From Azotobacter salinestris (GTDB lineage: Bacteria > Pseudomonadota > Gammaproteobacteria > Pseudomonadales > Pseudomonadaceae): 64,000 nt of DNA. Made by a program: the position numbers and the translations under genes. The notes beneath the pieces are model-generated. The model saw only the letters and a list, made by a program, of their open reading frames with translations. It ran no database searches and was not told the origin of the DNA. Shown here piece after piece: positions 1 through 64,000 of this stretch (position 1 is its first letter; each line of letters starts with the position of its first letter). Where the stretch lies: contig NZ_CP045302.1 in the NCBI RefSeq assembly GCF_009363155.1, forward strand, positions 1,129,001 through 1,193,000, written 5' to 3'.

Positions 1-1092
1 CGGCGCGAGACCATGGAGCTGCGCCGCGACCCGATCCGCGCCACCCTCGCCCTGCTCGGCACGGCGTTCCTGATGTTCATCATGGGCTACGGGATCAACA
101 TGGACGTGGAGCACCTGACCTTCGCCGTGCTCGACCACGACCAGACCACCACCAGCCAGAGCTACGCCCTGGACGTATCCGGCTCGCGCTACTTCATCGA
201 GAAGCCGCCGCTGAGCGACTATGACGATCTCGAGCGGCGCATGCGCAGCGGCGAGGTCAGCCTGGCGATCGAGATCCCGCCCAATTTCGCCCGCGACCTC
301 AAGCGCGGCGCCCGGCCGCAGGTGGCCTTCTGGATCGACGGCGCCATGCCGACCCGCGCCGACACCATCCAGGGCTACGTGCAGGGCATCCACGGCAACT
401 TCCTGCAGCGCCTGGCCCGCGAGTCGCCCCAGGCCACCGGCGGCGCCCAGGCCGAGGTCGCCGTGCGCTACCGCTACAATCCCGACGTGCAGAGCCTGCC
501 GGCCATGGTGCCGACGATGATCCCGATCCTCCTGATGATGATCCCGGCGATGCTCACCGCCCTCGGCGTGGTGCGCGAGAAGGAACTGGGCTCGATCACC
601 AACTTCTACGTCACCCCAGTGACCCGCCTGGAATTCCTGCTCGGCAAGCAGTTGCCCTACGTCGGCCTCGGCATGCTCAACTTCGTCATGCTGGCGGCGC
701 TCGCCACCCTGTTCTTCGGCGTGCCGCTCAAGGGCAGCCTGCCGGCCCTGACTATCGGCGCGCTGCTCTACGTGATCTGCTCGACCGGCCTGGGCCTGTT
801 GATATCCTCGATACTGAAGAGCCAGATCGCCGCCATCTTCGGCACCACCATCGCCACCCTGCTGCCGGCCATCCAGTTCTCCGGGCTGTTCCAGCCGGTA
901 TCGGCGATGGAGGGACCGGGCGCGCTGATCGGCCAGCTCTATCCGACCACCCACTTCATCACCATCAGCCGCGGCGTGTTCAACAAGGCCCTGGGCCTGA
1001 CGGACCTCTGGCCCTACTTCATCCCCCTGCTGCTGGCCATTCCGGTGCTGACCCTGATCAGCGTTGCGGGACTGCGCAAACAGGAGAAGTGA
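1..1092 (+). CDS. rbbA: RbbA-type ABC exporter, C-terminal permease part (5' end outside window)
   Basis: The frame is open at the left edge, so this is the C-terminal part of a longer protein. It matches the membrane part of RbbA/YhiH, a protein with two ATPase domains fused to an ABC-2 permease. A first membrane helix is followed by a large periplasmic loop (about residues 40-160), then five or six hydrophobic segments ending at the stop. The motif [10 protein letters not shown] before the second helix is typical of ABC-2 permeases. The next gene begins one base after the stop and encodes the partner permease, as in enterobacterial yhiI-rbbA-yhhJ. The family has been linked to ribosome-associated ATPase activity and to drug or hydrophobic-compound export; the substrate here cannot be read. 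Confidence 0.85.
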
Positions 1093-1093
1093 C

Positions 1094-2209
1094 GTGCGCA
1101 AGCTCACCAACATCCTGCAGCTCGGCATCAAGGAACTGCGCAGCCTGTACCGCGACCCGGCACTGCTGCTGCTGATCCTCTACTCCTTCACCCTGGGCGT
1201 GTATTCCAGCGCCACCAGTCTGCCGGAATCCCTCTATCGCGCCACCCTGGCGGTGGTCGACGAGGACCGCTCGCAGGCTTCCCACCGCATCGTCGACGCC
1301 TTCCGTGAGCCCTACTTCCTGCCGCCGCAGTACATCGACAGCGCCGCGATGGACAGCGGCATGGACGCCGGGCGCTATACCTTCACCCTGAACATTCCGC
1401 CGAAGTTCCAGCAGGACCTGCTGGCCGGACGCACCCCGACCATCCAGCTCAACGTCGATGCCACCCAGGTCAGCCAGGCCTTCACCGGCGCCGGGCACAT
1501 CCAGCAGATCGTCGACGAAGAGGTCGCCGAGTTCGTCCGGCGCTACCGCAGCGCGGAGATCCCGGCGATCGACGCGGTGGTGCGCATGGAATACAACCCC
1601 AACCTGGTGAGCGCCTGGTTCGGCGCGCTGAACGAGGTGGCCAACCAGATCACCATGCTGGCGATCATCCTCACCGGCGCGGCGCTGATCCGCGAGCGCG
1701 AGCACGGCACCATCGAGCACCTGCTGGCGATGCCGGTCACCCCGTTGGAGATCATGCTGGCCAAGGTCTGGTCCATGGGCGCGGTGGTGCTGGTCGCCTC
1801 GATCCTCTCCCTGCAGCTGGTCGTCCGCCGCTGGCTGGAGGTGCCGCTGCAGGGCTCGATGGCGCTGTTTCTCGCCGCCACCGTGCTGCACCTGTTCGCC
1901 GTCACCTCGATGGGCATCTTCTTCGGCACCCTGGCCCGCTCCATGCCGCAGCTGGGACTGCTGATCATCCTCGCGCTGATACCGCTGCAGATCCTCTCCG
2001 GCGGCCGTACCCCGCTCGAGAGCATGCCCGAGGCGGTGCAGGACATCATGCTGGTCGCCCCCACCACCCACTTCCTCAAGCTGGTCCAGGCCATCTTCTT
2101 CCGCGGCGCGGACCTGGCCATCGTCTGGCCGTCGCTGCTGGCGATCGCCGTGATCGGCGGCCTGTTCTTCGCCGGCGCCCTGGCCCGCCTGCGCAAGTCG
2201 TTGCAATAG
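1094..2209 (+). CDS. yhhJ: YhhJ-like ABC-2 transporter permease
   Basis: A protein of 371 residues starting with GTG one base after the preceding stop; AGGAG lies at 1083-1087. An in-frame ATG at 1064 would overlap the previous gene and is less likely. The protein has one N-terminal helix, a periplasmic domain containing VNVDATQVSQAFTG, the ABC-2 signature ALIREREHGTIEHLL and then several membrane helices. It resembles YhhJ throughout. It should form the permease of the RbbA exporter, with the HlyD-type adaptor expected upstream of the window. Confidence 0.88.
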   Translation: MRKLTNILQLGIKELRSLYRDPALLLLILYSFTLGVYSSATSLPESLYRATLAVVDEDRSQASHRIVDAFREPYFLPPQYIDSAAMDSGMDAGRYTFTLNIPPKFQQDLLAGRTPTIQLNVDATQVSQAFTGAGHIQQIVDEEVAEFVRRYRSAEIPAIDAVVRMEYNPNLVSAWFGALNEVANQITMLAIILTGAALIREREHGTIEHLLAMPVTPLEIMLAKVWSMGAVVLVASILSLQLVVRRWLEVPLQGSMALFLAATVLHLFAVTSMGIFFGTLARSMPQLGLLIILALIPLQILSGGRTPLESMPEAVQDIMLVAPTTHFLKLVQAIFFRGADLAIVWPSLLAIAVIGGLFFAGALARLRKSLQ

Positions 2210-2255
2210 CGAACAACAGTTTCCCATGGCTGGGACGACGTTCGTGGATAGTTTG

Positions 2256-2317
2256 TAGGGTGGACAACGCCGCAGGCTTGTCCACCATGGTGGATGGCTT
2301 CGGCCATCCACCCTACC
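2256..2317. repeat. Palindromic intergenic repeat, copy 1
   Basis: Two adjacent hairpins are bounded by GTAGGG and CCCTAC: arms GGTGGACAA/TTGTCCACC, then GGTGGATGGC/GCCATCCACC. The same unit type occurs at 9778-9855, 29202-29229 and 31381-31456. Here it sits downstream of yhhJ and could end or stabilise that transcript. Confidence 0.8.
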
Positions 2318-2440
2318 AACTGATCGGCGGCCTGTTCCCACGCCGGCAGGCGGCGCATTCGTGGATAGACTGGAAGCAGGACAGCAACTCCAGCGGGGCT
2401 CGCCGCCCCTTTCGTACGTCACTACCCCGGGTGCATCGTC

Positions 2441-2662
2441 ATGAAGACACGCAACGTCCCCAGCGTTGTCCTCCTGTTGTCCGCCATGCTGCTCGCCGGC
2501 TGCTCCGGCCCGGCCATCGTCACCCTCAAGGACGGGCGCCAGCTCAAGACCACGGATACGCCGGAGTACGACGAAGAAACCGGCTTCTACGAATTCGAGC
2601 GCTACGGCCGGCGGATGCGGGTCAGCGAGGATGCCATCCTGAACATCCGCGATGCGGACTGA
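2441..2662 (+). CDS. Small YgdI/YgdR-type lipoprotein
   Basis: A protein of 73 residues with a lipoprotein signal peptide and lipobox LLAGC (Cys21). The mature part has the short beta-rich SH3-like pattern of the YgdI/YgdR (DUF903) family, with the typical opening IVTLKDGRQLKT followed by a YDEETGFYEFE stretch. The residue after Cys is Ser, which favours outer-membrane sorting. The gene stands alone, and the next gene converges on it six bases away. Function in the family is unknown. Confidence 0.85.
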   Translation: MKTRNVPSVVLLLSAMLLAGCSGPAIVTLKDGRQLKTTDTPEYDEETGFYEFERYGRRMRVSEDAILNIRDAD

Positions 2663-2668
2663 GGCCGT

Positions 2669-2833
2669 TCAGCCGAAGGTGATGTACATCTTGTAGGCCA
2701 CGGTCGAGAGCATGCACAGCCAGCCCAGGGCGATCAGCGCGACGCCCCAGCCCTTCGCCCGGTTGGCGAAGCCGACGCCGAGCAGCAGGAAACCTGCCGC
2801 GATTACGAGCAACATGGTATCGAGCGAGGTCAT
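2669..2833 (-). CDS. Small two-helix membrane protein
   Basis: A peptide of 54 residues when started at the ATG at 2833; an upstream ATG at 2863 adds ten polar residues and is less convincing. It has two hydrophobic helices separated by a short basic loop (ANRAKGWG). It resembles small hypothetical membrane proteins common in pseudomonads. No function can be assigned. Confidence 0.55.
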   Translation of the reverse strand: MTSLDTMLLVIAAGFLLLGVGFANRAKGWGVALIALGWLCMLSTVAYKMYITFG

Positions 2834-3049
2834 GGGATCGTCCTGTTCCGTCGAATGGAGCACCCGGCGGCAGGGCCTGCCGGATGGCTGCAGACTCTAC
2901 CGCCAGCCCTCGGCCGAACCCAAGGAAATTCCTGCCGCGGGCGCAGTCTGAAGACGGCTCGCCACGGCGCTCCGGTTTCCTCGCCGGTTCGCCGCGGCGA
3001 TACTGCCGATGCTGGAAAACTCCAGCGGACCACCAAGGAACCGAAAAAC

Positions 3050-3466
3050 ATGATCGAAGTAAGCGTCTCCGTAAGCATCGCCCGTCCGGCCGAAGAGGTC
3101 TGGTCGATCCTCGGCGGGTTCGACTTCCTGCCGCGCTGGGTCGGACCGATCGCCAGCAGCCGGCTCGAGGACGGCGGTCGCCTGCGCCGCCTGGAGACGG
3201 TCGACGGCGAGGTCATCGTCGAACGCCTGCTGGAGTTCAGCGAAAGCGAGCGGCAGTACAGCTACGCCCTGCTCGAAAGCCCCTTCCCGGTGTCCGAATA
3301 CGTCGGCCAGGTGGCGGTCCGCGAGGATGGTGCCGGCAAGTCGCAGGCGGTCTGGTCCAGCCGCTTCCGCTGCCACGGCGTCGATGGGCTGGAGATCGCC
3401 GCGGACTTCGAGGGCTTCTATCACGCCGCTCTCGAGCGGCTGAAGGCGCTCGTCGAGGAGCGCTAG
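3050..3466 (+). CDS. SRPBCC (polyketide cyclase/START-like) family protein
   Basis: A protein of 138 residues. The start at 3050 gives the usual SRPBCC opening, with IARPAEEVWSILGGF near the N-terminus and a central beta-rich ligand-cavity region ending in a long C-terminal helix (FEGFYHAALERLKALVEE). Upstream extensions in the same frame lack family character. Such proteins bind hydrophobic ligands; no substrate is indicated. The stop lies four bases from the end of the convergent LysR gene. Confidence 0.75.
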   Translation: MIEVSVSVSIARPAEEVWSILGGFDFLPRWVGPIASSRLEDGGRLRRLETVDGEVIVERLLEFSESERQYSYALLESPFPVSEYVGQVAVREDGAGKSQAVWSSRFRCHGVDGLEIAADFEGFYHAALERLKALVEER

Positions 3467-3470
3467 CCGG

Positions 3471-4373
3471 TCACGGGTTCCTCATGAAGGCCTGCAGACG
3501 CGGGACCATGAAGTCGAGGAATGCGCGCACCCGCTGGGGCAGGTGCCGCCCTCCCGGATAGAGGGCGTGGACCTCCTCGCAGTCGTGACCGCTCTCGGCG
3601 AGCACCTCGACCAGCGACCCGGCGGCGATGTCGCGGTCGATGTGGAAATCGGCCAGCCGGGCGATGCCGGCTCCGGCGATGGCCAGGCGGCGCACCGTCT
3701 CGCCGTTGTTGGCCAGGAGACTGCCGCGCACCATGCGGTCGACGATGCGGCCGCCCTGGCGCAGCGGCCAGACCGGGCTGGCGCGGCGGAAGTTGAAACC
3801 CAGGCAGTTGTGCCGGTCGAGATCCTCGATACCGGCCGGCACGCCGTGTCTTTCCAGATAGGCCGGAGCGGCGACCATCCGCCGCCGGGCGACGCCGATC
3901 CTGCGCGCGCGCAGCGTCGAATCGCCCAGCGCGCCGATGCGAAAGGCGATATCGGTGCGCTCCAGATAGAGATCGACGAGATCGTCGGACAGCGACAGAT
4001 CCACCAGGATATCCGGATTGGCCTCCCAGAACGCCGGCAGCAGCGGCTCGATGCCCCATGTGCCGAACCCCACCGAGGCATTCACCCGCACGGTGCCGCG
4101 GGCATGGTGCGCGCCCCTGGCGAGCGCCTGCTCGATGTCGTCCAGCTCGGCGAGCAGCGCCTGGCTGCGCTCGTAGTAGAGGCGGCCCTCGTCGGTCAGC
4201 GCCAGCCGGCGGGTGGAGCGCTCGAACAGGCGCACCCCGAGCCGCTGCTCGATGCGCAGGACCAGCTTGCTGATGGTCGAAGGGCTGGCCAGCAGCTGGC
4301 GAGCGGCCTCGGAAAAGCTGCCGGTCTCCACCACCCGGACGAATACCTGCATCTCGCCGGCCCGGTTGTCCAT
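3471..4373 (-). CDS. LysR-family transcriptional regulator
   Basis: A protein of 300 residues with an N-terminal winged helix-turn-helix (about residues 5-65, including GSFSEAARQLLASPSTISK) and a type-2 periplasmic-binding-like effector domain (about 90-295). It belongs to the CrgA-like branch that often controls a neighbouring oxidoreductase or exporter gene, but its targets are not obvious here. The region upstream (4374-4641) separates it from the CoA-transferase gene on the same strand. Confidence 0.9.
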   Translation of the reverse strand: MDNRAGEMQVFVRVVETGSFSEAARQLLASPSTISKLVLRIEQRLGVRLFERSTRRLALTDEGRLYYERSQALLAELDDIEQALARGAHHARGTVRVNASVGFGTWGIEPLLPAFWEANPDILVDLSLSDDLVDLYLERTDIAFRIGALGDSTLRARRIGVARRRMVAAPAYLERHGVPAGIEDLDRHNCLGFNFRRASPVWPLRQGGRIVDRMVRGSLLANNGETVRRLAIAGAGIARLADFHIDRDIAAGSLVEVLAESGHDCEEVHALYPGGRHLPQRVRAFLDFMVPRLQAFMRNP

Positions 4374-4594
4374 GATGCCTCGCGCTCGACCATCCCCGAA
4401 AGCCGGAACGGTAGCACACGAACAGGAAAGCGGCGGCTACGGCTTTCAAGCAGCGTGCCGGCGATCAGTCTGCAAGGGACATCGCCAGCACGCTGGCGCC
4501 TGCGGATCGAAGCTGTCCTTGCCCACCGAGAGGCAGGACCGTCCCGGCAATCGCCCGCAGATTTCCGCCATGGGTAATTGAATGGGCTGCGGGA

Positions 4595-4624
4595 GCGCCC
4601 TCTCCCGCACACGGGAGAGGGCGC
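4595..4624 (-). terminator. Strong hairpin after CoA-transferase 1
   Basis: A perfect 13-bp inverted repeat (arms begin GCGCCCTCTCCCG) with a CACA loop lies 18 bases after the stop of the gene at 4642-6138. No clear U tract follows on the minus strand, so it may act with Rho or as a stability element. Confidence 0.55.
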
Positions 4625-4641
4625 GCTGCGACGCCTTGGCT

Positions 4642-6138
4642 TCAGCCGGCGGCCAGCATGTGGCCGCGCCGCTCCTGGTTGATATGCCAGGACAGCGCCT
4701 CCTCCAGCACGTGCGGCGTCTGGCCGCCGCGGGCGCAGGCGCGCGCGAAGTAGTCCGCCAGGGCCGCGCGGTACTGCGGATGCACACAGTTGTCGATGAT
4801 CGCCCGGGCCCGCTCGCGCGGTGCCAGGCCGCGCAGGTCGGCCAGCCCCTGCTCGGTGACCAGGATGTCGACGTCATGCTCGGTGTGGTCGACATGGCTG
4901 ACCATCGGCACCACGCTGGAGATGGCCCCGTCCTTGGCGATGGACTTGGTGACGAAGATCGCCAGCTGGGCATTGCGGGCGAAGTCGCCGGAGCCGCCGA
5001 TGCCGTTCATCATCCGCGTGCCGCCGACGTGGGTGGAGTTGACGTTGCCGTAGATGTCGAACTCCAGGGCGGTGTTGATGCCGATGATACCGAGGCGGCG
5101 GGCCACTTCCGGATGGTTGGAGATCTCCTGCGGGCGCAGCACCAGGCGCTCCTTGTAGCGCTCGAAGTCGTCGAACACCTGGGCGCCGCGGGCTGCGGAG
5201 AGAACGATCGAGCTGCCCGAGGCGAAGTCCAGCTTGCCGGCGTCGAACAGCTCGAAGGTGGAGTCCTGCAGCACCTCGGAATACATGCTGAGGTTCTCGA
5301 ACGGCGAGTTGATCAGCCCCGCCATCACCGCATTGGCGATGGAGCCGACCCCCACCTGCAGCGGGCCCAGATTGTGCGGCAGGCGCCCGTTCTCCACCTC
5401 GTTGACGAAGAAGCCGATCAGGTGGTCGGCGATCGCCTGGGTTTCCACATCCGCCGGCAGCACGTTGGACGGCGAGTCGCTGTATTCGCTGATGACGATG
5501 GCGGCGATCTTCGCCGGATCGACCGGAATGGCCGTGCAACCGATGCGCTCGTCCACGCGCATCAGCGGAATCGGCGGGCGCTCCGGGCGCTCCGGCGGCA
5601 CGTAGATGTCGTGCAGGCCTTCCAGGTTGGTGCCGTAGCGCAGGCTGATCTCGACGATCACCTTGTCGGCGAACAGCGCCAGGTTGGCCGAGTTGCCCAC
5701 CGAGGCGGTCGGCACGATATGGCCTTCCTCGGTGATGGCCACGGCCTCGACCACGGTGACGTCCGGCCGCTTGAGCTGATGGCTGCGCATCTGCTCGACG
5801 GTTTCGGAGAGGTGCTGGTCGACGAACATGACCTTGCCGTCGTTGATCGCCTTGCGCAGGGCCGGGTCGGCCTGGAACGGCATGCGCCGGGCCAGCAGGC
5901 CGGATTCGGCCATCAGCTTGTCGAGGCCGTTGCCGATGCTGGCGCCGGTGATCAGGCTGATGCGCAGGGGCTCATGGCTGGCGCGCTCGACCAGCGCGAA
6001 GGGCACGGCCTTGGCGTCGCCGGCGCAGGCGAAGCCGCTCATGCCGACAGTCATGCCATCTTGGATCAGGGAAGCGGCTTCGGCTGCGCTCACGACCTTG
6101 TCGAGCAGGGAAGCCAAGCGGATACGCTCGGAGTGCAT
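4642..6138 (-). CDS. Acetyl-CoA hydrolase / succinyl-CoA:acetate CoA-transferase, copy 1
   Basis: A protein of 498 residues; the ATG at 6138 aligns with the start of the neighbouring paralogue, and the longer frame upstream is not needed. It is a class I CoA-transferase of the Ach1/AarC type, which exchanges CoA between acyl-CoA and acetate or succinate. Family-like features are GMTVGMSGF near the N-terminus, FIDQHLSE-like VDQHLSETVEQ, MYSEVLQD (which contains the expected catalytic Glu) and the glycine-rich GTRMMNGIGGSGDFARN. It is a close paralogue of the gene at 6485-7981, with similar leader sequences. A terminator between them suggests separate transcription. It may recycle CoA or activate acids for the beta-oxidation genes upstream. 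Confidence 0.88.
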   Translation of the reverse strand: MHSERIRLASLLDKVVSAAEAASLIQDGMTVGMSGFACAGDAKAVPFALVERASHEPLRISLITGASIGNGLDKLMAESGLLARRMPFQADPALRKAINDGKVMFVDQHLSETVEQMRSHQLKRPDVTVVEAVAITEEGHIVPTASVGNSANLALFADKVIVEISLRYGTNLEGLHDIYVPPERPERPPIPLMRVDERIGCTAIPVDPAKIAAIVISEYSDSPSNVLPADVETQAIADHLIGFFVNEVENGRLPHNLGPLQVGVGSIANAVMAGLINSPFENLSMYSEVLQDSTFELFDAGKLDFASGSSIVLSAARGAQVFDDFERYKERLVLRPQEISNHPEVARRLGIIGINTALEFDIYGNVNSTHVGGTRMMNGIGGSGDFARNAQLAIFVTKSIAKDGAISSVVPMVSHVDHTEHDVDILVTEQGLADLRGLAPRERARAIIDNCVHPQYRAALADYFARACARGGQTPHVLEEALSWHINQERRGHMLAAG

Positions 6139-6368
6139 GGGGAACCTCAGGATTGTAATTATTAGTAAGAGGAGTGCGGAGTACTGCCACCGTCCCGGGG
6201 GCTTATACAAACTTTCGCCTGCCCTCCCCACTAGACCAAAGCATGAAGGCCCGGCCGACCAGTCAGGAACGCGCCTGCCCGCCCGGTCGCCCACGCCAGG
6301 CTGCGGAAGGCGACGGCGCTGTCATGCATCTTGCAAAGCGGACTGGCGCAACGGCATGGGGCGGGAGA
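6139..6368 (-). promoter_or_regulatory. Probable promoter/leader region of CoA-transferase 1
   Basis: About 230 bases with no credible gene, lying between a terminator (6369-6405) and the CoA-transferase start. The last 40 bases resemble the leader of the second CoA-transferase (gattgtaattatt versus gattgtagttatt), a trace of tandem duplication. I could not define a convincing -35/-10 pair. Confidence 0.4.
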
Positions 6369-6405
6369 TAAAAAAGGCCGGACCGGGAAAACTCCCGATC
6401 CGGCC
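6369..6405 (-). terminator. Rho-independent terminator after CoA-transferase 2
   Basis: A 13-bp stem with one G-T type pair (arms GGCCGGATCGGGA and TCCCGGTCCGGCC on the minus strand) and a short loop is followed by a run of at least six T. It lies about 80 bases after the stop at 6485 and should end the long catabolic transcript before copy 1. Confidence 0.85.
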
Positions 6406-6484
6406 GAGGCACCGGTACCGGCCATGGCTTGGAGGGGTCCACGGGCCGCAGCCGGATCGGTGGTGCGAGGAAGGCCTTGCCCGC

Positions 6485-7981
6485 TCAGCCGGCCTTCAGC
6501 ATGTGGCCGCGCTCCTCCAGGTTGAGGTGCCAGGACAGCGCCTCGCCCAACAGGTGCGGGGTCTGCCCGCCGCGCGCGCAGGCGCGCGCGAAGTAGTCCT
6601 CCAGGGCCGCGCGATACTGCGGATGCACGCACTTGTCGATGATCGCCCGCGCCCGCTCGCGCGGCGCCAGGCCGCGCAGGTCGGCCAGCCCCTGCTCGGT
6701 GACCAGGATGTCGACGTCGTGCTCGGTATGGTCGACGTGGCCGACCATCGGCACCACGCTGGAGATGGCCCCGTCCTTGGCGATCGACTTGGTGACGAAG
6801 ATCGCCAGACGCGCGTTGCGGGTGAAGTCGCCGGAGCCGCCGATGCCGTTCATCATCCGCGTGCCGCCGACGTGGGTGGAGTTGACATTGCCGTAGAGAT
6901 CGAACTCCAGCGCGGTGTTGATGCCGACGATGCCGAGGCGGCGAGCCACTTCAGGATGGTTGGAGATTTCCTGCGGGCGCAGCACCAGGCGGTCGCGGTA
7001 CTTGCCCAGATCGGCGAAAACGCGCCGGCCGCAGTCTTCCGACAGGGTGATCGAGCAGCCGGAGGCGAAGCCGAGCCGGCCGGCGTCGAACAGCGCGAAG
7101 GCCGAATCCTGCAGTACCTCGGAATACAGCGTCAGATCGCTGAACGACGACTCGATCAGGCCGTGCATCACCGCGTTGGCGATGGAGCCGACGCCGACCT
7201 GCAGGGGCCCCAGGTTGCGCGGCAGGCGCCCGCTCGCCACTTCCCGTTCGAAGAAGCCGATCAGGTGGTTGGCGATGGCCTGGGTCTCGTCGTCCGGCGG
7301 CAGCATCGGGTAGGCCGTCTCGGGGGTATCGCAGATGACGATGGCGGCGATTTTCGCCGGATCGATCTCGATGGCCGGCGTACCGATGCGCTCGTCGACC
7401 CGAACCAGGGGAATCGGCTGGCGATCCGGGCGATCTTCCGGGATGTGGATGTCGTGCAGCCCTTCCAGCAGCGGATTGCAGCCGAGGTTGAGCTCGACGA
7501 TCACCTGCCTGGCCATCAGGGCCAGGCTGGCCGAATTGCCCACCGAGGAGGTCGGCACGATATGCCCTTGCTCGGTAATGGCCACCGCCTCGATCACGGC
7601 GATATCCGGTGTCGGGATGTGACCGTCGCGTATCTGCTCGACGACCTCCGACAGATGCTGGTCAATGAACATGACGTCGCCGGCGTTGATGGCCCGGCGC
7701 AGGGCGGGGTCACCCTGGAAGGGCATGCGCCGGGCGAGCAGTCCGGCGTCGGCCATCAGGCCGTCCAGCCCCCTGCCGAGACTGGCGCCGGTGATCAGGT
7801 TGATCCTGAGGGGCGCGCCTCCTGCCCGCTCGACCAGCGCCAGGGGAATGGCCTTGGCGTCGCCCGCCCCGCCGAAGCCGCTCATGCCGACGGTCATGCC
7901 GTCCTCGATCAGGGCCGCCGCCTCGGCCGCGCTCATGATTCGGTCGTGCAGGGAAGTCAGGCGAATACGCTCGGAATACAT
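6485..7981 (-). CDS. Acetyl-CoA hydrolase / succinyl-CoA:acetate CoA-transferase, copy 2
   Basis: A protein of 498 residues, the same length as the downstream paralogue and alike over its whole length, including GMTVGMSGFGGAGD, FIDQHLSEVVEQ, LYSEVLQD and GTRMMNGIGGSGDF. It starts at 7981, 103 bases after the ETF-QO stop, with a GGAGGAT-type region upstream. It therefore looks like the last gene of the beta-oxidation/ETF series, followed by a terminator. Divergence from copy 1 (for example in the region after EGLHDI) suggests different acyl substrates, but this cannot be read from sequence alone. Confidence 0.88.
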   Translation of the reverse strand: MYSERIRLTSLHDRIMSAAEAAALIEDGMTVGMSGFGGAGDAKAIPLALVERAGGAPLRINLITGASLGRGLDGLMADAGLLARRMPFQGDPALRRAINAGDVMFIDQHLSEVVEQIRDGHIPTPDIAVIEAVAITEQGHIVPTSSVGNSASLALMARQVIVELNLGCNPLLEGLHDIHIPEDRPDRQPIPLVRVDERIGTPAIEIDPAKIAAIVICDTPETAYPMLPPDDETQAIANHLIGFFEREVASGRLPRNLGPLQVGVGSIANAVMHGLIESSFSDLTLYSEVLQDSAFALFDAGRLGFASGCSITLSEDCGRRVFADLGKYRDRLVLRPQEISNHPEVARRLGIVGINTALEFDLYGNVNSTHVGGTRMMNGIGGSGDFTRNARLAIFVTKSIAKDGAISSVVPMVGHVDHTEHDVDILVTEQGLADLRGLAPRERARAIIDKCVHPQYRAALEDYFARACARGGQTPHLLGEALSWHLNLEERGHMLKAG

Positions 7982-8084
7982 GGGAAACCTCGGAGGATTG
8001 TAGTTATTCGAAGGAGGATATCGGCCGTACCGGATCCGCCCCGGACGGCCTTGTGGAAACGATCATGCAAGCCGGTGACGCGTC

Positions 8085-9734
8085 CTACATGTTCGGGTAA
8101 TTGGGTCCGCCGCCTCCCTCGGGCGTCACCCAGACGATGTTCTGCGACGGATCCTTGATGTCGCAGGTCTTGCAGTGCAGACAGTTCTGCGCGTTGATCT
8201 GCAGGCGTGGCTCGCCCTGCTCCGCCCCCAGCACCTCGTACACCCCGGCCGGGCAGTAGCGCTGCGCCGGCTCGGCGTAGCGCGGCAGGTTCTCGCGCAG
8301 CGGCAGCGCGCCGTCCTTGAGAACCAGGTGGCAGGGCTGGTTCTCTTCGTGATTGGTGTTGGAGAGGAACACCGAGGCGGGCTTGTCGAAGCTCAGCACG
8401 CCGTCCGGCTTCGGATAGACGATGGGCGCGCAGTCCGCCGCCGGGCGCAGCCGGGCATGGTCGGCCTCGCGGTCGTGCAGGGTGATCGGCAGCCGGCCGG
8501 CGAAGACATTCTGCTCGACGAAGTTGAAGGCTCCGCCGGCCAGCGGCCCGAGCCGGTGCAGCGCCGGGCCGAAGTTGCGCGAGCGGTACAGCTCCTCGTG
8601 CAGCCAGGAGGCCTCGAAGGCGGCCTTCCAGCGCGGCGCCCAGGCGCTGTCGGCCAATTCCTCGGCCAGAGCGGCGAATACCGTCTCGGCGGCGAGCATG
8701 CCCGACTTCATCGCCGTGTGGCTGCCCTTGATCTTGGACACGTTCAGGGTACCGGCGTCGCAGCCGAGCAAGAGGCCACCGGGGAAAGCCATCTCCGGCA
8801 GGGCGTTGAAGCCGCCCTTGGCGATGGCCCGCGCACCGTAGGCCACCCGCTTGCCGCCTTCCAGGTACTGCTTCAGCACGGGGTGGTGCTTGAGGCGCTG
8901 GAACTCGTCGAAGGGGCCGAGCCAGGGATTGGCGTAGTTCAGGTCGACGATCAGGCCGACCACGACCTGATGGTTCTCCGCGTGGTAGAGGAAGAAGCCG
9001 CCGCCGGTGTCCTTGTCCAGCGGCCAGCCGGCGCCGTGGATCACCAGTCCGGGCCGGTGACGGGCCGGGTCGATGTCCCACAGCTCCTTGATGCCGAGGC
9101 CGTAGTGCTGCGGGTCGGCATTGCGGGCCAGGTCGAAGCGCGCGGCGAGCTGCTTGCCCAGATGCCCGCGGCAGCCCTCGGCGAACAGGGTGTAGCGGGC
9201 GTGCAGCTCCATGCCCGGCATGAAGCCGTCCTTGGGCGAGCCGTCGGCGGCCACGCCCATGTCGCCGGTGGCCACGCCCCTGACCCGACCGTTCTCGTCG
9301 TAGAGCACCTGTGCGGCGGCGAACCCCGGGAACACCTGCACGCCCAGGGCCTCGGCCTGCTCGCCCAGCCAGCGCACCAGGTTGCCGAGGCTGACGATGT
9401 GGTTGCCGGCGTTGTGCAGGCTTTTCGGCAGCAGCGCATCGGGTAGCTTCACGGCCTGCTCGGCGTTCTTCAGCAGGTAGACCTCGTCCGCGCTCACCGG
9501 CGTGTGCAGCGGGGCGCCAAGTGCCTTCCAGTCGGGGAACAGCTCGTCGAGGGCGCGGGACTCGAACACCGCGCCGGAGAGGATGTGCGCCCCGACTTCG
9601 GAGCCCTTCTCCACCACGCAGACCTCCAGCGGCCGGTTCTGCCCGGCGGCCAGCTGCATCAGCCGGCAGGCGGCGGACAGGCCCGCCGGACCGGCGCCGA
9701 CGATGACCACATCGAATTCCATGGCTTCGCGCAT
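8085..9734 (-). CDS. Electron transfer flavoprotein-ubiquinone oxidoreductase (ETF-QO)
   Basis: A protein of 549 residues. The start at 9734 is chosen because GGAGG lies eight bases upstream. An FAD-binding GxGxxG motif (VVIVGAGPAGLSAACRL) opens the protein. A ubiquinone/FAD domain follows, with GCDAGTLNVSKIKGSHTAMKSG split over the usual conserved region. The C-terminus has the 4Fe-4S cysteines in QINAQNCLHCKTCDIKDP. The enzyme passes electrons from reduced ETF to membrane quinone. It lies directly downstream of etfBA, so the electron chain for the acyl-CoA dehydrogenase is encoded in the same cluster. Confidence 0.95.
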   Translation of the reverse strand: MREAMEFDVVIVGAGPAGLSAACRLMQLAAGQNRPLEVCVVEKGSEVGAHILSGAVFESRALDELFPDWKALGAPLHTPVSADEVYLLKNAEQAVKLPDALLPKSLHNAGNHIVSLGNLVRWLGEQAEALGVQVFPGFAAAQVLYDENGRVRGVATGDMGVAADGSPKDGFMPGMELHARYTLFAEGCRGHLGKQLAARFDLARNADPQHYGLGIKELWDIDPARHRPGLVIHGAGWPLDKDTGGGFFLYHAENHQVVVGLIVDLNYANPWLGPFDEFQRLKHHPVLKQYLEGGKRVAYGARAIAKGGFNALPEMAFPGGLLLGCDAGTLNVSKIKGSHTAMKSGMLAAETVFAALAEELADSAWAPRWKAAFEASWLHEELYRSRNFGPALHRLGPLAGGAFNFVEQNVFAGRLPITLHDREADHARLRPAADCAPIVYPKPDGVLSFDKPASVFLSNTNHEENQPCHLVLKDGALPLRENLPRYAEPAQRYCPAGVYEVLGAEQGEPRLQINAQNCLHCKTCDIKDPSQNIVWVTPEGGGGPNYPNM

Positions 9735-9766
9735 GACGCGTTCCTCCACATCAAAGGCCAAAAGGC

Positions 9767-9774
9767 TTGTTGTT
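9767..9774 (-). promoter_or_regulatory. Crc/Hfq-like motif upstream of ETF-QO
   Basis: The minus strand reads AACAACAA, matching the AANAAYAA catabolite-repression motif of pseudomonads, about 33 bases before the start codon. It is distant from the ribosome binding site, so the case is weaker than at fadB. Confidence 0.4.
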
Positions 9775-9777
9775 GTC

Positions 9778-9855
9778 GTAGGGTGGGAAACGGCCGCAGG
9801 CCTTTCCCACCGGGCAGGCACGGTGGAAAACCGCTGCGCGGGTTTTCCACCCTAC
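9778..9855. repeat. Palindromic intergenic repeat, copy 2
   Basis: Bounded by GTAGGG and CCCTAC, with hairpins formed by GGTGGGAAA-type/TTTCCCACC arms and by GGTGGAAAACC/GGTTTTCCACC arms. It fills most of the gap between etfA and the ETF-QO gene and belongs to the same family as the unit at 2256-2317. Confidence 0.8.
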
Positions 9856-9865
9856 CCGGGCCGGT

Positions 9866-10795
9866 TCAGAGGGCCTTTTCCAGCTCGGGCACCGCCTCGA
9901 ACAGATCCGCTACCAGGCCGTAGTCGGCGACCTGGAAGATCGGCGCCTCGGGGTCCTTGTTGATGGCGACGATCACCTTGGAATCCTTCATCCCCGCCAG
10001 GTGCTGGATGGCCCCGGAGATGCCGACGGCGATGTACAGCTCGGGCGCGACGATCTTGCCGGTCTGCCCCACCTGCATGTCGTTGGCGACGAAGCCGGCG
10101 TCCACCGCCGCGCGCGAGGCGCCCACCGCCGCGCCCAGCCTGTCGGCGAGCCTTTCCAGCAGGGCGAAGTTCTCGCCGCTGCCCAGCCCGCGGCCGCCCG
10201 ACACCACGATGCGCGCGCTGCCCAGTTCCGGGCGGTCGGACTTGGCCAACTCCTCGCCGACGAAGCGCGAGGTGCCGGCGTCGTGCACGGCACTGAGGCT
10301 CTCGACGACGGCGCTGCCGCCCTCGGCCGGCAGCGGGTCGAAGGCGCTGGCGCGCACCGTGACGACGATCACCGGGTCCAGCGACTGCACGGTGGCGATG
10401 GCGTTGCCGGCATAGATCGGCCGGCGGAAGGTGTTCGGCGAGACGACGCCGACGATGTCGGAAAGCTGGGCCACGTCCAGCAGCGCGGCGACCCGCGGCA
10501 TCAGGTTCTTGCCGGCCGAGCCGGCCGGCGCGAGCAGGTGCGAATAGGTCTTGCCCAGCCCGGCGACCAGGCGGGCGAGGTTTTCCGCCAGCTGGTGCTC
10601 GTAGACGGCGGCATCGGCGACCAGCACCTTGCTCACCCCGGGGATGGCGGCAGCCTGGGCGGCGACGGCTGCGCAGGAGCGGCCGGCGACCAGCAGATGC
10701 ACCTCGCCGCCCAGCAGCGCCGCGGCGCCCAGGGTGTTCAGGGTGGCGCCCTTGAGGGTGCGGTTGTCGTGTTCGGCAATGACAAGAATGGCCAT
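9866..10795 (-). CDS. etfA: Electron transfer flavoprotein, alpha subunit
   Basis: A protein of 309 residues with the N-terminal ETF domain and a C-terminal FAD-binding domain bearing [25 protein letters not shown] and [18 protein letters not shown]. Its ATG overlaps the etfB stop by one base (TGATG), which indicates translational coupling. It pairs with etfB to carry electrons from acyl-CoA dehydrogenase to ETF-QO. Confidence 0.96.
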
Positions 10796-11544
10796 CAGAT
10801 CACCTTCGCTTCGCTCTTCAGTTTTTCCACCAGCTCGCTCACGCTGCCGACCTTGATGCCGCCCTGGCGCTCGGCCGGCGCCTCAACCTTGAGCAGGCGG
10901 GTATGGGCCTTCAGCGCCACGCCGAGTTCGGCGGGGGTCTTGACCTCCAGCGGTTTCTTCTTGGCCTTCATGATGTTCGGCAAGGAGGCGTAGCGCGGCT
11001 CGTTCAGGCGCAGGTCGGTGGTGACGATGGCCGGCAGGGCCAGCTCCAGGGTTTGCAGGCCGCCGTCGATCTCGCGGATGACCTGAAGATGGCCGCCCTC
11101 CAGGGCGAGCGCCGAGGCGAAGGTGGCCTGCGGCCAGTCCAGCAGCGCGGCGAGCATCTGCCCGGTCTGGTTGTTGTCGGCGTCGATGGACTGCTTGCCG
11201 AGGATCACCAGGTCGGGCTGCTCCGCCGCGACCACGGCGGCGAGCAGCTTGGCCACCACCAGGGATTCGGGCGGCTCGGCGGTGTCGACCTGGATGCCGC
11301 GGTCGGCGCCCAGGGCCAGGGCGGTGCGGATCTGCTCCTGGCAGGCCGCCGGGCCTACCGAGACGGCGATGATCTCGCTGGCGAGGCCGGCCTCCTTGAG
11401 GCGCACGGCCGCTTCCACGGCGATTTCGCAGAAAGGGTTCATGGCCATCTTGACGTTGGCCAGATCGACGTCGCTCTGGTCGGCCTTCACCCGCACCTTG
11501 ACGTTGTAGTCGATCACCCGTTTGACGGTTACCAGTATTTTCAT
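10795..11544 (-). CDS. etfB: Electron transfer flavoprotein, beta subunit
   Basis: A protein of 249 residues with the beta-subunit opening [19 protein letters not shown], the AMP-binding ETF fold and the motif [20 protein letters not shown]. It is coupled to etfA and lies 97 bases downstream of the acyl-CoA dehydrogenase gene. The gap holds a GC hairpin (about 11562-11583, eight-bp stem) that may affect relative expression. Confidence 0.96.
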
Positions 11545-11561
11545 TGCGCAAGTCCCCGCTG

Positions 11562-11583
11562 GGGCGGCCTTCGGGGCCGCCCT
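11562..11583 (-). other. Intercistronic hairpin before etfB
   Basis: Arms GGGCGGCC/GGCCGCCC around a five-base loop lie about 18 bases upstream of the etfB start. There is no U tract. It is likely a stability or processing element rather than a terminator, because the downstream genes belong to the same pathway. Confidence 0.45.
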
Positions 11584-11641
11584 CTCTCTTGTTGTCGCGT
11601 TCAGCAGCGCCCGGACGGGACGCCGTTCCCGTGGCGCGGAA

Positions 11642-13420
11642 TCAGAACTGCTCGTCGGCCAGCGCCATGATGCTGGCGCTGCCGGCGCGGATCGCCGCCA
11701 GCAGGGCCTGGGTGCGCGGTAGCAACTGCTCGGCGTAGAAGCGCGCGGTGACCAGCTTGCTCTCGAGGAACGCGCGGTCGCCGTCGCCGGCCTCCAGCAG
11801 CGCCTGGGCGCGCAGCGCCGAACGGGCCATCAGCCAGCCGCCGCACAGGTAGCCGAACAGCATCAGGAAGTTCACGCTGACGCTGCCGGCCAGCGCCGTA
11901 TCGGCATCGGCGCCTTCCAGCAGCAGGCGGCGCGCCTCGCGGCCGGCGGCGAGGGCCTCGCCGAGCGCCCGGGCCTGGGCGGCGAAGGGACCGGCGCTCT
12001 CCAGCCGGGCGACGGTTTCGCCGATCTCGTCGAGCAGGCCGCCGAGCAGTTCGCCCTTGTTCGAGAGGGTCTTGCGCCCCACCAGGTCAAGCGCCTGGAT
12101 GCCGGTGGTGCCCTCGTAGATGGTCAGGATGCGCGCATCGCGGTAGTGACGGGCGGCGCCGGTCTCCTCGATGAAGCCCATGCCGCCGTGGATCTGCACG
12201 CCGAGGGAGGTCACCTCCTGGGCCAGCTCGGTCAGCCAGCCCTTGACGATCGGCGTCAGCAGGTCCACGCGCCCCTGGTGGCGCGCTGCGGCGTCCGCAT
12301 CGGGCGCATGGGCGGTGCGGTCGACCTCGGCGGCGGCGACCAGCGCCAGGGCGCGCATCGCCTCGATGGAGGCCTTCATCTGCAGCAGCATGCGGCGCAC
12401 GTCGGGGAACTCGATGATCGGGAAGCGGCTGCCGTCCTTGCGGGTGCCCTGCAGACGCTCCCTGGCGTACTGGCGGGCCTGCTGGTAGGCGCGCTCGGAG
12501 ATCGACAGGCCCTGCAGGCCGACGCTCTGGCGGGCGTGGTTCATCATGGTGAACATGCAGGCCAGGCCCTTGTGCGGTTCGCCGACCAGGTAGCCGACGG
12601 CGCCTTCCTTCTCGCCGAAACTCATCACGCAGGTCGGGCTGCCGTGGATGCCCAGCTTGTGCTCCAGGGAGACGCACTGGGCGTCGTTGCGCGCGCCCGG
12701 CCTGCCCTGCGCATCGAGCAGGAACTTGGGCACGACGAACAGCGAGATGCCCTTGACCCCGGCGGGGGCGTCCGGCAGCCGCGCCAGCACCAGGTGGACG
12801 ACGTTGTCGGTCATCTGGTGGTCGCCCCAGGTGATGAAGATCTTCTGCCCGCTGATCAGGTAGTGGTCGCCGTTGGGCACGGCCCTGGCCTTGATCGCCG
12901 CCAGGTCCGAACCGGCGTCCGGCTCGGTGAGGTTCATGGTGCCGGTCCACTCGCCGCTGACCAGCTTGGGCAGCCAGGCGGCCTGCAGCTCGGCCGAGCC
13001 GTGGTGGGCGAGGGCCTCGATGGCGCCCTGGGTGAGCATCGGGCAGAGGGCGAAGGCCATGTTCGCCGAGTGCCAGATCTCGTTGACGGCGGTGCCCACC
13101 ACGTTCGGCAGGTTCTGCCCGCCCCAGGCCTCGGCGGCGGTCAGCGACGGCCAGCCGCTCTCCTGGAACTGCCGGTAGGCACCGGCGAAGCCCGGGGTCT
13201 CCTCGACGCCCCGCTCGCCCAGGCGTGCGCCCTGGGTGTCGCCGACGGCATTCAGGGGCGCCAGCACCTCGGAGCCGAGCCGGCCGGCCTCGGCCAGGAT
13301 GGCGGAAACCAGCTCGCCGTTGACGTCGTTCAGGCCGGCCCCGGTGCAGAAGCGCTCCAGCTCGACCAGCTCGCCCAGTACGAATTCCGTGTCGCGGTAG
13401 GGATGGACATAGTCACTCAT
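11642..13420 (-). CDS. Acyl-CoA dehydrogenase (large, about 590-residue type)
   Basis: A protein of 592 residues starting [13 protein letters not shown]. It is longer than classic 380-residue enzymes and has the C-terminal extension of the DmdC/AcdA-like branch. Conserved signatures include [17 protein letters not shown] (substrate and flavin region), [13 protein letters not shown] and [20 protein letters not shown]. It oxidises an acyl-CoA to the 2-enoyl-CoA and passes electrons to ETF, encoded immediately downstream. The chain-length preference cannot be told. It starts about 50 bases after the fadB stop. Confidence 0.92.
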
Positions 13421-13434
13421 TGATTCTTTCCTCT

Positions 13435-13442
13435 TTATTGTT
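13435..13442 (-). promoter_or_regulatory. Crc/Hfq-like motif at the acyl-CoA dehydrogenase start
   Basis: The minus strand reads AACAATAA just upstream of the AGAGGAAAG ribosome-binding region, about 15 bases before the ATG. It fits AANAAYAA, the A-rich target of Hfq/Crc translational repression in pseudomonads. Confidence 0.5.
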
Positions 13443-13470
13443 CGGTGAGCGCCGCCTTCGGCACACAGGC

Positions 13471-15612
13471 TCAGAAGTAGCTCCGCCCCGCCTCGAGACG
13501 GGCGCGGAAATCCTCGGTCAGGCGGTAGAGGCCGCCATGCCGGGCATGGGCCTCGGCCTTGCGGGCGAAGACCGCCAGGCCCTGGGTGTCGATGTAGCGC
13601 AGGGCGCCGCCGCGAAAGCGCGGGAAGCCGATGCCGAGCAGCAGCCCCATGTCGATTTCCTCGGGCGTCTCGACGATGCCGTCCTCCAGGCAGCGCGCCG
13701 CCTCCAGGCACAAGGGGATCATCAGCCGGTCGACGATCTCCTCGTCGGAGACCTCGACCCGCTCCAGCACCCGCTCGGAGATCAACGCGCGGGCGGCCGC
13801 CGCCGGCTGCCGGCTGCGCCGGCCGGAAGCATCCTGGGTGTACTCGTAGAAGCCCTTGCCGTTCTTCTGGCCGAGCGCGCCGCTGGCCAGCAGCGTATCC
13901 ATGATCGGCTCGCCGTCGTGGCCCATGCGCTCGGGAAAACCTTCCTGCAGCACGTGGTCGGCGTGGACCATGGTGTCGATGCCGATCACATCGGCCAGGT
14001 AGGCCGGCCCCATCGGCCAGCCGAAGGCTTCCATGACCCGGTCGATCCGCTCGAAGTCGACGCCGTCCCTGAGCAGGCGGTTGAAGCCGTTGAAATAGGG
14101 GAAGAGCACGCGGTTGACCAGAAAGCCCGGGCAGTCGCCGACCACGATGGGGGTCTTGCCCATGGCGCTGGCGTAGGCCACGGTGCGGGCGATGGTCGCC
14201 TCGCTGCTGCGGCTGCCGCGGATCACCTCGACCAGTTGCATCAGCTGCACCGGGTTGAAGAAGTGCATGCCGCAGAAGGATTCCGGCCGCTTGAGGCCCT
14301 GCGCCAGCAGGTCGATGGAGATGGTCGAGGTGTTGGAGGTCAGCACCGCGTCCGCCGGCACCTGGTCCTCCACCTCGGCCAGAACGGCAGCCTTGATCCT
14401 GGGATTCTCGACCACGGCCTCGACCACCAGATCGACCCCGGCGAAGTCCTCATAATCCAGCGCCGGCTGGATGTTCTCCAGCACCCGCTGCTTGCCGGCC
14501 GCATCCAGCCGGCCCTTGTCGATCTGCCGGTCGAGCAGTTGGTTGGCGGTTTTCAGGCCCAGCTCGAGCGCCTCGCCGCGGATGTCCTTCATGACGATGG
14601 GAACGCCCGAGGAAGCCGACTGGAAGGCCACGCCACCGCCCATGATGCCGGCGCCGAGCACGGCGCTGCGGCGCACCGGCGCGGCCTTGCCGCTCCAGGC
14701 CCTGGCTTTCTTCCTGACCAGTTGATCGCCGAGGAACAGGCCGATCAGGGCGCGGGCGACGTCGGACTTGGCCAGGACCGCGAAGGTGCATGCCTCGATC
14801 TCCAGCGCCTCGTCCAGCGGCAGCGTGGCGTGCCGGACGAGCGCATTGAGGATCGCCGCCGGCGCCGGATAGTGACGGTCGAGCTTGCCGCCCAGCTGCT
14901 GCTGAAGAGCGGCCAGCCGCCCGCGCGTCTCCGTAGTGTCGGCCAGGGGCTGCTGCTTGCGGACGCGGTGGGCGGCGAACGGCAGCTCGCCGCTGGCGGC
15001 CAGGCGCAGCAGGTTCAGCGCGGAATCGCGCAGTTCCCCGGCGGCGACCACCCGGTCGACAGCGCCCAGCTCCAGCGCCCTGGCCGCGGCCTGCGGCTTG
15101 CCGGCGAGCATCCAGTCGAGCGCCGCCTCGGCGCCGATCAGCCGGCTCAGGCGCACGGTGCCGCCCCAGCCCGGGCAGAGGCCCAGGCTCACTTCCGGCA
15201 GACCGATCCGGGCGTCCGCCGCCAGGACCCGGAAGTCGGCGGCCAGCGCCAGCTCGCAGCCGCCGCCCAGCGCCAGGCCGTTCACCGCGGCCACGGTCGG
15301 GAACGGCAGGGCTTCCAGGGCGCCGAACAGCAGCTGTCCCTGGCCAATCCACTCCACCACCTCGCGCTCGCTGCGGGCGAAGGCCGCGGTGAATTCGGTG
15401 ATGTCGGCGCCGACCACGAACGCCGGCTTGGCGCTGGCGATCAGCAGGCCCTCGATCTCGTGGCCGTGGCGCTCGAGCAGCCGGACGACCTCGGCCAGCT
15501 CGCCCAGGGTCAGGCTGTCCAGCTTGTTGACCGAGGAGCCCTGCAGGTCGAGGGTCAGCTCGACCAGTCCCGCCTCCAGAGCCTTGAGGCGCATCGCCTT
15601 GCCGTTGTACAT
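13471..15612 (-). CDS. fadB: Fatty acid oxidation complex alpha subunit (enoyl-CoA hydratase / 3-hydroxyacyl-CoA dehydrogenase)
   Basis: A protein of 713 residues, the normal FadB length (about 715); the start at 15612 has AAGGAG eight bases upstream. The N-terminal crotonase domain (about 1-190) has VVGADITEF and NGLALGGGCELALAADFR. The central dehydrogenase domain opens with AVLGAGIMGGGVAFQSA (NAD-binding, about residue 315). SNTSTISI and GMHFFNPVQLMQLVEVI follow, and the C-terminal 3HCDH domains end in GIGFPRFRGGALRY. It carries out hydration and NAD-dependent oxidation in beta-oxidation. The thiolase gene lies upstream and the acyl-CoA dehydrogenase downstream. Confidence 0.94.
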   Translation of the reverse strand: MYNGKAMRLKALEAGLVELTLDLQGSSVNKLDSLTLGELAEVVRLLERHGHEIEGLLIASAKPAFVVGADITEFTAAFARSEREVVEWIGQGQLLFGALEALPFPTVAAVNGLALGGGCELALAADFRVLAADARIGLPEVSLGLCPGWGGTVRLSRLIGAEAALDWMLAGKPQAAARALELGAVDRVVAAGELRDSALNLLRLAASGELPFAAHRVRKQQPLADTTETRGRLAALQQQLGGKLDRHYPAPAAILNALVRHATLPLDEALEIEACTFAVLAKSDVARALIGLFLGDQLVRKKARAWSGKAAPVRRSAVLGAGIMGGGVAFQSASSGVPIVMKDIRGEALELGLKTANQLLDRQIDKGRLDAAGKQRVLENIQPALDYEDFAGVDLVVEAVVENPRIKAAVLAEVEDQVPADAVLTSNTSTISIDLLAQGLKRPESFCGMHFFNPVQLMQLVEVIRGSRSSEATIARTVAYASAMGKTPIVVGDCPGFLVNRVLFPYFNGFNRLLRDGVDFERIDRVMEAFGWPMGPAYLADVIGIDTMVHADHVLQEGFPERMGHDGEPIMDTLLASGALGQKNGKGFYEYTQDASGRRSRQPAAAARALISERVLERVEVSDEEIVDRLMIPLCLEAARCLEDGIVETPEEIDMGLLLGIGFPRFRGGALRYIDTQGLAVFARKAEAHARHGGLYRLTEDFRARLEAGRSYF

Positions 15613-15624
15613 GCCGTGAACTCC

Positions 15625-15632
15625 TTGTTGTT
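15625..15632 (-). promoter_or_regulatory. Crc/Hfq-like motif overlapping the fadB ribosome binding site
   Basis: The minus strand reads AACAACAA and runs straight into the AAGGAG Shine-Dalgarno (15621-15626). This position is ideal for Hfq/Crc to block ribosome loading on fadB. Confidence 0.6.
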
Positions 15633-15742
15633 CTCGATCGGCCACGCAGGCCGCACGCATCCGGACCGTCGCCGCGCGGAGCAACAGTCGGGTCGAAAAA
15701 GTCGGAAAGTGGGCGCGGCCACGCCGGACCGCGCCCGGCCGG

Positions 15743-16936
<1,194 letters not shown>

Positions 16937-17138
16937 GGATGGTTTTCCTTGGAGAGTGCCGGGAGCGGACCGCCTTCCGACGAATCGGACGGGAGTCCGC
17001 GAATGGCCGTTAGCTTCCATCCATGGGCGGGGCGCCGGCAATAACGAAACCAGCCTCAAAATTGACATTAACGGACAGCGGTAATCCGGCCGTTTCGATA
17101 GACTTCCGCTGCTGGGATACACCTCTTCAGGACAGGCC
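16937..17138. promoter_or_regulatory. Divergent promoter region between thiolase and AraC-type regulator
   Basis: About 200 bases between oppositely oriented genes, including an AT-richer block at 17041-17075 with TTGACA at 17062-17067. No well-spaced -10 was found. It is the natural place for the AraC-type protein to bind and control the catabolic series. Confidence 0.45.
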
Positions 17139-18155
17139 ATGAGCGTCGAGCGCTACTCCATCTCCATGCATTTCCCGCGGGTGCTGATGAATGCCGCGCG
17201 CCGGCGCGGCCTCGACGAGGACGTGCTGCTCGCCGAGGCCGGCATCAGCCGCCGGCTGCTCGACAACCCCCACCTGCGCATCACCCCCGACCAGTTCAGT
17301 CGGCTGATGCGCGGGGTCTGGCGCCTGGGCGACGACGAGTTCCTCGGCATGGGCGCGCAGCGCTGCCGGCAGGGCATCTTCGCGCTGATGGCCAAGCAGG
17401 TGGTCCGCTCGCGCAGCCTGCACTCTGTCTATTACAAGCTCGGCCACTTCTACAATCTGGTGAACGACTCGCTGCGCCTGGAGCTGAAGGTCGAGGGCGA
17501 CGAGGCCGTCTTCTCGATGGTGCTGGCCGATCCGTCCCAGGACCCGGACTACCTGCTGCGGGAGTTTCTGCTGCTGCTCTGGCACCGCTTTCCCAGCTGG
17601 CTGATCGGCCAGCGGATTCCGCTGAAGTACGTCGCCTTCGACCACGCCGCCCCCGAGCACCTGGCCGAGTACCGGCTGATGTTCCCCTGCCCGGCGAAGT
17701 TCGAGCAGCCGACCACCTGCCTGGTGTTCGAGGCGCGCATGCTCGAAGCCCCGGTGGTGCAGACTCCCGAAGCCCTGGCCAACCACCTGCGGCGGGCGCC
17801 GATCGACTGGTTCACCCGGCCGGCCTATTACCCCGTGTATACCCGGCGGGTACGCGATCACCTGGAAAGATCCGGCGACCTGGCCGGCGCGACCATCCAG
17901 AGCACCGCCGCCGCCCTGCTCCTGACCGAGCGCACCCTGCGCCGCCGGCTCAGCGCCGAGGGCAGCAGCTTCCAGGGCATCAAGGACGGCATGCGCCGGG
18001 ACATGGCCATCCACTACCTGACCCAGCCCTCCATGCCGATCAGCCAGGTCGCCCGGCAGTTGGGCTTCTCCGAGCCGTCCGCGTTCACCCGGGCGTTCAA
18101 GCAGTGGACGGGCGAGCTGCCGAAGACCTATCGGGATGCGGCCCGGAAAATGTAA
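17139..18155 (+). CDS. AraC-family transcriptional regulator
   Basis: A protein of 338 residues. The N-terminal domain resembles the Arabinose_bd-type ligand domain of OruR/ArgR-like pseudomonad AraC proteins. The C-terminal double helix-turn-helix (about residues 235-335) has TAAALLLTERTLRRRLSAEG and QVARQLGFSEPSAFTRAFKQ, ending in the usual WTGELPKTYR. Divergence from the thiolase-fadB-etf genes suggests it activates them in response to an acyl or carboxylate signal; this is inferred from position. Confidence 0.88.
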   Translation: MSVERYSISMHFPRVLMNAARRRGLDEDVLLAEAGISRRLLDNPHLRITPDQFSRLMRGVWRLGDDEFLGMGAQRCRQGIFALMAKQVVRSRSLHSVYYKLGHFYNLVNDSLRLELKVEGDEAVFSMVLADPSQDPDYLLREFLLLLWHRFPSWLIGQRIPLKYVAFDHAAPEHLAEYRLMFPCPAKFEQPTTCLVFEARMLEAPVVQTPEALANHLRRAPIDWFTRPAYYPVYTRRVRDHLERSGDLAGATIQSTAAALLLTERTLRRRLSAEGSSFQGIKDGMRRDMAIHYLTQPSMPISQVARQLGFSEPSAFTRAFKQWTGELPKTYRDAARKM

Positions 18156-18631
18156 CTTTTCATGTCAAATATCTTCTGCGGGCATCCGCCCTGCCGGTAC
18201 GGGACAGCAGCGTCATGGGCAGGAATGCATATAAATTATTTATTTCAAAATAAATTAAATGGGATTTTCATTCCGAAGCCATGGAGTGCCCCGACGGCAG
18301 GACTACCTGATTCGAGGGCTCCGAAAGGGCAGCCCCCTCGTTGCAGTCCGTGTTCGCGAACCCCGCCGTGCTCTTCCGGATGCCCGCTCGAAAGCCGCCA
18401 AAGGCACGGCTGGCACCGCCTGCAGCGTCCGGCGGGGATGCCGGCGGCGCTCCTTCCCGGGCCGATGACCGCAGCCTGGAAAAGCCCTGCTCCGGCCGAA
18501 ACCGGCCATCTCTCTGAAACCGCGTCCTTGAGCGGCTACAGCAGTTTTCTCGGAGCACCGATGGGGGAATAATGAAGACGCTTTCTTCCCTCCCTTGCCT
18601 TGCGTTCCAACCTATTCATCTCGAGGTTCAC
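18156..18631. other. Intergenic region without a credible gene
   Basis: It contains an AT-rich patch (18228-18262) with overlapping ATTTATTT/AAATAAAT arms. Short frames across it show no family character. The patch may carry the promoter of the MFS gene. Confidence 0.4.
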
Positions 18632-19861
18632 ATGACCGAGCACGCTCCAGCGGGCACGCCGCCGCTTTCCGCTCGCGCTGTTTTATTGATCGAACTGGCC
18701 CTGGCGATGGGCGGTTTCGGCATCGGCACCGGCGAATTCGCCATCATGGGCCTGATGCCGAACGTGGCCCAAGACCTGAACGTCAGCGAGCCCCAGGTCG
18801 GGCACGTGATCAGTGCCTACGCCCTCGGCGTGGTGGTCGGCGCGCCGCTGCTGGCCATCCTCGGCGCCCGCCTGCCGCGACGCATCCTGCTGATGCTGCT
18901 GATGCTGTTCTTCGCCGCCGGCAACTTCGCCAGCGCCCTGGCGACGGATTATCACGCCCTGATGCTTAATCGTTTCATCGCCGGCCTGCCACACGGCGCC
19001 TACTTCGGCGTCGCCTCGCTGGTGGCCGCCTCCATGGTTGCGCCGGACAAGCGCGCCAACGCGGTCAGCCGGGTGATGCTGGGCCTGACCGTCGCCATCC
19101 TGATCGGCAATCCGCTGGCCACCTGGCTCGGCCAGTGGCTGAGCTGGCACAGCGCCTTCGCCCTGGTCGGCGCCATCGCCCTGCTCACCGTGGCCTTGGT
19201 GTTCATCTACCTGCCGGCGAGCCGCCAGGAGGAAACCAGCAATCCGATCCGCGAGCTCCGCGCCTTCAACCAGCCCCAGGTGTGGCTGGCACTGGCCATC
19301 AGCTCGGTCGGTTTCGCCGGCATGTTCTGCGTGTTCAGCTACCTGGCGCCGACCCTGCTGGAAGTGACCGGGGTGCACGAAAACTGGATTCCGTTCGGCC
19401 TGGCGGCCTTCGGCCTTGGCACCATCGTCGGCAACATGGCCGGCGGCTGGCTGTTCGACCGGCTGAAATTCAGGTCCGTCGCCCTGGTGCTGCTGTGGAG
19501 CACCGCCGTGCTGCTGCTCTTCCCGCTGTCGGTTCACTCGATCTGGACCATCCTGCCGGCGATCTTCGCCGTGGGCACCATGGTCGCCCTGTCGCCGCCG
19601 CTGCAGACGCACCTGATGGACGTGGCCGCCGAGGCGCAGACCCTGGCAGCCGCCTCCAACCACGCCGCCTTCAACATCGCCAACGCCCTAGGCCCCTGGC
19701 TCGGCGGCCTGGCGATCAGCGCCGGCCTCGGCTGGACCGTCACCGGCTACGTCGGCGCGGTCACCGCAGTCCTCGGCCTGCTGATCTTCCTCCAGGCCTG
19801 GAAGCTGCAGACTGCCCCGGCGGAAACAGCGCCGGCCGGGCGGGCCGTGACGGAGAACTGA
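18632..19861 (+). CDS. MFS transporter (AraJ/DHA1-like)
   Basis: A protein of 409 residues with about twelve membrane helices. The start at 18632 (MTEHAPAG) has GAGG five bases upstream; an ATG at 18572 would add 20 residues. The N-terminal GTGEFAIMGLMPNVA and the loop LGARLPRRILL are characteristic of the AraJ/PbuE drug-proton antiporter subgroup. It probably exports small organic compounds; the substrate is unknown. Confidence 0.88.
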   Translation: MTEHAPAGTPPLSARAVLLIELALAMGGFGIGTGEFAIMGLMPNVAQDLNVSEPQVGHVISAYALGVVVGAPLLAILGARLPRRILLMLLMLFFAAGNFASALATDYHALMLNRFIAGLPHGAYFGVASLVAASMVAPDKRANAVSRVMLGLTVAILIGNPLATWLGQWLSWHSAFALVGAIALLTVALVFIYLPASRQEETSNPIRELRAFNQPQVWLALAISSVGFAGMFCVFSYLAPTLLEVTGVHENWIPFGLAAFGLGTIVGNMAGGWLFDRLKFRSVALVLLWSTAVLLLFPLSVHSIWTILPAIFAVGTMVALSPPLQTHLMDVAAEAQTLAAASNHAAFNIANALGPWLGGLAISAGLGWTVTGYVGAVTAVLGLLIFLQAWKLQTAPAETAPAGRAVTEN

Positions 19862-19872
19862 TCCGCCATCCG

Positions 19873-19901
19873 TGCCCGGGCGGCCGAGGCTCGCCCGGGC
19901 A
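19873..19901. terminator. Hairpin between convergent genes
   Basis: Perfect ten-bp arms TGCCCGGGCG/CGCCCGGGCA with a nine-base loop, located just after the MFS stop and before the end of the opposing SIMPL gene. It could serve both strands. Confidence 0.55.
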
Positions 19902-19922
19902 TCGGTCGATGGCGCAGGCCCG

Positions 19923-20393
19923 CTACTCGACTTCGAACTGGATGCCCGCCTCGACCAGCGGATCGATCTGCCTGGCCACCCGCGCCACCGCATCGACCCG
20001 CGTCGTCTTCACCAGTACCCGTCCGTGGCCGTTGAAACGCAGCCCCGCATCCTTCGACGCCGATTCGCCGGTCGGCCGGTCCTGAACCTGCAACGGATGG
20101 ACCTCGATTTCGTCAGCCGTGAAGCCTTTCTCGCGCAGGAAGACCACGATCCGGTCGCGATCCAGGTTCAGATTCCGCTGCACTTCGTCGAACCTGTCGC
20201 TAGCGCGCTGAAAGGCCAGCGTCCAGACCGCAACCTCGTTCTTCACCTCCAGTTCGGTGAGCCCCTCCACCGCCAGCGCACGGTTTCCCGTGTGAAGGTG
20301 CTCCACTCCCTGCCCCACCGCCCAGCCGGAAAAGACCAGGGCACTACCGATGATCAGGGCAGGAATCCATCCAGTACGCATCGTGCTGTCCAT
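19923..20393 (-). pseudogene. Truncated SIMPL-domain (DUF541) protein, duplicate copy
   Basis: Encodes 156 residues. They align from the signal-anchor onward with the 242-residue paralogue at 20934-21662 (GWAVGQGVE, EIEVHPLQVQD, GLRFNGHGRVLVKT). The frame stops at FEVE where the paralogue continues QLESEQQGQ, so about 85 C-terminal residues are lost. Half of the SIMPL domain is missing, so it is probably non-functional. It arose by tandem duplication together with the membrane-protein gene at 20517. Confidence 0.75.
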
Positions 20394-20516
20394 GGCTATC
20401 CTCCCGGAACCCCCCGAACAGGCTAGCCCATGCCAGGGCGGCCAGCGGAGCGCTTGTCGCCGGCTTTGGCGCTGGATTATGGTGCCGCCTCCATCTCCCT
20501 CAGGCGGCAGCTTCCC

Positions 20517-20894
20517 ATGTCCATGCCATCCCCCCGGCTCGGCCGCTATGCCCTCGGCGGCATCATCGCGAGCATCCTGCTCAACCTGCTGCTGCGCACC
20601 TTCGTCAAGGTCGGCGGCCTGTTCGCCACCCTGCTGATCGCCGGCCTGATCGCCGCCGGCATGGCCCTGGTCTTCGCCTGGTGGAACCGCCGGGCGCCCT
20701 GGCCCGAAGAGCGCCGGGGCATCGTCCTGCGCTACGGCCTGGGCCTCGGCGTGCTCTACCTCGGCCTGCTGGGCATGATGGAACAGCAGTACGAACACGG
20801 TCCGGTCGGGCTGCTGCTGTTCGGCCTGCACTACGCCTGCTATCCGGCACTGGCCTGGGTGGCGCTGGGGCGGCGCTTCGGGGGCAAGGCGTGA
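20517..20894 (+). CDS. Small inner-membrane protein, unknown function
   Basis: A protein of 125 residues with four hydrophobic segments; the start at 20517 (or 20523) has AGGCGG upstream. It is divergent from the truncated SIMPL gene. A degraded copy of its 5' end is found near 21770-21860 beside the intact SIMPL gene. No known family is recognised. Confidence 0.6.
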   Translation: MSMPSPRLGRYALGGIIASILLNLLLRTFVKVGGLFATLLIAGLIAAGMALVFAWWNRRAPWPEERRGIVLRYGLGLGVLYLGLLGMMEQQYEHGPVGLLLFGLHYACYPALAWVALGRRFGGKA

Positions 20895-20933
20895 TGGCGG
20901 CACCCCGTGTCGCCGCCCCCGCCGGCTTCCGCC

Positions 20934-21662
20934 CTACTCCAGCGCGTACTCGAAGGTACTGACCACCCGCAGGCGCTTGCCGATGGTGCGGCCGCTGTCC
21001 TCCTCGCCGCCGTCGCTGTCGAGCACGCGGATCACCCCCTGGTTGGCATTCTTCAGCCGACCGAGGGTCGCCCCGGCATCCGCGGCGAACTTCTCCGCCT
21101 GCGCCCGGGCATTGAGGGTGGCCTCCTCCAGCAGCTTCGGCTTCACTTCGTTGAAGCCGCGCAGCTGATAGCGCAGGCCGGGCTGGCCCTGCTGCTCGGA
21201 CTCGAGCTGGACACCTGCCTGGATCAGGGGATCGACCCGGTTGACCGTTTGTGCCACCACGTCGACCCGCGGCGACTTAACCAGCACCACGCCCTGGCCG
21301 TTGAAGCGCAACCCCACCTCCCGCGGCGACCATTCGCGGGCCAGCAGGTCCTGGACCTGCAACGGACGGACCTCGATTTCCCCGGCCTCGAAGCCCTGCT
21401 CGCGGAGAAAGGCCAGAATCTGCTCGCGGTCCTCGCTCAGCAGCCGCTGCACGCCGCCGAACTCGTCGCCGCCGCGCCGAAAGGACAGCGTCCAGATCGC
21501 AAAATCGCTCTTCACATCCAGCTCGGCCAGCCCCTTCACCGTCACCGTGCGGTCGCCCATGCGAAAGCGCTCCACGCCCCGCCCCACCGCCCAGCCGGCG
21601 AAGGCCAGGGCCAGGCCGACGATCAGGGCGGGAAGCCATCCAATACGTACTGTGTTTTCCAT
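20934..21662 (-). CDS. SIMPL-domain (DUF541) periplasmic protein
   Basis: A protein of 242 residues. The start at 21662 follows GGGAGG by six bases. A signal-anchor (about 6-28) precedes the SIMPL domain, with TVKGLAELDVKSDFAIW, EIEVRPLQVQD, a Gln-Tyr rich GLRYQLRGFNEV and a C-terminal NARAQAEKFAADAGATLGRL. Family members are linked to oxidative-stress resistance and outer-surface functions (BP26-like), but the molecular role is unclear. This is the intact copy of a tandem duplication. Confidence 0.82.
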   Translation of the reverse strand: MENTVRIGWLPALIVGLALAFAGWAVGRGVERFRMGDRTVTVKGLAELDVKSDFAIWTLSFRRGGDEFGGVQRLLSEDREQILAFLREQGFEAGEIEVRPLQVQDLLAREWSPREVGLRFNGQGVVLVKSPRVDVVAQTVNRVDPLIQAGVQLESEQQGQPGLRYQLRGFNEVKPKLLEEATLNARAQAEKFAADAGATLGRLKNANQGVIRVLDSDGGEEDSGRTIGKRLRVVSTFEYALE

Positions 21663-22042
21663 CGCCATCCTCCCGGAAACCCCCGAACAGGCTAGCCCAT
21701 GCCTCGTCAGCCGCCAGCCACGTTCCATGGCCACTACCGAGGCTTGCCGCAGGCTTTGGTGGCTGGATCATGGTGCAGCCACGTCCCCCCCACCTCCTCC
21801 TGTCCATCCCGGCCCCCGGCCCGGCCACTACACCGTCGGCGACATCATCGCGATCTGTAGCCTCCCCGTGCCCCCTGCAGGGCAGCCGCTGCTCCTCGCC
21901 GATACGGCGTGACCGGAAACCGCTGAGGTTGTGCCTCAACGGCTCCGGCTTGCCCTTCTGAGGGTTATCGACAATCCAGCAGAGTCCGCGGACCGCGAAC
22001 CGAACAGTGGCCCGGCCGCAACCGCGACACCAGAACACCGGC
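21663..22042. other. Intergenic region with decayed copy of the membrane-protein gene start
   Basis: Bases 21669-21860 align with 20395-20560 (shared CCCGAACAGGCTAGCCCATG and GGCGACATCATCGCGA-type stretches). They correspond to the divergent promoter and first codons of the gene at 20517, now broken by substitutions and stops. The rest of the gap shows nothing recognisable. Confidence 0.65.
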
Positions 22043-22165
22043 TCAGCAAACGCCCATCCCCAGCTGCAGCAGGGCCAGGCCACCCTGCCGCCAGCCCCAC
22101 CAGGCGAGCGCCAGCAGCAGGCCGAGCAGCGCGACGACTCCCAGGCGCATCAGCCAGCCGCTCAT
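22043..22165 (-). CDS. Small membrane peptide coupled to the MFS gene
   Basis: A 40-residue frame beginning MSGWLMRLGVVALLGLLLAL with one hydrophobic helix. Its ATG overlaps the stop of the upstream MFS gene (ATGA), the arrangement of translationally coupled genes. It could be an accessory subunit, but conservation has not been tested. Confidence 0.45.
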   Translation of the reverse strand: MSGWLMRLGVVALLGLLLALAWWGWRQGGLALLQLGMGVC

Positions 22166-23370
22166 GCCGCCCCGGCCGTGCGCAGGCGCGCCACCGGCTG
22201 CTCGCGCACCGGCCAGTTGAGCAATGCAGCCATCAGGCTGAGAGCGATGGAGATCTGCCAGACCAGCTCGTAGCTGCCCGTGCGGTCGTAAAGCCAGCCG
22301 CCCAGCCAGCCGCCGAGAAAGGCGCCGAGCTGATGGAAGAGGAACACGATGCCGCCGAGCATCGACAGGTTGCGCACGCCGAACAGGGTCGCCACCGTGC
22401 CGTTGGTCAAAGGCACCGTGGACAGCCACAACAGGCCCATGGCCATGCCGAAGGCGTAGGCGCTCCACTCGCTGAGTGGCAGATAGACGAAGGCGGCGAT
22501 CACCACGGCGCGCAGCAGGTAGAGCGCGCTCAGCAAGGGCGGCTTGGGATGGCGTCCACCAAGCCAGCCGGCGAGATAGGTGCCGAACACGTTGAACAGC
22601 CCGACCAGCGCCAGTACCGTGGTGCCGACCTGGGCCGGCAGCTGCTGGTCGACCAGATAGGCCGGCAGGTGCACGCCGATGAACACCACTTGGAAGCCGC
22701 AGACGAAGAAACCCAGCGCCAGCAGCCAGAAGCCGGCGTGACCGGCCGCCTCGCGCAGCGCCTCGCCCAGGCTCTGCTCGTCGGCCTGCGGCGGCTGCGG
22801 GCGATCCCTCAGCAGCCCCACCAGCGGCACGATCAGGGCGACCAGGAGGCCCAGTGCCAGCAGCGCCGACGACCAGCCGAGCCAGCCGATCAGCCCGAGG
22901 GTGCCGGGCAGCATGGCGAACTGGCCGAAGGAGCCGGCGGCCGCGGCGATGCCCATCGCCATGCTGCGTTTCTCCATCGGCACTGCCCGGCCGACCACGC
23001 CGAGAATCACCGAGAAGGAGGTGCCGGACAGGCCGATGCCGATCAACAGGCCCGCGCTCAGCGACAGGCTCCAGAGCGAGTCGGCCAGGGCCATCAGCGC
23101 CAGTCCCAGCGCATAGAGCACGCCACCGACGATCACCGTCCGCGCCGCGCCATAACGGTCGGCCAGCGCGCCGGTGAAGGGCTGCGTCAGCCCCCAGATC
23201 AGGTTCTGCAGGGCGATGGCGAAGGCGAACACCTCCCGCCCCCAGCCGAATTCGGCGCTCATCGGCGCCAGGAACAGGCCGAAGCCGTGGCGGATGCCCA
23301 GCGACAGCGCGAGGATCAGCGAGGCCCCCAGCAGGACCCAGCCACTCGTGCGCCATACCGTCGAAGTCAT
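22162..23370 (-). CDS. MFS transporter regulated by MarR-type repressor
   Basis: A protein of 402 residues with about twelve membrane helices. The cytosolic loop motif GALADRYGAARTVIVGG after helix 2 is typical of the family. It resembles oxalate/formate-antiporter-like MFS proteins of pseudomonads that lie next to a MarR gene. A perfect 16-bp palindrome sits 12 bases upstream of its start, so expression is probably repressed by the adjacent MarR protein and relieved by a transported or toxic ligand. Confidence 0.88.
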   Translation of the reverse strand: MTSTVWRTSGWVLLGASLILALSLGIRHGFGLFLAPMSAEFGWGREVFAFAIALQNLIWGLTQPFTGALADRYGAARTVIVGGVLYALGLALMALADSLWSLSLSAGLLIGIGLSGTSFSVILGVVGRAVPMEKRSMAMGIAAAAGSFGQFAMLPGTLGLIGWLGWSSALLALGLLVALIVPLVGLLRDRPQPPQADEQSLGEALREAAGHAGFWLLALGFFVCGFQVVFIGVHLPAYLVDQQLPAQVGTTVLALVGLFNVFGTYLAGWLGGRHPKPPLLSALYLLRAVVIAAFVYLPLSEWSAYAFGMAMGLLWLSTVPLTNGTVATLFGVRNLSMLGGIVFLFHQLGAFLGGWLGGWLYDRTGSYELVWQISIALSLMAALLNWPVREQPVARLRTAGAA

Positions 23371-23382
23371 GAGAAATCCTTT

Positions 23383-23398
23383 ACGGGTATATACCCGT
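23383..23398. promoter_or_regulatory. Palindromic operator upstream of the MFS gene
   Basis: ACGGGTATATACCCGT is a perfect 16-bp palindrome between the marR-type gene and the MFS start. A related imperfect site at 23834-23847 lies just before the marR-type start. The pair suggests a MarR dimer binding at both. Confidence 0.7.
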
Positions 23399-23413
23399 TT
23401 ATCCGCGAAAAAA

Positions 23414-23827
23414 TCAGCCGAGACTTTCCAGCTCGTCCAGCAGCGCCAACAGCGTCGCCCGTTTTTCCGGGCCGAGACGCTGCCCCAGCTGCTCCTGCAC
23501 CCGGACCCAGGCCGCCTTCGCCTCGTCGAGGCAGGTCCTGCCCGCCGCCGTCAGGCATACCAGGCGGCTGCGCTGATCCTCGCCGCCCCCCAGCGCCAGC
23601 AGCCCCTTGCCCTCCAGCACCCGCAGATTGCGCCCGAGCGTGCTGCGATCCAGGCCCAGCGCCTCGGCCAGCTCCGTGATGCTCGGCCGCCCCAGCCGCT
23701 CGAGGTGGCGCAGCAGCGCATACTGCGCGGCATTCAGCCCGACACCGGCAAGGGCATCGTCGTACAGCCGGTTCACGCTGCGCGTGGCCCGGCGGAGCTT
23801 GGTGCAGAGGCAGGGGGTGGGAAGCAT
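23414..23827 (-). CDS. MarR-family transcriptional regulator
   Basis: A protein of 137 residues with a winged helix (about 30-100): ALLRHLERLGRPSITELAEALGLDRSTLGRNLRVLE, in segments, then a wing with DQRSRLVCLTAAG, flanked by dimerisation helices. It lies 43 bases upstream of the MFS gene on the same strand. The palindromic sites on both sides support autoregulation and control of the exporter. Its own upstream region is cut short by an IS5 insertion at 23889. Confidence 0.9.
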   Translation of the reverse strand: MLPTPCLCTKLRRATRSVNRLYDDALAGVGLNAAQYALLRHLERLGRPSITELAEALGLDRSTLGRNLRVLEGKGLLALGGGEDQRSRLVCLTAAGRTCLDEAKAAWVRVQEQLGQRLGPEKRATLLALLDELESLG

Positions 23828-23833
23828 GAGGGG

Positions 23834-23847
23834 TGGGCATATACTCG
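23834..23847. promoter_or_regulatory. Second MarR-type operator, before the marR start
   Basis: TGGGCATATACTCG matches the core of the palindrome at 23383-23398 with three changes in 14 positions and lies seven bases from the start codon, so binding would block transcription or translation start. Confidence 0.5.
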
Positions 23848-23888
23848 GGATTGCTCGGCAGTCAACTATAAGCTTCCTCTAGCTTTAA

Positions 23889-25082
23889 GGAAATCCTGAA
23901 AAAGACTTCCCGATTCTGGTGAAATACACCCGCTCCCTTGTCCGAGTTTCCCGATGAAGCAACTGTCCTTCGCCGATGCCGAGTATGCCGGCAAGCGCAA
24001 GCAGACCCGCCGCGAGCGCTTCCTGCTCGAGATGGACCAGGTGGTGCCGTGGCAGGGGCTGATCGCCCTGATCGAGCCCTACTATCCCAAGGGCGAAGGC
24101 GGTCGGCCCGCCTACCCGCTGGCAGCCATGCTGCGCGTGCACCTGATGCAGAACTGGTTCGGCTACAGCGATCCGGCGATGGAGGAAGCGCTGTACGAAA
24201 CCACTCTCCTGCGCCAGTTCGCCGGCCTGAGCCTGGAGCGCATCCCGGACGAAACGACCCTCCTCAACTTCCGTCGCCTGCTGGAGAAGCACGAACTGGC
24301 CGGGGGAATACTGGAGGTGATCAACGGCTATCTGGGCGAGCGCGGACTGTCGCTGCGCCAGGGCACCATTGTCGACGCCACCCTGATCCATGCGCCGAGC
24401 TCGACGAAGAACAAGGACGGCAAGCGCGACCCGGAAATGCACTCGACGAAGAAGGGCAACCAGTACTACTTCGGCGCAAAAGCTCACATTGGTGCCGACG
24501 CTGAGTCGGGTCTGGTGCACAGCGTGGTGGTCACGGCAGCCAACGTGGCAGATGTCACCCAAGTCGACCAACTGCTGCATGGCGAGGAAAACGTAGTGAG
24601 TGCCGATGCGGGCTATACCGGCGTAGAGAAGCGCCCCGAGCATGAAGGTCGGCAGGTCATCTGGCAGGTCGCGGCCCGGCGCAGTACCTACAAGAAGCAT
24701 GGCAAGCGTAGCGCCTTATACAAAGCGATCCGCAAGATCGAGAAGGCCAAGGCCCAGGTACGAGCCAAGGTCGAACATCCGTTCCGCGTGATCAAGCGCC
24801 AGTTTGGCTACACCAAGGTGCGCTTCCGGGGATTGGCCAAAAACACGTCACAGTTGGTGACGCTGTTCGCCTTGTCGAATCTGTGGATGGCGCGCCGATA
24901 TTTACTGGCGAATGCAGGAGAGGTGCGCCTGTAATGCGGGAAACGGTTGCTGCGACGTGCTCGCGGCAGCTAAAAAACGCAGAAACGAGCGGGTGATCTG
25001 ATCGTTTTTGATCGATTCTCCGCTTTCAAAGTCGGCGGGGGGCTGAAGTCAGCCAGAAATACATGACTACTTCAGACCATCC
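23889..25082 (+). mobile_element. IS5-family element, copy 1
   Basis: 1194 bp. It begins GGAAATCCTGAA and ends TTCAGACCATCC (imperfect inverted ends). It is flanked by a TTAA target duplication at 23885-23888 and 25083-25086, which fits the YTAR preference of the IS5 subgroup. It is nearly identical to copy 2 at 55145-56338; the only difference I noticed is C versus T near 24956. It interrupts the region upstream of the marR-type gene. Confidence 0.92.
23954..24934 (+). CDS. IS5-family transposase (copy 1)
   Basis: A protein of 326 residues, complete. The DDE catalytic core is visible as Asp in TIVDATLIHAPS, Asp in VVSADAGYTGVEKR and Glu in RAKVEHPFRVIKRQFGY. The N-terminus has the IS5-type DUF772 domain (FSYSDPAMEEALYE-like region). 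It is predicted to be active, since the copy at 55210 has the same sequence. Confidence 0.95.
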   Translation: MKQLSFADAEYAGKRKQTRRERFLLEMDQVVPWQGLIALIEPYYPKGEGGRPAYPLAAMLRVHLMQNWFGYSDPAMEEALYETTLLRQFAGLSLERIPDETTLLNFRRLLEKHELAGGILEVINGYLGERGLSLRQGTIVDATLIHAPSSTKNKDGKRDPEMHSTKKGNQYYFGAKAHIGADAESGLVHSVVVTAANVADVTQVDQLLHGEENVVSADAGYTGVEKRPEHEGRQVIWQVAARRSTYKKHGKRSALYKAIRKIEKAKAQVRAKVEHPFRVIKRQFGYTKVRFRGLAKNTSQLVTLFALSNLWMARRYLLANAGEVRL

Positions 25083-25107
25083 TTAAGGCTGCATACAGCC
25101 CTGCGAC

Positions 25108-25755
25108 AGTAAGTATCCCCCGGCAAAGCCGGGGGCTTTATTCTGTTAGCCCCTCAAAGGGGCAAGTAGTTGGGCCGCCTGAAGGCGGCTATCGCTACAG
25201 GCCAAATTTGAGCTGGTCGTACTGCTCGTCTTCCTTTTCCTGGCTCCGGATGTATGCACGTACCACCTCCTCGTCCAGCCCCACGGTTGAAACGAAATAT
25301 CCCCGAGCCCAGAAATTCTCACCCGTGAAGTTCTTCGTCTTTCCCATAAAACGCCGAGCTATCGAAATCGCACTCTTGCCCTTGATGTAGCCCACCACAT
25401 ACGACACCGAGTGCTTGGGCGGGATGCTGATGCACATGTGGACATGGTCAGGCATCAAATGGCTCTCCACTATCCGGCACTCCCTCTGCCTCGCCAACTC
25501 ATGCAACAGTTCGCCAAGGTGCTTGCGAATTGCCCCGAAGATCGCCTTTTTGCGCCTCTTCGGGATGAAAACAACGTGGTACTTACAGTCCCACTTCGTG
25601 TGCGCGAGACTCTGATAGTCTCTCATCGGGTACCTCCTATCTCTTGGTCGAGACAGAAGGCTCCCGATGACCGTATCACACGGTCAAACCTCAAGGAGTC
25701 CCCCGGCTTAGCCGGGGGATTACCTTATTTATTTAAGCCCCTGAAGGGGGCTTTT
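25108..25755 (-). mobile_element. IS200/IS605-family element (IS200-like, tnpA only)
   Basis: Subterminal hairpins mark both ends: CCCCCGGC/GCCGGGGG at 25117-25135 and GCCCC/GGGGC at 25149-25163 on the left, and CCCCCGGC/GCCGGGGG at about 25700-25718 and AAGCCCC/GGGGCTT-type at 25736-25753 on the right. There are no terminal inverted repeats, as expected for single-strand HUH transposition. Exact ends are uncertain by several bases. The right end abuts the stop codon of the large gene at 25754. Confidence 0.85.
25195..25626 (-). CDS. tnpA: IS200-like Y1 transposase TnpA
   Basis: A protein of 143 residues. It carries the HUH motif in LMPDHVHMCISIPP and the catalytic Tyr in VRAYIRSQEKED, with the typical Gln four residues after the Tyr. 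The length is normal for IS200 TnpA. No tnpB is present. Confidence 0.93.
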   Translation of the reverse strand: MRDYQSLAHTKWDCKYHVVFIPKRRKKAIFGAIRKHLGELLHELARQRECRIVESHLMPDHVHMCISIPPKHSVSYVVGYIKGKSAISIARRFMGKTKNFTGENFWARGYFVSTVGLDEEVVRAYIRSQEKEDEQYDQLKFGL

Positions 25756-28700
25756 AAAAAATGACTGTCAACTTTGACTCAGCCGCATGCCGCAACTTTA
25801 TGAGTAACGTTTTGTCGCCGAGTCGCTTCCAGCCTTCGACGACGTCGTCACTATCGAGGTGGGCCACCTCCACAAGCGCCCGGCCGTCCACTACCACTCC
25901 GCGGGACGTGGGAAGGCCCACTACCATGAGCTGCGACGTGGCACCATCATAGAAACGGAGAGTCGCCGACAGATCCTCGGCCCCCCATGCCGCGTTCGAC
26001 ACGGCAGCGGCAGTGCTGAATTGGACGACCTTCCCCGCCCTTTGCAGCAAGACGGTCTGGACGTCGGTCGGGTAGCCCATGAGCATGATCGCTGGCTTAG
26101 CCACGAGCTCCGGGTTGATGTCCATGTTCTTGCCTGGGAAGTTCTCTCGTAGATCCCACACATCCGGATACCCACCCTTCGCAGGCTCTTCCGTACGCTG
26201 CTGGTACATCGCGCTGACCACGAGCCCTTCCGCCAGTTTCTGCCACGGGAAATTCAGCGATGGCCCAGCGGCCTCAAGCAGATCGAGAAGGAAGTACGCA
26301 AAGACCAAACCGTTCCACTGCACGGCTCGGCCGAACCACGGCATCAGGAACGACGTCGCACCGAATACCGGGACCGACGCATACGGCAGCATCGGACGCT
26401 CCGGATCGGTCCAAGCGGACAGGAAGGGAAGACCGGTGCGTGCCCAATACTCTGCCCGGCGCAAATACTCAGGGTTGCCTGTGAGCCGGTAGCCCTCAAC
26501 AAAGGAGCCCACGCCGTAAGCCGAGGCGAGGACATCCGGACTGTGTACCGGTACCTCCCAAGTCTGGGCTGCGCGCGGCACGTTGAACTTTCCCATATAC
26601 GTAAGGGCTCGCAACCCAGCGTCCAGCGCCCTAGCATCGCCAGTGAGCCGGGCATACCGCAGCAGCAGCTGGGCCGGCACTGCAGTCAGCCCTAGCCCTT
26701 CGGCACCTAGCTCTCCAAGCTGACGTCGCACAGAACTGTTACCCGGGTCGAACCGCCAGCTCCCGTCACTCTTCTGACCGGCCAGCAGAACTGCTATCTG
26801 TTTCTGCCAATGCGGCAGCGCACCCTCGAGATGTCCGAGATAGAACGGCGCATGGAACATCCTGATGCTCCCGCCCGAAAGATCGCCAAGAGCACCAGGA
26901 CCGTTGAGGACAAGGACGTTGTCGACGAACTCCCGCACCCGGTCGAATGCTGCCTGCTGCTCAGCCGGGTTCGTGGCGAGCAAGCCGGCGATCTGAAGTA
27001 CGGCAGCGTACGGCACGAACGGCTGAGGCTTCCCGCCATAAACGTGTGGCCATCCTTTTATGTCCGGCACCCAGTATGATGTGACATACGCATGCCGGAT
27101 CAGCGCCAGCTCTTGCTCCCAGGAGAACGGCTTATCAGCCGGCTCTGGCAGGCCGTGTACTGCGTACCAATGGTCGATCGCCCGGAGCACATCACCGGTC
27201 ACCTCGGCCACCAGTTCGGCCCGCACCTGCAGCGGACGGCCGGCCACCGCAGAATACGGCGCTGCAGTCGCCCACGGCGCATTTTCGTCAACGAGTTCAG
27301 GTATGTCTGGCACGAACAGCGTCAAGGCATGGTTGGCTTGCCCTTCAATCCAGTTGGGAGACGCGAACCGTGGTGTCGGATGCCGCCGATTACCGTCCCA
27401 TGCTTGGTTGGTGTCCCACTGCAGCGAGACGAGCCCCCCGTCTTGCAGCACTGCCATCAAGGGGACTGTCACCTTGAAAGGACTCGGGGTTGAGCGCAGG
27501 TGGTGCGGCGGAAGCACGTCGAGCGTCCCTGAAGATCGCTCTCCGGCCACAAGCCACTCCAGCCCGGGGAAAAGAGCCATATCCTGTACACTGCCGAAGC
27601 TACGCTCACCGGCTGTGAGGGACGGCCCACGGAATGCCAGAAGGTCACTGTCGTGGTCTGGTGTCGCAGTGTACGATGCACGCACGAACACATCATCGGC
27701 ACCGAGCGAATAGGACAGCTCCACGCTCCAACGGGTTCCAGCTGCGTCCTTGACCTCACCGTTCAGGATGACTTGGCTGCGGTTACCTGCAACCAAGCGT
27801 ACTTTATCGGGAACCACTGGCAATAGCTCCGGCCCACTCGCTGTCTGAACGCAAATCCAGGTCAACGGCTGACTGCTGGCCAACAAACGCCACCTCTCAC
27901 TAGCGCGCACGCCAAGCAGGGCTTGCGTGAATCCGCGACGACCGCTGAGGAAGACTATCCGCACATCTGCATTCTGCAGGTAGATGTGGCCACTACTGTC
28001 GCGGAACACCTTTACCCCACTGGGGGACCAGTCTTGCAAGAGCTTCGCATCAGGCACAGCGGGCACGACCGCGCCGAATCGAAAAGCCCCTCCTGGTGCA
28101 GCAAGGTCGATAGTCACAGCGCCTGGGACCGATTCTGACACCCGCGCAATCCAACTGAGCGTCACTTCCGCATTAGGGGCGAGCGCGGGTACGTTAGCCA
28201 CAGTGTCACCAGCGGTCAACATAACTCCTTCAGGTAACGTGAGTTGCACCGGAAATGCTGCTGAGGCCTCGCCGCCGAGGTTTCTGACTGTCGTCGCCAA
28301 CTCGAACTCCTCGCCCGGGCGTATGCTTCCCAACGAGAGCGTCGGAGTGGTTGCCGAGAGGCGGGCAGCGAGCCGCTCAATGCGTATGTAATCGATCTCC
28401 AACTCCGTCCCCTCACTTGAGCCGCCCGGTTCGATGTCAAGCCGGATCATCGTAACGGTACCCGTCATCCATTGTTGGTGAGCTGCACCCAGGTCAAGCA
28501 TCAACTCGTGGAACTCACCATCCAACGGCAGATCCACCACGATCATCTTGTCCCCGGAAAGCTTCGGCGACTCCTCAGTCATAAAGTAGAGGGCAAACCG
28601 ACGGCCGCCACCACCACTCCCCTTGGCACGCATCCGCAGCTGTCGGTCGCGCCGACCGATAAGTCGTACTGGTGGCACGGAGATGAATGGATCGAATCCG

Positions 28701-29026
28701 ATTACCGTTGTGCGGAGCATCCCACCTGACACGATGAAAGGCGACATGCCGTTAATGGCCTGTCTTCCCTTTGCATCTCTGTTGGTGTTGAACTCCCAAG
28801 CTATGGCGACACCGGTCGACACAAGCGGTTGTGCGAAAAGACCGAGCTTCGAATCGAAGCTCCAGCTACCACTCTGTGCGCTTCCCTTAGTGCTTGGCGC
28901 GCCAAGGGACAGACTTGCGAAGAATCCATTGGTTAATGCGGTGAACAGGCCGGCACCAGACCAGCGAAGCACAGTGCGCCGGCTCAGTTGGTGGGACTCA
29001 GGGAGAGATTCTGACTTTCTGGACAT
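25754..29026 (-). CDS. TAT-exported multidomain protein, probable polysaccharide-active
   Basis: A protein of 1090 residues; the start at 29026 is preceded by GGAG at eight bases. The N-terminus has a twin-arginine signal (SRRTVLRWSGAGLF, about residues 15-30) and a hydrophobic stretch. A beta-rich module follows (about 50-210, carbohydrate-binding-like), then an Ig-like module with ATTVRNLGGEASAAFPVQL (about 225-310), a second large beta-rich domain, and an alpha-helical C-terminal half with AGLRALTYMG, EGYRLTGNPEYLRRAEYWA and similar repeats. This suggests an alpha/alpha-toroid like that of six-hairpin glycosidases, epimerases or lyases. I cannot name a family. Base composition is lower in GC than the surrounding hrpA. 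Its stop codon lies at the edge of the IS200 element, so the extreme C-terminus may have been altered. Confidence 0.6.
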   Translation of the reverse strand: MSRKSESLPESHQLSRRTVLRWSGAGLFTALTNGFFASLSLGAPSTKGSAQSGSWSFDSKLGLFAQPLVSTGVAIAWEFNTNRDAKGRQAINGMSPFIVSGGMLRTTVIGFDPFISVPPVRLIGRRDRQLRMRAKGSGGGGRRFALYFMTEESPKLSGDKMIVVDLPLDGEFHELMLDLGAAHQQWMTGTVTMIRLDIEPGGSSEGTELEIDYIRIERLAARLSATTPTLSLGSIRPGEEFELATTVRNLGGEASAAFPVQLTLPEGVMLTAGDTVANVPALAPNAEVTLSWIARVSESVPGAVTIDLAAPGGAFRFGAVVPAVPDAKLLQDWSPSGVKVFRDSSGHIYLQNADVRIVFLSGRRGFTQALLGVRASERWRLLASSQPLTWICVQTASGPELLPVVPDKVRLVAGNRSQVILNGEVKDAAGTRWSVELSYSLGADDVFVRASYTATPDHDSDLLAFRGPSLTAGERSFGSVQDMALFPGLEWLVAGERSSGTLDVLPPHHLRSTPSPFKVTVPLMAVLQDGGLVSLQWDTNQAWDGNRRHPTPRFASPNWIEGQANHALTLFVPDIPELVDENAPWATAAPYSAVAGRPLQVRAELVAEVTGDVLRAIDHWYAVHGLPEPADKPFSWEQELALIRHAYVTSYWVPDIKGWPHVYGGKPQPFVPYAAVLQIAGLLATNPAEQQAAFDRVREFVDNVLVLNGPGALGDLSGGSIRMFHAPFYLGHLEGALPHWQKQIAVLLAGQKSDGSWRFDPGNSSVRRQLGELGAEGLGLTAVPAQLLLRYARLTGDARALDAGLRALTYMGKFNVPRAAQTWEVPVHSPDVLASAYGVGSFVEGYRLTGNPEYLRRAEYWARTGLPFLSAWTDPERPMLPYASVPVFGATSFLMPWFGRAVQWNGLVFAYFLLDLLEAAGPSLNFPWQKLAEGLVVSAMYQQRTEEPAKGGYPDVWDLRENFPGKNMDINPELVAKPAIMLMGYPTDVQTVLLQRAGKVVQFSTAAAVSNAAWGAEDLSATLRFYDGATSQLMVVGLPTSRGVVVDGRALVEVAHLDSDDVVEGWKRLGDKTLLIKLRHAAESKLTVIF

Positions 29027-29201
29027 AGGAGGATCTCCAATGACAGCTTCCTGTACTTCGCGCAGCCATAGCGACGGCGCGCTCCTGTAATACCAAGGTA
29101 GGTAGCGCATGAATGGCATGGATCGGACTGGCTCAAATAGCTTCGGCCGTCTTTGACACTGTGATCCCAGAGTCGTCCTACCCGAGCTTGCAGCCCATAC
29201 C

Positions 29202-29229
29202 GGGTGGGCAACGCTCCGCTTGCCCACCC
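29202..29229. repeat. Palindromic intergenic repeat, copy 3 (single hairpin)
   Basis: Arms GGGTGGGCAA/TTGCCCACCC of ten bp with an eight-base loop lie just downstream of the hrpA stop (29239). It is the one-hairpin version of the family at 2256 and 9778. Confidence 0.7.
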
Positions 29230-29238
29230 TGGATGGCA

Positions 29239-32200
29239 TCAGGTTTCCACCAGACTCCACTGCTTGCTCAACCGCTTGTCCGACACCGGCACCTTGGTCC
29301 CCAGCTGCTGGGCGAACAGCGACACCCGGTATTCCTCCAGCATCCAGCGGTACAGGGTCAGGTTGGGGTCGCGCTTGCCTTCCTGGGCGTGCTTGGCGGC
29401 GCGGGCCTGGTACTGTTCCCAGAGGCCGGCGAGTTCGCCGGTCCAGACGCGGTCGCGCTGGAGCTGGCCGCCGACCTTGTCGAGGCGCTGCTCGATGGCT
29501 TTCAGATAGCGGGGATACTCGCGCAGCCATTCGGCCGGCGTGTCGCGGACGAAGCCGGGGTAGACGAGCCGGGCGAGCTGGGCCTTGATGTCGTTGAGGG
29601 CGACGGCCTGGGCCAGGTCGATGCGGCCCTTGAAGCGCTTCTGCAGGTCGTGGCGGAGCTTGAGGATTTCCAGCACCAGCTTCGCCAGGCGGCCGGCATG
29701 CTCGGCCCAGGCGCCACGCTTGCGCTCGGCCAGCGCGGCCAGCGCGACACCGTCGCGGGGCAGCTGCGGCTCGCCATCGAGGATGCAGGCGTCGAGACTG
29801 GCCAGCAGGATGTCCTCGATCAGGGCATCCGGCTTGCCCATGTCGCGATACAGCAAGCTGAGCTCGGTGAGACCCGGCAGCTTGCCGCGCAGCTGCTTGG
29901 CCGATTCGGCCAGTTGCTGCAGGAGCAGGCGCTGCAGGGCACGGCGGTGCTGGAAGTCGGCCTCAGCCTGGGTGGGGAAGCGGTTCTCCTTCACCGTGCA
30001 GCCCTCTTCCACCAGCGCCGGGAACACGGTCATGGACAGGCCGGCGATCTTCTGCTGGGTCTTTTCCGCCACCGGGGCGAAGGCCCTGGCCTCGACCGGA
30101 GCAGCCGCGGCCTTCTGCTGCGGGATAGCCAGGGCCGCCTGGCTGGCTTCGGCGAAGCGGGCAGTCAGCTCGGCCAGGTCACGGCCCTCGCCGAGGAACT
30201 TGCCGCGGGCATCGACCACTTCGATGTTCATCTTCAGGTGGCTTTCGAGCTGAGCGGCGGCCTCCATCCAGGCCTCTTCGGGCACGCGGGCGCCGGTCAT
30301 GCGCGTCAGCTCGCGGCCCAGCGCCTCGGGCAAGGCGCCTTCGGCGAAGACCAGCTTGGCCAGCGCCGCCTTGACGAAGTCCGGCACCGGCACGAAGTTC
30401 TTGCGGATCGCTTTGGGCAGGTTGCGCACCAGAGCCACGCATTTGGCCTCCAAGAGGCCCGGCACCAGCCAGTCGAGGCGCTCGGCCGGCAGTTGCGGCA
30501 ACAGCGGCGCCGGCACGCGGACGGTCACCCCGTCGCGCGGATGGCCCGGCTCGAAGTGGTAGGTCAGCGGCAGCTGCAGCTCGCCGAGGCGCAGGCTGTC
30601 CGGATACTGCGCGGCGGTGACCTCGCTGGCATCGCGGGCCAGCACGTCCTCCTCGCGCATCATCAACAGCTGCGGATCCTTCGCGCTCTCGCGCTTGTAC
30701 CAGCTGTCGAAGCTGGAAGTCTGGTAGATGTCCGCCGGCAGACGCGCCTCGTAGTAGGCGAACAGGGTTTCCTCGTCGGCGAGAATGTCGCGCCGGCGCG
30801 CCTTGGCCTCCAGCTCGTCGAGCAGCTCCAGCAGCTCGCGGTTGGCGGTCAGGCATTTGGCGCGGCTGGCGATCTCGCCACGCACCAGAGCCTCGCGGAT
30901 GAACAGCTCGCGGGCGATGAGCGGATCGACCGGCCCGTAGTGCACCGGGCGGCGGCCGACCACGATCAGCCCGTAAAGGGTGATCTGCTCGAAGGCGACG
31001 ACCTGACCGCGCTTCTTCTCCCAGTGCGGCTCGAAGTGGTTCTTCTTGACCAGATGGCCGGCCAGCGGCTCGATCCACTCCGGGTCGATCTTCGCCACCA
31101 TGCGGGCGAACAGCTTGGTGGTCTCGACCAGCTCGGCGGCCATCACCCAGGCCGGCTTCTTGCGGCCGATCACGCTGGAAGGATGGATCCAGAACCGCCG
31201 CTGGCGGGCGCCGAGGTAGTCGCCCTCCTCGGTCTTCTGGCCGACCTGGCTGAGCAGGCCGGAGAGGATCGCCTTGTGGATGGCGGCGTAGTTCCTGGCC
31301 TTCTGCGCGGCTTCGCTGGCCTCGACCTGCTGGCGGGCGATGGCGTTGACCTTGTTGTCCTTGGTCGGGGCGATCTGTCCGGTGGAAAAGCCTTCGGCGT
31401 TTTCCACCCTACGGGAGTCGGATTTTGCGTAGGGTGGATGGCCGGAGCCATCCACCGACTTTCCGGTGCCGAGCTTCAGCTCGCGGCAGATCAGGGTGAG
31501 CTGGCGGTGGGCGTCGCGCCACTCGCGCAGGCGCAGGTAGTTGAGGAAGTTCTTCCGGCACCAAGAACGCAGGGCATTGGCACCCAGCGCCTGGCGCTGC
31601 TCCTCGAAGCCGCGCCAGAGGTTGATCAGCGCGGCGAAGTCGGAGTCCGGGTCCTTCCACTGGGCATGGGCCTGGTCGGCGGCCTGCTGGCGGTCCGCCG
31701 GACGCTCGCGCACGTCCTGCACGGACAGCGCGCTGGCGACGATCAGCACTTCCTCCAGGCTGCCCTGGCGGGCGGCCTCCAGCAGCATGCGGCCGAGGCG
31801 CGGGTCCACCGGCAGGCGTGCCAGCTGGCGGCCGAGCAGGGTGAGCTGGCCCTCGCGGGTGACCGCGGAGAGCTCCTGCAGCAGGTTGAAGCCGTCGCTG
31901 ATCGCCTTGCCGTCCGGCGGCTCGATGAAGGGGAAATCCTCGATGCTGCCCAGGCGCAGGTGGAGCATCTGCAGGATCACCGCGGCGAGGTTGGTGCGCA
32001 GGATCTCCGGATCGGTGAACTCCGGACGGGCGAGAAAATCCTCCTCGCTGTAGAGGCGCACACAGATGCCCGGCTCGACCCGCCCACAGCGGCCCTTGCG
32101 CTGGTTGGCGCTGGCCTGGGAGATGGCCTCGATGGGCAGGCGCTGGACCTTGGCGCGGTAGCTGTAGCGGCTGATCCGTGCGGTGCCGCTGTCGATCACG

Positions 32201-33306
32201 TAGCGGATGCCCGGCACGGTGAGCGAGGTTTCCGCGACGTTGGTCGCCAGGACGATCTTGCGTCCGGCCGCCGGGCGGAAGATCTTCTGCTGCTCGGCCG
32301 GGGTCAGGCGGGCGTAGAGCGGCAGGACCTCGGTGTGTTTCAGGTTGGCCTTGCGCAGCACCTCGGCGCAGTCGCGGATCTCGCGCTCGCCGGGGAGGAA
32401 CACCAGCACGTCGCCGGGACGCTTGCCGACCGAGCGCTCGTGGGCGGCGATCTCGTCAAGGGCGGCGAGGATGCCCTGATCGACGGTCAGGTCGTCCTCG
32501 ACCCGGTTGCCCTCCTCGTCCACTTCGGCAGCCAGCGGGCGGTACCAGGTTTCCACCGGGTAGGTGCGGCCGGACACCTCGACGATGGGCGCATCGCCGA
32601 AGTGCCTGGAGAAACGCTCCAGGTCGATGGTCGCCGAGGTAATGATGACCTTGAGATCGGGCCGGCGCGGCAGCAGGGTCTTCAGGTAGCCGAGCAGGAA
32701 GTCGATGTTCAGGCTGCGCTCATGGGCCTCGTCGACGATGATGGTGTCGTAGCGCTCCAGGTAGCGGTCGTGCTGGGTCTCGGCGAGCAGGATGCCGTCG
32801 GTCATCAGCTTGATCAGGCTGCGCTCGTTGGACTGGTCCTCGAAGCGCACCTGGTAGCCGACCAGCTCGCCCAAGGGCGAACCGATCTCCTCCGCCACCC
32901 GGGTGGCCACGCTGCGCGCGGCCAGGCGCCGCGGCTGGGTGTGGCCGATCAGCCCGTGCACGCCGCAACCGATCTCCAGGCAGATCTTCGGCAACTGGGT
33001 GGTCTTGCCAGAGCCGGTCTCGCCGGCGATCACCAGCACCTGGTGCTTCTCCAGCGCCGCCTTGATCTCCTCGCGCTTGGCGGCGATGGGCAGTTGATCG
33101 TCGTAGCGCAGCGCCGGCACGCTGGCCCGCCGCGCCTCGACCTTGGCGCAGGAGGCCTGGAAACGCTCCAGCCACTGCGCCTGCCTGGCTTCATCCGGCT
33201 TCTTGCGCAGCTCGTGGACTTGGCGGCGCAGGCGGTGACGGTCGGCGATCAGGGCGTGGTCGAGGTTGTGCAGCAGCTGGTCGAAGGCAGGTGTTGCGTC
33301 GGTCAT
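29239..33306 (-). CDS. hrpA: ATP-dependent RNA helicase HrpA (with repeat-derived insertion)
   Basis: A protein of 1355 residues, slightly longer than the 1300 of E. coli HrpA; the start at 33306 (MTDATPAFDQ) fits the family. Helicase motifs include Walker A GETGSGKT (residues 95-102), DEAHERS (about 198), TSATID and later QRKGRCGRVEPG. The long C-terminal region of HrpA is present (ARQRRFWIHPSSVIGRKKP onward). HrpA is a DEAH-box helicase acting on mRNA and on stalled ribosomes. Between ELKLGTG and NYAAIHKAIL lies an unusual segment of about 55 residues. It includes about 26 residues (near 617-642) encoded by a copy of the palindromic repeat (31381-31456). The frame remains open through it. 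Confidence 0.95.
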   Translation of the reverse strand: MTDATPAFDQLLHNLDHALIADRHRLRRQVHELRKKPDEARQAQWLERFQASCAKVEARRASVPALRYDDQLPIAAKREEIKAALEKHQVLVIAGETGSGKTTQLPKICLEIGCGVHGLIGHTQPRRLAARSVATRVAEEIGSPLGELVGYQVRFEDQSNERSLIKLMTDGILLAETQHDRYLERYDTIIVDEAHERSLNIDFLLGYLKTLLPRRPDLKVIITSATIDLERFSRHFGDAPIVEVSGRTYPVETWYRPLAAEVDEEGNRVEDDLTVDQGILAALDEIAAHERSVGKRPGDVLVFLPGEREIRDCAEVLRKANLKHTEVLPLYARLTPAEQQKIFRPAAGRKIVLATNVAETSLTVPGIRYVIDSGTARISRYSYRAKVQRLPIEAISQASANQRKGRCGRVEPGICVRLYSEEDFLARPEFTDPEILRTNLAAVILQMLHLRLGSIEDFPFIEPPDGKAISDGFNLLQELSAVTREGQLTLLGRQLARLPVDPRLGRMLLEAARQGSLEEVLIVASALSVQDVRERPADRQQAADQAHAQWKDPDSDFAALINLWRGFEEQRQALGANALRSWCRKNFLNYLRLREWRDAHRQLTLICRELKLGTGKSVDGSGHPPYAKSDSRRVENAEGFSTGQIAPTKDNKVNAIARQQVEASEAAQKARNYAAIHKAILSGLLSQVGQKTEEGDYLGARQRRFWIHPSSVIGRKKPAWVMAAELVETTKLFARMVAKIDPEWIEPLAGHLVKKNHFEPHWEKKRGQVVAFEQITLYGLIVVGRRPVHYGPVDPLIARELFIREALVRGEIASRAKCLTANRELLELLDELEAKARRRDILADEETLFAYYEARLPADIYQTSSFDSWYKRESAKDPQLLMMREEDVLARDASEVTAAQYPDSLRLGELQLPLTYHFEPGHPRDGVTVRVPAPLLPQLPAERLDWLVPGLLEAKCVALVRNLPKAIRKNFVPVPDFVKAALAKLVFAEGALPEALGRELTRMTGARVPEEAWMEAAAQLESHLKMNIEVVDARGKFLGEGRDLAELTARFAEASQAALAIPQQKAAAAPVEARAFAPVAEKTQQKIAGLSMTVFPALVEEGCTVKENRFPTQAEADFQHRRALQRLLLQQLAESAKQLRGKLPGLTELSLLYRDMGKPDALIEDILLASLDACILDGEPQLPRDGVALAALAERKRGAWAEHAGRLAKLVLEILKLRHDLQKRFKGRIDLAQAVALNDIKAQLARLVYPGFVRDTPAEWLREYPRYLKAIEQRLDKVGGQLQRDRVWTGELAGLWEQYQARAAKHAQEGKRDPNLTLYRWMLEEYRVSLFAQQLGTKVPVSDKRLSKQWSLVET
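31381..31456. repeat. Palindromic repeat, copy 4, inside hrpA
   Basis: Two hairpins with arms GGTGGAAAA/TTTTCCACC and GGTGGATGGC/GCCATCCACC, plus the flank words CCCTAC and GTAGGG. These are the same parts as in the intergenic copies, but here translated in frame within hrpA. Confidence 0.85.
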
Positions 33307-33440
33307 GGACAGCCGTGGGCGATTGCGGGGAAAGGGCACGATTGTCGCAGATTTCGGCGAAAGGAGCCGCAAGCACGTGCGCTTCCGCACCGCCCCTGGA
33401 GCCGCCAGGGCCGGCAAGACTCGCTATATCGCAGCCGGAC

Positions 33441-34820
33441 TCAATAGGCGTTCTTGTCCACGAATCCCTTGTACAGCGTAAGCCCGATGATCTTCAGATC
33501 CAGCCACAGCGACCAGTTGTCGATGTACCAGAGGTCGCACTCGACGCGTTTCTGCATCTTTTCCAGAACGTCGGTCTCGCCACGATAGCCGCTGACCTGC
33601 GCCCAGCCGGTAATGCCCGGCTTGACCTTGTGCCGCTGCATGTAGGACTCGACCAGGTCCTTGTAGTACTCGTTGTGCGCCAGCGCATGGGGGCGCGGCC
33701 CGACGATGGACATGCGCCCCTGAAGCACATTGAAGAACTGCGGCAGTTCGTCCAGGCTGGTCCGCCGCAGGAAGGCGCCCAGCGGCGTGACCCGGGCATC
33801 GTCGCGCGTGGCCTGGGTCACTTCGCCCTCCGCCTCCCTGTGCACCACCATCGTCCGGAACTTGTAGACCTTGAAGCGCTTGCCGTTGATACCGGTACGG
33901 TACTGCTTGAACAGCATCGGCCCGCGGGAAGTGAGCTTGACGGCCAGACCGATCGCCACGGCGAGAGGCAGAACCAGCAACACGATCGGAATGCCGAGCA
34001 GTAGATCCTCCAGCCGCTTGAACAGCCGTGCCGGACCATCCATGGGGCTGCAGCTCAGGTCCAGGGTGTAGAGACCGGCGATATGGCTGACCCTGTGATT
34101 GAGCAGGCGGATATCGCCCCATTCGGGAATGAAGCGCACCGCCGCCGTGTGGTGGCGCAGCGCATAGAGGATCGAACGGATGGCGCCCCCCTCACTCATG
34201 GGAAGGCAAAGCCAGACCTCGTGTACCGCATGCGCACTCACTTCGGCAGCCAGGCTTTCCAGCCAGCTCTCGTCATGGCGGAACGGCAGACTGTGGACCA
34301 CCTTGAAGCCGTACTCCTCCAGTGCCCGACCGCTGCTCAGGCGCTCGGCGCCCTCTCCTCCCGACTCCACCAGCAGTACCGTTTTCAGGTTCCTGCCGGA
34401 GGCACGCAGGCGGCGCAGGACCAGAAAGACACAGAAACGCAGCAGCAGGCATGTACTCCAGCCGATCAGCAGCAGGCTGACGAACCAGAGTCGCGAATAG
34501 GTTTCCGACACCTTGAGCAGGAAGGAAAGCGAAAGCAAAGTGCCTGCCGCCGCGAGCCAGGCGATGCTCAACACACTCGACTGGCGCAGAAAGGGTCGAC
34601 CCCGCTGGGAGCCATAGACGCCGCCCAGCGCCAGACAGAACACCACGACGATGCCCGTCAGGGAAGTCGCCGTGTTGTAGCGCCCCGGCATGTCGAAATC
34701 GCCAAAACGCAGGTAATACGCCGCAAATCCCGCGATGACGACAAGCAACAGATCCAGTAGCGCCACGAACAGCGGCACCGGATAACGCTCGGCAAAGGTG
34801 GGTTGATAAGCAGGAGTCAA
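33441..34820 (-). CDS. Undecaprenyl-phosphate sugar-phosphate transferase (WcaJ/WbaP/PslA-like)
   Basis: A protein of 459 residues starting with TTG at 34820, with AAGGA about seven bases upstream; no better ATG exists near. Four or five N-terminal membrane helices are followed by a nucleotide-binding-like domain and a fifth hydrophobic segment. The catalytic C-terminal bacterial-sugar-transferase domain has KLTSRGPMLFKQYRTG, FKVYKFRTM, TSLDELPQFFNVLQGRMSIV and GPRPHALAHNEYY. It transfers a sugar-1-phosphate, probably glucose, to undecaprenyl phosphate, the first step of a repeat-unit polysaccharide. It lies downstream of a GT4 gene on the same strand. Confidence 0.93.
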   Translation of the reverse strand: MTPAYQPTFAERYPVPLFVALLDLLLVVIAGFAAYYLRFGDFDMPGRYNTATSLTGIVVVFCLALGGVYGSQRGRPFLRQSSVLSIAWLAAAGTLLSLSFLLKVSETYSRLWFVSLLLIGWSTCLLLRFCVFLVLRRLRASGRNLKTVLLVESGGEGAERLSSGRALEEYGFKVVHSLPFRHDESWLESLAAEVSAHAVHEVWLCLPMSEGGAIRSILYALRHHTAAVRFIPEWGDIRLLNHRVSHIAGLYTLDLSCSPMDGPARLFKRLEDLLLGIPIVLLVLPLAVAIGLAVKLTSRGPMLFKQYRTGINGKRFKVYKFRTMVVHREAEGEVTQATRDDARVTPLGAFLRRTSLDELPQFFNVLQGRMSIVGPRPHALAHNEYYKDLVESYMQRHKVKPGITGWAQVSGYRGETDVLEKMQKRVECDLWYIDNWSLWLDLKIIGLTLYKGFVDKNAY

Positions 34821-34886
34821 GGGTATGTCCTTAGCGTCGGCAGCCCTGCTGGTTCGAAGGATGGACTCGAGTATGCTGGAAGTACG

Positions 34887-36104
34887 CTAGCCGACACACT
34901 CCTCCAGCAGCCTGGCATAGGCGGGCAGGCACACCGACTCCAGGTCGAAGCGATCCAGGACCGTCTGCCGGGCCGCGGCACGCATGTCATCGTAGCGCCC
35001 GGGATGGGCCAGTACGTCGCACACCCGCTCAGCCAGGCCCGCCACATCGAAGAAGTCCACCAGCAGCCCGTTCCTCCCGTCCTCGATCGCATCCAGCACA
35101 GGTGCGGTACGGGAGCCCACCACCAGCGCACCGGCACTCATGGCCTCCAGCATCGACCAGGACAGTACGAAGGGGTATGTCAGATACACATGACAACGGG
35201 TGATCTGCATCAACTGCAGGAAGACCTCGTACTGGATATTGCCGAGGAAAAACACGCGCTGCGGATCAAGCCGCCTGGCTACCTCCATCAGGTAGCGCTG
35301 ACGGTAGGAGCCACTCTCGGGAGCGGCCCCATAGCTTACGCCGTCGCCGCCGACGATAAACACCTTGGCGTTCGGCCTGCGCGCCATGATCTCCGGTAGC
35401 GCCCGCATGAACATGTGGTATCCCCGTACAGGCTCCAGATTCCGTGCCACGAAGGTCAGCACCTCATCCCCCGGACGAATTTCCACCCCCCGGTCTGGCA
35501 AGGCGATCCTGGCCGAAGCATTCGGCCGGCACAGCCCGGTGTCGATGCCCTCGTGAATCACCCGCAACTTGTCGCCCACCCAGGAAGGCAACGTCGAGGC
35601 CTGCCAGGGAGTGGGCGACACGCCGTAGTCCATGGCCTCCATTGCCAGCAGCAGATTGGCATTCTTGCTCGCCAGGCGCGCCTGATCCTCAAGGCCCACA
35701 ACGGGAAACTCCGGATCGAACCCCAGGTCCTGCCCTTCGAGACGGTAGTAATACTCCATCAGGCAGACCAGCTTCGCCTGCGGAAATACCGCCTTGACGA
35801 ACAGTGCCTCTCCCCAGCCCGGATGCGCGAAGATCACGTCGGGCTCGAAGCCTGCAGCCTTCAAACGCTGCAAGGCCAGAGCACAGGCCTCGCCGCGAAT
35901 GACCTTCGACTCGAACTCCTGTGCCCAGGAATGAACGCCCGGTGCATTCCCCCGGCCCAGCGCATAACCGAGCACACGCATACCCTCGATTCCCGCGACC
36001 TGCCCCGCCCCCAGGCCGACCACTTCGTGTCCGCCTGCCTGGCAAAAGCGCACAAAATGCTTGAACTGTCCCGGGAAATTCTGGTGCACAAAAAGAAGTT
36101 TCAT
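34887..36104 (-). CDS. Glycosyltransferase family 4
   Basis: A protein of 405 residues with a GT-B fold. The N-terminus MKLLFVHQNFPGQFKHFVRF is typical of a GT4 branch. The C-terminal half has LTFVARNLEPVRGYHMFMRA and the donor-site region YPFVLSWSMLEAMSAGALVVGS, with the EX7E-like pattern. The gene is upstream of the initiating transferase (66-base gap) and probably adds the next sugar on the lipid carrier. Confidence 0.9.
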   Translation of the reverse strand: MKLLFVHQNFPGQFKHFVRFCQAGGHEVVGLGAGQVAGIEGMRVLGYALGRGNAPGVHSWAQEFESKVIRGEACALALQRLKAAGFEPDVIFAHPGWGEALFVKAVFPQAKLVCLMEYYYRLEGQDLGFDPEFPVVGLEDQARLASKNANLLLAMEAMDYGVSPTPWQASTLPSWVGDKLRVIHEGIDTGLCRPNASARIALPDRGVEIRPGDEVLTFVARNLEPVRGYHMFMRALPEIMARRPNAKVFIVGGDGVSYGAAPESGSYRQRYLMEVARRLDPQRVFFLGNIQYEVFLQLMQITRCHVYLTYPFVLSWSMLEAMSAGALVVGSRTAPVLDAIEDGRNGLLVDFFDVAGLAERVCDVLAHPGRYDDMRAAARQTVLDRFDLESVCLPAYARLLEECVG

Positions 36105-36899
36105 TCGAATTCAAAACCGGCAAATAAACTTGGGAGTCGTGAGCGCTGGATGCAACACTATTATGAAAATTGAAAGAGCATATCATGCTGCAACGATACC
36201 TCCCTGTCACGCGCTCGTGGCGTCACAATATTTCGAGAATGCACAGTCCCATGCGACGAAACACTGAGACAGTCGCACCTCTTGCAGAAGGCTAACTTGT
36301 CGAAGCCCTGTCATGGCAATTGACGCAATACCAGTGGAACTGGCACGACCAGCCACCCAGCAGTACGGCATAAAGCGACAATGCGACGCTCGATCATCGC
36401 CGATATATTCCAATAGCCAAGGAGCCAATAACCACACGAAGTCAGCCTGCCGGATCGACATGCGAGAGATGTTCTCTCAAGAACATTGCCCCACTCGAAC
36501 ATTGTCATCCGCAGCCATCGGCCTTCAATGAGGCCCAGATAGTCTGGCAGGCATGAACGGCCATTTTCCGGAACCTTTCGGCCCGACAGACAGCGCAACA
36601 CGATGAACACGTCAAGAGTGCAAATCGCCGCATGATCAGGGATGCATTCATGCCCCCTGAAGTCATACCGCACAGACACTCCGATACAAGCCCCCGCTGC
36701 TTCCGGAGCGCCACACGCATACTTCGCTCATGACAAGCCATCTCACTCAGCGAGCACCATGACATATCGCTCGACCAGGTTGTCGCACAAAGGCAGATTT
36801 CAGGCGTTATTCGCTGGAGCATCTGCGCACTGGCATCACCTCACCAAAGAGTCACGGCACCTCAAGGAAGATTGATCCGAATCATTGTTCGCGCCCTTA
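36105..36899. other. Long intergenic region left of IS630-A
   Basis: About 790 bases of intermediate GC without any frame resembling a protein family. Before the IS630 insertion it formed, with 37998-38388, a divergent regulatory region of about 1.2 kb between the GT4 gene and the gene at 38389. No operator or RNA motif could be identified. Confidence 0.5.
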
Positions 36900-37997
36900 T
36901 TAACGCGGCAATCAAATTCACGATATAAAGAGGCATGAAAAAGATCGATGCCCGAAAGCTCTCTCGAGAAACTCAGGACCAGATGCGGCGCCTGGCCATG
37001 AATCTGCGTGAGCAGCGCGAACTGACTTGGCAAGAGGTTGCCGACGCATTGGGCGTACATCTGAGTACCGTACTAGCCTGGTCCAAACGCTACAGCGAGC
37101 AAGGCAGCGAAGGTCTGAAATCCAGGACACGAGGTCGGCGCCAGGCAAGCGGACGGACCTTGACGCTCGCACAGGAGTGGCAGTTGCGCTCGATTCTGGT
37201 GGGCCAGACCCCGAACCAGTTGCAACTCGACTTTGCCCTGTGGAACCGCCGGGCCGTCATGCAGTTGATCAAGCACTTGTATGGCATCGAGATGCCGATC
37301 CGGACGGTGGGTCAGTACCTTCAGCGCTGGGGATATACCCCACAGCGGCCGACCCGGCAGGCGCTGGAACAGAACCCGGAGGCGGTCGAGCACTGGCTTG
37401 AAGAGACCTATCCGGCCATCGTGGCACGCGCCAAGGCCGAAAACGCGACGATCTACTGGGGCGATGAAACGGCCGTAGCTGAAGATGGGCATTGGATTCG
37501 AGGCTATGCGCCGGCAGGCGTCACGCCGGTGCTGGTGGCGCCGACTCGGCGTCATGGCCTGAGCATGGTCTCAGCGATCAGCAACCAGGGACTGGTACGG
37601 TTCGAGTTCCTGGAGGGGGCCATGAATACTGAGCGGATGATCGGTTTCATGTCGAGGCTGGTGGCGGACAGTGACAGGAAGATCTTTCTGATCCTGGACA
37701 ACCTGCGTGTCCATCATGCGCGTCTGGTCAGGGAATGGCTCGAAGGGCACCAGGAAGAAATCGAAGCGTTCTACCTGCCACCCTATTCGCCTGAGTGTAA
37801 TCCGGACGAGTATTTGAACCGCGACCTCAAGACACGCTTGCGCACCAGTGACCGGGCGCGAAACAAGTCGGAATTGCTGGAGAAGGCCGAGGCATTCATG
37901 AGCTGGTTGGCCAAAACCCCGGAGCGGGTAGTTGCCTATTTCCAGCATGCGTCGGTGCGTTATGCCACTTAGATTGGGTATTTGATTGCCGGGTTAA
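36900..37997 (+). mobile_element. IS630-family element A
   Basis: 1098 bp with terminal inverted repeats TTAACGCGGCAATCAAAT and TTAACCCGGCAATCAAAT (one mismatch in 18). It is flanked by TA on both sides (36898-36899 and 37998-37999), the usual IS630 target. It is inserted in a non-coding region. Confidence 0.92.
36935..37972 (+). CDS. IS630-family transposase (element A)
   Basis: A protein of 345 residues, complete, with AAAGAGG upstream. An N-terminal helix-turn-helix (WQEVADALGVHLSTVLAWSK) precedes the DDE_3 core: WGDETAVAED, LILDNLRVHHA and LPPYSPECNPDEYLNRDLK. Likely functional. Confidence 0.95.
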   Translation: MKKIDARKLSRETQDQMRRLAMNLREQRELTWQEVADALGVHLSTVLAWSKRYSEQGSEGLKSRTRGRRQASGRTLTLAQEWQLRSILVGQTPNQLQLDFALWNRRAVMQLIKHLYGIEMPIRTVGQYLQRWGYTPQRPTRQALEQNPEAVEHWLEETYPAIVARAKAENATIYWGDETAVAEDGHWIRGYAPAGVTPVLVAPTRRHGLSMVSAISNQGLVRFEFLEGAMNTERMIGFMSRLVADSDRKIFLILDNLRVHHARLVREWLEGHQEEIEAFYLPPYSPECNPDEYLNRDLKTRLRTSDRARNKSELLEKAEAFMSWLAKTPERVVAYFQHASVRYAT

Positions 37998-38388
37998 TAA
38001 TGGGCCTGCGCAAAGATAAATATTTCAATTGTTTTCAGAGCATCATCACTCGCCGACGCCCCGCTCATCGCCTGGCGACCACTTCGAGTATATGCAAAAC
38101 GAGCCGGATCGAATCATGCTGCGCTCGTGCAGCGAACACCGGGGTATCCCACAAGAAAGGCAGCATTTGCGGCACGAACGTGCAAATGCGACCAACGCCT
38201 TCAAAAGGCCATCATTTCTATGCAATAATTAAAAGATAAATAGTACTAGACGTTTACAACGCCACCAAGATAGCATTGGCTAAGCTCCATGGAAGGGAAT
38301 GGCTTTCAGCACGGAAGCGCTGCTTCTCCAGCACTGCAATCCGTGGCCGTCAGCTTCTTAACGGAATTGAAGAACGCCAGCGACCAGC
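37998..38388. other. Intergenic region before the 277-residue gene
   Basis: About 390 bases, AT-richer around 38215-38260 (candidate promoter segment). No RNA gene or convincing frame was found. Confidence 0.4.
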
Positions 38389-39222
38389 ATGAATAACCTC
38401 TCCTTGAAAGTATCGTCTCGCATCGTTGTATTAGACGTCGGCATGTACATCTTTCGCTACGTCTCCGACACACTCGCCGCCCCCAGAAACAGTAGCCTCA
38501 GCTTGCATCAGGCCCCCATCGGCAAGGGCGTGGTCGACTTCTTCCCTGCCAGCGGAGTCGTCCGCAACACGCTTACGACACCGGGCGACTGCGTGGTCGT
38601 GCGCATCAAGGGAGCACAAGCCAGCGTACTCGTCACCGAGTACCACCCTAAAGGCGAAAGCGCCGCCATCCAGCTTCGGATCGATCAAATCAGCACAGCG
38701 CCCTCCGGACCGAAAGCCATCGAACCGTCGTCAGCCCCCCCAACCCAAGCGGCCAGGCTCAAATTGCACGGGCATATCGAAACCCGTGGCGATGTCGTCG
38801 TCGAGGACGGTTGGCTCGGCACACCGGGCACTCCACTGCGACTCGAAGGCTTCACCATCGACTGGCAGGACCAGCCCCAGGACGTGAACCTCGCCTACCT
38901 CTGCCGCTCCGCCAAGGACAGCGAGCCCCAGGTCGCCCTTGCCGGCCAGTTCGTCGGCACCCGGCGCCAGGCGAAGCCCATCACGTCCGTGGCCTTTGCG
39001 CTTACCGGACAACACGCGGCGCATTACGAATTATCAGGACAGGTGGTCTTCGGAGGGCAGCCTCCGCTCGACATCATCCTCGACAAAGAATTGTCCGGTC
39101 CGAATGGAACGGAACAACTGGTCGCACTGCGACTTGTCATCACTCCCAAGGCTGCCCAGGTCTCTCCTCCTGCTTCCCCTTGGAGCGATACCGCAACTAC
39201 GCAAATTTTCCGTAACAGCTAA
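38389..39222 (+). CDS. Hypothetical protein upstream of RTX-DUF4214 gene
   Basis: A protein of 277 residues with no clear signal peptide. Two beta-rich halves (about 1-100 and 120-250) are joined by a Pro/Ser/Ala linker. The C-terminal half has the look of a beta-sandwich (LHGHIETRGDVVVEDGWLG). It lies 60 bases upstream of the surface-type RTX protein. No family is recognised; an accessory role in secretion or assembly is only a guess from position. Confidence 0.6.
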   Translation: MNNLSLKVSSRIVVLDVGMYIFRYVSDTLAAPRNSSLSLHQAPIGKGVVDFFPASGVVRNTLTTPGDCVVVRIKGAQASVLVTEYHPKGESAAIQLRIDQISTAPSGPKAIEPSSAPPTQAARLKLHGHIETRGDVVVEDGWLGTPGTPLRLEGFTIDWQDQPQDVNLAYLCRSAKDSEPQVALAGQFVGTRRQAKPITSVAFALTGQHAAHYELSGQVVFGGQPPLDIILDKELSGPNGTEQLVALRLVITPKAAQVSPPASPWSDTATTQIFRNS

Positions 39223-39246
39223 GTAACGGTTCAATCGATTTTTCCG

Positions 39247-39265
39247 AAACCGTAAATAACGGTTT
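39247..39265 (+). promoter_or_regulatory. Leader hairpin before the RTX gene
   Basis: Arms AAACCGT/ACGGTTT with a five-base loop are followed directly by the strong AAAAGGAG ribosome binding site. A third ACGGTT word lies at 39226-39231. This could tune translation or mRNA stability of an abundant protein. Confidence 0.5.
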
Positions 39266-39282
39266 AAAAGGAGAGCAGTTCA

Positions 39283-40380
39283 ATGTCTTTTAACTACGAG
39301 CAGCCGTTCCCCCTTCCGCCCGAAGGGCTTCAGGATCTGCTGGAAAACATCCTTCCCAGCGACCTTATCGAAATCATCGGGGACATCATCCCGTCCCTGC
39401 CGGACGGGATTAATACCTTCAACGTGGCCCAGGGTGTTCTGAACGGCAACACCCTCGAAGTCGAGGGCGAGGGCGCCAACGCTCCCAACGTGGTATTCGC
39501 CAACATCGCCGGCGTACAGGGCCAACAGCAGGGGGTCGTTATCCCGACCGGGATCCTGCAGACCGCCAGCCTCTACGCCTTCAACAGCGTGGCGGATCTG
39601 GCGCTGGCCTTCAACACCGTTGAGCGGACCATCATTTCCGGCGCTGGCAATGACCTCATTACCGTCTCCGGCGACAAGAACACCACGGTGGTCGGCGGTG
39701 CCGGCAACGACACCATCATCACCTCGGGCGGTAACGACTCGGTCGTCGGCGGTCTCGGCAACGACTCCGTCTCGACCGGTGCTGGCAACGACACCATCGT
39801 GTCCGGCCTCGGCCACGACACTATCAACGCCGGCAATGGCTTCGACGTCGTGAAGTTCAATGGCAGCGTCGACAACTTCAACCTCTTCGACCTCGACAAC
39901 GGCCAACTGCTGGTACACAACAAGCTGAGCCCCACCAACTCGGCCACCATCAGCAACACCGAGATCCTCAGCTTCGAGACCCCGGCCGGCACCGACAACA
40001 TCGTCCTCGTCGACAACGAGACAGATGCTGTTGCAATGCGTCTGTACGAAGGCTTCTTCGATCGCGACGCTGACATCGGCGGCGCCGAATACTGGCTCGA
40101 CCAGCTCGAATCGGGTGCCGTATCGCTGACCGACATCGCCAACAGCTTCCTGAACTCGGAAGAGCTCCAGGCCAATGGCGAGCTGGACGACTCGGCCTTC
40201 GTCGAACTGCTCTATGAAAATGCCCTGAACCGTGAAGCCGATGAGGCAGGCAAGGACTTCTGGGTCGAGCAGCTTGAAGGCGGTGCAAGCCGTGCAGATG
40301 TGGCCATCAGCATCGTTGGCTCTCCGGAAGCGGCTGAAACCATCGACAACGTCCTGATCATCTCGGGTGATCAGATCTAA
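39283..40380 (+). CDS. RTX-repeat protein with DUF4214 domain, surface/S-layer type
   Basis: A protein of 365 residues, very acidic and apparently free of cysteine. RTX-like calcium-binding nonapeptides occupy about 117-180 (GGAGNDTII, GGLGNDSVS, TGAGNDTIV). A DUF4214 region follows (about 246-350), with two similar units RLYEGFFDRDADIGGAEYW and LLYENALNREADEAGKDFW. The end VLIISGDQI is the kind of hydrophobic C-terminus used as a type I secretion signal, and there is no Sec signal. It is probably exported by a type I system not in this window. Its place among glycosyltransferases suggests a glycosylated surface or matrix protein. Confidence 0.82.
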   Translation: MSFNYEQPFPLPPEGLQDLLENILPSDLIEIIGDIIPSLPDGINTFNVAQGVLNGNTLEVEGEGANAPNVVFANIAGVQGQQQGVVIPTGILQTASLYAFNSVADLALAFNTVERTIISGAGNDLITVSGDKNTTVVGGAGNDTIITSGGNDSVVGGLGNDSVSTGAGNDTIVSGLGHDTINAGNGFDVVKFNGSVDNFNLFDLDNGQLLVHNKLSPTNSATISNTEILSFETPAGTDNIVLVDNETDAVAMRLYEGFFDRDADIGGAEYWLDQLESGAVSLTDIANSFLNSEELQANGELDDSAFVELLYENALNREADEAGKDFWVEQLEGGASRADVAISIVGSPEAAETIDNVLIISGDQI

Positions 40381-40411
40381 GTCGGTTTTCATTCACTAGC
40401 CAGCAAATACT

Positions 40412-40480
40412 CCGGCCGCAAGGCCGGGGTATTTCTCGAAGGATTTCGCCCATCGCGTGATCCTTCGAGAAATACCGGCC
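40412..40480 (+). other. Alternative hairpins after the RTX gene
   Basis: A small hairpin (CCGGCC/GGCCGG at 40412-40427) overlaps the foot of a much longer one whose 17-bp perfect arms (428-444 and 460-476 past 40000) enclose 15 bases. Both cannot form fully together. It may act as terminator, attenuator or 3' stabiliser, since the next gene starts at 40495. Confidence 0.6.
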
Positions 40481-40494
40481 CTCTTCACAGTACG

Positions 40495-42570
40495 ATGACA
40501 TTCCAAGCCATGCCGCCTTCACTGTCTTCGCACATTCACAGCCATTTCAAGACGGGGGATGCGGACGCAACCCAGGCTGCATTGGCTCTGGCAATGCAGA
40601 CATCGGCCCACCGCAGCGAGGCGCTGGTCTGGCTGGGCGTCGTTGCCCTGCGTGAAGGCCGACCGGCCGATGCCTTCCTGCACCTGGCCAGGGCGTGCGA
40701 GCGCTTGCCTGGCCGGGCCGACCTCAGGACCCTGCTCGTCCGCTGCTCCCAGCGCCCCGAACCGACCGAAGCGCTCCTCCGCACAGCCCTGCAGCGTTTT
40801 CCCGCCGATCCCACCCTGCGTCGCTTGTACTGGAGCACTTGCCGAGCAAACCACCTGCATGCGGAGGTCGCCGCGCAGATCCATGCGCAACTGGCCGACA
40901 TCCGCGATCCGGCCGAGCTCCGGCAGGTGCTGGAGATCCTCGCCGCAGACCCGAAGACTGCACGACCGGTCGGCGTGATCCAGCATGATGCCGCCCGCGG
41001 CATCGTCACCGGCTGGGCCATCGATCCGAAGAACCCGGAACGCCCACCCCGCCTCCAGATGGCAAGCAATGAGTTTCGCCTCGAATGCGTGGCGGACAAT
41101 CCGAGCCCCCTGCTCGCCCAGGCCGGTTTCCCCGATACCCACGGCGCCATCCTGGTCCGCCTGCCTCAGGCGCCGAGGGTGCTGCGGGCAAGCTTCCATG
41201 ACGGCAGCGAGCTCATCGGCAGCCCGCTTGCCATCGAGCCGCCCTTCAGCCCGCCCGCTCCGAGCCCGAAGGATCCGGCCACGCAGCCGGTGGACGTCCT
41301 CGTCCCGGTATTCAAGGGTACCGAAGCTACCCTGGAGTGCCTCGACAGCCTGCTGCGCCACAGGCGCGACAATCGCACGCCGCACCAGATCATCGTGCTC
41401 GACGACGCCAGCCCAGAGCCACGACTGGTCCAGGCCATCGAGCAACTGGCCCGCCAGGGACGGATCCAACTGGTCCGCCGTCCGGTCAACCTCGGCTTCA
41501 TCCGCAACATGAACCGCGGCATGGCCCTGCATCCCGAGCGCGACGTGGTCTGGCTCAATGCCGACACCCGCGTGCACGGTGACTGGCTGGACCGCCTGCG
41601 AGCCGCCGCCTACCAGGCCGGGGACATCGCCTCGGTCACCCCCTTCACCAACAACGGCGAGTTGATGAGCTTTCCCAAAAGCCGCATCGCCAACCCCATG
41701 CCGAGCCCGCAAGCCCACGCCCGTCTGGACCGGGCGGCCCGCCAGAGCGGCCTCACCCCTGTCGAGCTGGAAGTGGGTTGCGGCTTCTGCTTCTACATCA
41801 AGCGCCGAGCGCTCGATGCGGTCGGTTATCTGGACGAAGAGGCCCTGCAGCGCGGCTACGGCGAGGAAACCGATTGGTGCCTGCGCGCCCGCCGCCAGGG
41901 CTGGCGCCACCTGGGAGCCACCAACCTGTTCGTCGCCCATGCGGGCGGTCACTCCTTCGGCCCGGAAAAGGCCCTGCGCGTATACCAGAACAACAGCATC
42001 CTGCGGCGCCGCTACCCCGACGCCGAGCGCCGCTTCGACGCTTTCGTCGCCCGTGATCCGCTGCGTCCGGCGCGGGAAGCCCTGCAACAGCTGCTCGCCC
42101 CCCAGGAACGTCCGGCCGAAACACCTTCGCCTGCGCTCTCTCCATTGGCCACCGCTCGCCCACTCCTGCCCGGCCGCTGCTGGCTGATCGCCGATCGACT
42201 CGAACAGCCGGGAATCGGCGAACGCTGGCTGCGGCTCGCGCGGCACCTGGCCCGTCAGCAACCGGCGATCACCCTGCTGCTGGCCGACGACACGCCCTGG
42301 GAAGTGCAACTGCTGGCTACCGACTGCGTCAGCCGCCTACCCCACGTCGAAGGCCTGGACGCCCGGCAGACCCTGGAACTGTGCGGCACCACGCTCGCCC
42401 TGAGCCTGGATGCCAGCTCGCCGGGCGCAACGCAACTCCCCCATCCTCTGCAGATCGCGCAACGCCATCGGCTGCCGCTGTTCGCCCCCGAAACCGCCGG
42501 ACTCGACCGGTTCGGCGCCTTCGGCTTGCACGAACTCCGTCCCTACCTGCCAGAAGAAATTCAGACCTGA
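40495..42570 (+). CDS. Large glycosyltransferase, GT2 type with N-terminal helical and beta-sandwich modules
   Basis: A protein of 691 residues. The N-terminal 1-150 is helical and TPR-like (EALVWLGVVALREGRPADAFLHLARA region). A beta-sandwich module starts near 165 with GIVTGWAIDPKNP. The GT2 domain (about 265-510) has VDVLVPVFKG, IIVLDDASPE, NLGFIRNMNRGMA, VWLNADTRV (the DXD-like metal site) and GYGEETDWCLRARRQGWRH. The remaining part is unassigned. No good ribosome binding site is visible before 40495, so the start may be the ATG at 40507. It is followed after three bases by the next glycosyltransferase. Confidence 0.85.
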   Translation: MTFQAMPPSLSSHIHSHFKTGDADATQAALALAMQTSAHRSEALVWLGVVALREGRPADAFLHLARACERLPGRADLRTLLVRCSQRPEPTEALLRTALQRFPADPTLRRLYWSTCRANHLHAEVAAQIHAQLADIRDPAELRQVLEILAADPKTARPVGVIQHDAARGIVTGWAIDPKNPERPPRLQMASNEFRLECVADNPSPLLAQAGFPDTHGAILVRLPQAPRVLRASFHDGSELIGSPLAIEPPFSPPAPSPKDPATQPVDVLVPVFKGTEATLECLDSLLRHRRDNRTPHQIIVLDDASPEPRLVQAIEQLARQGRIQLVRRPVNLGFIRNMNRGMALHPERDVVWLNADTRVHGDWLDRLRAAAYQAGDIASVTPFTNNGELMSFPKSRIANPMPSPQAHARLDRAARQSGLTPVELEVGCGFCFYIKRRALDAVGYLDEEALQRGYGEETDWCLRARRQGWRHLGATNLFVAHAGGHSFGPEKALRVYQNNSILRRRYPDAERRFDAFVARDPLRPAREALQQLLAPQERPAETPSPALSPLATARPLLPGRCWLIADRLEQPGIGERWLRLARHLARQQPAITLLLADDTPWEVQLLATDCVSRLPHVEGLDARQTLELCGTTLALSLDASSPGATQLPHPLQIAQRHRLPLFAPETAGLDRFGAFGLHELRPYLPEEIQT

Positions 42571-42573
42571 TCC

Positions 42574-44916
42574 ATGAAGCAATATCTTGGTGCTATTACC
42601 GGCCTGCACGGCGATGTCCTGCAGGGCTGGGCAATGGACCCCGGCAACCCGGACCTGCGTCTGGCGGTGGAGATCTATCTCGACCACGCGTTTGTCGCGC
42701 TCGTGCGTGCCGACCGGCAGCAACCGGCGGATGCCCCCGGCGACGGCTTCCACGGTTTCGCCGTGCAACTGCGCCCGAGCTGGCTGGCCAATGCCCGCCA
42801 TATCGCCGCGCGCATCGCCAACCACGGGCCCTGGCTGGAGGGCAGCATCAGCCTGCCGGCGCCAGCCCGCCCCGGGCAGCCAGACCCCATTGCCACCCAG
42901 GTCCAGTACCGGGGCGGACTCAAGCTCAAGGGCTGGGCCTGGGATCCCGAGGACCCGGCCCGCCACGTCGCGCTTCAGATACGCGAAGGCGAGCGGCTCC
43001 TGCTCACCGGCATGGCCGACCGGCTTCATGCGGCCCTGGCCAACCGTCCGACCAGCGACCATGGCTTCGACCTGGACCTGCCCTGGGAGTTGGCCGATGG
43101 CAAGCCGCACGAGCTGCACATCGAAACCGACAAGGGCGTGCCCCTGGATGGCAGTCCGATCCGCCTTTGCCTGCATCCCGAGGGACTGTCGGCCCTGCTG
43201 CAACGTCACTGGCCCCAGTGCGACCGGCCGACCGACGATGCCCTGCCGCTCCTGACCCGCCTGAGCACAATCCAGGAGCAGCTTTTCCCCGCCAGTGTCG
43301 GCTTTGCTCACTACCCCCAGTGGCACGCCCTGTTCCAGCAGCCGCAGCCGTTCAAGGACACCCCCGGCAAGGTGCTGGTCGTACTGCTCGGCGAAGAGGA
43401 CACGCAAGCCGAAGCGACCAGCCGCGCCAGCCTGCAGGAACAGCGCCTGCCCGCCGAGCAGATCCAGACGATCGCGCCCACCGAAGCGGACCTGCTCGAC
43501 GCCGTGGCGCGGCACGCCCCTGGCGCCCGTCTCGTCGTGCCGCTCTGGCGCGGCGACCGGCTCGCGCCCCAGGCACTCGACACCCTGCTCGCCGGCCTCG
43601 CCGAATCCGGTGCCGCCTGGGCCTATGCCGACTGCGACCAGGACAGCGCCGACAGCGCGCACCGCAATCCCTGGCTCAAGCCCGCCTGGGACGAAACCCT
43701 GTTCTACGGCATGGACATCGTCAGCCCCGGCAGCGCCTTCGCCAGCGACACCCTGCTGAAGGCGATCGCCTACCTGCAGCAAGCGGGGCTCGCCACGTCG
43801 CCGGACTGGCATCGACTGCTCGCCAGTGTCGTGGCCATCCGGGCCGGGGCGGTTGCACATATTCCCCAGGTGCTCTATCACCGCCGCGCCTCCGCGCCCA
43901 CCAGCCCGTACCAAGCCTTGCCGGATGCCCGCCGCCAGGCCGCCGTGCAATGGCTGGCACAACAGCGCATGCCCGGCGCTAGTCTGGAGCTCGTCGAAGG
44001 CCTTCCCGCCCTCAACCGTGTGCGCTGGCCCCTGCCCGCCCAGTTGCCGGACATCAGCCTGATCGTGCCGACCCGCGACCAGCTCGCACTGCTGCGTCCG
44101 TGCATCGAAGGGCTGCTCACCGCCACTGATTACCCGGCGCTCGAAATCATCGTCGTCGACAACGACTCCCGCGATCCGGCCACCCTCGCCTATCTCGACG
44201 ACATCGCCCGCCGAGGCGTGCGCGTACTGCGCTATCCGTACCCGTTCAACTACTCGACCATCAACAACTGGGCGATCGAACAGGCCCGGGGCAGCATCGT
44301 CGGCCTGGTCAACAACGACATCGAAGTGCTCGAACCCGGCTGGCTGAAGGAAATGCTCGGCCAGCTGCTGCGCCCGGGCATCGGCGCGGTGGGCGCCAAA
44401 CTGCTTTGGCCCAATGGCATGGTCCAGCATGGCGGCGTGGTAGTCGGCATTAACGGGCTGGCAGCGCACGCCGGCAACCACCTGAACAAGGACGATCCAG
44501 GCTACCTCGGCTTCAATCGGCTGGCCCGCGAGCAGAGCGCCGTCACTGCCGCCTGCCTACTGGTGCGCAAGGCCGACTACCAGTACCTGGGCGGATTGGA
44601 CGAGGACCGCTTTCCCGTCGCCTTCAACGACGTGGACTTCTGCCTGCGCCTGGGACAGACCGGCAAGCGCCTGGTCTGGACCCCGTTCGCCATCCTGACC
44701 CACGCGGAGTCCGCCAGCCGCGGCCAGGAGGACATCCCCTCCGAACAGGCCCGGACCATGCGGGAACAAAGAAACTTCATCGAGCGCTGGAGCAGTTGCC
44801 TGGAACCGGGCGACGCCTGCTACCACCCCGGCCTCAGCGCCGACTACCTGACTGGCCCCTATGGCGGCCTCGCAATCCCCCTACGCCCGGCCATTGCACG
44901 CAAACGCCCGGCGTAA
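42574..44916 (+). CDS. Large glycosyltransferase, GT2 type with two beta-sandwich modules
   Basis: A protein of 780 residues starting three bases after the previous stop. Two beta-sandwich modules are recognisable by GDVLQGWAMDPGNP (about 13) and GLKLKGWAWDPEDP (about 115). A middle domain resembles a partial GT2-like fold (about 255-480). The catalytic GT2 domain (about 494-720) has ISLIVPTRDQ, IIVVDNDSRD, VGLVNNDIEVLEPGWL, ACLLVRKADY and FNDVDFCLRLGQTGKR. It resembles rhamnosyl- or polysaccharide-type GT2 enzymes. It is cotranscribed with the gene before it. Confidence 0.88.
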   Translation: MKQYLGAITGLHGDVLQGWAMDPGNPDLRLAVEIYLDHAFVALVRADRQQPADAPGDGFHGFAVQLRPSWLANARHIAARIANHGPWLEGSISLPAPARPGQPDPIATQVQYRGGLKLKGWAWDPEDPARHVALQIREGERLLLTGMADRLHAALANRPTSDHGFDLDLPWELADGKPHELHIETDKGVPLDGSPIRLCLHPEGLSALLQRHWPQCDRPTDDALPLLTRLSTIQEQLFPASVGFAHYPQWHALFQQPQPFKDTPGKVLVVLLGEEDTQAEATSRASLQEQRLPAEQIQTIAPTEADLLDAVARHAPGARLVVPLWRGDRLAPQALDTLLAGLAESGAAWAYADCDQDSADSAHRNPWLKPAWDETLFYGMDIVSPGSAFASDTLLKAIAYLQQAGLATSPDWHRLLASVVAIRAGAVAHIPQVLYHRRASAPTSPYQALPDARRQAAVQWLAQQRMPGASLELVEGLPALNRVRWPLPAQLPDISLIVPTRDQLALLRPCIEGLLTATDYPALEIIVVDNDSRDPATLAYLDDIARRGVRVLRYPYPFNYSTINNWAIEQARGSIVGLVNNDIEVLEPGWLKEMLGQLLRPGIGAVGAKLLWPNGMVQHGGVVVGINGLAAHAGNHLNKDDPGYLGFNRLAREQSAVTAACLLVRKADYQYLGGLDEDRFPVAFNDVDFCLRLGQTGKRLVWTPFAILTHAESASRGQEDIPSEQARTMREQRNFIERWSSCLEPGDACYHPGLSADYLTGPYGGLAIPLRPAIARKRPA

Positions 44917-45212
44917 GGGGATTACACAACACGAAAATCCCGTCCTCAGGAAAGCACGAAGAAAATCCTGGGGCGGTAGCGTGCCTTGAGCAAGCAGGAC
45001 AAGAAAGAAAAACGAGGAAACACTGGAGACTCTGGAAAGGCAAGCGACATGGCCTCATCACAGGACACAGGCTTTCACGACGATGCGCTCTTTCGCCCAC
45101 GGAACGCACCCTGAGCGCCCCGTCTGCATGCCGCAGGCAAGAAACCGCCGAATGATGCCAAGGCGCCACTAACCATGCGAAGCAACCCTATTCTCAACGC
45201 ACAGAAAAACCC

Positions 45213-45818
45213 ATGAAAATTACCCACGACGATCTCGCCAGTTTCATTCCCAGTCTGCGCCAACCGGGCGCCAAGACCCTGTTGCACGTCGGTTGCGGCA
45301 CCGCCGGCCCCGAGCGCCTGCCCGACTGCTTCAAGACTCCGGACTGGAAGGAAATCCGGCTGGACATCAACCCCGGCCACAAGCCCGACATTGTCGCCAG
45401 CCTTATCGATATGTCCGTCGTGGAAGACACCAGCATGGACGCCGTGTGGTCATCGCACAACTTGGAACACCTGGAAGGCTTCCAGGTTCAGCAAGCCCTC
45501 GCCGAAATCCGTCGCGTGCTCAAACCCGGCGGCTTCGCCCTGATCACCCTGCCCGACCTGAGGCAAATCGCTCAACTGATCATCGACGACAAGGCCGACC
45601 AGGTCATCTACGTCTCTCCCGCCGGCCCGATCACACCGCTGGACATGCTGTTCGGCCACCAGGCTTCGCAGCAGCAAGGCAATCACTACATGGCCCACCG
45701 TACCGGCTTCACCGCCGACAGCTTGGGCAGAAAGCTTGTCGAAGCCGGCTTCGCCGAGGTACGGGTCCGTCCCGGCAACGCCTTCGATCTCTGGGCCATC
45801 GCTTGCGTCACGGCGTAA
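45213..45818 (+). CDS. Class I SAM-dependent methyltransferase
   Basis: A protein of 201 residues of Methyltransf_11 type: the SAM-binding loop LLHVGCGTAGPERLP (about 23-37), an acidic residue at the end of strand 2 (EIRLDINPGHKPDI), SHNLEHLEGF and LKPGGFALITLPDL. The C-terminal part folds over the active site. It probably methylates a sugar or lipid-linked intermediate of the neighbouring glycosyltransferases. Confidence 0.88.
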   Translation: MKITHDDLASFIPSLRQPGAKTLLHVGCGTAGPERLPDCFKTPDWKEIRLDINPGHKPDIVASLIDMSVVEDTSMDAVWSSHNLEHLEGFQVQQALAEIRRVLKPGGFALITLPDLRQIAQLIIDDKADQVIYVSPAGPITPLDMLFGHQASQQQGNHYMAHRTGFTADSLGRKLVEAGFAEVRVRPGNAFDLWAIACVTA

Positions 45819-45977
45819 GACAAGGACTCGGAGCAAGGGGCTAAATCGCTCATCCCTTGCCCGCAGAAACAGCGCCGCCATACTCCGGAAGCACACAGCA
45901 CCAAGCTAGGCCCCGACAGAGAAAACCGATCCCGGCCGCTGCCGGGTTCATCAACCGCACTCACCAACAGACAGCCC

Positions 45978-48629
45978 ATGAAAAGCCTCTGCATTACCGG
46001 CAGCGTCCAACGCAACCTAGATGCTTTTGCCGCCAATCTCGGTAAGGCGGGCGCCGCCGCTGCGCGCCCCTCCATCCGCGACGCGGAAATTTCTATCGCC
46101 GCCTGGCACCGTAAGATACTCGCCATCCAGGCGGCCCGCGAAGCCGACCTTGCGGCTCCCCCGCCCCTCGGCCGGGTCTGGGAACAGTTGGCCGGCGACA
46201 TTTTTCTGGCCAACTATACCCAGCCGCTCTGGTACTGGGCCGAGGCCGACAGCGTCCATGTCCTCGACTTCTGGCTCGACTTCGACCCAAACACCTTCTT
46301 CCTGCTCCTACACACTTCCCCCCATCAAGCCCTGCTGGGTGCAATCAAGCATGGAGAAGCCACCCTAGAAACCCTACAGGACACCCTCGACGACTGGTAT
46401 ACGCGTACCCAACTGATCCTGCGCTTTCACCTGCGCCACCCGGCGCGCAGCGTCCTGCTCGACAGCTGCGACACACTCGGCCAAACCGGCGCCTGCCTCG
46501 AAGTTCTCGCCCAACGCTGGCACCTACCGCTGGAAACGTCAGACATCAAGCCTCTCCGGCAAGCCGAAGATCCGCTGGCCTATTATCTAGTCGACACCTT
46601 CCTGCAGAACCAGCCTCAAGCACTGGCCCTGCACAACGAAGTCCAAGCCAGCCTGCTGCTGATCGACGATGAACCAACATCGGCAGCCCTCCCTGCATTG
46701 AATGATGCAGTCGTCGACTACCTCGAAACACGCTGCCTGCTCCTCAGTGGGCAAGCGAAAAACGCCTCCCTGCACCAAGCCCTGGAGGCCAGCCAGACGC
46801 AGCTCGCCGAAGCCGAACGATTACTGCACGAGCAAAAGATCTGCCTTGCCCAGACCCTGGCTCAGGCCAAGCAATACCAACAGGAACTCTCCGCGACCTG
46901 CGACAGCCTGGAAAGCAGTGAACAGAAAAACCAGCTCCTGCTCGACCAGTTGCACCGGACTCTGAGCGATCTGGAAAAACTGGCTCTTGAAGACCAACGC
47001 AAAACCCAGCAAGTCGCCAGCCTGAGTACGGAAAAAGCCGCACTGCAGAACCAGCTCGATACCCTGCGCCAGACCTTGAAGGCCAGCCAAGCACAACTCC
47101 AACAGTCCCAGCAAGACCTATCCGATACCCGCGGCAACTTGGAAAGCAGCGAAGAGGAAAACCAGCTCCTGCTTGCCCATCTACACCAGACCCAGGAAGA
47201 CTTCGAGCGGCTGGTTCTGGAAGACCAGGGCAAGACCCGCCAGTTGGAAAACCTGAAGGCGGAAAAAAACGCGCTACAGAACCAGCTTGATGTCCTCATT
47301 AGGGAAAAGGCCGACCTCATTGCCAAGCGCGATGCCTTGACCCAGGAAAAAACCGCCATTGCCACCGCCCGTGACGAGCAGGCCAAACTGGCCAGCGAGC
47401 GCAAGACCCAACTCGACGCACTCGCCAAGGAAAAGGCCGACCTCCTCGCCAAGCGCCATGCTCTGACCCAGGAAAAAACCGCCATCGCAGCCGCCCACGA
47501 CGAGCAGGCCAAACTGGCCAGCGAGCGCCAGACCCAACTCGAAGAAGCGGAAAGCGAAAACGAACTGCTGCTGGTCCAAGTCCACCAGACCCAGGAAGAA
47601 CTCGAGCAATACCTCCTGCAATCCCAAGCCATCCAGACGCAACTGGACGAACAGCACAGGCGTCTGGAGAAAATACAGGCACGCTACCCCAACTACTGGT
47701 TCGACAGCCTTGAAGCCAGCCTGCTGGACAGCAACGACCCGCAACAGGCCGTCCAGTGGCGCCTGACCGATGTCTACCTAGGCAAACGCCTGATACCCGA
47801 GATCCACTTCAAGACTATCCTGGTCAACGGCTTGGCCAATATCATCATCCAACGCACAGCGGGTATCTCCTCACCAGCACCGCTGCTGCGCTGGCCCGGA
47901 GCCTTCGCCAGCAGCGAAGAACTGCCTTTCATCCCCAGCAAAGGTCCGGCCATCCAAGGCAGCAACGCCGCCTTGAGCGGACTGGGTCCGACCGACTGGA
48001 ATAGCCTGAAGATACTCGTCAAACACCTGGCCAGCCTCCTAGTAAAGCCCGCTGACAGCCGCCTGCCAAAACGGCTCGATACCACCGCCCTGCGCAATGG
48101 CCTGCTCGTCTTTGAACAGATTCTAGCCAAGTGGCCCAAAGTACTGCGCTATGACAGCATCCAGAGCCAAGAGGAGGCGTTGCCTGGCAATGCTTACGGC
48201 TTGAGCCTCAAACTGCGCAATCTGCATTTTGGCGACCATCAGTGGCCCGAGCTTGACTACAGCCTCGCCACCATCCACACGGCAAAGAAACCCTTTGGTC
48301 AGAATATCCGCCTGGAATTCCCCGAAAGTACCCGCAGTGCCTTGGATAATTGGTTTGCTGAAAGCCACGATGAGCGTGGTCCTCGCTTGGAATTGCGCTT
48401 CACCCAGCCGGACGTCATGGATACCTTCGTCTGGAACACCCTTGCCCAGAATGACCGCCAACTGATCGGTGCCCTGATTGGTGGCCTTCCACTCCAGATC
48501 GAAGAACTACAACACATCCACTCCTGCGCCATCAGGCCTTGGCAGGATTGGCAAGCCCTAGCCAACTCACTCAGGGAAATCCTAGCCAACAGTGCCATTG
48601 CCGCCGCTCGCCAACTGCAAGGAGCATGA
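45978..48629 (+). CDS. Long coiled-coil protein of the glycan locus, unknown function
   Basis: A protein of 883 residues. The N-terminal 1-240 is globular; its opening CITGSVQRNLDAFAANL and the RTQLILRFHLRHPARSVLLDSCD region faintly recall sulfotransferase-like P-loop proteins, but the resemblance is weak. Residues about 255-575 form a coiled coil rich in Gln, Glu, Leu and Lys. It includes two 42-residue repeats (six heptads each, 47307-47432 and 47433-47558). The last 300 residues are a second globular domain with no family recognised. The next gene starts at its stop (TGATG). Confidence 0.72.
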   Translation: MKSLCITGSVQRNLDAFAANLGKAGAAAARPSIRDAEISIAAWHRKILAIQAAREADLAAPPPLGRVWEQLAGDIFLANYTQPLWYWAEADSVHVLDFWLDFDPNTFFLLLHTSPHQALLGAIKHGEATLETLQDTLDDWYTRTQLILRFHLRHPARSVLLDSCDTLGQTGACLEVLAQRWHLPLETSDIKPLRQAEDPLAYYLVDTFLQNQPQALALHNEVQASLLLIDDEPTSAALPALNDAVVDYLETRCLLLSGQAKNASLHQALEASQTQLAEAERLLHEQKICLAQTLAQAKQYQQELSATCDSLESSEQKNQLLLDQLHRTLSDLEKLALEDQRKTQQVASLSTEKAALQNQLDTLRQTLKASQAQLQQSQQDLSDTRGNLESSEEENQLLLAHLHQTQEDFERLVLEDQGKTRQLENLKAEKNALQNQLDVLIREKADLIAKRDALTQEKTAIATARDEQAKLASERKTQLDALAKEKADLLAKRHALTQEKTAIAAAHDEQAKLASERQTQLEEAESENELLLVQVHQTQEELEQYLLQSQAIQTQLDEQHRRLEKIQARYPNYWFDSLEASLLDSNDPQQAVQWRLTDVYLGKRLIPEIHFKTILVNGLANIIIQRTAGISSPAPLLRWPGAFASSEELPFIPSKGPAIQGSNAALSGLGPTDWNSLKILVKHLASLLVKPADSRLPKRLDTTALRNGLLVFEQILAKWPKVLRYDSIQSQEEALPGNAYGLSLKLRNLHFGDHQWPELDYSLATIHTAKKPFGQNIRLEFPESTRSALDNWFAESHDERGPRLELRFTQPDVMDTFVWNTLAQNDRQLIGALIGGLPLQIEELQHIHSCAIRPWQDWQALANSLREILANSAIAAARQLQGA
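47307..47558 (+). repeat. Tandem 126-bp repeat in the 883-residue coiled-coil gene
   Basis: Two highly similar 126-bp units encode 42 residues each (KADL-AKR-ALTQEKTAIA pattern). The length equals six heptads, so copy-number change would alter rod length but keep coiled-coil register. Confidence 0.8.
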
Positions 48630-50185
48630 TGATGGATACCGCACACCCCACTGAAATCCGACCAATGCCCACCCCTGCGCAGACCACCCGCCTTTTGCAA
48701 GGGCTGTTCCCACCCCGAGCGGCAATCATTGTCGGCGCCAGCCGTAGCCATCGCCACCTGCTCGAGTGGCCGGGCGTCCGGCCGGAACACGTCCTGCTGG
48801 TCGATGCCCATCCAGAAGCCCTGGCCAACACCCGGCAGAAGATTGCTACGACAAGCGCCTGGCAGATGCGCCACGCAGTACTTGCCGACAGCAAACGACA
48901 GGCCCGCTTCTTCTGCGCCAGCAACCCCGGCGAAGATGGCCTCGTCCCACCGCAAAAACTTGCCGAACTCTGGCCCAACCTGCGCGCCACAGACGAGTGG
49001 ACCTGCACTACACAGACCCTTCAGGACGTGCTCGCCGACCCCGAGCAGGCCGAACTCGTCGAGGCCAGCGACATCTGGCTAGTCGTGAACTGCCTGCCGG
49101 CGCTGCGCATCCTCCAAGGCGCCGGCCCACTGCTCGAACACTGCAAGGTGCTCTGGCTACGGGTCCTGCTCGAACCTTTGGAAGACGGCGAACCCGGCTC
49201 CACCCTGGAGGAAGCCGAGCGTTACCTCGCCGACCGACATTTCCGTCGTATCCACTGCATCGAGGAAAACCATCCCCGGATCGGCCAAGCCATTTTCCTG
49301 CGCGACGACAGCACCTTGCACGAACGAGAAATCGCCCGCCTCCAAGCTACCTGCGACAGCTTGGAGACGAGAAGGTCAGACCTGTTCATCGAATGTGACG
49401 CTCTGCGTCAGGAGCAGATCCGGCTCGCCGCCGAACATCAAGCCCAGCTCGAAGCCTTTACCAAGGAAAAAGCCGAGCTACTCGCAGCCCGCGATGCCCT
49501 GCTCCAGGAGAAAGCGGCCCTCACCAAAGCCCGCGACGAACAGGCTAAACTGGCCAACGAGCGCCAGGCCCGCATTGAGGCACTGACCCAGGAAAGCACC
49601 GCTCTGACGGCAACCCACGACAAGATGGTTGGCGAACGTGACCAGCAGACTCGGCTGGCCGCCGAACGTCAGGCTCAGCTCGAAGCCCTCGCCAAGGAAA
49701 AAGCCGAGCTACTCGCAGCCCGCGATGCCCTGCTCCAGGAGAAAGCGGCCCTCACCAGAGCCCGTGACGAACAGGCCAAACTGACCAGCGAGCGCCAGGC
49801 CCGGATCGAGGCACTGACCCAGGAAAGCACCGATCTGACGGCAACCCGCGACAAGATGGTCGGCGAGCGCGACCAGCAGACCCGGTTGGCCGCCGAACGT
49901 CAAGCTCAGCTCGAAGCCCTCGCCAAGGAAAAAGCCGAGCTACTCGCAGCCCGCGATGCCCTGGTCCAGGAGAAAGCGGTCCTCACCAGAGCCCGCGACA
50001 GCCAGACCCAGCTTATTGCCGAACGTGATGAACGTGTCCACCAGCTCGAAGCCGACCTCCAGAAAAGCCTGACCTGCTTGCAACTGATGCAGGACGAACT
50101 AGTCAAGGGCGAGGCCCAGATCGAACTGATCAAAGACCTGTTGCTGCGCGAACCGGGGCTAAGAGCATGCTACACAACATTATGA
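48629..50185 (+). CDS. FkbM-like domain plus coiled-coil repeat protein
   Basis: A protein of 518 residues when started at 48629; three successive ATGs (48626, 48629, 48632) follow AAGGAG and the exact one is uncertain. Residues about 20-225 match the strand order of FkbM methyltransferases, from AAIIVGASRSHRHLLEW through VLLVDAHPEALANTR to LRILQGAGPLLEHCKVLWLR and a final FRRIHCIEEN. The SAM loop lacks the normal glycine pattern, so catalysis is doubtful. The remaining 280 residues are a continuous coiled coil of 77-residue repeats. The layout, a methyltransferase-like head on a coiled-coil rod, recalls the WbdD chain-length ruler. Confidence 0.72.
   Translation: MMDTAHPTEIRPMPTPAQTTRLLQGLFPPRAAIIVGASRSHRHLLEWPGVRPEHVLLVDAHPEALANTRQKIATTSAWQMRHAVLADSKRQARFFCASNPGEDGLVPPQKLAELWPNLRATDEWTCTTQTLQDVLADPEQAELVEASDIWLVVNCLPALRILQGAGPLLEHCKVLWLRVLLEPLEDGEPGSTLEEAERYLADRHFRRIHCIEENHPRIGQAIFLRDDSTLHEREIARLQATCDSLETRRSDLFIECDALRQEQIRLAAEHQAQLEAFTKEKAELLAARDALLQEKAALTKARDEQAKLANERQARIEALTQESTALTATHDKMVGERDQQTRLAAERQAQLEALAKEKAELLAARDALLQEKAALTRARDEQAKLTSERQARIEALTQESTDLTATRDKMVGERDQQTRLAAERQAQLEALAKEKAELLAARDALVQEKAVLTRARDSQTQLIAERDERVHQLEADLQKSLTCLQLMQDELVKGEAQIELIKDLLLREPGLRACYTTL
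49463..50010 (+). repeat. Tandem 231-bp repeats in the FkbM-like/coiled-coil gene
   Basis: Units start at 49463, 49694 and 49925 (the last partial). Each full unit encodes 77 residues, exactly eleven heptads. The units are nearly identical in DNA, which implies recent duplication or gene conversion. Confidence 0.88.
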
Positions 50186-50751
50186 ACTGGCTGCGCCGCC
50201 TGGTCGGCGCCAGTCCACGCAAACAAAAATCCAATACCCCCCCCCTGACCGATCAGTCCGCTTCGAGCGATGAAAAGGTCATGGCTCTCTCGGAAGAGCA
50301 TATCGGGACGGTCGTCCCCTATGACGAAAACCTACTAGAACGTGCTCGTACCCAATGGCAGTTCGGCGACTGGCAGAGCCTAGCTGCAATCGAGCAAAGC
50401 AGCTTGGAGCATCATCCGGATAGGGCCAAACTGGCCCTGCTGGCTGCTGCGGGGCATATGCAAATCGGCGCCCGCGAAGAAGCCCACCTTTTCTTCCAGC
50501 TAGCACGGGACTGGGGATGCAGCAAACAGCTGATCAGCCAAGTGCTGATTTCAGGTGTACATAACTCGCTCGGTTGCGCTGCCATCCTGATGGGGCAAGA
50601 GCAACGTGCATTGTCGCACCTCAATCAGTCTGTCGTGCTTGGTGGGCCCAGAAGCGATACGAAGCTGTTAACACAGGCTCGGGTAATCCAACAATGCAGA
50701 GCTATTGGCACGCCTCCTCCGCTAAGCCTCGAATTTAAGCAAAATATATAG
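50167..50751 (+). CDS. Small helical (TPR-like) protein
   Basis: A protein of 194 residues overlapping the end of the previous gene by 19 bases in another frame, which suggests coupling. A basic, possibly amphipathic N-terminus (MNWLRRLVG) is followed by helical repeats (about 60-175) such as LALLAAAGHMQIGAREEAHLFF, typical of TPR-like proteins, though no exact repeat was verified. It may be a scaffold for the glycosyltransferases. Base composition begins to fall near its 3' end. Confidence 0.6.
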   Translation: MLHNIMNWLRRLVGASPRKQKSNTPPLTDQSASSDEKVMALSEEHIGTVVPYDENLLERARTQWQFGDWQSLAAIEQSSLEHHPDRAKLALLAAAGHMQIGAREEAHLFFQLARDWGCSKQLISQVLISGVHNSLGCAAILMGQEQRALSHLNQSVVLGGPRSDTKLLTQARVIQQCRAIGTPPPLSLEFKQNI

Positions 50752-50754
50752 TTA

Positions 50755-53700
50755 ATGACCTCCTCAATCAAGAAATCCTCATTGAATATGACCGAGAAAA
50801 ATATACTCACAACTTTTAATCAAGCAAATTTAGCTCTGCGGGCAGGCAAGCTCAAGGAGGCAATTGAACTATATACTCTGGCGCTTGATGAGCATCCACA
50901 TCTAGAAAGTCACATTCGTTTTAGTATGAGCCTCGCATCCAAACGCCAGGGGAATTCACTTGAAAAAGCCTCAGAGGAAAAGCCACAATTTGCGCTGGTT
51001 ATTCATGCCTTCCACTTGGATGTACTTGATGACCTCGTTTATCATGTTGCCAACTTCCCCAAAGATGCTGACCAATACGTCACATTTCCTGAAGATTTTC
51101 CTGATGACAAGCGTACGGCAATCAAGTCTGCATTTCCTAAGGCTACCGCAGTGGCAGTTCCCAATGTAGGCCAAGACATAGGCGCTCTGTTTTCTCTAAT
51201 GGACAAAGTTAATTTGTCCAGATATGGATTCATATGTAAAATCCACTCCAAAAAAGGAAATAAGAAACCTCTTGAGTGGCGCCTAGCTCTTTTACGTGGA
51301 GTATTGGGAAGCCAAGCGCAGGTTTTGCGAACAATAAAAATTTTCCAAAGCGATCCGAGTGTTAAATTAGCAGGATCTCGCCAGCTGTACTTACATGGCC
51401 CATCGAACCTTTGGAAAAATGCCGAAAACATTCGTAAAATGTTTGGCAATCTAGTTACCGGTTTTGATTATACATCCAAGGACTGGGGCTTTATTGGCGG
51501 CACCTGTTTCTGGATTAGAACCGACATTTTGACAGCGATCCGTGATCAGATGCGCCGTATTGAACTGAAACCTACGGCCTATATTGATGATGGAACACCT
51601 GCTCATGCAGTGGAACGTATATTCGGTATGCTCCCTGTGATTTCTGGGGGAAAGGTTGTTCTCAATGATGTTATTGATATAGATGCGCCTGTGACTGAGA
51701 CAAAAGCGTTCCCAACCGGCCTGCCTAAGGAGCGAGTATCTATTGTTGCATTACTGGACAAACTAAAGCTCCCTACAACCACAATCACACAGGTTGCAGC
51801 CACCTCACTTGAATCAACACTTGTTTCGAAAACCAGCCTCACGAAAAACCCACAAATTCGAGGCTCTTTGGAGTTAATTACTAATAGACCAGAAATTCAT
51901 GGCTGGCTTGCCAATATGGGAGATGAAACACCACGTAAGGCAATCATCCGGATCGAAGATACAGACATCCCTGTCATGGCTGCGACCTTTCGCGCAGATT
52001 TGAAGAAACACAATATTAATGCAGGGAAGCATGCCTTCTCTATAACCGTACCAACCCTATTCATGGATGGAAAACCTCATCAACTAGCCTTGATAGATGA
52101 TAAAACTAGAACCATAATAGTACAAAAAACATGCTCATGGGAGCGCCCTAAACGAAACTATGTCGACTTCGCGAGCTTCTTAGAGTCTTCAATGACTCAG
52201 CCAATCATTCAAGCTCCCTTCACCGAGGAGGACAAGCGCAGCTTTGCAATGATGGAGAATATTGCCAACCGCCTTTGCAAGCAAGCTGCTGACCTTACTT
52301 CACCACCGCTTGTTTCGGTGATAATGCCAGTTTATAATCGCGAAAAAATTCTTGCCTATTCTATCAAATCAGTACTTGAGCAAAACTATAAGTATTTTGA
52401 ACTGATCATAATTGATGATGGCAGCTCCGATGGAAGCATCGCAGTTGCCGAAAGCTTTTCAGACAGAAGAATCAAGCTACTAAAACAGCGATCAAATGCC
52501 GGGCATTCAGCAGCGAGAAATGCCGGCTTGAGCGCAGCACGTGGAAAAATTATCGCTTATCTTGACTCTGACAATACTTGGGACCCGCGTTATCTTTCAG
52601 CTACAGTCGGTGCTTTTAATAACCTTCCAGATGCAGATGCCGTATACTCAGGCCAACTTCTTTATCGCGGCCACTCTAAAGAGCCGTTTGCAGTTCGCTA
52701 TGGTCACTTCAACCGGTCGCTTTTAGAAAACAATAACTTTATCGACCTTAACTCATTTGCTCATGACCGAAAACTTCTCGAAAAAATCCAAGGCTTTGAC
52801 ATAAGCCTAAAACGTTTTGTCGATTACGACCTTGTTCTCAGAGCATCGGAACAGGGCAAGCTTTACTCTATCCCCGTCATTCTCAGTCACTATTTTTATG
52901 ACAAAGCAGAAAACACAGTGACTAACGAGATCAAACATCTCTCCGACATGGATATTGTTCGGACCCGGCTTGAAACCCGCACCCGCAATCGTTTGCAGAT
53001 TCTCGACAAAGCAGATTTAGAACATCATACAACGGTTGTAATCCCAAATTGGCAATCACTCGAGGATATACGTGATTGTTTAAAGTCGCTTTCTGCCCGT
53101 GACTGGAAGGGTATGCTCGACATTATCATTGTCGACAACAATTCAGACGAGAATGTGCTGGCATACCTTAGAGCAGAGTCGGTAGCCTCACACATCATCT
53201 TAATCGAAAATAAACGGAATTACGGATTTACTTACGCAGTCAATCAAGGCATTGCACGCTCGCGCCCTGGCTCGGATATTCTTCTGCTGAATAATGATGC
53301 CATCGCCCAACCCGGCGCTATTGCGGCGTTACAGCGTGCCTGCTATAGCCTGCCCGATGCCGGCATGACCGTTCCACGCCAGATATTGCCAACCGGGACA
53401 AAAACGCTACGGACTCATGTACCTTATGCTAACGAAGCAAGAGATTGCGATGTAAACATCTCGGCTCACCACCAAAATATCGTTACCCTCCCCCTCTTCC
53501 ACGATGGTGGAGTGCTTGAGCTATCTTATGCGGCTTTCTTTGCAGTATATATCCGTAGAGATATAATTAACGACCTTGGCTCACTCGATGCCGAATACGG
53601 ACGACATTATCGCTCTGACCGTGTTTATTGTGACTTTATGCGCAATATACTTGGGAGAAAACTATATTACATTCCAGATTCTTTTTTTATCCACAAGCTA

Positions 53701-53835
53701 CAGAAAGCAACAGACACCTTGCGAGACTCAGGCAAGCGTGACACCGAGTTCGAGCTAATGTTCAAGCGAAATCAATGGGATACTGAAACAGCTGCCGCAT
53801 TAAACTTCCGTCAAGCCGCATGGGATATATTCTAG
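50755..53835 (+). CDS. RgpF-type domain fused to two GT2 glycosyltransferase domains
   Basis: A protein of 1026 residues starting three bases after the previous stop. A short TPR-like start (15-60) precedes a rhamnan-synthesis-F (RgpF) domain at about 76-325 (FALVIHAFHLDVLDDL, NVGQDIGALFSLMD, ICKIHSKKG, FIGGTCFWIR). A beta-sandwich follows (about 370-470, EIHGWLANMGDE). The first GT2 domain (about 518-740) has VSVIMPVYNRE, IIIDDGSSDGS and AYLDSDNTWDP. The second (about 758-1000) has VVIPNWQSLEDIRDCL, IIVDNNSDE and LLLNNDAI. It likely makes a deoxyhexose-rich glycan in several steps. GC content is far below that of the upstream genes, which suggests transfer. Confidence 0.88.
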   Translation: MTSSIKKSSLNMTEKNILTTFNQANLALRAGKLKEAIELYTLALDEHPHLESHIRFSMSLASKRQGNSLEKASEEKPQFALVIHAFHLDVLDDLVYHVANFPKDADQYVTFPEDFPDDKRTAIKSAFPKATAVAVPNVGQDIGALFSLMDKVNLSRYGFICKIHSKKGNKKPLEWRLALLRGVLGSQAQVLRTIKIFQSDPSVKLAGSRQLYLHGPSNLWKNAENIRKMFGNLVTGFDYTSKDWGFIGGTCFWIRTDILTAIRDQMRRIELKPTAYIDDGTPAHAVERIFGMLPVISGGKVVLNDVIDIDAPVTETKAFPTGLPKERVSIVALLDKLKLPTTTITQVAATSLESTLVSKTSLTKNPQIRGSLELITNRPEIHGWLANMGDETPRKAIIRIEDTDIPVMAATFRADLKKHNINAGKHAFSITVPTLFMDGKPHQLALIDDKTRTIIVQKTCSWERPKRNYVDFASFLESSMTQPIIQAPFTEEDKRSFAMMENIANRLCKQAADLTSPPLVSVIMPVYNREKILAYSIKSVLEQNYKYFELIIIDDGSSDGSIAVAESFSDRRIKLLKQRSNAGHSAARNAGLSAARGKIIAYLDSDNTWDPRYLSATVGAFNNLPDADAVYSGQLLYRGHSKEPFAVRYGHFNRSLLENNNFIDLNSFAHDRKLLEKIQGFDISLKRFVDYDLVLRASEQGKLYSIPVILSHYFYDKAENTVTNEIKHLSDMDIVRTRLETRTRNRLQILDKADLEHHTTVVIPNWQSLEDIRDCLKSLSARDWKGMLDIIIVDNNSDENVLAYLRAESVASHIILIENKRNYGFTYAVNQGIARSRPGSDILLLNNDAIAQPGAIAALQRACYSLPDAGMTVPRQILPTGTKTLRTHVPYANEARDCDVNISAHHQNIVTLPLFHDGGVLELSYAAFFAVYIRRDIINDLGSLDAEYGRHYRSDRVYCDFMRNILGRKLYYIPDSFFIHKLQKATDTLRDSGKRDTEFELMFKRNQWDTETAAALNFRQAAWDIF

Positions 53836-54253
53836 CGAATTACCCCCTACATAACTTCCTATTAGGGCGGCATACCTTATTCGTGCATCCACAAGACTAC
53901 AATTATTTGCTGCCCCATCAAAAAAACCACCCCAACTCATTCCCCTTATCTTTAAAAACTATCCCCCACCGGAACAACTTGCATAGATTGACTCGGCGAA
54001 ATTTTAAAAGACCTTCCAACAACCGAGCGCACTACCAAAAGCCGAATCTCAAAGAAAACTCACCAAAAGGATACTCTGAAAAAGCCTTTTATGTCTAAAG
54101 GGAGATACTCTGGAAGCTTCGTCTCCTTTTCTATGAATACATGGGAAGTAGATTTTTCAGCGCTTCGAAGATCTAAAAGAAGGCTCTGCAGTTTTACTTT
54201 CCGGCACTTTAGATACTGTCAACTCAGCGACCACATCTAAGGAAGGAGCTTAA
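53836..54253. other. AT-rich intergenic region
   Basis: About 420 bases. One 92-codon frame starting within the preceding gene end has no family character and odd composition, so I do not count it. The last 15 bases hold the strong AAGGAAGGAG ribosome binding site of the next gene. Confidence 0.4.
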
Positions 54254-54892
54254 ATGTACGACCACTATGTTTCTCTTGGCGAAAACTGTGAAGCTGCATT
54301 TAATTTCAGAAGAATACTTGGTAAAGACATAGCCTATTATTTTAACTGGCTTGTCACACCACTCGACTCATTAATCGACATCATTGAAAATGACTTCAAA
54401 GAAGACTTCGAGATAGGCAATCTTTATCACAAGAACAATCAGATTGTTATGATTACGGATAAACGTTATAACATCTCTCATCATAGCCCCTTCAAGGAAA
54501 TTGAAGGTCGACTTTCAGGACATGACTTTGAAACCATCTACAAAAGCCACAAAGACAAACTAGCTCTACTCAAAGAGCGATTCAGGGCGCTTGCCCAGTC
54601 AGAGCTATTTGTACTCTATTTTATAAAAGCCGGAGAGCTAACCGGAGCAACTAACGTACGAGCTAAATGTGTAAAACTCAGAGACATCATGCTAGACCGT
54701 TATCCAAGCCATAAATTTAATATTGTAGTACTGCAAGAAAAGGACCGCTTTGAATTACAATGGGATGAGCCCAGGATATTTAATCGCTACCTCGACAGAT
54801 TTGCCCCTTACAATAACGTACCTAATTATCATAAGGAATCATGGGATAGGATATTCAGTGAGTTTCCACTAAATCCTAGAGGGATGGTCTGA
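54254..54892 (+). CDS. DUF1796-family putative papain-like cysteine peptidase, 3' end replaced by MITE
   Basis: A protein of 212 residues. The opening HYVSLGENCEAAFNFRRILG and the following FNWLVTPLDSLIDIIENDF match DUF1796, in which the Cys of the SLGxxC motif is a proposed nucleophile. The family often sits in capsule or glycan loci. The last three residues and the stop (GMV then TGA) lie inside a 99-bp MITE inserted at 54882. Removing it would give about seven different residues before another stop supplied by an IS630 end. The native C-terminus is therefore lost. Confidence 0.78.
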   Translation: MYDHYVSLGENCEAAFNFRRILGKDIAYYFNWLVTPLDSLIDIIENDFKEDFEIGNLYHKNNQIVMITDKRYNISHHSPFKEIEGRLSGHDFETIYKSHKDKLALLKERFRALAQSELFVLYFIKAGELTGATNVRAKCVKLRDIMLDRYPSHKFNIVVLQEKDRFELQWDEPRIFNRYLDRFAPYNNVPNYHKESWDRIFSEFPLNPRGMV

Positions 54893-54980
54893 AAAAACTT
54901 TTTCTGAAAATCACAAGCCAGTAATCATGCGGCTTACAGGGCATGTGATCTCGTGAAAATGGGGCTTTTTCAGAGTTTCC
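54882..54980. mobile_element. IS5-type MITE, 99 bp
   Basis: Ends GGATGGTCTGAAAAA and TTTTTCAGAGTTTCC are imperfect inverted repeats. It is flanked by AGAG at 54878-54881 and 54981-54984. The left end matches the right terminus of the IS5 element at 55145 (GGATGGTCTGAA), so that family may have mobilised it. Confidence 0.75.
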
Positions 54981-55025
54981 AGAGCAATGGAGCGCACCAT
55001 TAACTAGTGTGGTGAATCATAACTA

Positions 55026-55138
55026 TTAATCCGGCAATACAATAGGGCACTTTCTGTATTTTGGTTTCTCCTTGAAAATCAAGGATATATGCCGATACTA
55101 GTATGAGCCTTATTTGTGCTTTCGTATTGCCGGATTAA
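55026..55138. mobile_element. IS630-type MITE, 113 bp
   Basis: Perfect 15-bp inverted ends TTAATCCGGCAATAC, flanked by TA at 55024-55025 and 55139-55140. The termini resemble those of IS630 element A (TTAACCCGGCAAT), which could supply transposase. It encodes nothing and sits inside element B. Confidence 0.85.
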
Positions 55139-55144
55139 TACTAA

Positions 55145-56338
55145 GGAAATCCTGAAAAAGACTTCCCGATTCTGGTGAAATACACCCGCTCCCTTGTCCG
55201 AGTTTCCCGATGAAGCAACTGTCCTTCGCCGATGCCGAGTATGCCGGCAAGCGCAAGCAGACCCGCCGCGAGCGCTTCCTGCTCGAGATGGACCAGGTGG
55301 TGCCGTGGCAGGGGCTGATCGCCCTGATCGAGCCCTACTATCCCAAGGGCGAAGGCGGTCGGCCCGCCTACCCGCTGGCAGCCATGCTGCGCGTGCACCT
55401 GATGCAGAACTGGTTCGGCTACAGCGATCCGGCGATGGAGGAAGCGCTGTACGAAACCACTCTCCTGCGCCAGTTCGCCGGCCTGAGCCTGGAGCGCATC
55501 CCGGACGAAACGACCCTCCTCAACTTCCGTCGCCTGCTGGAGAAGCACGAACTGGCCGGGGGAATACTGGAGGTGATCAACGGCTATCTGGGCGAGCGCG
55601 GACTGTCGCTGCGCCAGGGCACCATTGTCGACGCCACCCTGATCCATGCGCCGAGCTCGACGAAGAACAAGGACGGCAAGCGCGACCCGGAAATGCACTC
55701 GACGAAGAAGGGCAACCAGTACTACTTCGGCGCAAAAGCTCACATTGGTGCCGACGCTGAGTCGGGTCTGGTGCACAGCGTGGTGGTCACGGCAGCCAAC
55801 GTGGCAGATGTCACCCAAGTCGACCAACTGCTGCATGGCGAGGAAAACGTAGTGAGTGCCGATGCGGGCTATACCGGCGTAGAGAAGCGCCCCGAGCATG
55901 AAGGTCGGCAGGTCATCTGGCAGGTCGCGGCCCGGCGCAGTACCTACAAGAAGCATGGCAAGCGTAGCGCCTTATACAAAGCGATCCGCAAGATCGAGAA
56001 GGCCAAGGCCCAGGTACGAGCCAAGGTCGAACATCCGTTCCGCGTGATCAAGCGCCAGTTTGGCTACACCAAGGTGCGCTTCCGGGGATTGGCCAAAAAC
56101 ACGTCACAGTTGGTGACGCTGTTCGCCTTGTCGAATCTGTGGATGGCGCGCCGATATTTACTGGCGAATGCAGGAGAGGTGCGCCTGTAATGCGGGAAAC
56201 GGTTGCTGCGACGTGCTTGCGGCAGCTAAAAAACGCAGAAACGAGCGGGTGATCTGATCGTTTTTGATCGATTCTCCGCTTTCAAAGTCGGCGGGGGGCT
56301 GAAGTCAGCCAGAAATACATGACTACTTCAGACCATCC
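55145..56338 (+). mobile_element. IS5-family element, copy 2
   Basis: 1194 bp, nearly identical to copy 1 at 23889-25082 and in the same orientation. It is flanked by CTAA at 55141-55144 and 56339-56342. The different target duplication from copy 1 shows independent insertion rather than joint movement as a composite unit. Confidence 0.93.
55210..56190 (+). CDS. IS5-family transposase (copy 2)
   Basis: A protein of 326 residues, identical to the transposase of copy 1, with the complete DDE core. The near-absence of differences implies recent transposition in this genome. Confidence 0.95.
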   Translation: MKQLSFADAEYAGKRKQTRRERFLLEMDQVVPWQGLIALIEPYYPKGEGGRPAYPLAAMLRVHLMQNWFGYSDPAMEEALYETTLLRQFAGLSLERIPDETTLLNFRRLLEKHELAGGILEVINGYLGERGLSLRQGTIVDATLIHAPSSTKNKDGKRDPEMHSTKKGNQYYFGAKAHIGADAESGLVHSVVVTAANVADVTQVDQLLHGEENVVSADAGYTGVEKRPEHEGRQVIWQVAARRSTYKKHGKRSALYKAIRKIEKAKAQVRAKVEHPFRVIKRQFGYTKVRFRGLAKNTSQLVTLFALSNLWMARRYLLANAGEVRL

Positions 56339-56529
56339 CTAAGGATAAGTCTTGTCTGCCGCAGAGCCGACAGAGCTTTTCGGAGGGCATGGCGATGAAA
56401 ACAGGCCGCCCAGCCGTTCGGATCGAACGGACCGAACAAGAGCAAGTCGAACTCACCCACCGCCGAGCCAGGCGCGCAAGGGGCCTGCCGATATGCAACT
56501 GATCTTGCCCAGCAGTCGTGGACACAGTT

Positions 56530-56610
56530 TTAAGCACTCATCCGGAGCTCGAAGGATTCCGGACTGATGTATCCCAGCGTGCTATGACGCCGCTGGCGGT
56601 TGTAGTTGGC
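56530..56610 (-). pseudogene. IS3-family OrfB transposase, C-terminal remnant
   Basis: The minus strand encodes NYNRQRRHSTLGYISPESFE and a stop, the typical end of IS3 OrfB. The rest of the gene is gone. Confidence 0.85.
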
Positions 56611-57194
56611 GTCAGTCTGGTCAGGGGCCTGTCGTTGGTCAGGAGGCTGCCTGCCATCCTGGCCGAGCAGGAGCTGCCGCGCCGGCTAACCGTGCAACTG
56701 ATACGCCTGCATGAGCATTTCCGCTACCTGGATGAGCAAATCAAGGCGCTGGACAAGAAGATGGCCGATCAACTTGCTGAGGATGACCTGTGGGCAGCCG
56801 GCTGCTTACCATCCCCTGTGTCGGCCCCATTACCACGAGCCTGCTGTCCGCAGAGGTTAGCGATGGCAAGCAGTACGGCTGTAGTCGGGACTTCGCTGCG
56901 TCGCTGGGACTGGTTCCACGTCAATACAGCACTGGGGGGCGGGCCAACCTGCTCGGTATCAGCAAGCATAGCGACAAGAATCTGCGAAGGTTGCTGGTAC
57001 AGTGCGCCAGGGTTTATCTCCAGCGCCTGGAGCATCAGAAAGGCGCACTGGCCAACTGGGTTCGCTCATTGCACAGTCGCCGCCATTCGAACGTGGTGGC
57101 CTGTGCCCTAGCCAACAAGTTCGCCCGGATCGCCTGGGCAATAGCCGCCAACCACTCGACTTTTAAAGTAGGACCAGATGCTCGCGCCGCCTGA
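56611..57194 (+). pseudogene. IS110-family transposase remnant, frameshifted
   Basis: Two frames carry the C-terminal half of an IS110 transposase. The first (to about 56800) has LRRLPAILAEQELPRRL-like and LDEQIKALDKKMADQL. The second (from about 56790) has LLTIPCVGPITTSLLSAEV, FAASLGLVPRQYSTGG and LLVQCARVYL, the Transposase_20 region. The N-terminal RuvC-like DEDD part is absent, and the frame changes near 56785. It interrupts the IS3 element. Confidence 0.82.
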
Positions 57195-57447
57195 CCCTGT
57201 GGTTGTTGCGGTACCGCGGACACTCTTTTGGGTTTTGCGATGACTGGACAATCGATAACATGAACGGCCCACCGGCCTGGCGAAGAACCTGTCGTAAAAA
57301 TCGGCTTTCGAAGCCGCCGGCCTTTTCAGGATCGCCAGGCGTGACTCTCATCGTGGCGCGGGCATGCCCCAACCAGACGCCGGATAGATTTAGGCAAGCC
57401 AGACATTCATTGTTAATCAGTATTGCAAAAACGGAGGGACCATAGAT

Positions 57448-57711
57448 TTTTACGATGGCCAACTCCCCGGCCTGTTCGGCAAGCAGTCGCTTGAGCCGGG
57501 CATTCTCGTCGGCCAACAACTGCTCGCGTTCGCTGCCGGCCTGGTTCTGCTGTTGCTTGCTCCGCCAGCCGTAGAGCTGGGAAGGCTGCAGGCCAAGTTG
57601 TTCGGCGGCCTGGCTGACGCCAATCTGCTCGGCCAGGGCCAGTGCCTCATCCTTGTAGGCTTGGGAGTGGCGGATACGGGTTGGTTTCATCGGGCTTGCT
57701 TGCCTTGCCAT
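57448..57711 (-). pseudogene. IS3-family OrfA, truncated
   Basis: The frame starts at 57711 with AGGTGA upstream. It has the HTH protein pattern TRIRHSQAYKDEALALAEQ, VSQAAEQLGLQPSQLYGWR and a leucine-zipper ENARLKRLLAEQAGELAIVK. After about 57448 the reading enters foreign sequence, so the frameshift link to OrfB is lost. Confidence 0.82.
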
Positions 57712-57770
57712 GATTCACCTCGTTGCAGTGTATCGCTTAACGGGGTGTCCACTGAGGCTGGGCAAGATCA

Positions 57771-58117
57771 CAGGTTGGATGAATCCGATCAGGCGACAAC
57801 TATCCTGACACCGGGGTGTGGTAACACGCTATGATTTAGGGTGACTTTTTATTCATGAGCAACTAAATTTTCCGACGAGATTAGTCTTGATCTTGCTCTG
57901 AAATAGTGGGATGCGACCGCCTACGAGCTGAGCGTTCGGTCTCGCAAATGTTTCGATCTCAAGGATTTGATCGAAATGATGCTGAGACAGCGTTTAGGTT
58001 TCCGTTTATATGTGTCATTTCTTGGAGGAATATACGTTTCGCACTCAGTTAAAATGATATATTGCCGTTTTTGAAGGGAAGCTTAATAAAACAAATAGTG
58101 CAAGGAGTGGCAATATT
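57771..58117. other. AT-rich intergenic region before the AlgX-like gene
   Basis: No gene recognised. It carries the ribosome binding site AAGGAG at 58102-58107 for the next gene and falls in GC content toward it. Confidence 0.45.
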
Positions 58118-59422
58118 ATGAAATATACGGTAAATATTGTAAGGCACGAAGTAAAAAGCCAAAAAATAAAATATGCTATTGATTTTCCGATAGCAGAGAC
58201 AATAGAAATAAATCGCGGATTTTTTTTTGAATTTAAAGGCTGGGCCTTTTCCTTAGATCTAAGAGAGGTAAATTTTGTTTTTAGCTTTTCAGCAGGGGCC
58301 AAGATAAAGCCAAATGTGAATAGGCATGATGTTGTAAGAGTTTTCAATGATGCTCCTTTGTTGTGTGGAATAAGTCATTTAATATCATTTAATGGAGACT
58401 TTAAGTTAGGGTTGGACTTGGGTGGAAATATTGAGTGGGTGGCATCATTCAACTTTATACCAGTCAAAGTTATTGAGGGGAGGGAGGGGTATCTTTTTTT
58501 GGATAAAGATTCGAACCATAGTACTGATCAGTATTCTGGAAAGAAACTTATCGATAGGCAAAATATAAATGCATGGTCTAATTATTTTTCCGAAGTAGAG
58601 AAGAAAATAATAGCAAAAAATAAAAAATTTGCATTTGTTATCGCCCCAGGAAAAGAATACATTTTTCCAGATTTCTATCCAGTTCAGCGGGGAATGCCGA
58701 CCCCGGTTGATCAATTCATATCGCTTTTCTCTGAAAGAACAAAAATTATAGCTCCATGGTCAGTGCTAATGGAGCAGCGTAATTTTTCTTACTCAAAAAC
58801 TGATACTCACTGGACGGGATACGGAGCTGGATTGGTTGCTGAGGTGGTATGTAAGGAGCTTGGTGTTAATTATGTTGATCCAAAATTTAAATACGTTCTT
58901 TCAAAGAGGACTGGTGATTTAGGGGCAAAGTTTATTCCGCATAGAACAGAGTTCTGTTTAAGCGCCGACTACTCTCAAGCTTTAAAATATTTGACTTTTG
59001 ATAATGGGGTTCCGGTAAGAGGTAATATTTTAGTTTTATCAAATCCTAACACAGCGAGCGACAGGGCCTGTGTCATATTTGGAGATTCTTTTTCTAGGGC
59101 TTTTGCACTGCATCTGAGCTTTACTTTTAAGCGAGTTGTTTTAATTTTTTCAGGAGCAGATATAGACTGGGGTATTGTCGATAATGAAGATCCAGAGGTT
59201 GTTATAGCAGAGCTTACGACTAGATTTTTAATTTGCGCTCCGAAGGCAGGGTTTTCTATAAGCCAAGAAATTAAAAGAAAGTATAAGGCTATGTCGAGCG
59301 GCGAAAAGAATAAATTCAAAGAAAAACTGAATAAATTTAAATCGATAGAAAATGATTACTATCAAAGAGTTTCAAGTGATCTTACTGATGATTTAAGCTC
59401 GTGCTTGGGCGAAATATGTTAG
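58118..59422 (+). CDS. AlgX/AlgJ-like SGNH-type protein, probable glycan O-acetyltransferase
   Basis: A protein of 434 residues, strongly AT-rich. The N-terminal 1-120 is beta-rich, then a module starts with KVIEGREGYLFLDKDSN, as in the AlgX/AlgJ/WssI group. Catalytic residues are visible as Asp229 and His231 in KTDTHWTGYGA and Ser324 in FGDSFSRAF. The His-Ser spacing is 93 residues, which equals that in Pseudomonas AlgX (176 and 269 as I recall). The 93-165 YLFLDKD region supports the assignment. No signal peptide is present, unlike AlgX, so it may act in the cytoplasm. The stop codon uses the first base of an IS427-type element, so the C-terminus may be truncated. Confidence 0.8.
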   Translation: MKYTVNIVRHEVKSQKIKYAIDFPIAETIEINRGFFFEFKGWAFSLDLREVNFVFSFSAGAKIKPNVNRHDVVRVFNDAPLLCGISHLISFNGDFKLGLDLGGNIEWVASFNFIPVKVIEGREGYLFLDKDSNHSTDQYSGKKLIDRQNINAWSNYFSEVEKKIIAKNKKFAFVIAPGKEYIFPDFYPVQRGMPTPVDQFISLFSERTKIIAPWSVLMEQRNFSYSKTDTHWTGYGAGLVAEVVCKELGVNYVDPKFKYVLSKRTGDLGAKFIPHRTEFCLSADYSQALKYLTFDNGVPVRGNILVLSNPNTASDRACVIFGDSFSRAFALHLSFTFKRVVLIFSGADIDWGIVDNEDPEVVIAELTTRFLICAPKAGFSISQEIKRKYKAMSSGEKNKFKEKLNKFKSIENDYYQRVSSDLTDDLSSCLGEIC

Positions 59423-60274
59423 GGTTTGTCTGAAAAGTCGGCACGCAAGCATTTATCGATGCAGGCCAGCGTGACCATGGCCTTGAAGCTGCTGGCCAGC
59501 TTGTCATAACGGGTGCAAAGACGGCGCTTTTCCTTGAGCCAACTGAACAGTCGCTCAATGGCATTGCGCTTTTGGTACTGAAGCCTGTCAAACAGGCGAG
59601 GCAAGCCCGGTCGAGGCTTACGGTGCATCTTGCATAAGGGAATGATGGGCTTCATGCCATACCGGTCGCAGTATTGGCGCGGGCTTTCGCTGTCGTAGCC
59701 TTTGTCAGCCAGTACATACCGGCAGCGCTTGCGCGGACGACCCTGGCTGCCAGGCAGGCTGATCTGCTCAAGCAAGGGCATGAAATAGCGCGAGTCGGCG
59801 TCCTGCCCGGGTGAAAGCATCACTGCCAGCGGATACCCGTTGCTGTCACAGGCCAGATGAAGCTTGGTGGTCAGCCCACCACGGCTTCGGCCGAGACATT
59901 GGTGCTGCGGCTCTTGCAGGCCCCTTTTTTTCTCGCACCGCTGGCGGCTCTGGTGGCCCGAATCGACGTTGAGTCGACCATCCAGGTATCCAGGTCGATA
60001 AAGCCGTCCTCACGCAGACGCAGATGCAGATGCCGCAGCACCTGCTCGAAGGTGCCGTTGTCACGCCACAGCCTGAAGCGCTGATATACCGTCTTCCAGG
60101 GGCCATAACGCTCGGGAAGATCGCGCCGCTTGGCACCTGAGCACAGAATCCAGAAGATGCCGTTGAGCATCTGGCGGTCATCTCGCCGGGGGCGGCCCAT
60201 GCGTTGAGGGGGGAGAAACGATGGCTTCGATCATCGCCCAGCACTGGGCAGAAATTTCGTAACGGCCTGACATG
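59419..60274 (-). pseudogene. IS427-type transposase in three frames
   Basis: The start MSGRYEISAQCWAMIEAIV (from about 60274) runs out of frame near 60215 by a lost or gained base in a C-rich tract. The second piece (60200-59871, GRPRRDDRQMLNGIFWIL and IDLDTWMVDSTSIRAT with the first catalytic Asp) overlaps the third (to 59419, LADKGYDS and RNAIERLFSWLKEKRRL with the last catalytic residues). The second change occurs at an A7 run (59925-59931), the usual programmed slip site of this group. The first change is damage. Confidence 0.82.
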
Positions 60275-60331
60275 GCTGCGCTCGGAACAACGGAGGTGGC
60301 ATTTTAGCCAAGTCGACTTTCAGACAAACCC
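59422..60331 (-). mobile_element. IS5-family element of IS427 type, probably inactive
   Basis: 910 bp with ends GGGTTTGTCTGAAAAGTCG and GGGTTTGTCTGAAAGTCG and TA on each side. The flanks do not match one interrupted gene: the left one is the AlgX-like gene and the right one is the 5' part of an IS701. An adjacent deletion or recombination is therefore likely. Confidence 0.85.
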
Positions 60332-61450
60332 TAAGCAACGCATCAGGCCCTTGTTCACTCAGGAGCGCGTAGCCGCTTCTGCAGCCTTGTTTCTGGATGG
60401 CTTGTTGGGTGCCGAGCCACGCAAGACCGGCTGGATGCGCGCCGAGGCTGCGGGTGATCCCGGCCTCTGGTGACAACAGGCCATTCTGGGGCGCGGCCGC
60501 TGAGAGGCCGATGCCTTGCGCGATCTAGTTCGTGACTATGTGCTCGAGCAACTGGCCGACGATGAAGCCGTTCTGGTTCTGGACGAGGCGGGCTTTCTCA
60601 AGCAAGGCCGTACTTCTTGTGGCGTTGCTCGCCAATACACTGGCTCGGCCGGCAAGATCACCAATTGCCAGATCGGTGTCTTTGCCGCTTATGTCTCGCG
60701 CCACGGACAGGCCTTCATCGACCAGACCCTGTATCTGCCCAGGGACTGGACGGCAGACCCCGAACGCCTGGCGGCCGCCCATGTGCCGGAGGGCATCGGA
60801 TTCTCTACCAAACCCCGGATAGCCGAGGACATGATCGAGCGGGCCATCGCAGCGAATACGCCGTTTGCCTGGGTAGCCGCCGACAGCGTCAATGGTGTGA
60901 ATCATCTCGAGACCGCCCTGCGACGTGCCGGGAAAGGTTACGTGTTGGGCGTCAAGGGCACCCATGCTGTCAAGGCCTGGATTGACCGGCCGGGCCTCTG
61001 GACACGTGGCCTGCTGATCCGCCGCCGTCTGGTTGACGGAGAACTGGCCTATTTCGCTACCTGGGCACCGATTGGAACCTCTCTGGAGAAGCTGGCTTGG
61101 GTGGAGGGCCATCGCTGGTCGATCGAGAGCGCTTTTGAAACGGCCAAGGGCGAGCTGGGCCTGGATCACAACGCGACCCGCTCCTGGCATGGCTGGCATC
61201 GCCATGTCTCGCTGGTCATGTTGGCCTTTGCCCTGTTGGCCCGGGTGCGCCATCAGGCCAACGCCCCGACTCCCCCAAAAACCATCCAGCGGCTGATAGC
61301 CCTGACATATCCGAGCTGATCCACTGGTCCATGCGGGAAATCCGGCGAATGGCTACCCGGCTGGCACAACGACAAATCGCACCGGATCACATCATGGCTT
61401 GGTCTCTCTGGCGCAGGAGCACCAGTTCAGAGCTCAACAAGCGCATATGA
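60332..61450 (+). pseudogene. IS701-family transposase, broken copy 1
   Basis: The frame is readable from RIRPLFTQERVAASAALFLDG (about 60340) to the end of the element but has two TGA codons (60471-60473 and 60510-60512 region) where the family has Trp. The long intact part (60516-61319) has VLVLDEAGFLKQGRTSCGVARQ split, and VAADSVNG and EGHRWSIESAFETAKGELGL, the DDE_5 core. A frame change near 61315 separates the tail ELIHWSMREIRRMATRL. The N-terminal start is missing because the IS427 element and a deletion replaced it. Confidence 0.8.
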
Positions 61451-61502
61451 AGGCTATAAAATGCAACTGTAGTGTTAGAGCCTGTTCAAAGTCTTTTGAG
61501 TA

Positions 61503-62104
61503 GGAGGCACAAGCCTTCTCATCGGCCAGTTGCTCGAGAACATAAGTGATTATACAAAATTAATCCGATATTTTTTGCCGTAACCTGACAACACCTGAAG
61601 CACATGGCTGGTAAGTGACGAGAAGCTCTGGTAAGCTGTTACAGGCAGCCATTCGTACTTGATTTTCCGCCAGAGGATCTCGATTAGGTTGAGCTCAGGT
61701 GAGTACGTTGGCAGGAAGATCACGTAGAGCCGTTGCACTCTCCACTCCCGTTCCTTGCGCAGAAACAAGGCCGAGCGATGAATGTTGGCATTGTCGAGCA
61801 CGACGATCGCAAAGGCTTCCGGCGACTTTTGCTCAAGCAGGCAATCGAAAGCCTCGATGACCACCTCCGTCGTCACGGTGTCGGTTGTCGTGTGTAAATC
61901 AGCTTGCCCTGGCGACTCAGAAACCCCAGCACATTGAGACGCCGACTACGCGAAAAGGCCACCCTTTCCCTGCAGGCCATCCAGAAACAAGGCTGCAGAA
62001 GCGGCTACGCGCTCCTGAGTGAACAAGGGTCTGATGCGCTGCCTAACGTCCCGCAGCGAAAAGGCCCATAGCTCCAGAGTGGTTTCGATGGATGCATAAG
62101 TCAT
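61503..62104 (-). pseudogene. IS701-family copy 2, minus strand, split by an IS630 remnant
   Basis: The minus strand from 62104 encodes MTYASIETTLELWAFSLRD and continues RPLFTQERVAASAALFLDG to about 61962. It nearly equals the 5' part of copy 1 at 60337 onward but in opposite orientation. After the inserted IS630 piece, about 45 bases (61503-61545) match the region encoding YVLEQLADDEA of copy 1. The rest is absent. Confidence 0.75.
61550..61961 (-). pseudogene. IS630-family transposase remnant C
   Basis: The minus strand has RRLNVLGFLSRQGKLIYTRQ (about 61950-61890), then after a frame change TTEVVIEAFDCLL, IVVLDNANIHRSALFL and FLPTYSPELNLIEILWRKIKYEWLP to 61550. This is the C-terminal DDE_3 half of an IS630 transposase. 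The N-terminal half is missing. Confidence 0.82.
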
Positions 62105-62352
62105 CTGAAGTCTCCCTTGCCAGAAGGAAGATCATCAGGACAGATAAGCTATAGATATGCAAACGTAGTGCAAAATCAAAACAATCCATTTTAATGCAAT
62201 AGTATCTCCCTCCTCCTAACACCAACATAAAAGACGTTCGTACACTTCACTCAAGCAATGATATCAACACAATACCATTCCGTAAATATAACTTTCAAAT
62301 CCTTAAATACCTCTTCATCGATACCTTTAAACCATCTTCAAACACTACCACA
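62105..62352. other. AT-rich intergenic region before the alpha/beta hydrolase
   Basis: No gene recognised; no clear Shine-Dalgarno for the following gene. Composition is similar to the AT-rich glycan genes. Confidence 0.4.
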
Positions 62353-63159
62353 ATGACACTAGAGATATTCAGCATAACAAAAAGCGAAGCCTTTCTTGTA
62401 CAAAGAGAAGGGCACTACAAAGTAGCTATGGGGGGCTTCACTCTTCAATTCTACTTCAAGCCCAGCCTTTCAAAAAAGGCACTAATATTTAGCCCCGGTT
62501 TTATTGACAGAACCAAGTTCCCCAACCCTTACTTCCAAAGAATCAAATGGCTTAAAAAATTTGATGCCGTCGGAATCAGCCTTGCAGACCCGACTCTCGA
62601 CTTAAATGAAACAATTGAAATAGGCTGGTTTCTCGGAACCATTCAAGACTATTATTTGCGCCAAATTACAGAGTTCCTTCATGAACTTTTAAACCATCTT
62701 AAAATAAGAAAAGAATCAACTCTTTTTTTTGGATCTAGCGCCGGAGGCTTTTCATCGCTTGCTTTTGCAGCCTATATAAGAGGCTCATGTGCATTTGCAG
62801 TAAACCCGCAAACCAATATTTTAAAATTTCATGGCTACGAGGAATTGGCAAAAATTTCTCACCATTGCTTCAAAGGCTCAAGCGCAATAGGCATGGAGAA
62901 AAATTGGAAATCCCGCCTTTGCATATCCACACTTTACGCCACAATAAAGTTTATACCAAGAATCATGATTTGGCAGAACACGGCTGACGCATTTCACTAT
63001 AGTAACCATCTTGTCCCATTCCTTCAGGAACTCGAACAAGTAGACTGTGCGAAGCAAATCTCTATCGAGCTGCATTCCGACTCCATACTTGGACACACTC
63101 CCCCAGGACTTGATATACTGAACGAGAAATTCGAACTCATCTTAAAAAATTGGTTATAG
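62353..63159 (+). CDS. Alpha/beta-hydrolase-fold protein of the glycan locus
   Basis: A protein of 268 residues, AT-rich. The nucleophile elbow is FFGSSAGGFSSLAF with Ser129. A conserved-looking HSDSILGHTPPG near the C-terminus may supply the His. The pattern fits the Asp2/XcbB-like hydrolases found with glycan and adhesin loci, some of which are O-acetyltransferases or esterases. There is no signal peptide, so a cytoplasmic action on lipid-linked or nucleotide sugars is possible. It is isolated between IS remnants. Confidence 0.68.
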   Translation: MTLEIFSITKSEAFLVQREGHYKVAMGGFTLQFYFKPSLSKKALIFSPGFIDRTKFPNPYFQRIKWLKKFDAVGISLADPTLDLNETIEIGWFLGTIQDYYLRQITEFLHELLNHLKIRKESTLFFGSSAGGFSSLAFAAYIRGSCAFAVNPQTNILKFHGYEELAKISHHCFKGSSAIGMEKNWKSRLCISTLYATIKFIPRIMIWQNTADAFHYSNHLVPFLQELEQVDCAKQISIELHSDSILGHTPPGLDILNEKFELILKNWL

Positions 63160-63209
63160 CACCACTCTCTTGAAAGCTCCTCCCCAATCAAAAACTTTGC
63201 ACATCACTA

Positions 63210-64000
63210 GTGTGGTGAATCACAACTACTCAGGATAAGACTTGTCTACCGCGGAGCTGACAGAGTTTTTTCGGAGGGCATGCGATGAAAACAGGCCGCC
63301 CAGCCGTTCGGATCGAACTGACCGAACACGAGCATGCCGAACTCACCCGCCGCCGAGCCAGGCACAAGGGGCCTGCCGATATGCAGCTGCGCGCCGAGAT
63401 CATTCTGTCCTGCGCTCGAGGCGAGTCCGGCTCTTCCATTGCTCGACGGCTCGGCATTACGGCGCAAACCGTTTCGAGGTGGCGCCTTCGCTTCGCCCGT
63501 TTGGGCCTGCAAGGCCTCAATGACGAGCCGCGCTCAGGCCGCCCACGCAGCATCAGCGATGAAAAGGTCCAGGAAGTGGTCGACCGGGTGCGGCAGACCC
63601 GGCCCGACGATGCCAGTCATTGGAGCTCGCGCCGGATGAGCAAGGCCACCCATATTTCACCGGCGAGCGTACAGCGTATCTGGCGAGCCTTCGGGCTCAA
63701 GCCTCACCTGGAGCACACCTTCAAGCTGTCCACCGATCCCGCCTTTGTCGACAAGGTGCAGGATATCGTAGGGCTCTACCTGAATCCGCCGGATAAAGCG
63801 CTGGTACTGTGCGTCGATGAGAAAAGCCAGATCCAGGCGCTCAATCGAACACAGCCGGGGCTGCCGCTGGAGCCTGGGTATCCGGCGACCCGTACCCATG
63901 ATTATCAGCGCCATGGCACGACGTCCTTGTTTGCCGCCCTGGATGTGGCCACCGGCGAGGTGATCGGACGTCTCAAGCGCCGTCACCGCAGCGCAGAATT
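63210..64000 (+). mobile_element. IS630-family element B, second copy (runs off the window)
   Basis: The left end GTGTGGTGAATCACAAC follows TA at 63208-63209 and matches the truncated copy at 55007. It continues to the right edge with no interruption seen. Confidence 0.85.
63285..64000 (+). CDS. IS630-family transposase, 3' end outside window
   Basis: The frame starts at 63285 with GGAGGG upstream and stays open to the edge (about 238 codons). An N-terminal HTH region has [20 protein letters not shown]. The first DDE_3 Asp lies in [14 protein letters not shown], followed by [20 protein letters not shown]. This is the better-preserved copy of the element found truncated at 55007. Confidence 0.9.

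Follow-up and report, generated by a model that had tools for sequence, protein, structure and literature searches.

The locus lies in a 64,000-nt window of the Azotobacter salinestris genome (GCF_009363155.1, contig NZ_CP045302.1, positions 1,129,001-1,193,000 of the forward strand), where window means the whole stretch of DNA that was analyzed. The open reading frame at its center encodes a methyltransferase-like head joined to a long coiled coil (here called the FkbM-headed rod), and its start codon (ATG) overlaps the stop codon (TGA) of the preceding gene, which encodes a second coil protein (the partner rod). The features of the region are the following.

39283..40380, + strand: RTX/DUF4214 protein, 365 aa (Pfam DUF4214, 8.9e-30; RTX repeats, 6.2e-13)
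40495..42570, + strand: GT2 glycosyltransferase, 691 aa, with a weak TPR match at the N terminus
42574..44916, + strand: GT2 glycosyltransferase, 780 aa
45213..45818, + strand: class I methyltransferase, 201 aa (Methyltransf_11, 1.8e-10)
45978..48629, + strand: partner rod, 883 aa, paired with the FkbM-headed rod (adjacent in 8/8 loci)
45978-46748, + strand: sulfotransferase-like head of the partner rod, without P-loop
47303-47542, + strand: partner coil with 42-aa units
47640-48626, + strand: partner C-terminal domain, no PDB fold match
48629..50185, + strand: FkbM-headed rod, open reading frame of 518 aa
48629..49333, + strand: degenerate FkbM-like methyltransferase head, aa 1-235 (hhalign, AF2 model, fold comparison)
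49334..50107, + strand: long coiled coil, ~261 aa from residue 232, ~39 nm if fully helical
49413..49999, + strand: 231-bp tandem units, 77 aa or 11 heptads, 2.5 copies, 92% identical
50078..50161, + strand: conserved C-terminal tail, 28 residues, LQLMQDELVKGEAQIELIKDLLLREPGL
50167..50751, + strand: TPR-like small protein, candidate adaptor, motif YDENLLERARxQWQFGDWxSL...HHPDRAKLAL
50755..53835, + strand: RgpF-type plus double GT2 glycosyltransferase, 1026 aa, with low GC3 (0.42)

Pfam matches confirmed that glycosyltransferase genes adjoin the rod gene, as the original prediction had it. The RTX/DUF4214 protein is likely a type I secretion substrate. Type I secretion genes, identified by reading the sequence, also occur downstream of the window, as do genes for a large multi-domain glycosyltransferase, a 479-aa methyltransferase with a coil and a Wzt protein with a Wzt_C domain (4.5e-37). 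RTX-type proteins were also found in the rod loci of Azomonas, Stutzerimonas (by sequence reading), the complete genome G925 and Comamonadaceae, and a literature search found no paper linking DUF4214, glycosyltransferases and type I secretion. Two IS5-type transposase genes (23954-24934 and 55210-56190) stand one on each side of the glycan region, on the same strand and ~31 kb apart; they agree in their start, in their length (326 aa) and in GC by codon position. GC3 is 0.71 in the rod gene and drops across 50167-54892, first to 0.60 and then to 0.40-0.42 in the glycosyltransferase and DUF1796 genes that come next, which suggests a replaceable stretch that may have been acquired recently. A protein with an AlgX-like SGNH hydrolase domain is encoded close to the glycan genes (58118-59422).

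Used alone, the window head gave no match against the genome contigs. A scan of the same contigs with a profile from a four-row alignment returned five loci, in Azotobacter beijerinckii, Azomonas macrocytogenes, Stutzerimonas stutzeri, a Methylobacter MAG and a Comamonadaceae MAG. G925 was added through a search with the C-terminal tail, and the Escherichia coli pond plasmid pAL.H8 through a plasmid search. The relatives are thus six FkbM-headed rods and one E. coli plasmid variant, which with the window rod make eight loci. Four others among 398 genomes of the host family match, one of them weakly, and of 5426 E. coli genomes a single one has the gene pair. On pAL.H8 the pair (L104:12186-15791) lies between KpsD/M/T/E-like genes and glycosyltransferase, glf and KpsC-like genes, an ABC-type capsule locus. 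As in the window, a sulfotransferase-like coil protein is followed by an adjacent protein with an FkbM-like head and a coil (WP_223042424 and WP_223042425); unlike the window pair, it sits in a capsule export locus and has an extra C-terminal methyltransferase domain, and neither tandem units nor the tail were seen. RefSeq names these two proteins DUF8374 domain-containing protein and O-methyltransferase. No DUF8374 match was obtained with the Pfam version searched, the E. coli relative so named included, and a literature search found no paper on DUF8374.

The head had been predicted to be a degenerate FkbM-like domain, and profile comparison and fold agree on this. Against an alignment of nine FkbM proteins, hhalign gave a probability of 83 (E 8.6e-6) over 172 columns, while the reversed head gave 0.1 and all reversed and unrelated controls stayed at or below 1. 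The NCBIfam model TIGR01444 (fkbM_fam) matched three of four relatives below threshold (E 0.004-0.03), and the score of the head, 14.7 bits, is far below the family cut-off of 37.7. A Pfam scan of the rod protein returned no methyltransferase, FkbM or kinase match, and the head alignment found nothing when searched against PDB sequences. The AF2 model of the head (pLDDT 83, pTM 0.83) has a class I Rossmann methyltransferase fold; structural alignment (VIA) gave Z 13.9 to COMT and Z 12.4 with an rmsd of 2.9 to the FkbM protein 2py6, whose query TM-score (0.53) was the highest of the listed PDB chains. The head therefore has the fold of the FkbM family and resembles its profile over nearly the full length; it differs in falling below the family cut-off, in lacking the KIDxEGxE motif and in being fused to a rod.

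The motifs of the head suggest that its chemistry has been lost. VNCLPAL stands in place of KIDxEGxE in the window head, and the motif is replaced in 8/8 heads, for example by VNCLPAL or IDCLPAL. Motif I of the window head reads GASRSH, without the glycine-rich SAM loop; the Azotobacter/Azomonas clade has GASRSH, GASQSN or GANQSN here. We therefore consider terminating chemistry unlikely, and on its motifs the window head looks catalytically inactive. The rod could instead be an active, unusual FkbM-type O-methyltransferase that uses its coil for oligomerization or membrane location only. Such an enzyme would account for the class I fold, for the acidic residue retained after the second strand, for the glycine-rich loop (e.g. 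GAGTGNG) kept in five of the eight heads, where SAM binding may therefore persist, and for an ASNPxEDGL-type signature that is possibly part of a substrate pocket. This signature is common to six of the eight heads (ASNPGEDGL in the window); G925 has the variant ATNPDEDGL, and the plasmid relative from E. coli has ASNPWESGL. Against these features must be set the FkbM motif, replaced throughout the family, and the altered glycine loop of the Azotobacter/Azomonas clade, and we consider an active enzyme quite improbable. A pseudogene was also considered and rejected: the head evolves under purifying selection (dN 0.15-0.31 versus dS 0.75-1.65), so the gene is not decaying.

The head of the partner rod looks inactive as well. 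Compared with sulfotransferases by hhalign, the partner head gave probabilities of 96-97 (E 2.8e-9 and 4.4e-10), and the reversed control gave 0.4. This match came with a larger alignment; a two-row sulfotransferase alignment gave a probability of 2, and a single sequence also gave no significant match. The P-loop, GMHRSGTS in sulfotransferases, reads ITGSVQRN in the window and is replaced in all relatives examined. The C-terminal domain of the partner was modeled with a pLDDT of 82 (59-69 for the other four models), and matched nothing in the PDB by sequence or by Foldseek; a plasmid search for it also found none. The domain contains a possible internal duplication. In all eight loci, divergent as they are, the FkbM rod gene directly follows the partner coil gene. 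The partner coil carries repeated peptides of the ENxLLLxQLHQxQEELExxxL type, and near-identical peptides occur in coil proteins of G691, G925, Stutzerimonas and E. coli.

The coiled coil of the FkbM-headed rod contains tandem units. TRF reported a period of 231 bp with 2.5 copies, 92% matches and a score of 1006 (403 for the next-best array of the window), and the protein matches itself at offsets of 77 and 154 residues. A simple a/d scan found a single heptad register, up to a/d ambiguity, over most of the coil. The proposal that 231-bp units encode eleven heptads and leave the register unbroken is borne out, as is the existence of near-identical tandem units, although the array is short and no long array is present. 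Unit differs from unit at 27 of 356 DNA positions, distributed 5/7/15 over the three codon positions (~119 sites each). The third-position difference of ~13% is far below the synonymous difference of 58-67% between the window head and the heads of A. beijerinckii and Azomonas. Amplification or homogenization of the units must therefore be younger than the separation of these lineages, in line with the predicted recent origin.

Across the seven FkbM rods the main repeat periods are 77, 56, 14/28/84, 63, 70, 70 and 42 residues, each divisible by 7. Comparison between species thus supports the prediction that rod length changes without a break in the heptad register. Weaker secondary periods of 67, 137 and 207 residues, which are not multiples of 7, occur in the Stutzerimonas and Methylobacter rods. 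Since the main periods are all heptad multiples and the units mostly differ, we conclude that the rods were re-amplified in separate lineages with the register kept. Coil spans range from 240 to 512 aa, or ~36-76 nm if fully helical, and the Azomonas coil has 511 aa versus 261 aa in the window rod. Separate amplification in nearly every FkbM-rod lineage, with head and tail conserved, argues against neutral repeat turnover, in which units would come and go without functional effect and seven-fold periods would reflect only the needs of the helix register. Neutral turnover would nevertheless fit the fast divergence of coil sequences between species and the partner coils, which are also repetitive and have some periods not divisible by 7 (103, 131, 81 and 88); we regard it as a quite unlikely explanation. 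Clear sharing of units between the two rod genes was seen only in Azomonas, and we do not claim concerted evolution between them. The repeat region of the Comamonadaceae rod contains an in-frame stop codon (L030:11135-11137), which may be real or a MAG assembly error.

The tail at the C terminus of the rod is highly conserved. The heads of A. beijerinckii and Azomonas are 56-62% identical to the window head, while 27 of the 28 tail residues match in these species and tails are 96-100% identical among the Azotobacter/Azomonas proteins. Codon differences in the tail number 1/1/11 by position, of 27, so that the protein is kept while third positions vary freely. Tails of this type are also found at the end of GT2 proteins in three rod loci, of a sulfotransferase-like protein in Comamonadaceae, of a G925 sulfotransferase that retains GMHRSGTS and of an unrelated G691 coil protein. 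A literature search found no paper with the tail motif.

The tail is accompanied by the TPR-like gene. In ten genomes, this gene was present in 7/7 with the tail and 0/3 without it; of the seven, G691 and G925 came to light solely by their tails, and some of the genomes tested for co-occurrence had also contributed to the tail profile. In G691 the protein encoded immediately before the TPR-like gene bears the tail but has another kind of head. Both the tail and the TPR-like gene are missing from Stutzerimonas, which has the gene pair, and the variant on the E. coli plasmid has its second methyltransferase domain in place of the tail; any docking through the tail would therefore not be universal. 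By sequence reading, genes resembling cysD, cysN and cysQ lie next to the Comamonadaceae TPR-like gene (L120:9020-13262), and the cysD/cysN-like genes suggest that the glycan there may be sulfated.

A small number of O-antigen systems with working terminators are known to have coiled-coil rulers. The original prediction likened the rod to WbdD (found in E. coli O8/O9a), and the likeness, which extends to similar terminators of ABC-exported O antigens, is partial. Both have an N-terminal methyltransferase-type fold, a long coil, a C-terminal region that, in the rod, may suit partner recruitment, and glycosyltransferases encoded nearby. In WbdD-type proteins the coil separates an N-terminal terminating or catalytic site from a C-terminal polymerase-recruiting site (PMC11231755; PMC3482155), an order of parts that the rod shares, with its conserved tail at the recruiting position. 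The rod differs in having neither a kinase nor an intact SAM motif, in its FkbM-related head, in coils of up to 512 aa with near-identical tandem units and in an obligate second pseudoenzyme rod that the comparison with WbdD had not foreseen. A WbdD-like ruler would have a head that stops or senses the chain, a coil that sets reach and a tail that recruits the polymerase, with unit number corresponding to glycan length. Rod lengths that differ in whole heptads agree with this, as do the E. coli relative, with its KpsD/M/T/E-like and KpsC-like neighbors and a methyltransferase domain added beyond the coil, and an ABC O-polysaccharide exporter in the same region: Wzt with Wzt_C lies ~39 kb from the rod in A. 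salinestris, and Wzt_C was found in five of the eight rod genomes (four strong matches, one weak). However, no Wzt_C match was obtained in the complete genome G925, which has a rod, or in the Comamonadaceae MAG, and the window head has lost the FkbM and SAM motifs. Moreover, the A. salinestris genome encodes a separate, intact methyltransferase-plus-coil protein close to Wzt (L023:779-2215, 479 aa), a candidate terminator and a better WbdD counterpart than the FkbM-headed rod. As a ruler would also leave the paired second rod unexplained, we think it unlikely.

We favor instead, at about an even chance, a reading in which the rod is a non-catalytic pseudoenzyme scaffold of a glycan-assembly complex and its coil length sets spacing. 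The two rods would assemble together, and the tail would dock, probably via the TPR-like protein encoded next door, so that glycosyltransferases or sulfotransferases with the tail would be gathered in one complex. Without being catalytic, the heads may bind nucleotides, sugars or other proteins, and coil length would set the distance between head and docked enzyme. The product here could be a glycan on the RTX/DUF4214 protein encoded upstream or a surface polysaccharide of the same region. A bolder form of the scaffold reading, which we hold to be rather unlikely as a whole, is that whole-heptad recombination in paired, pseudoenzyme-capped rods tunes the distance from a glycan-sensing head to a tail-docked transferase and so sets glycan length or the spacing of modifications, the shared tail being a docking code read by the TPR-like adaptor.

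Our best reading is that the two-rod module is new as a module, with a function that we infer from its parts. Both heads look dead in this scattered module, which sets it apart from the known rulers with their working terminators, and a short tail and an adaptor-like gene travel among enzymes that are not related. Should the tail prove to be a docking code, it would provide a sequence handle for finding glycan-assembly complexes. Azotobacter and Azomonas, with coils of 261 and 511 residues and near-identical tails, would offer a natural experiment on rod length.
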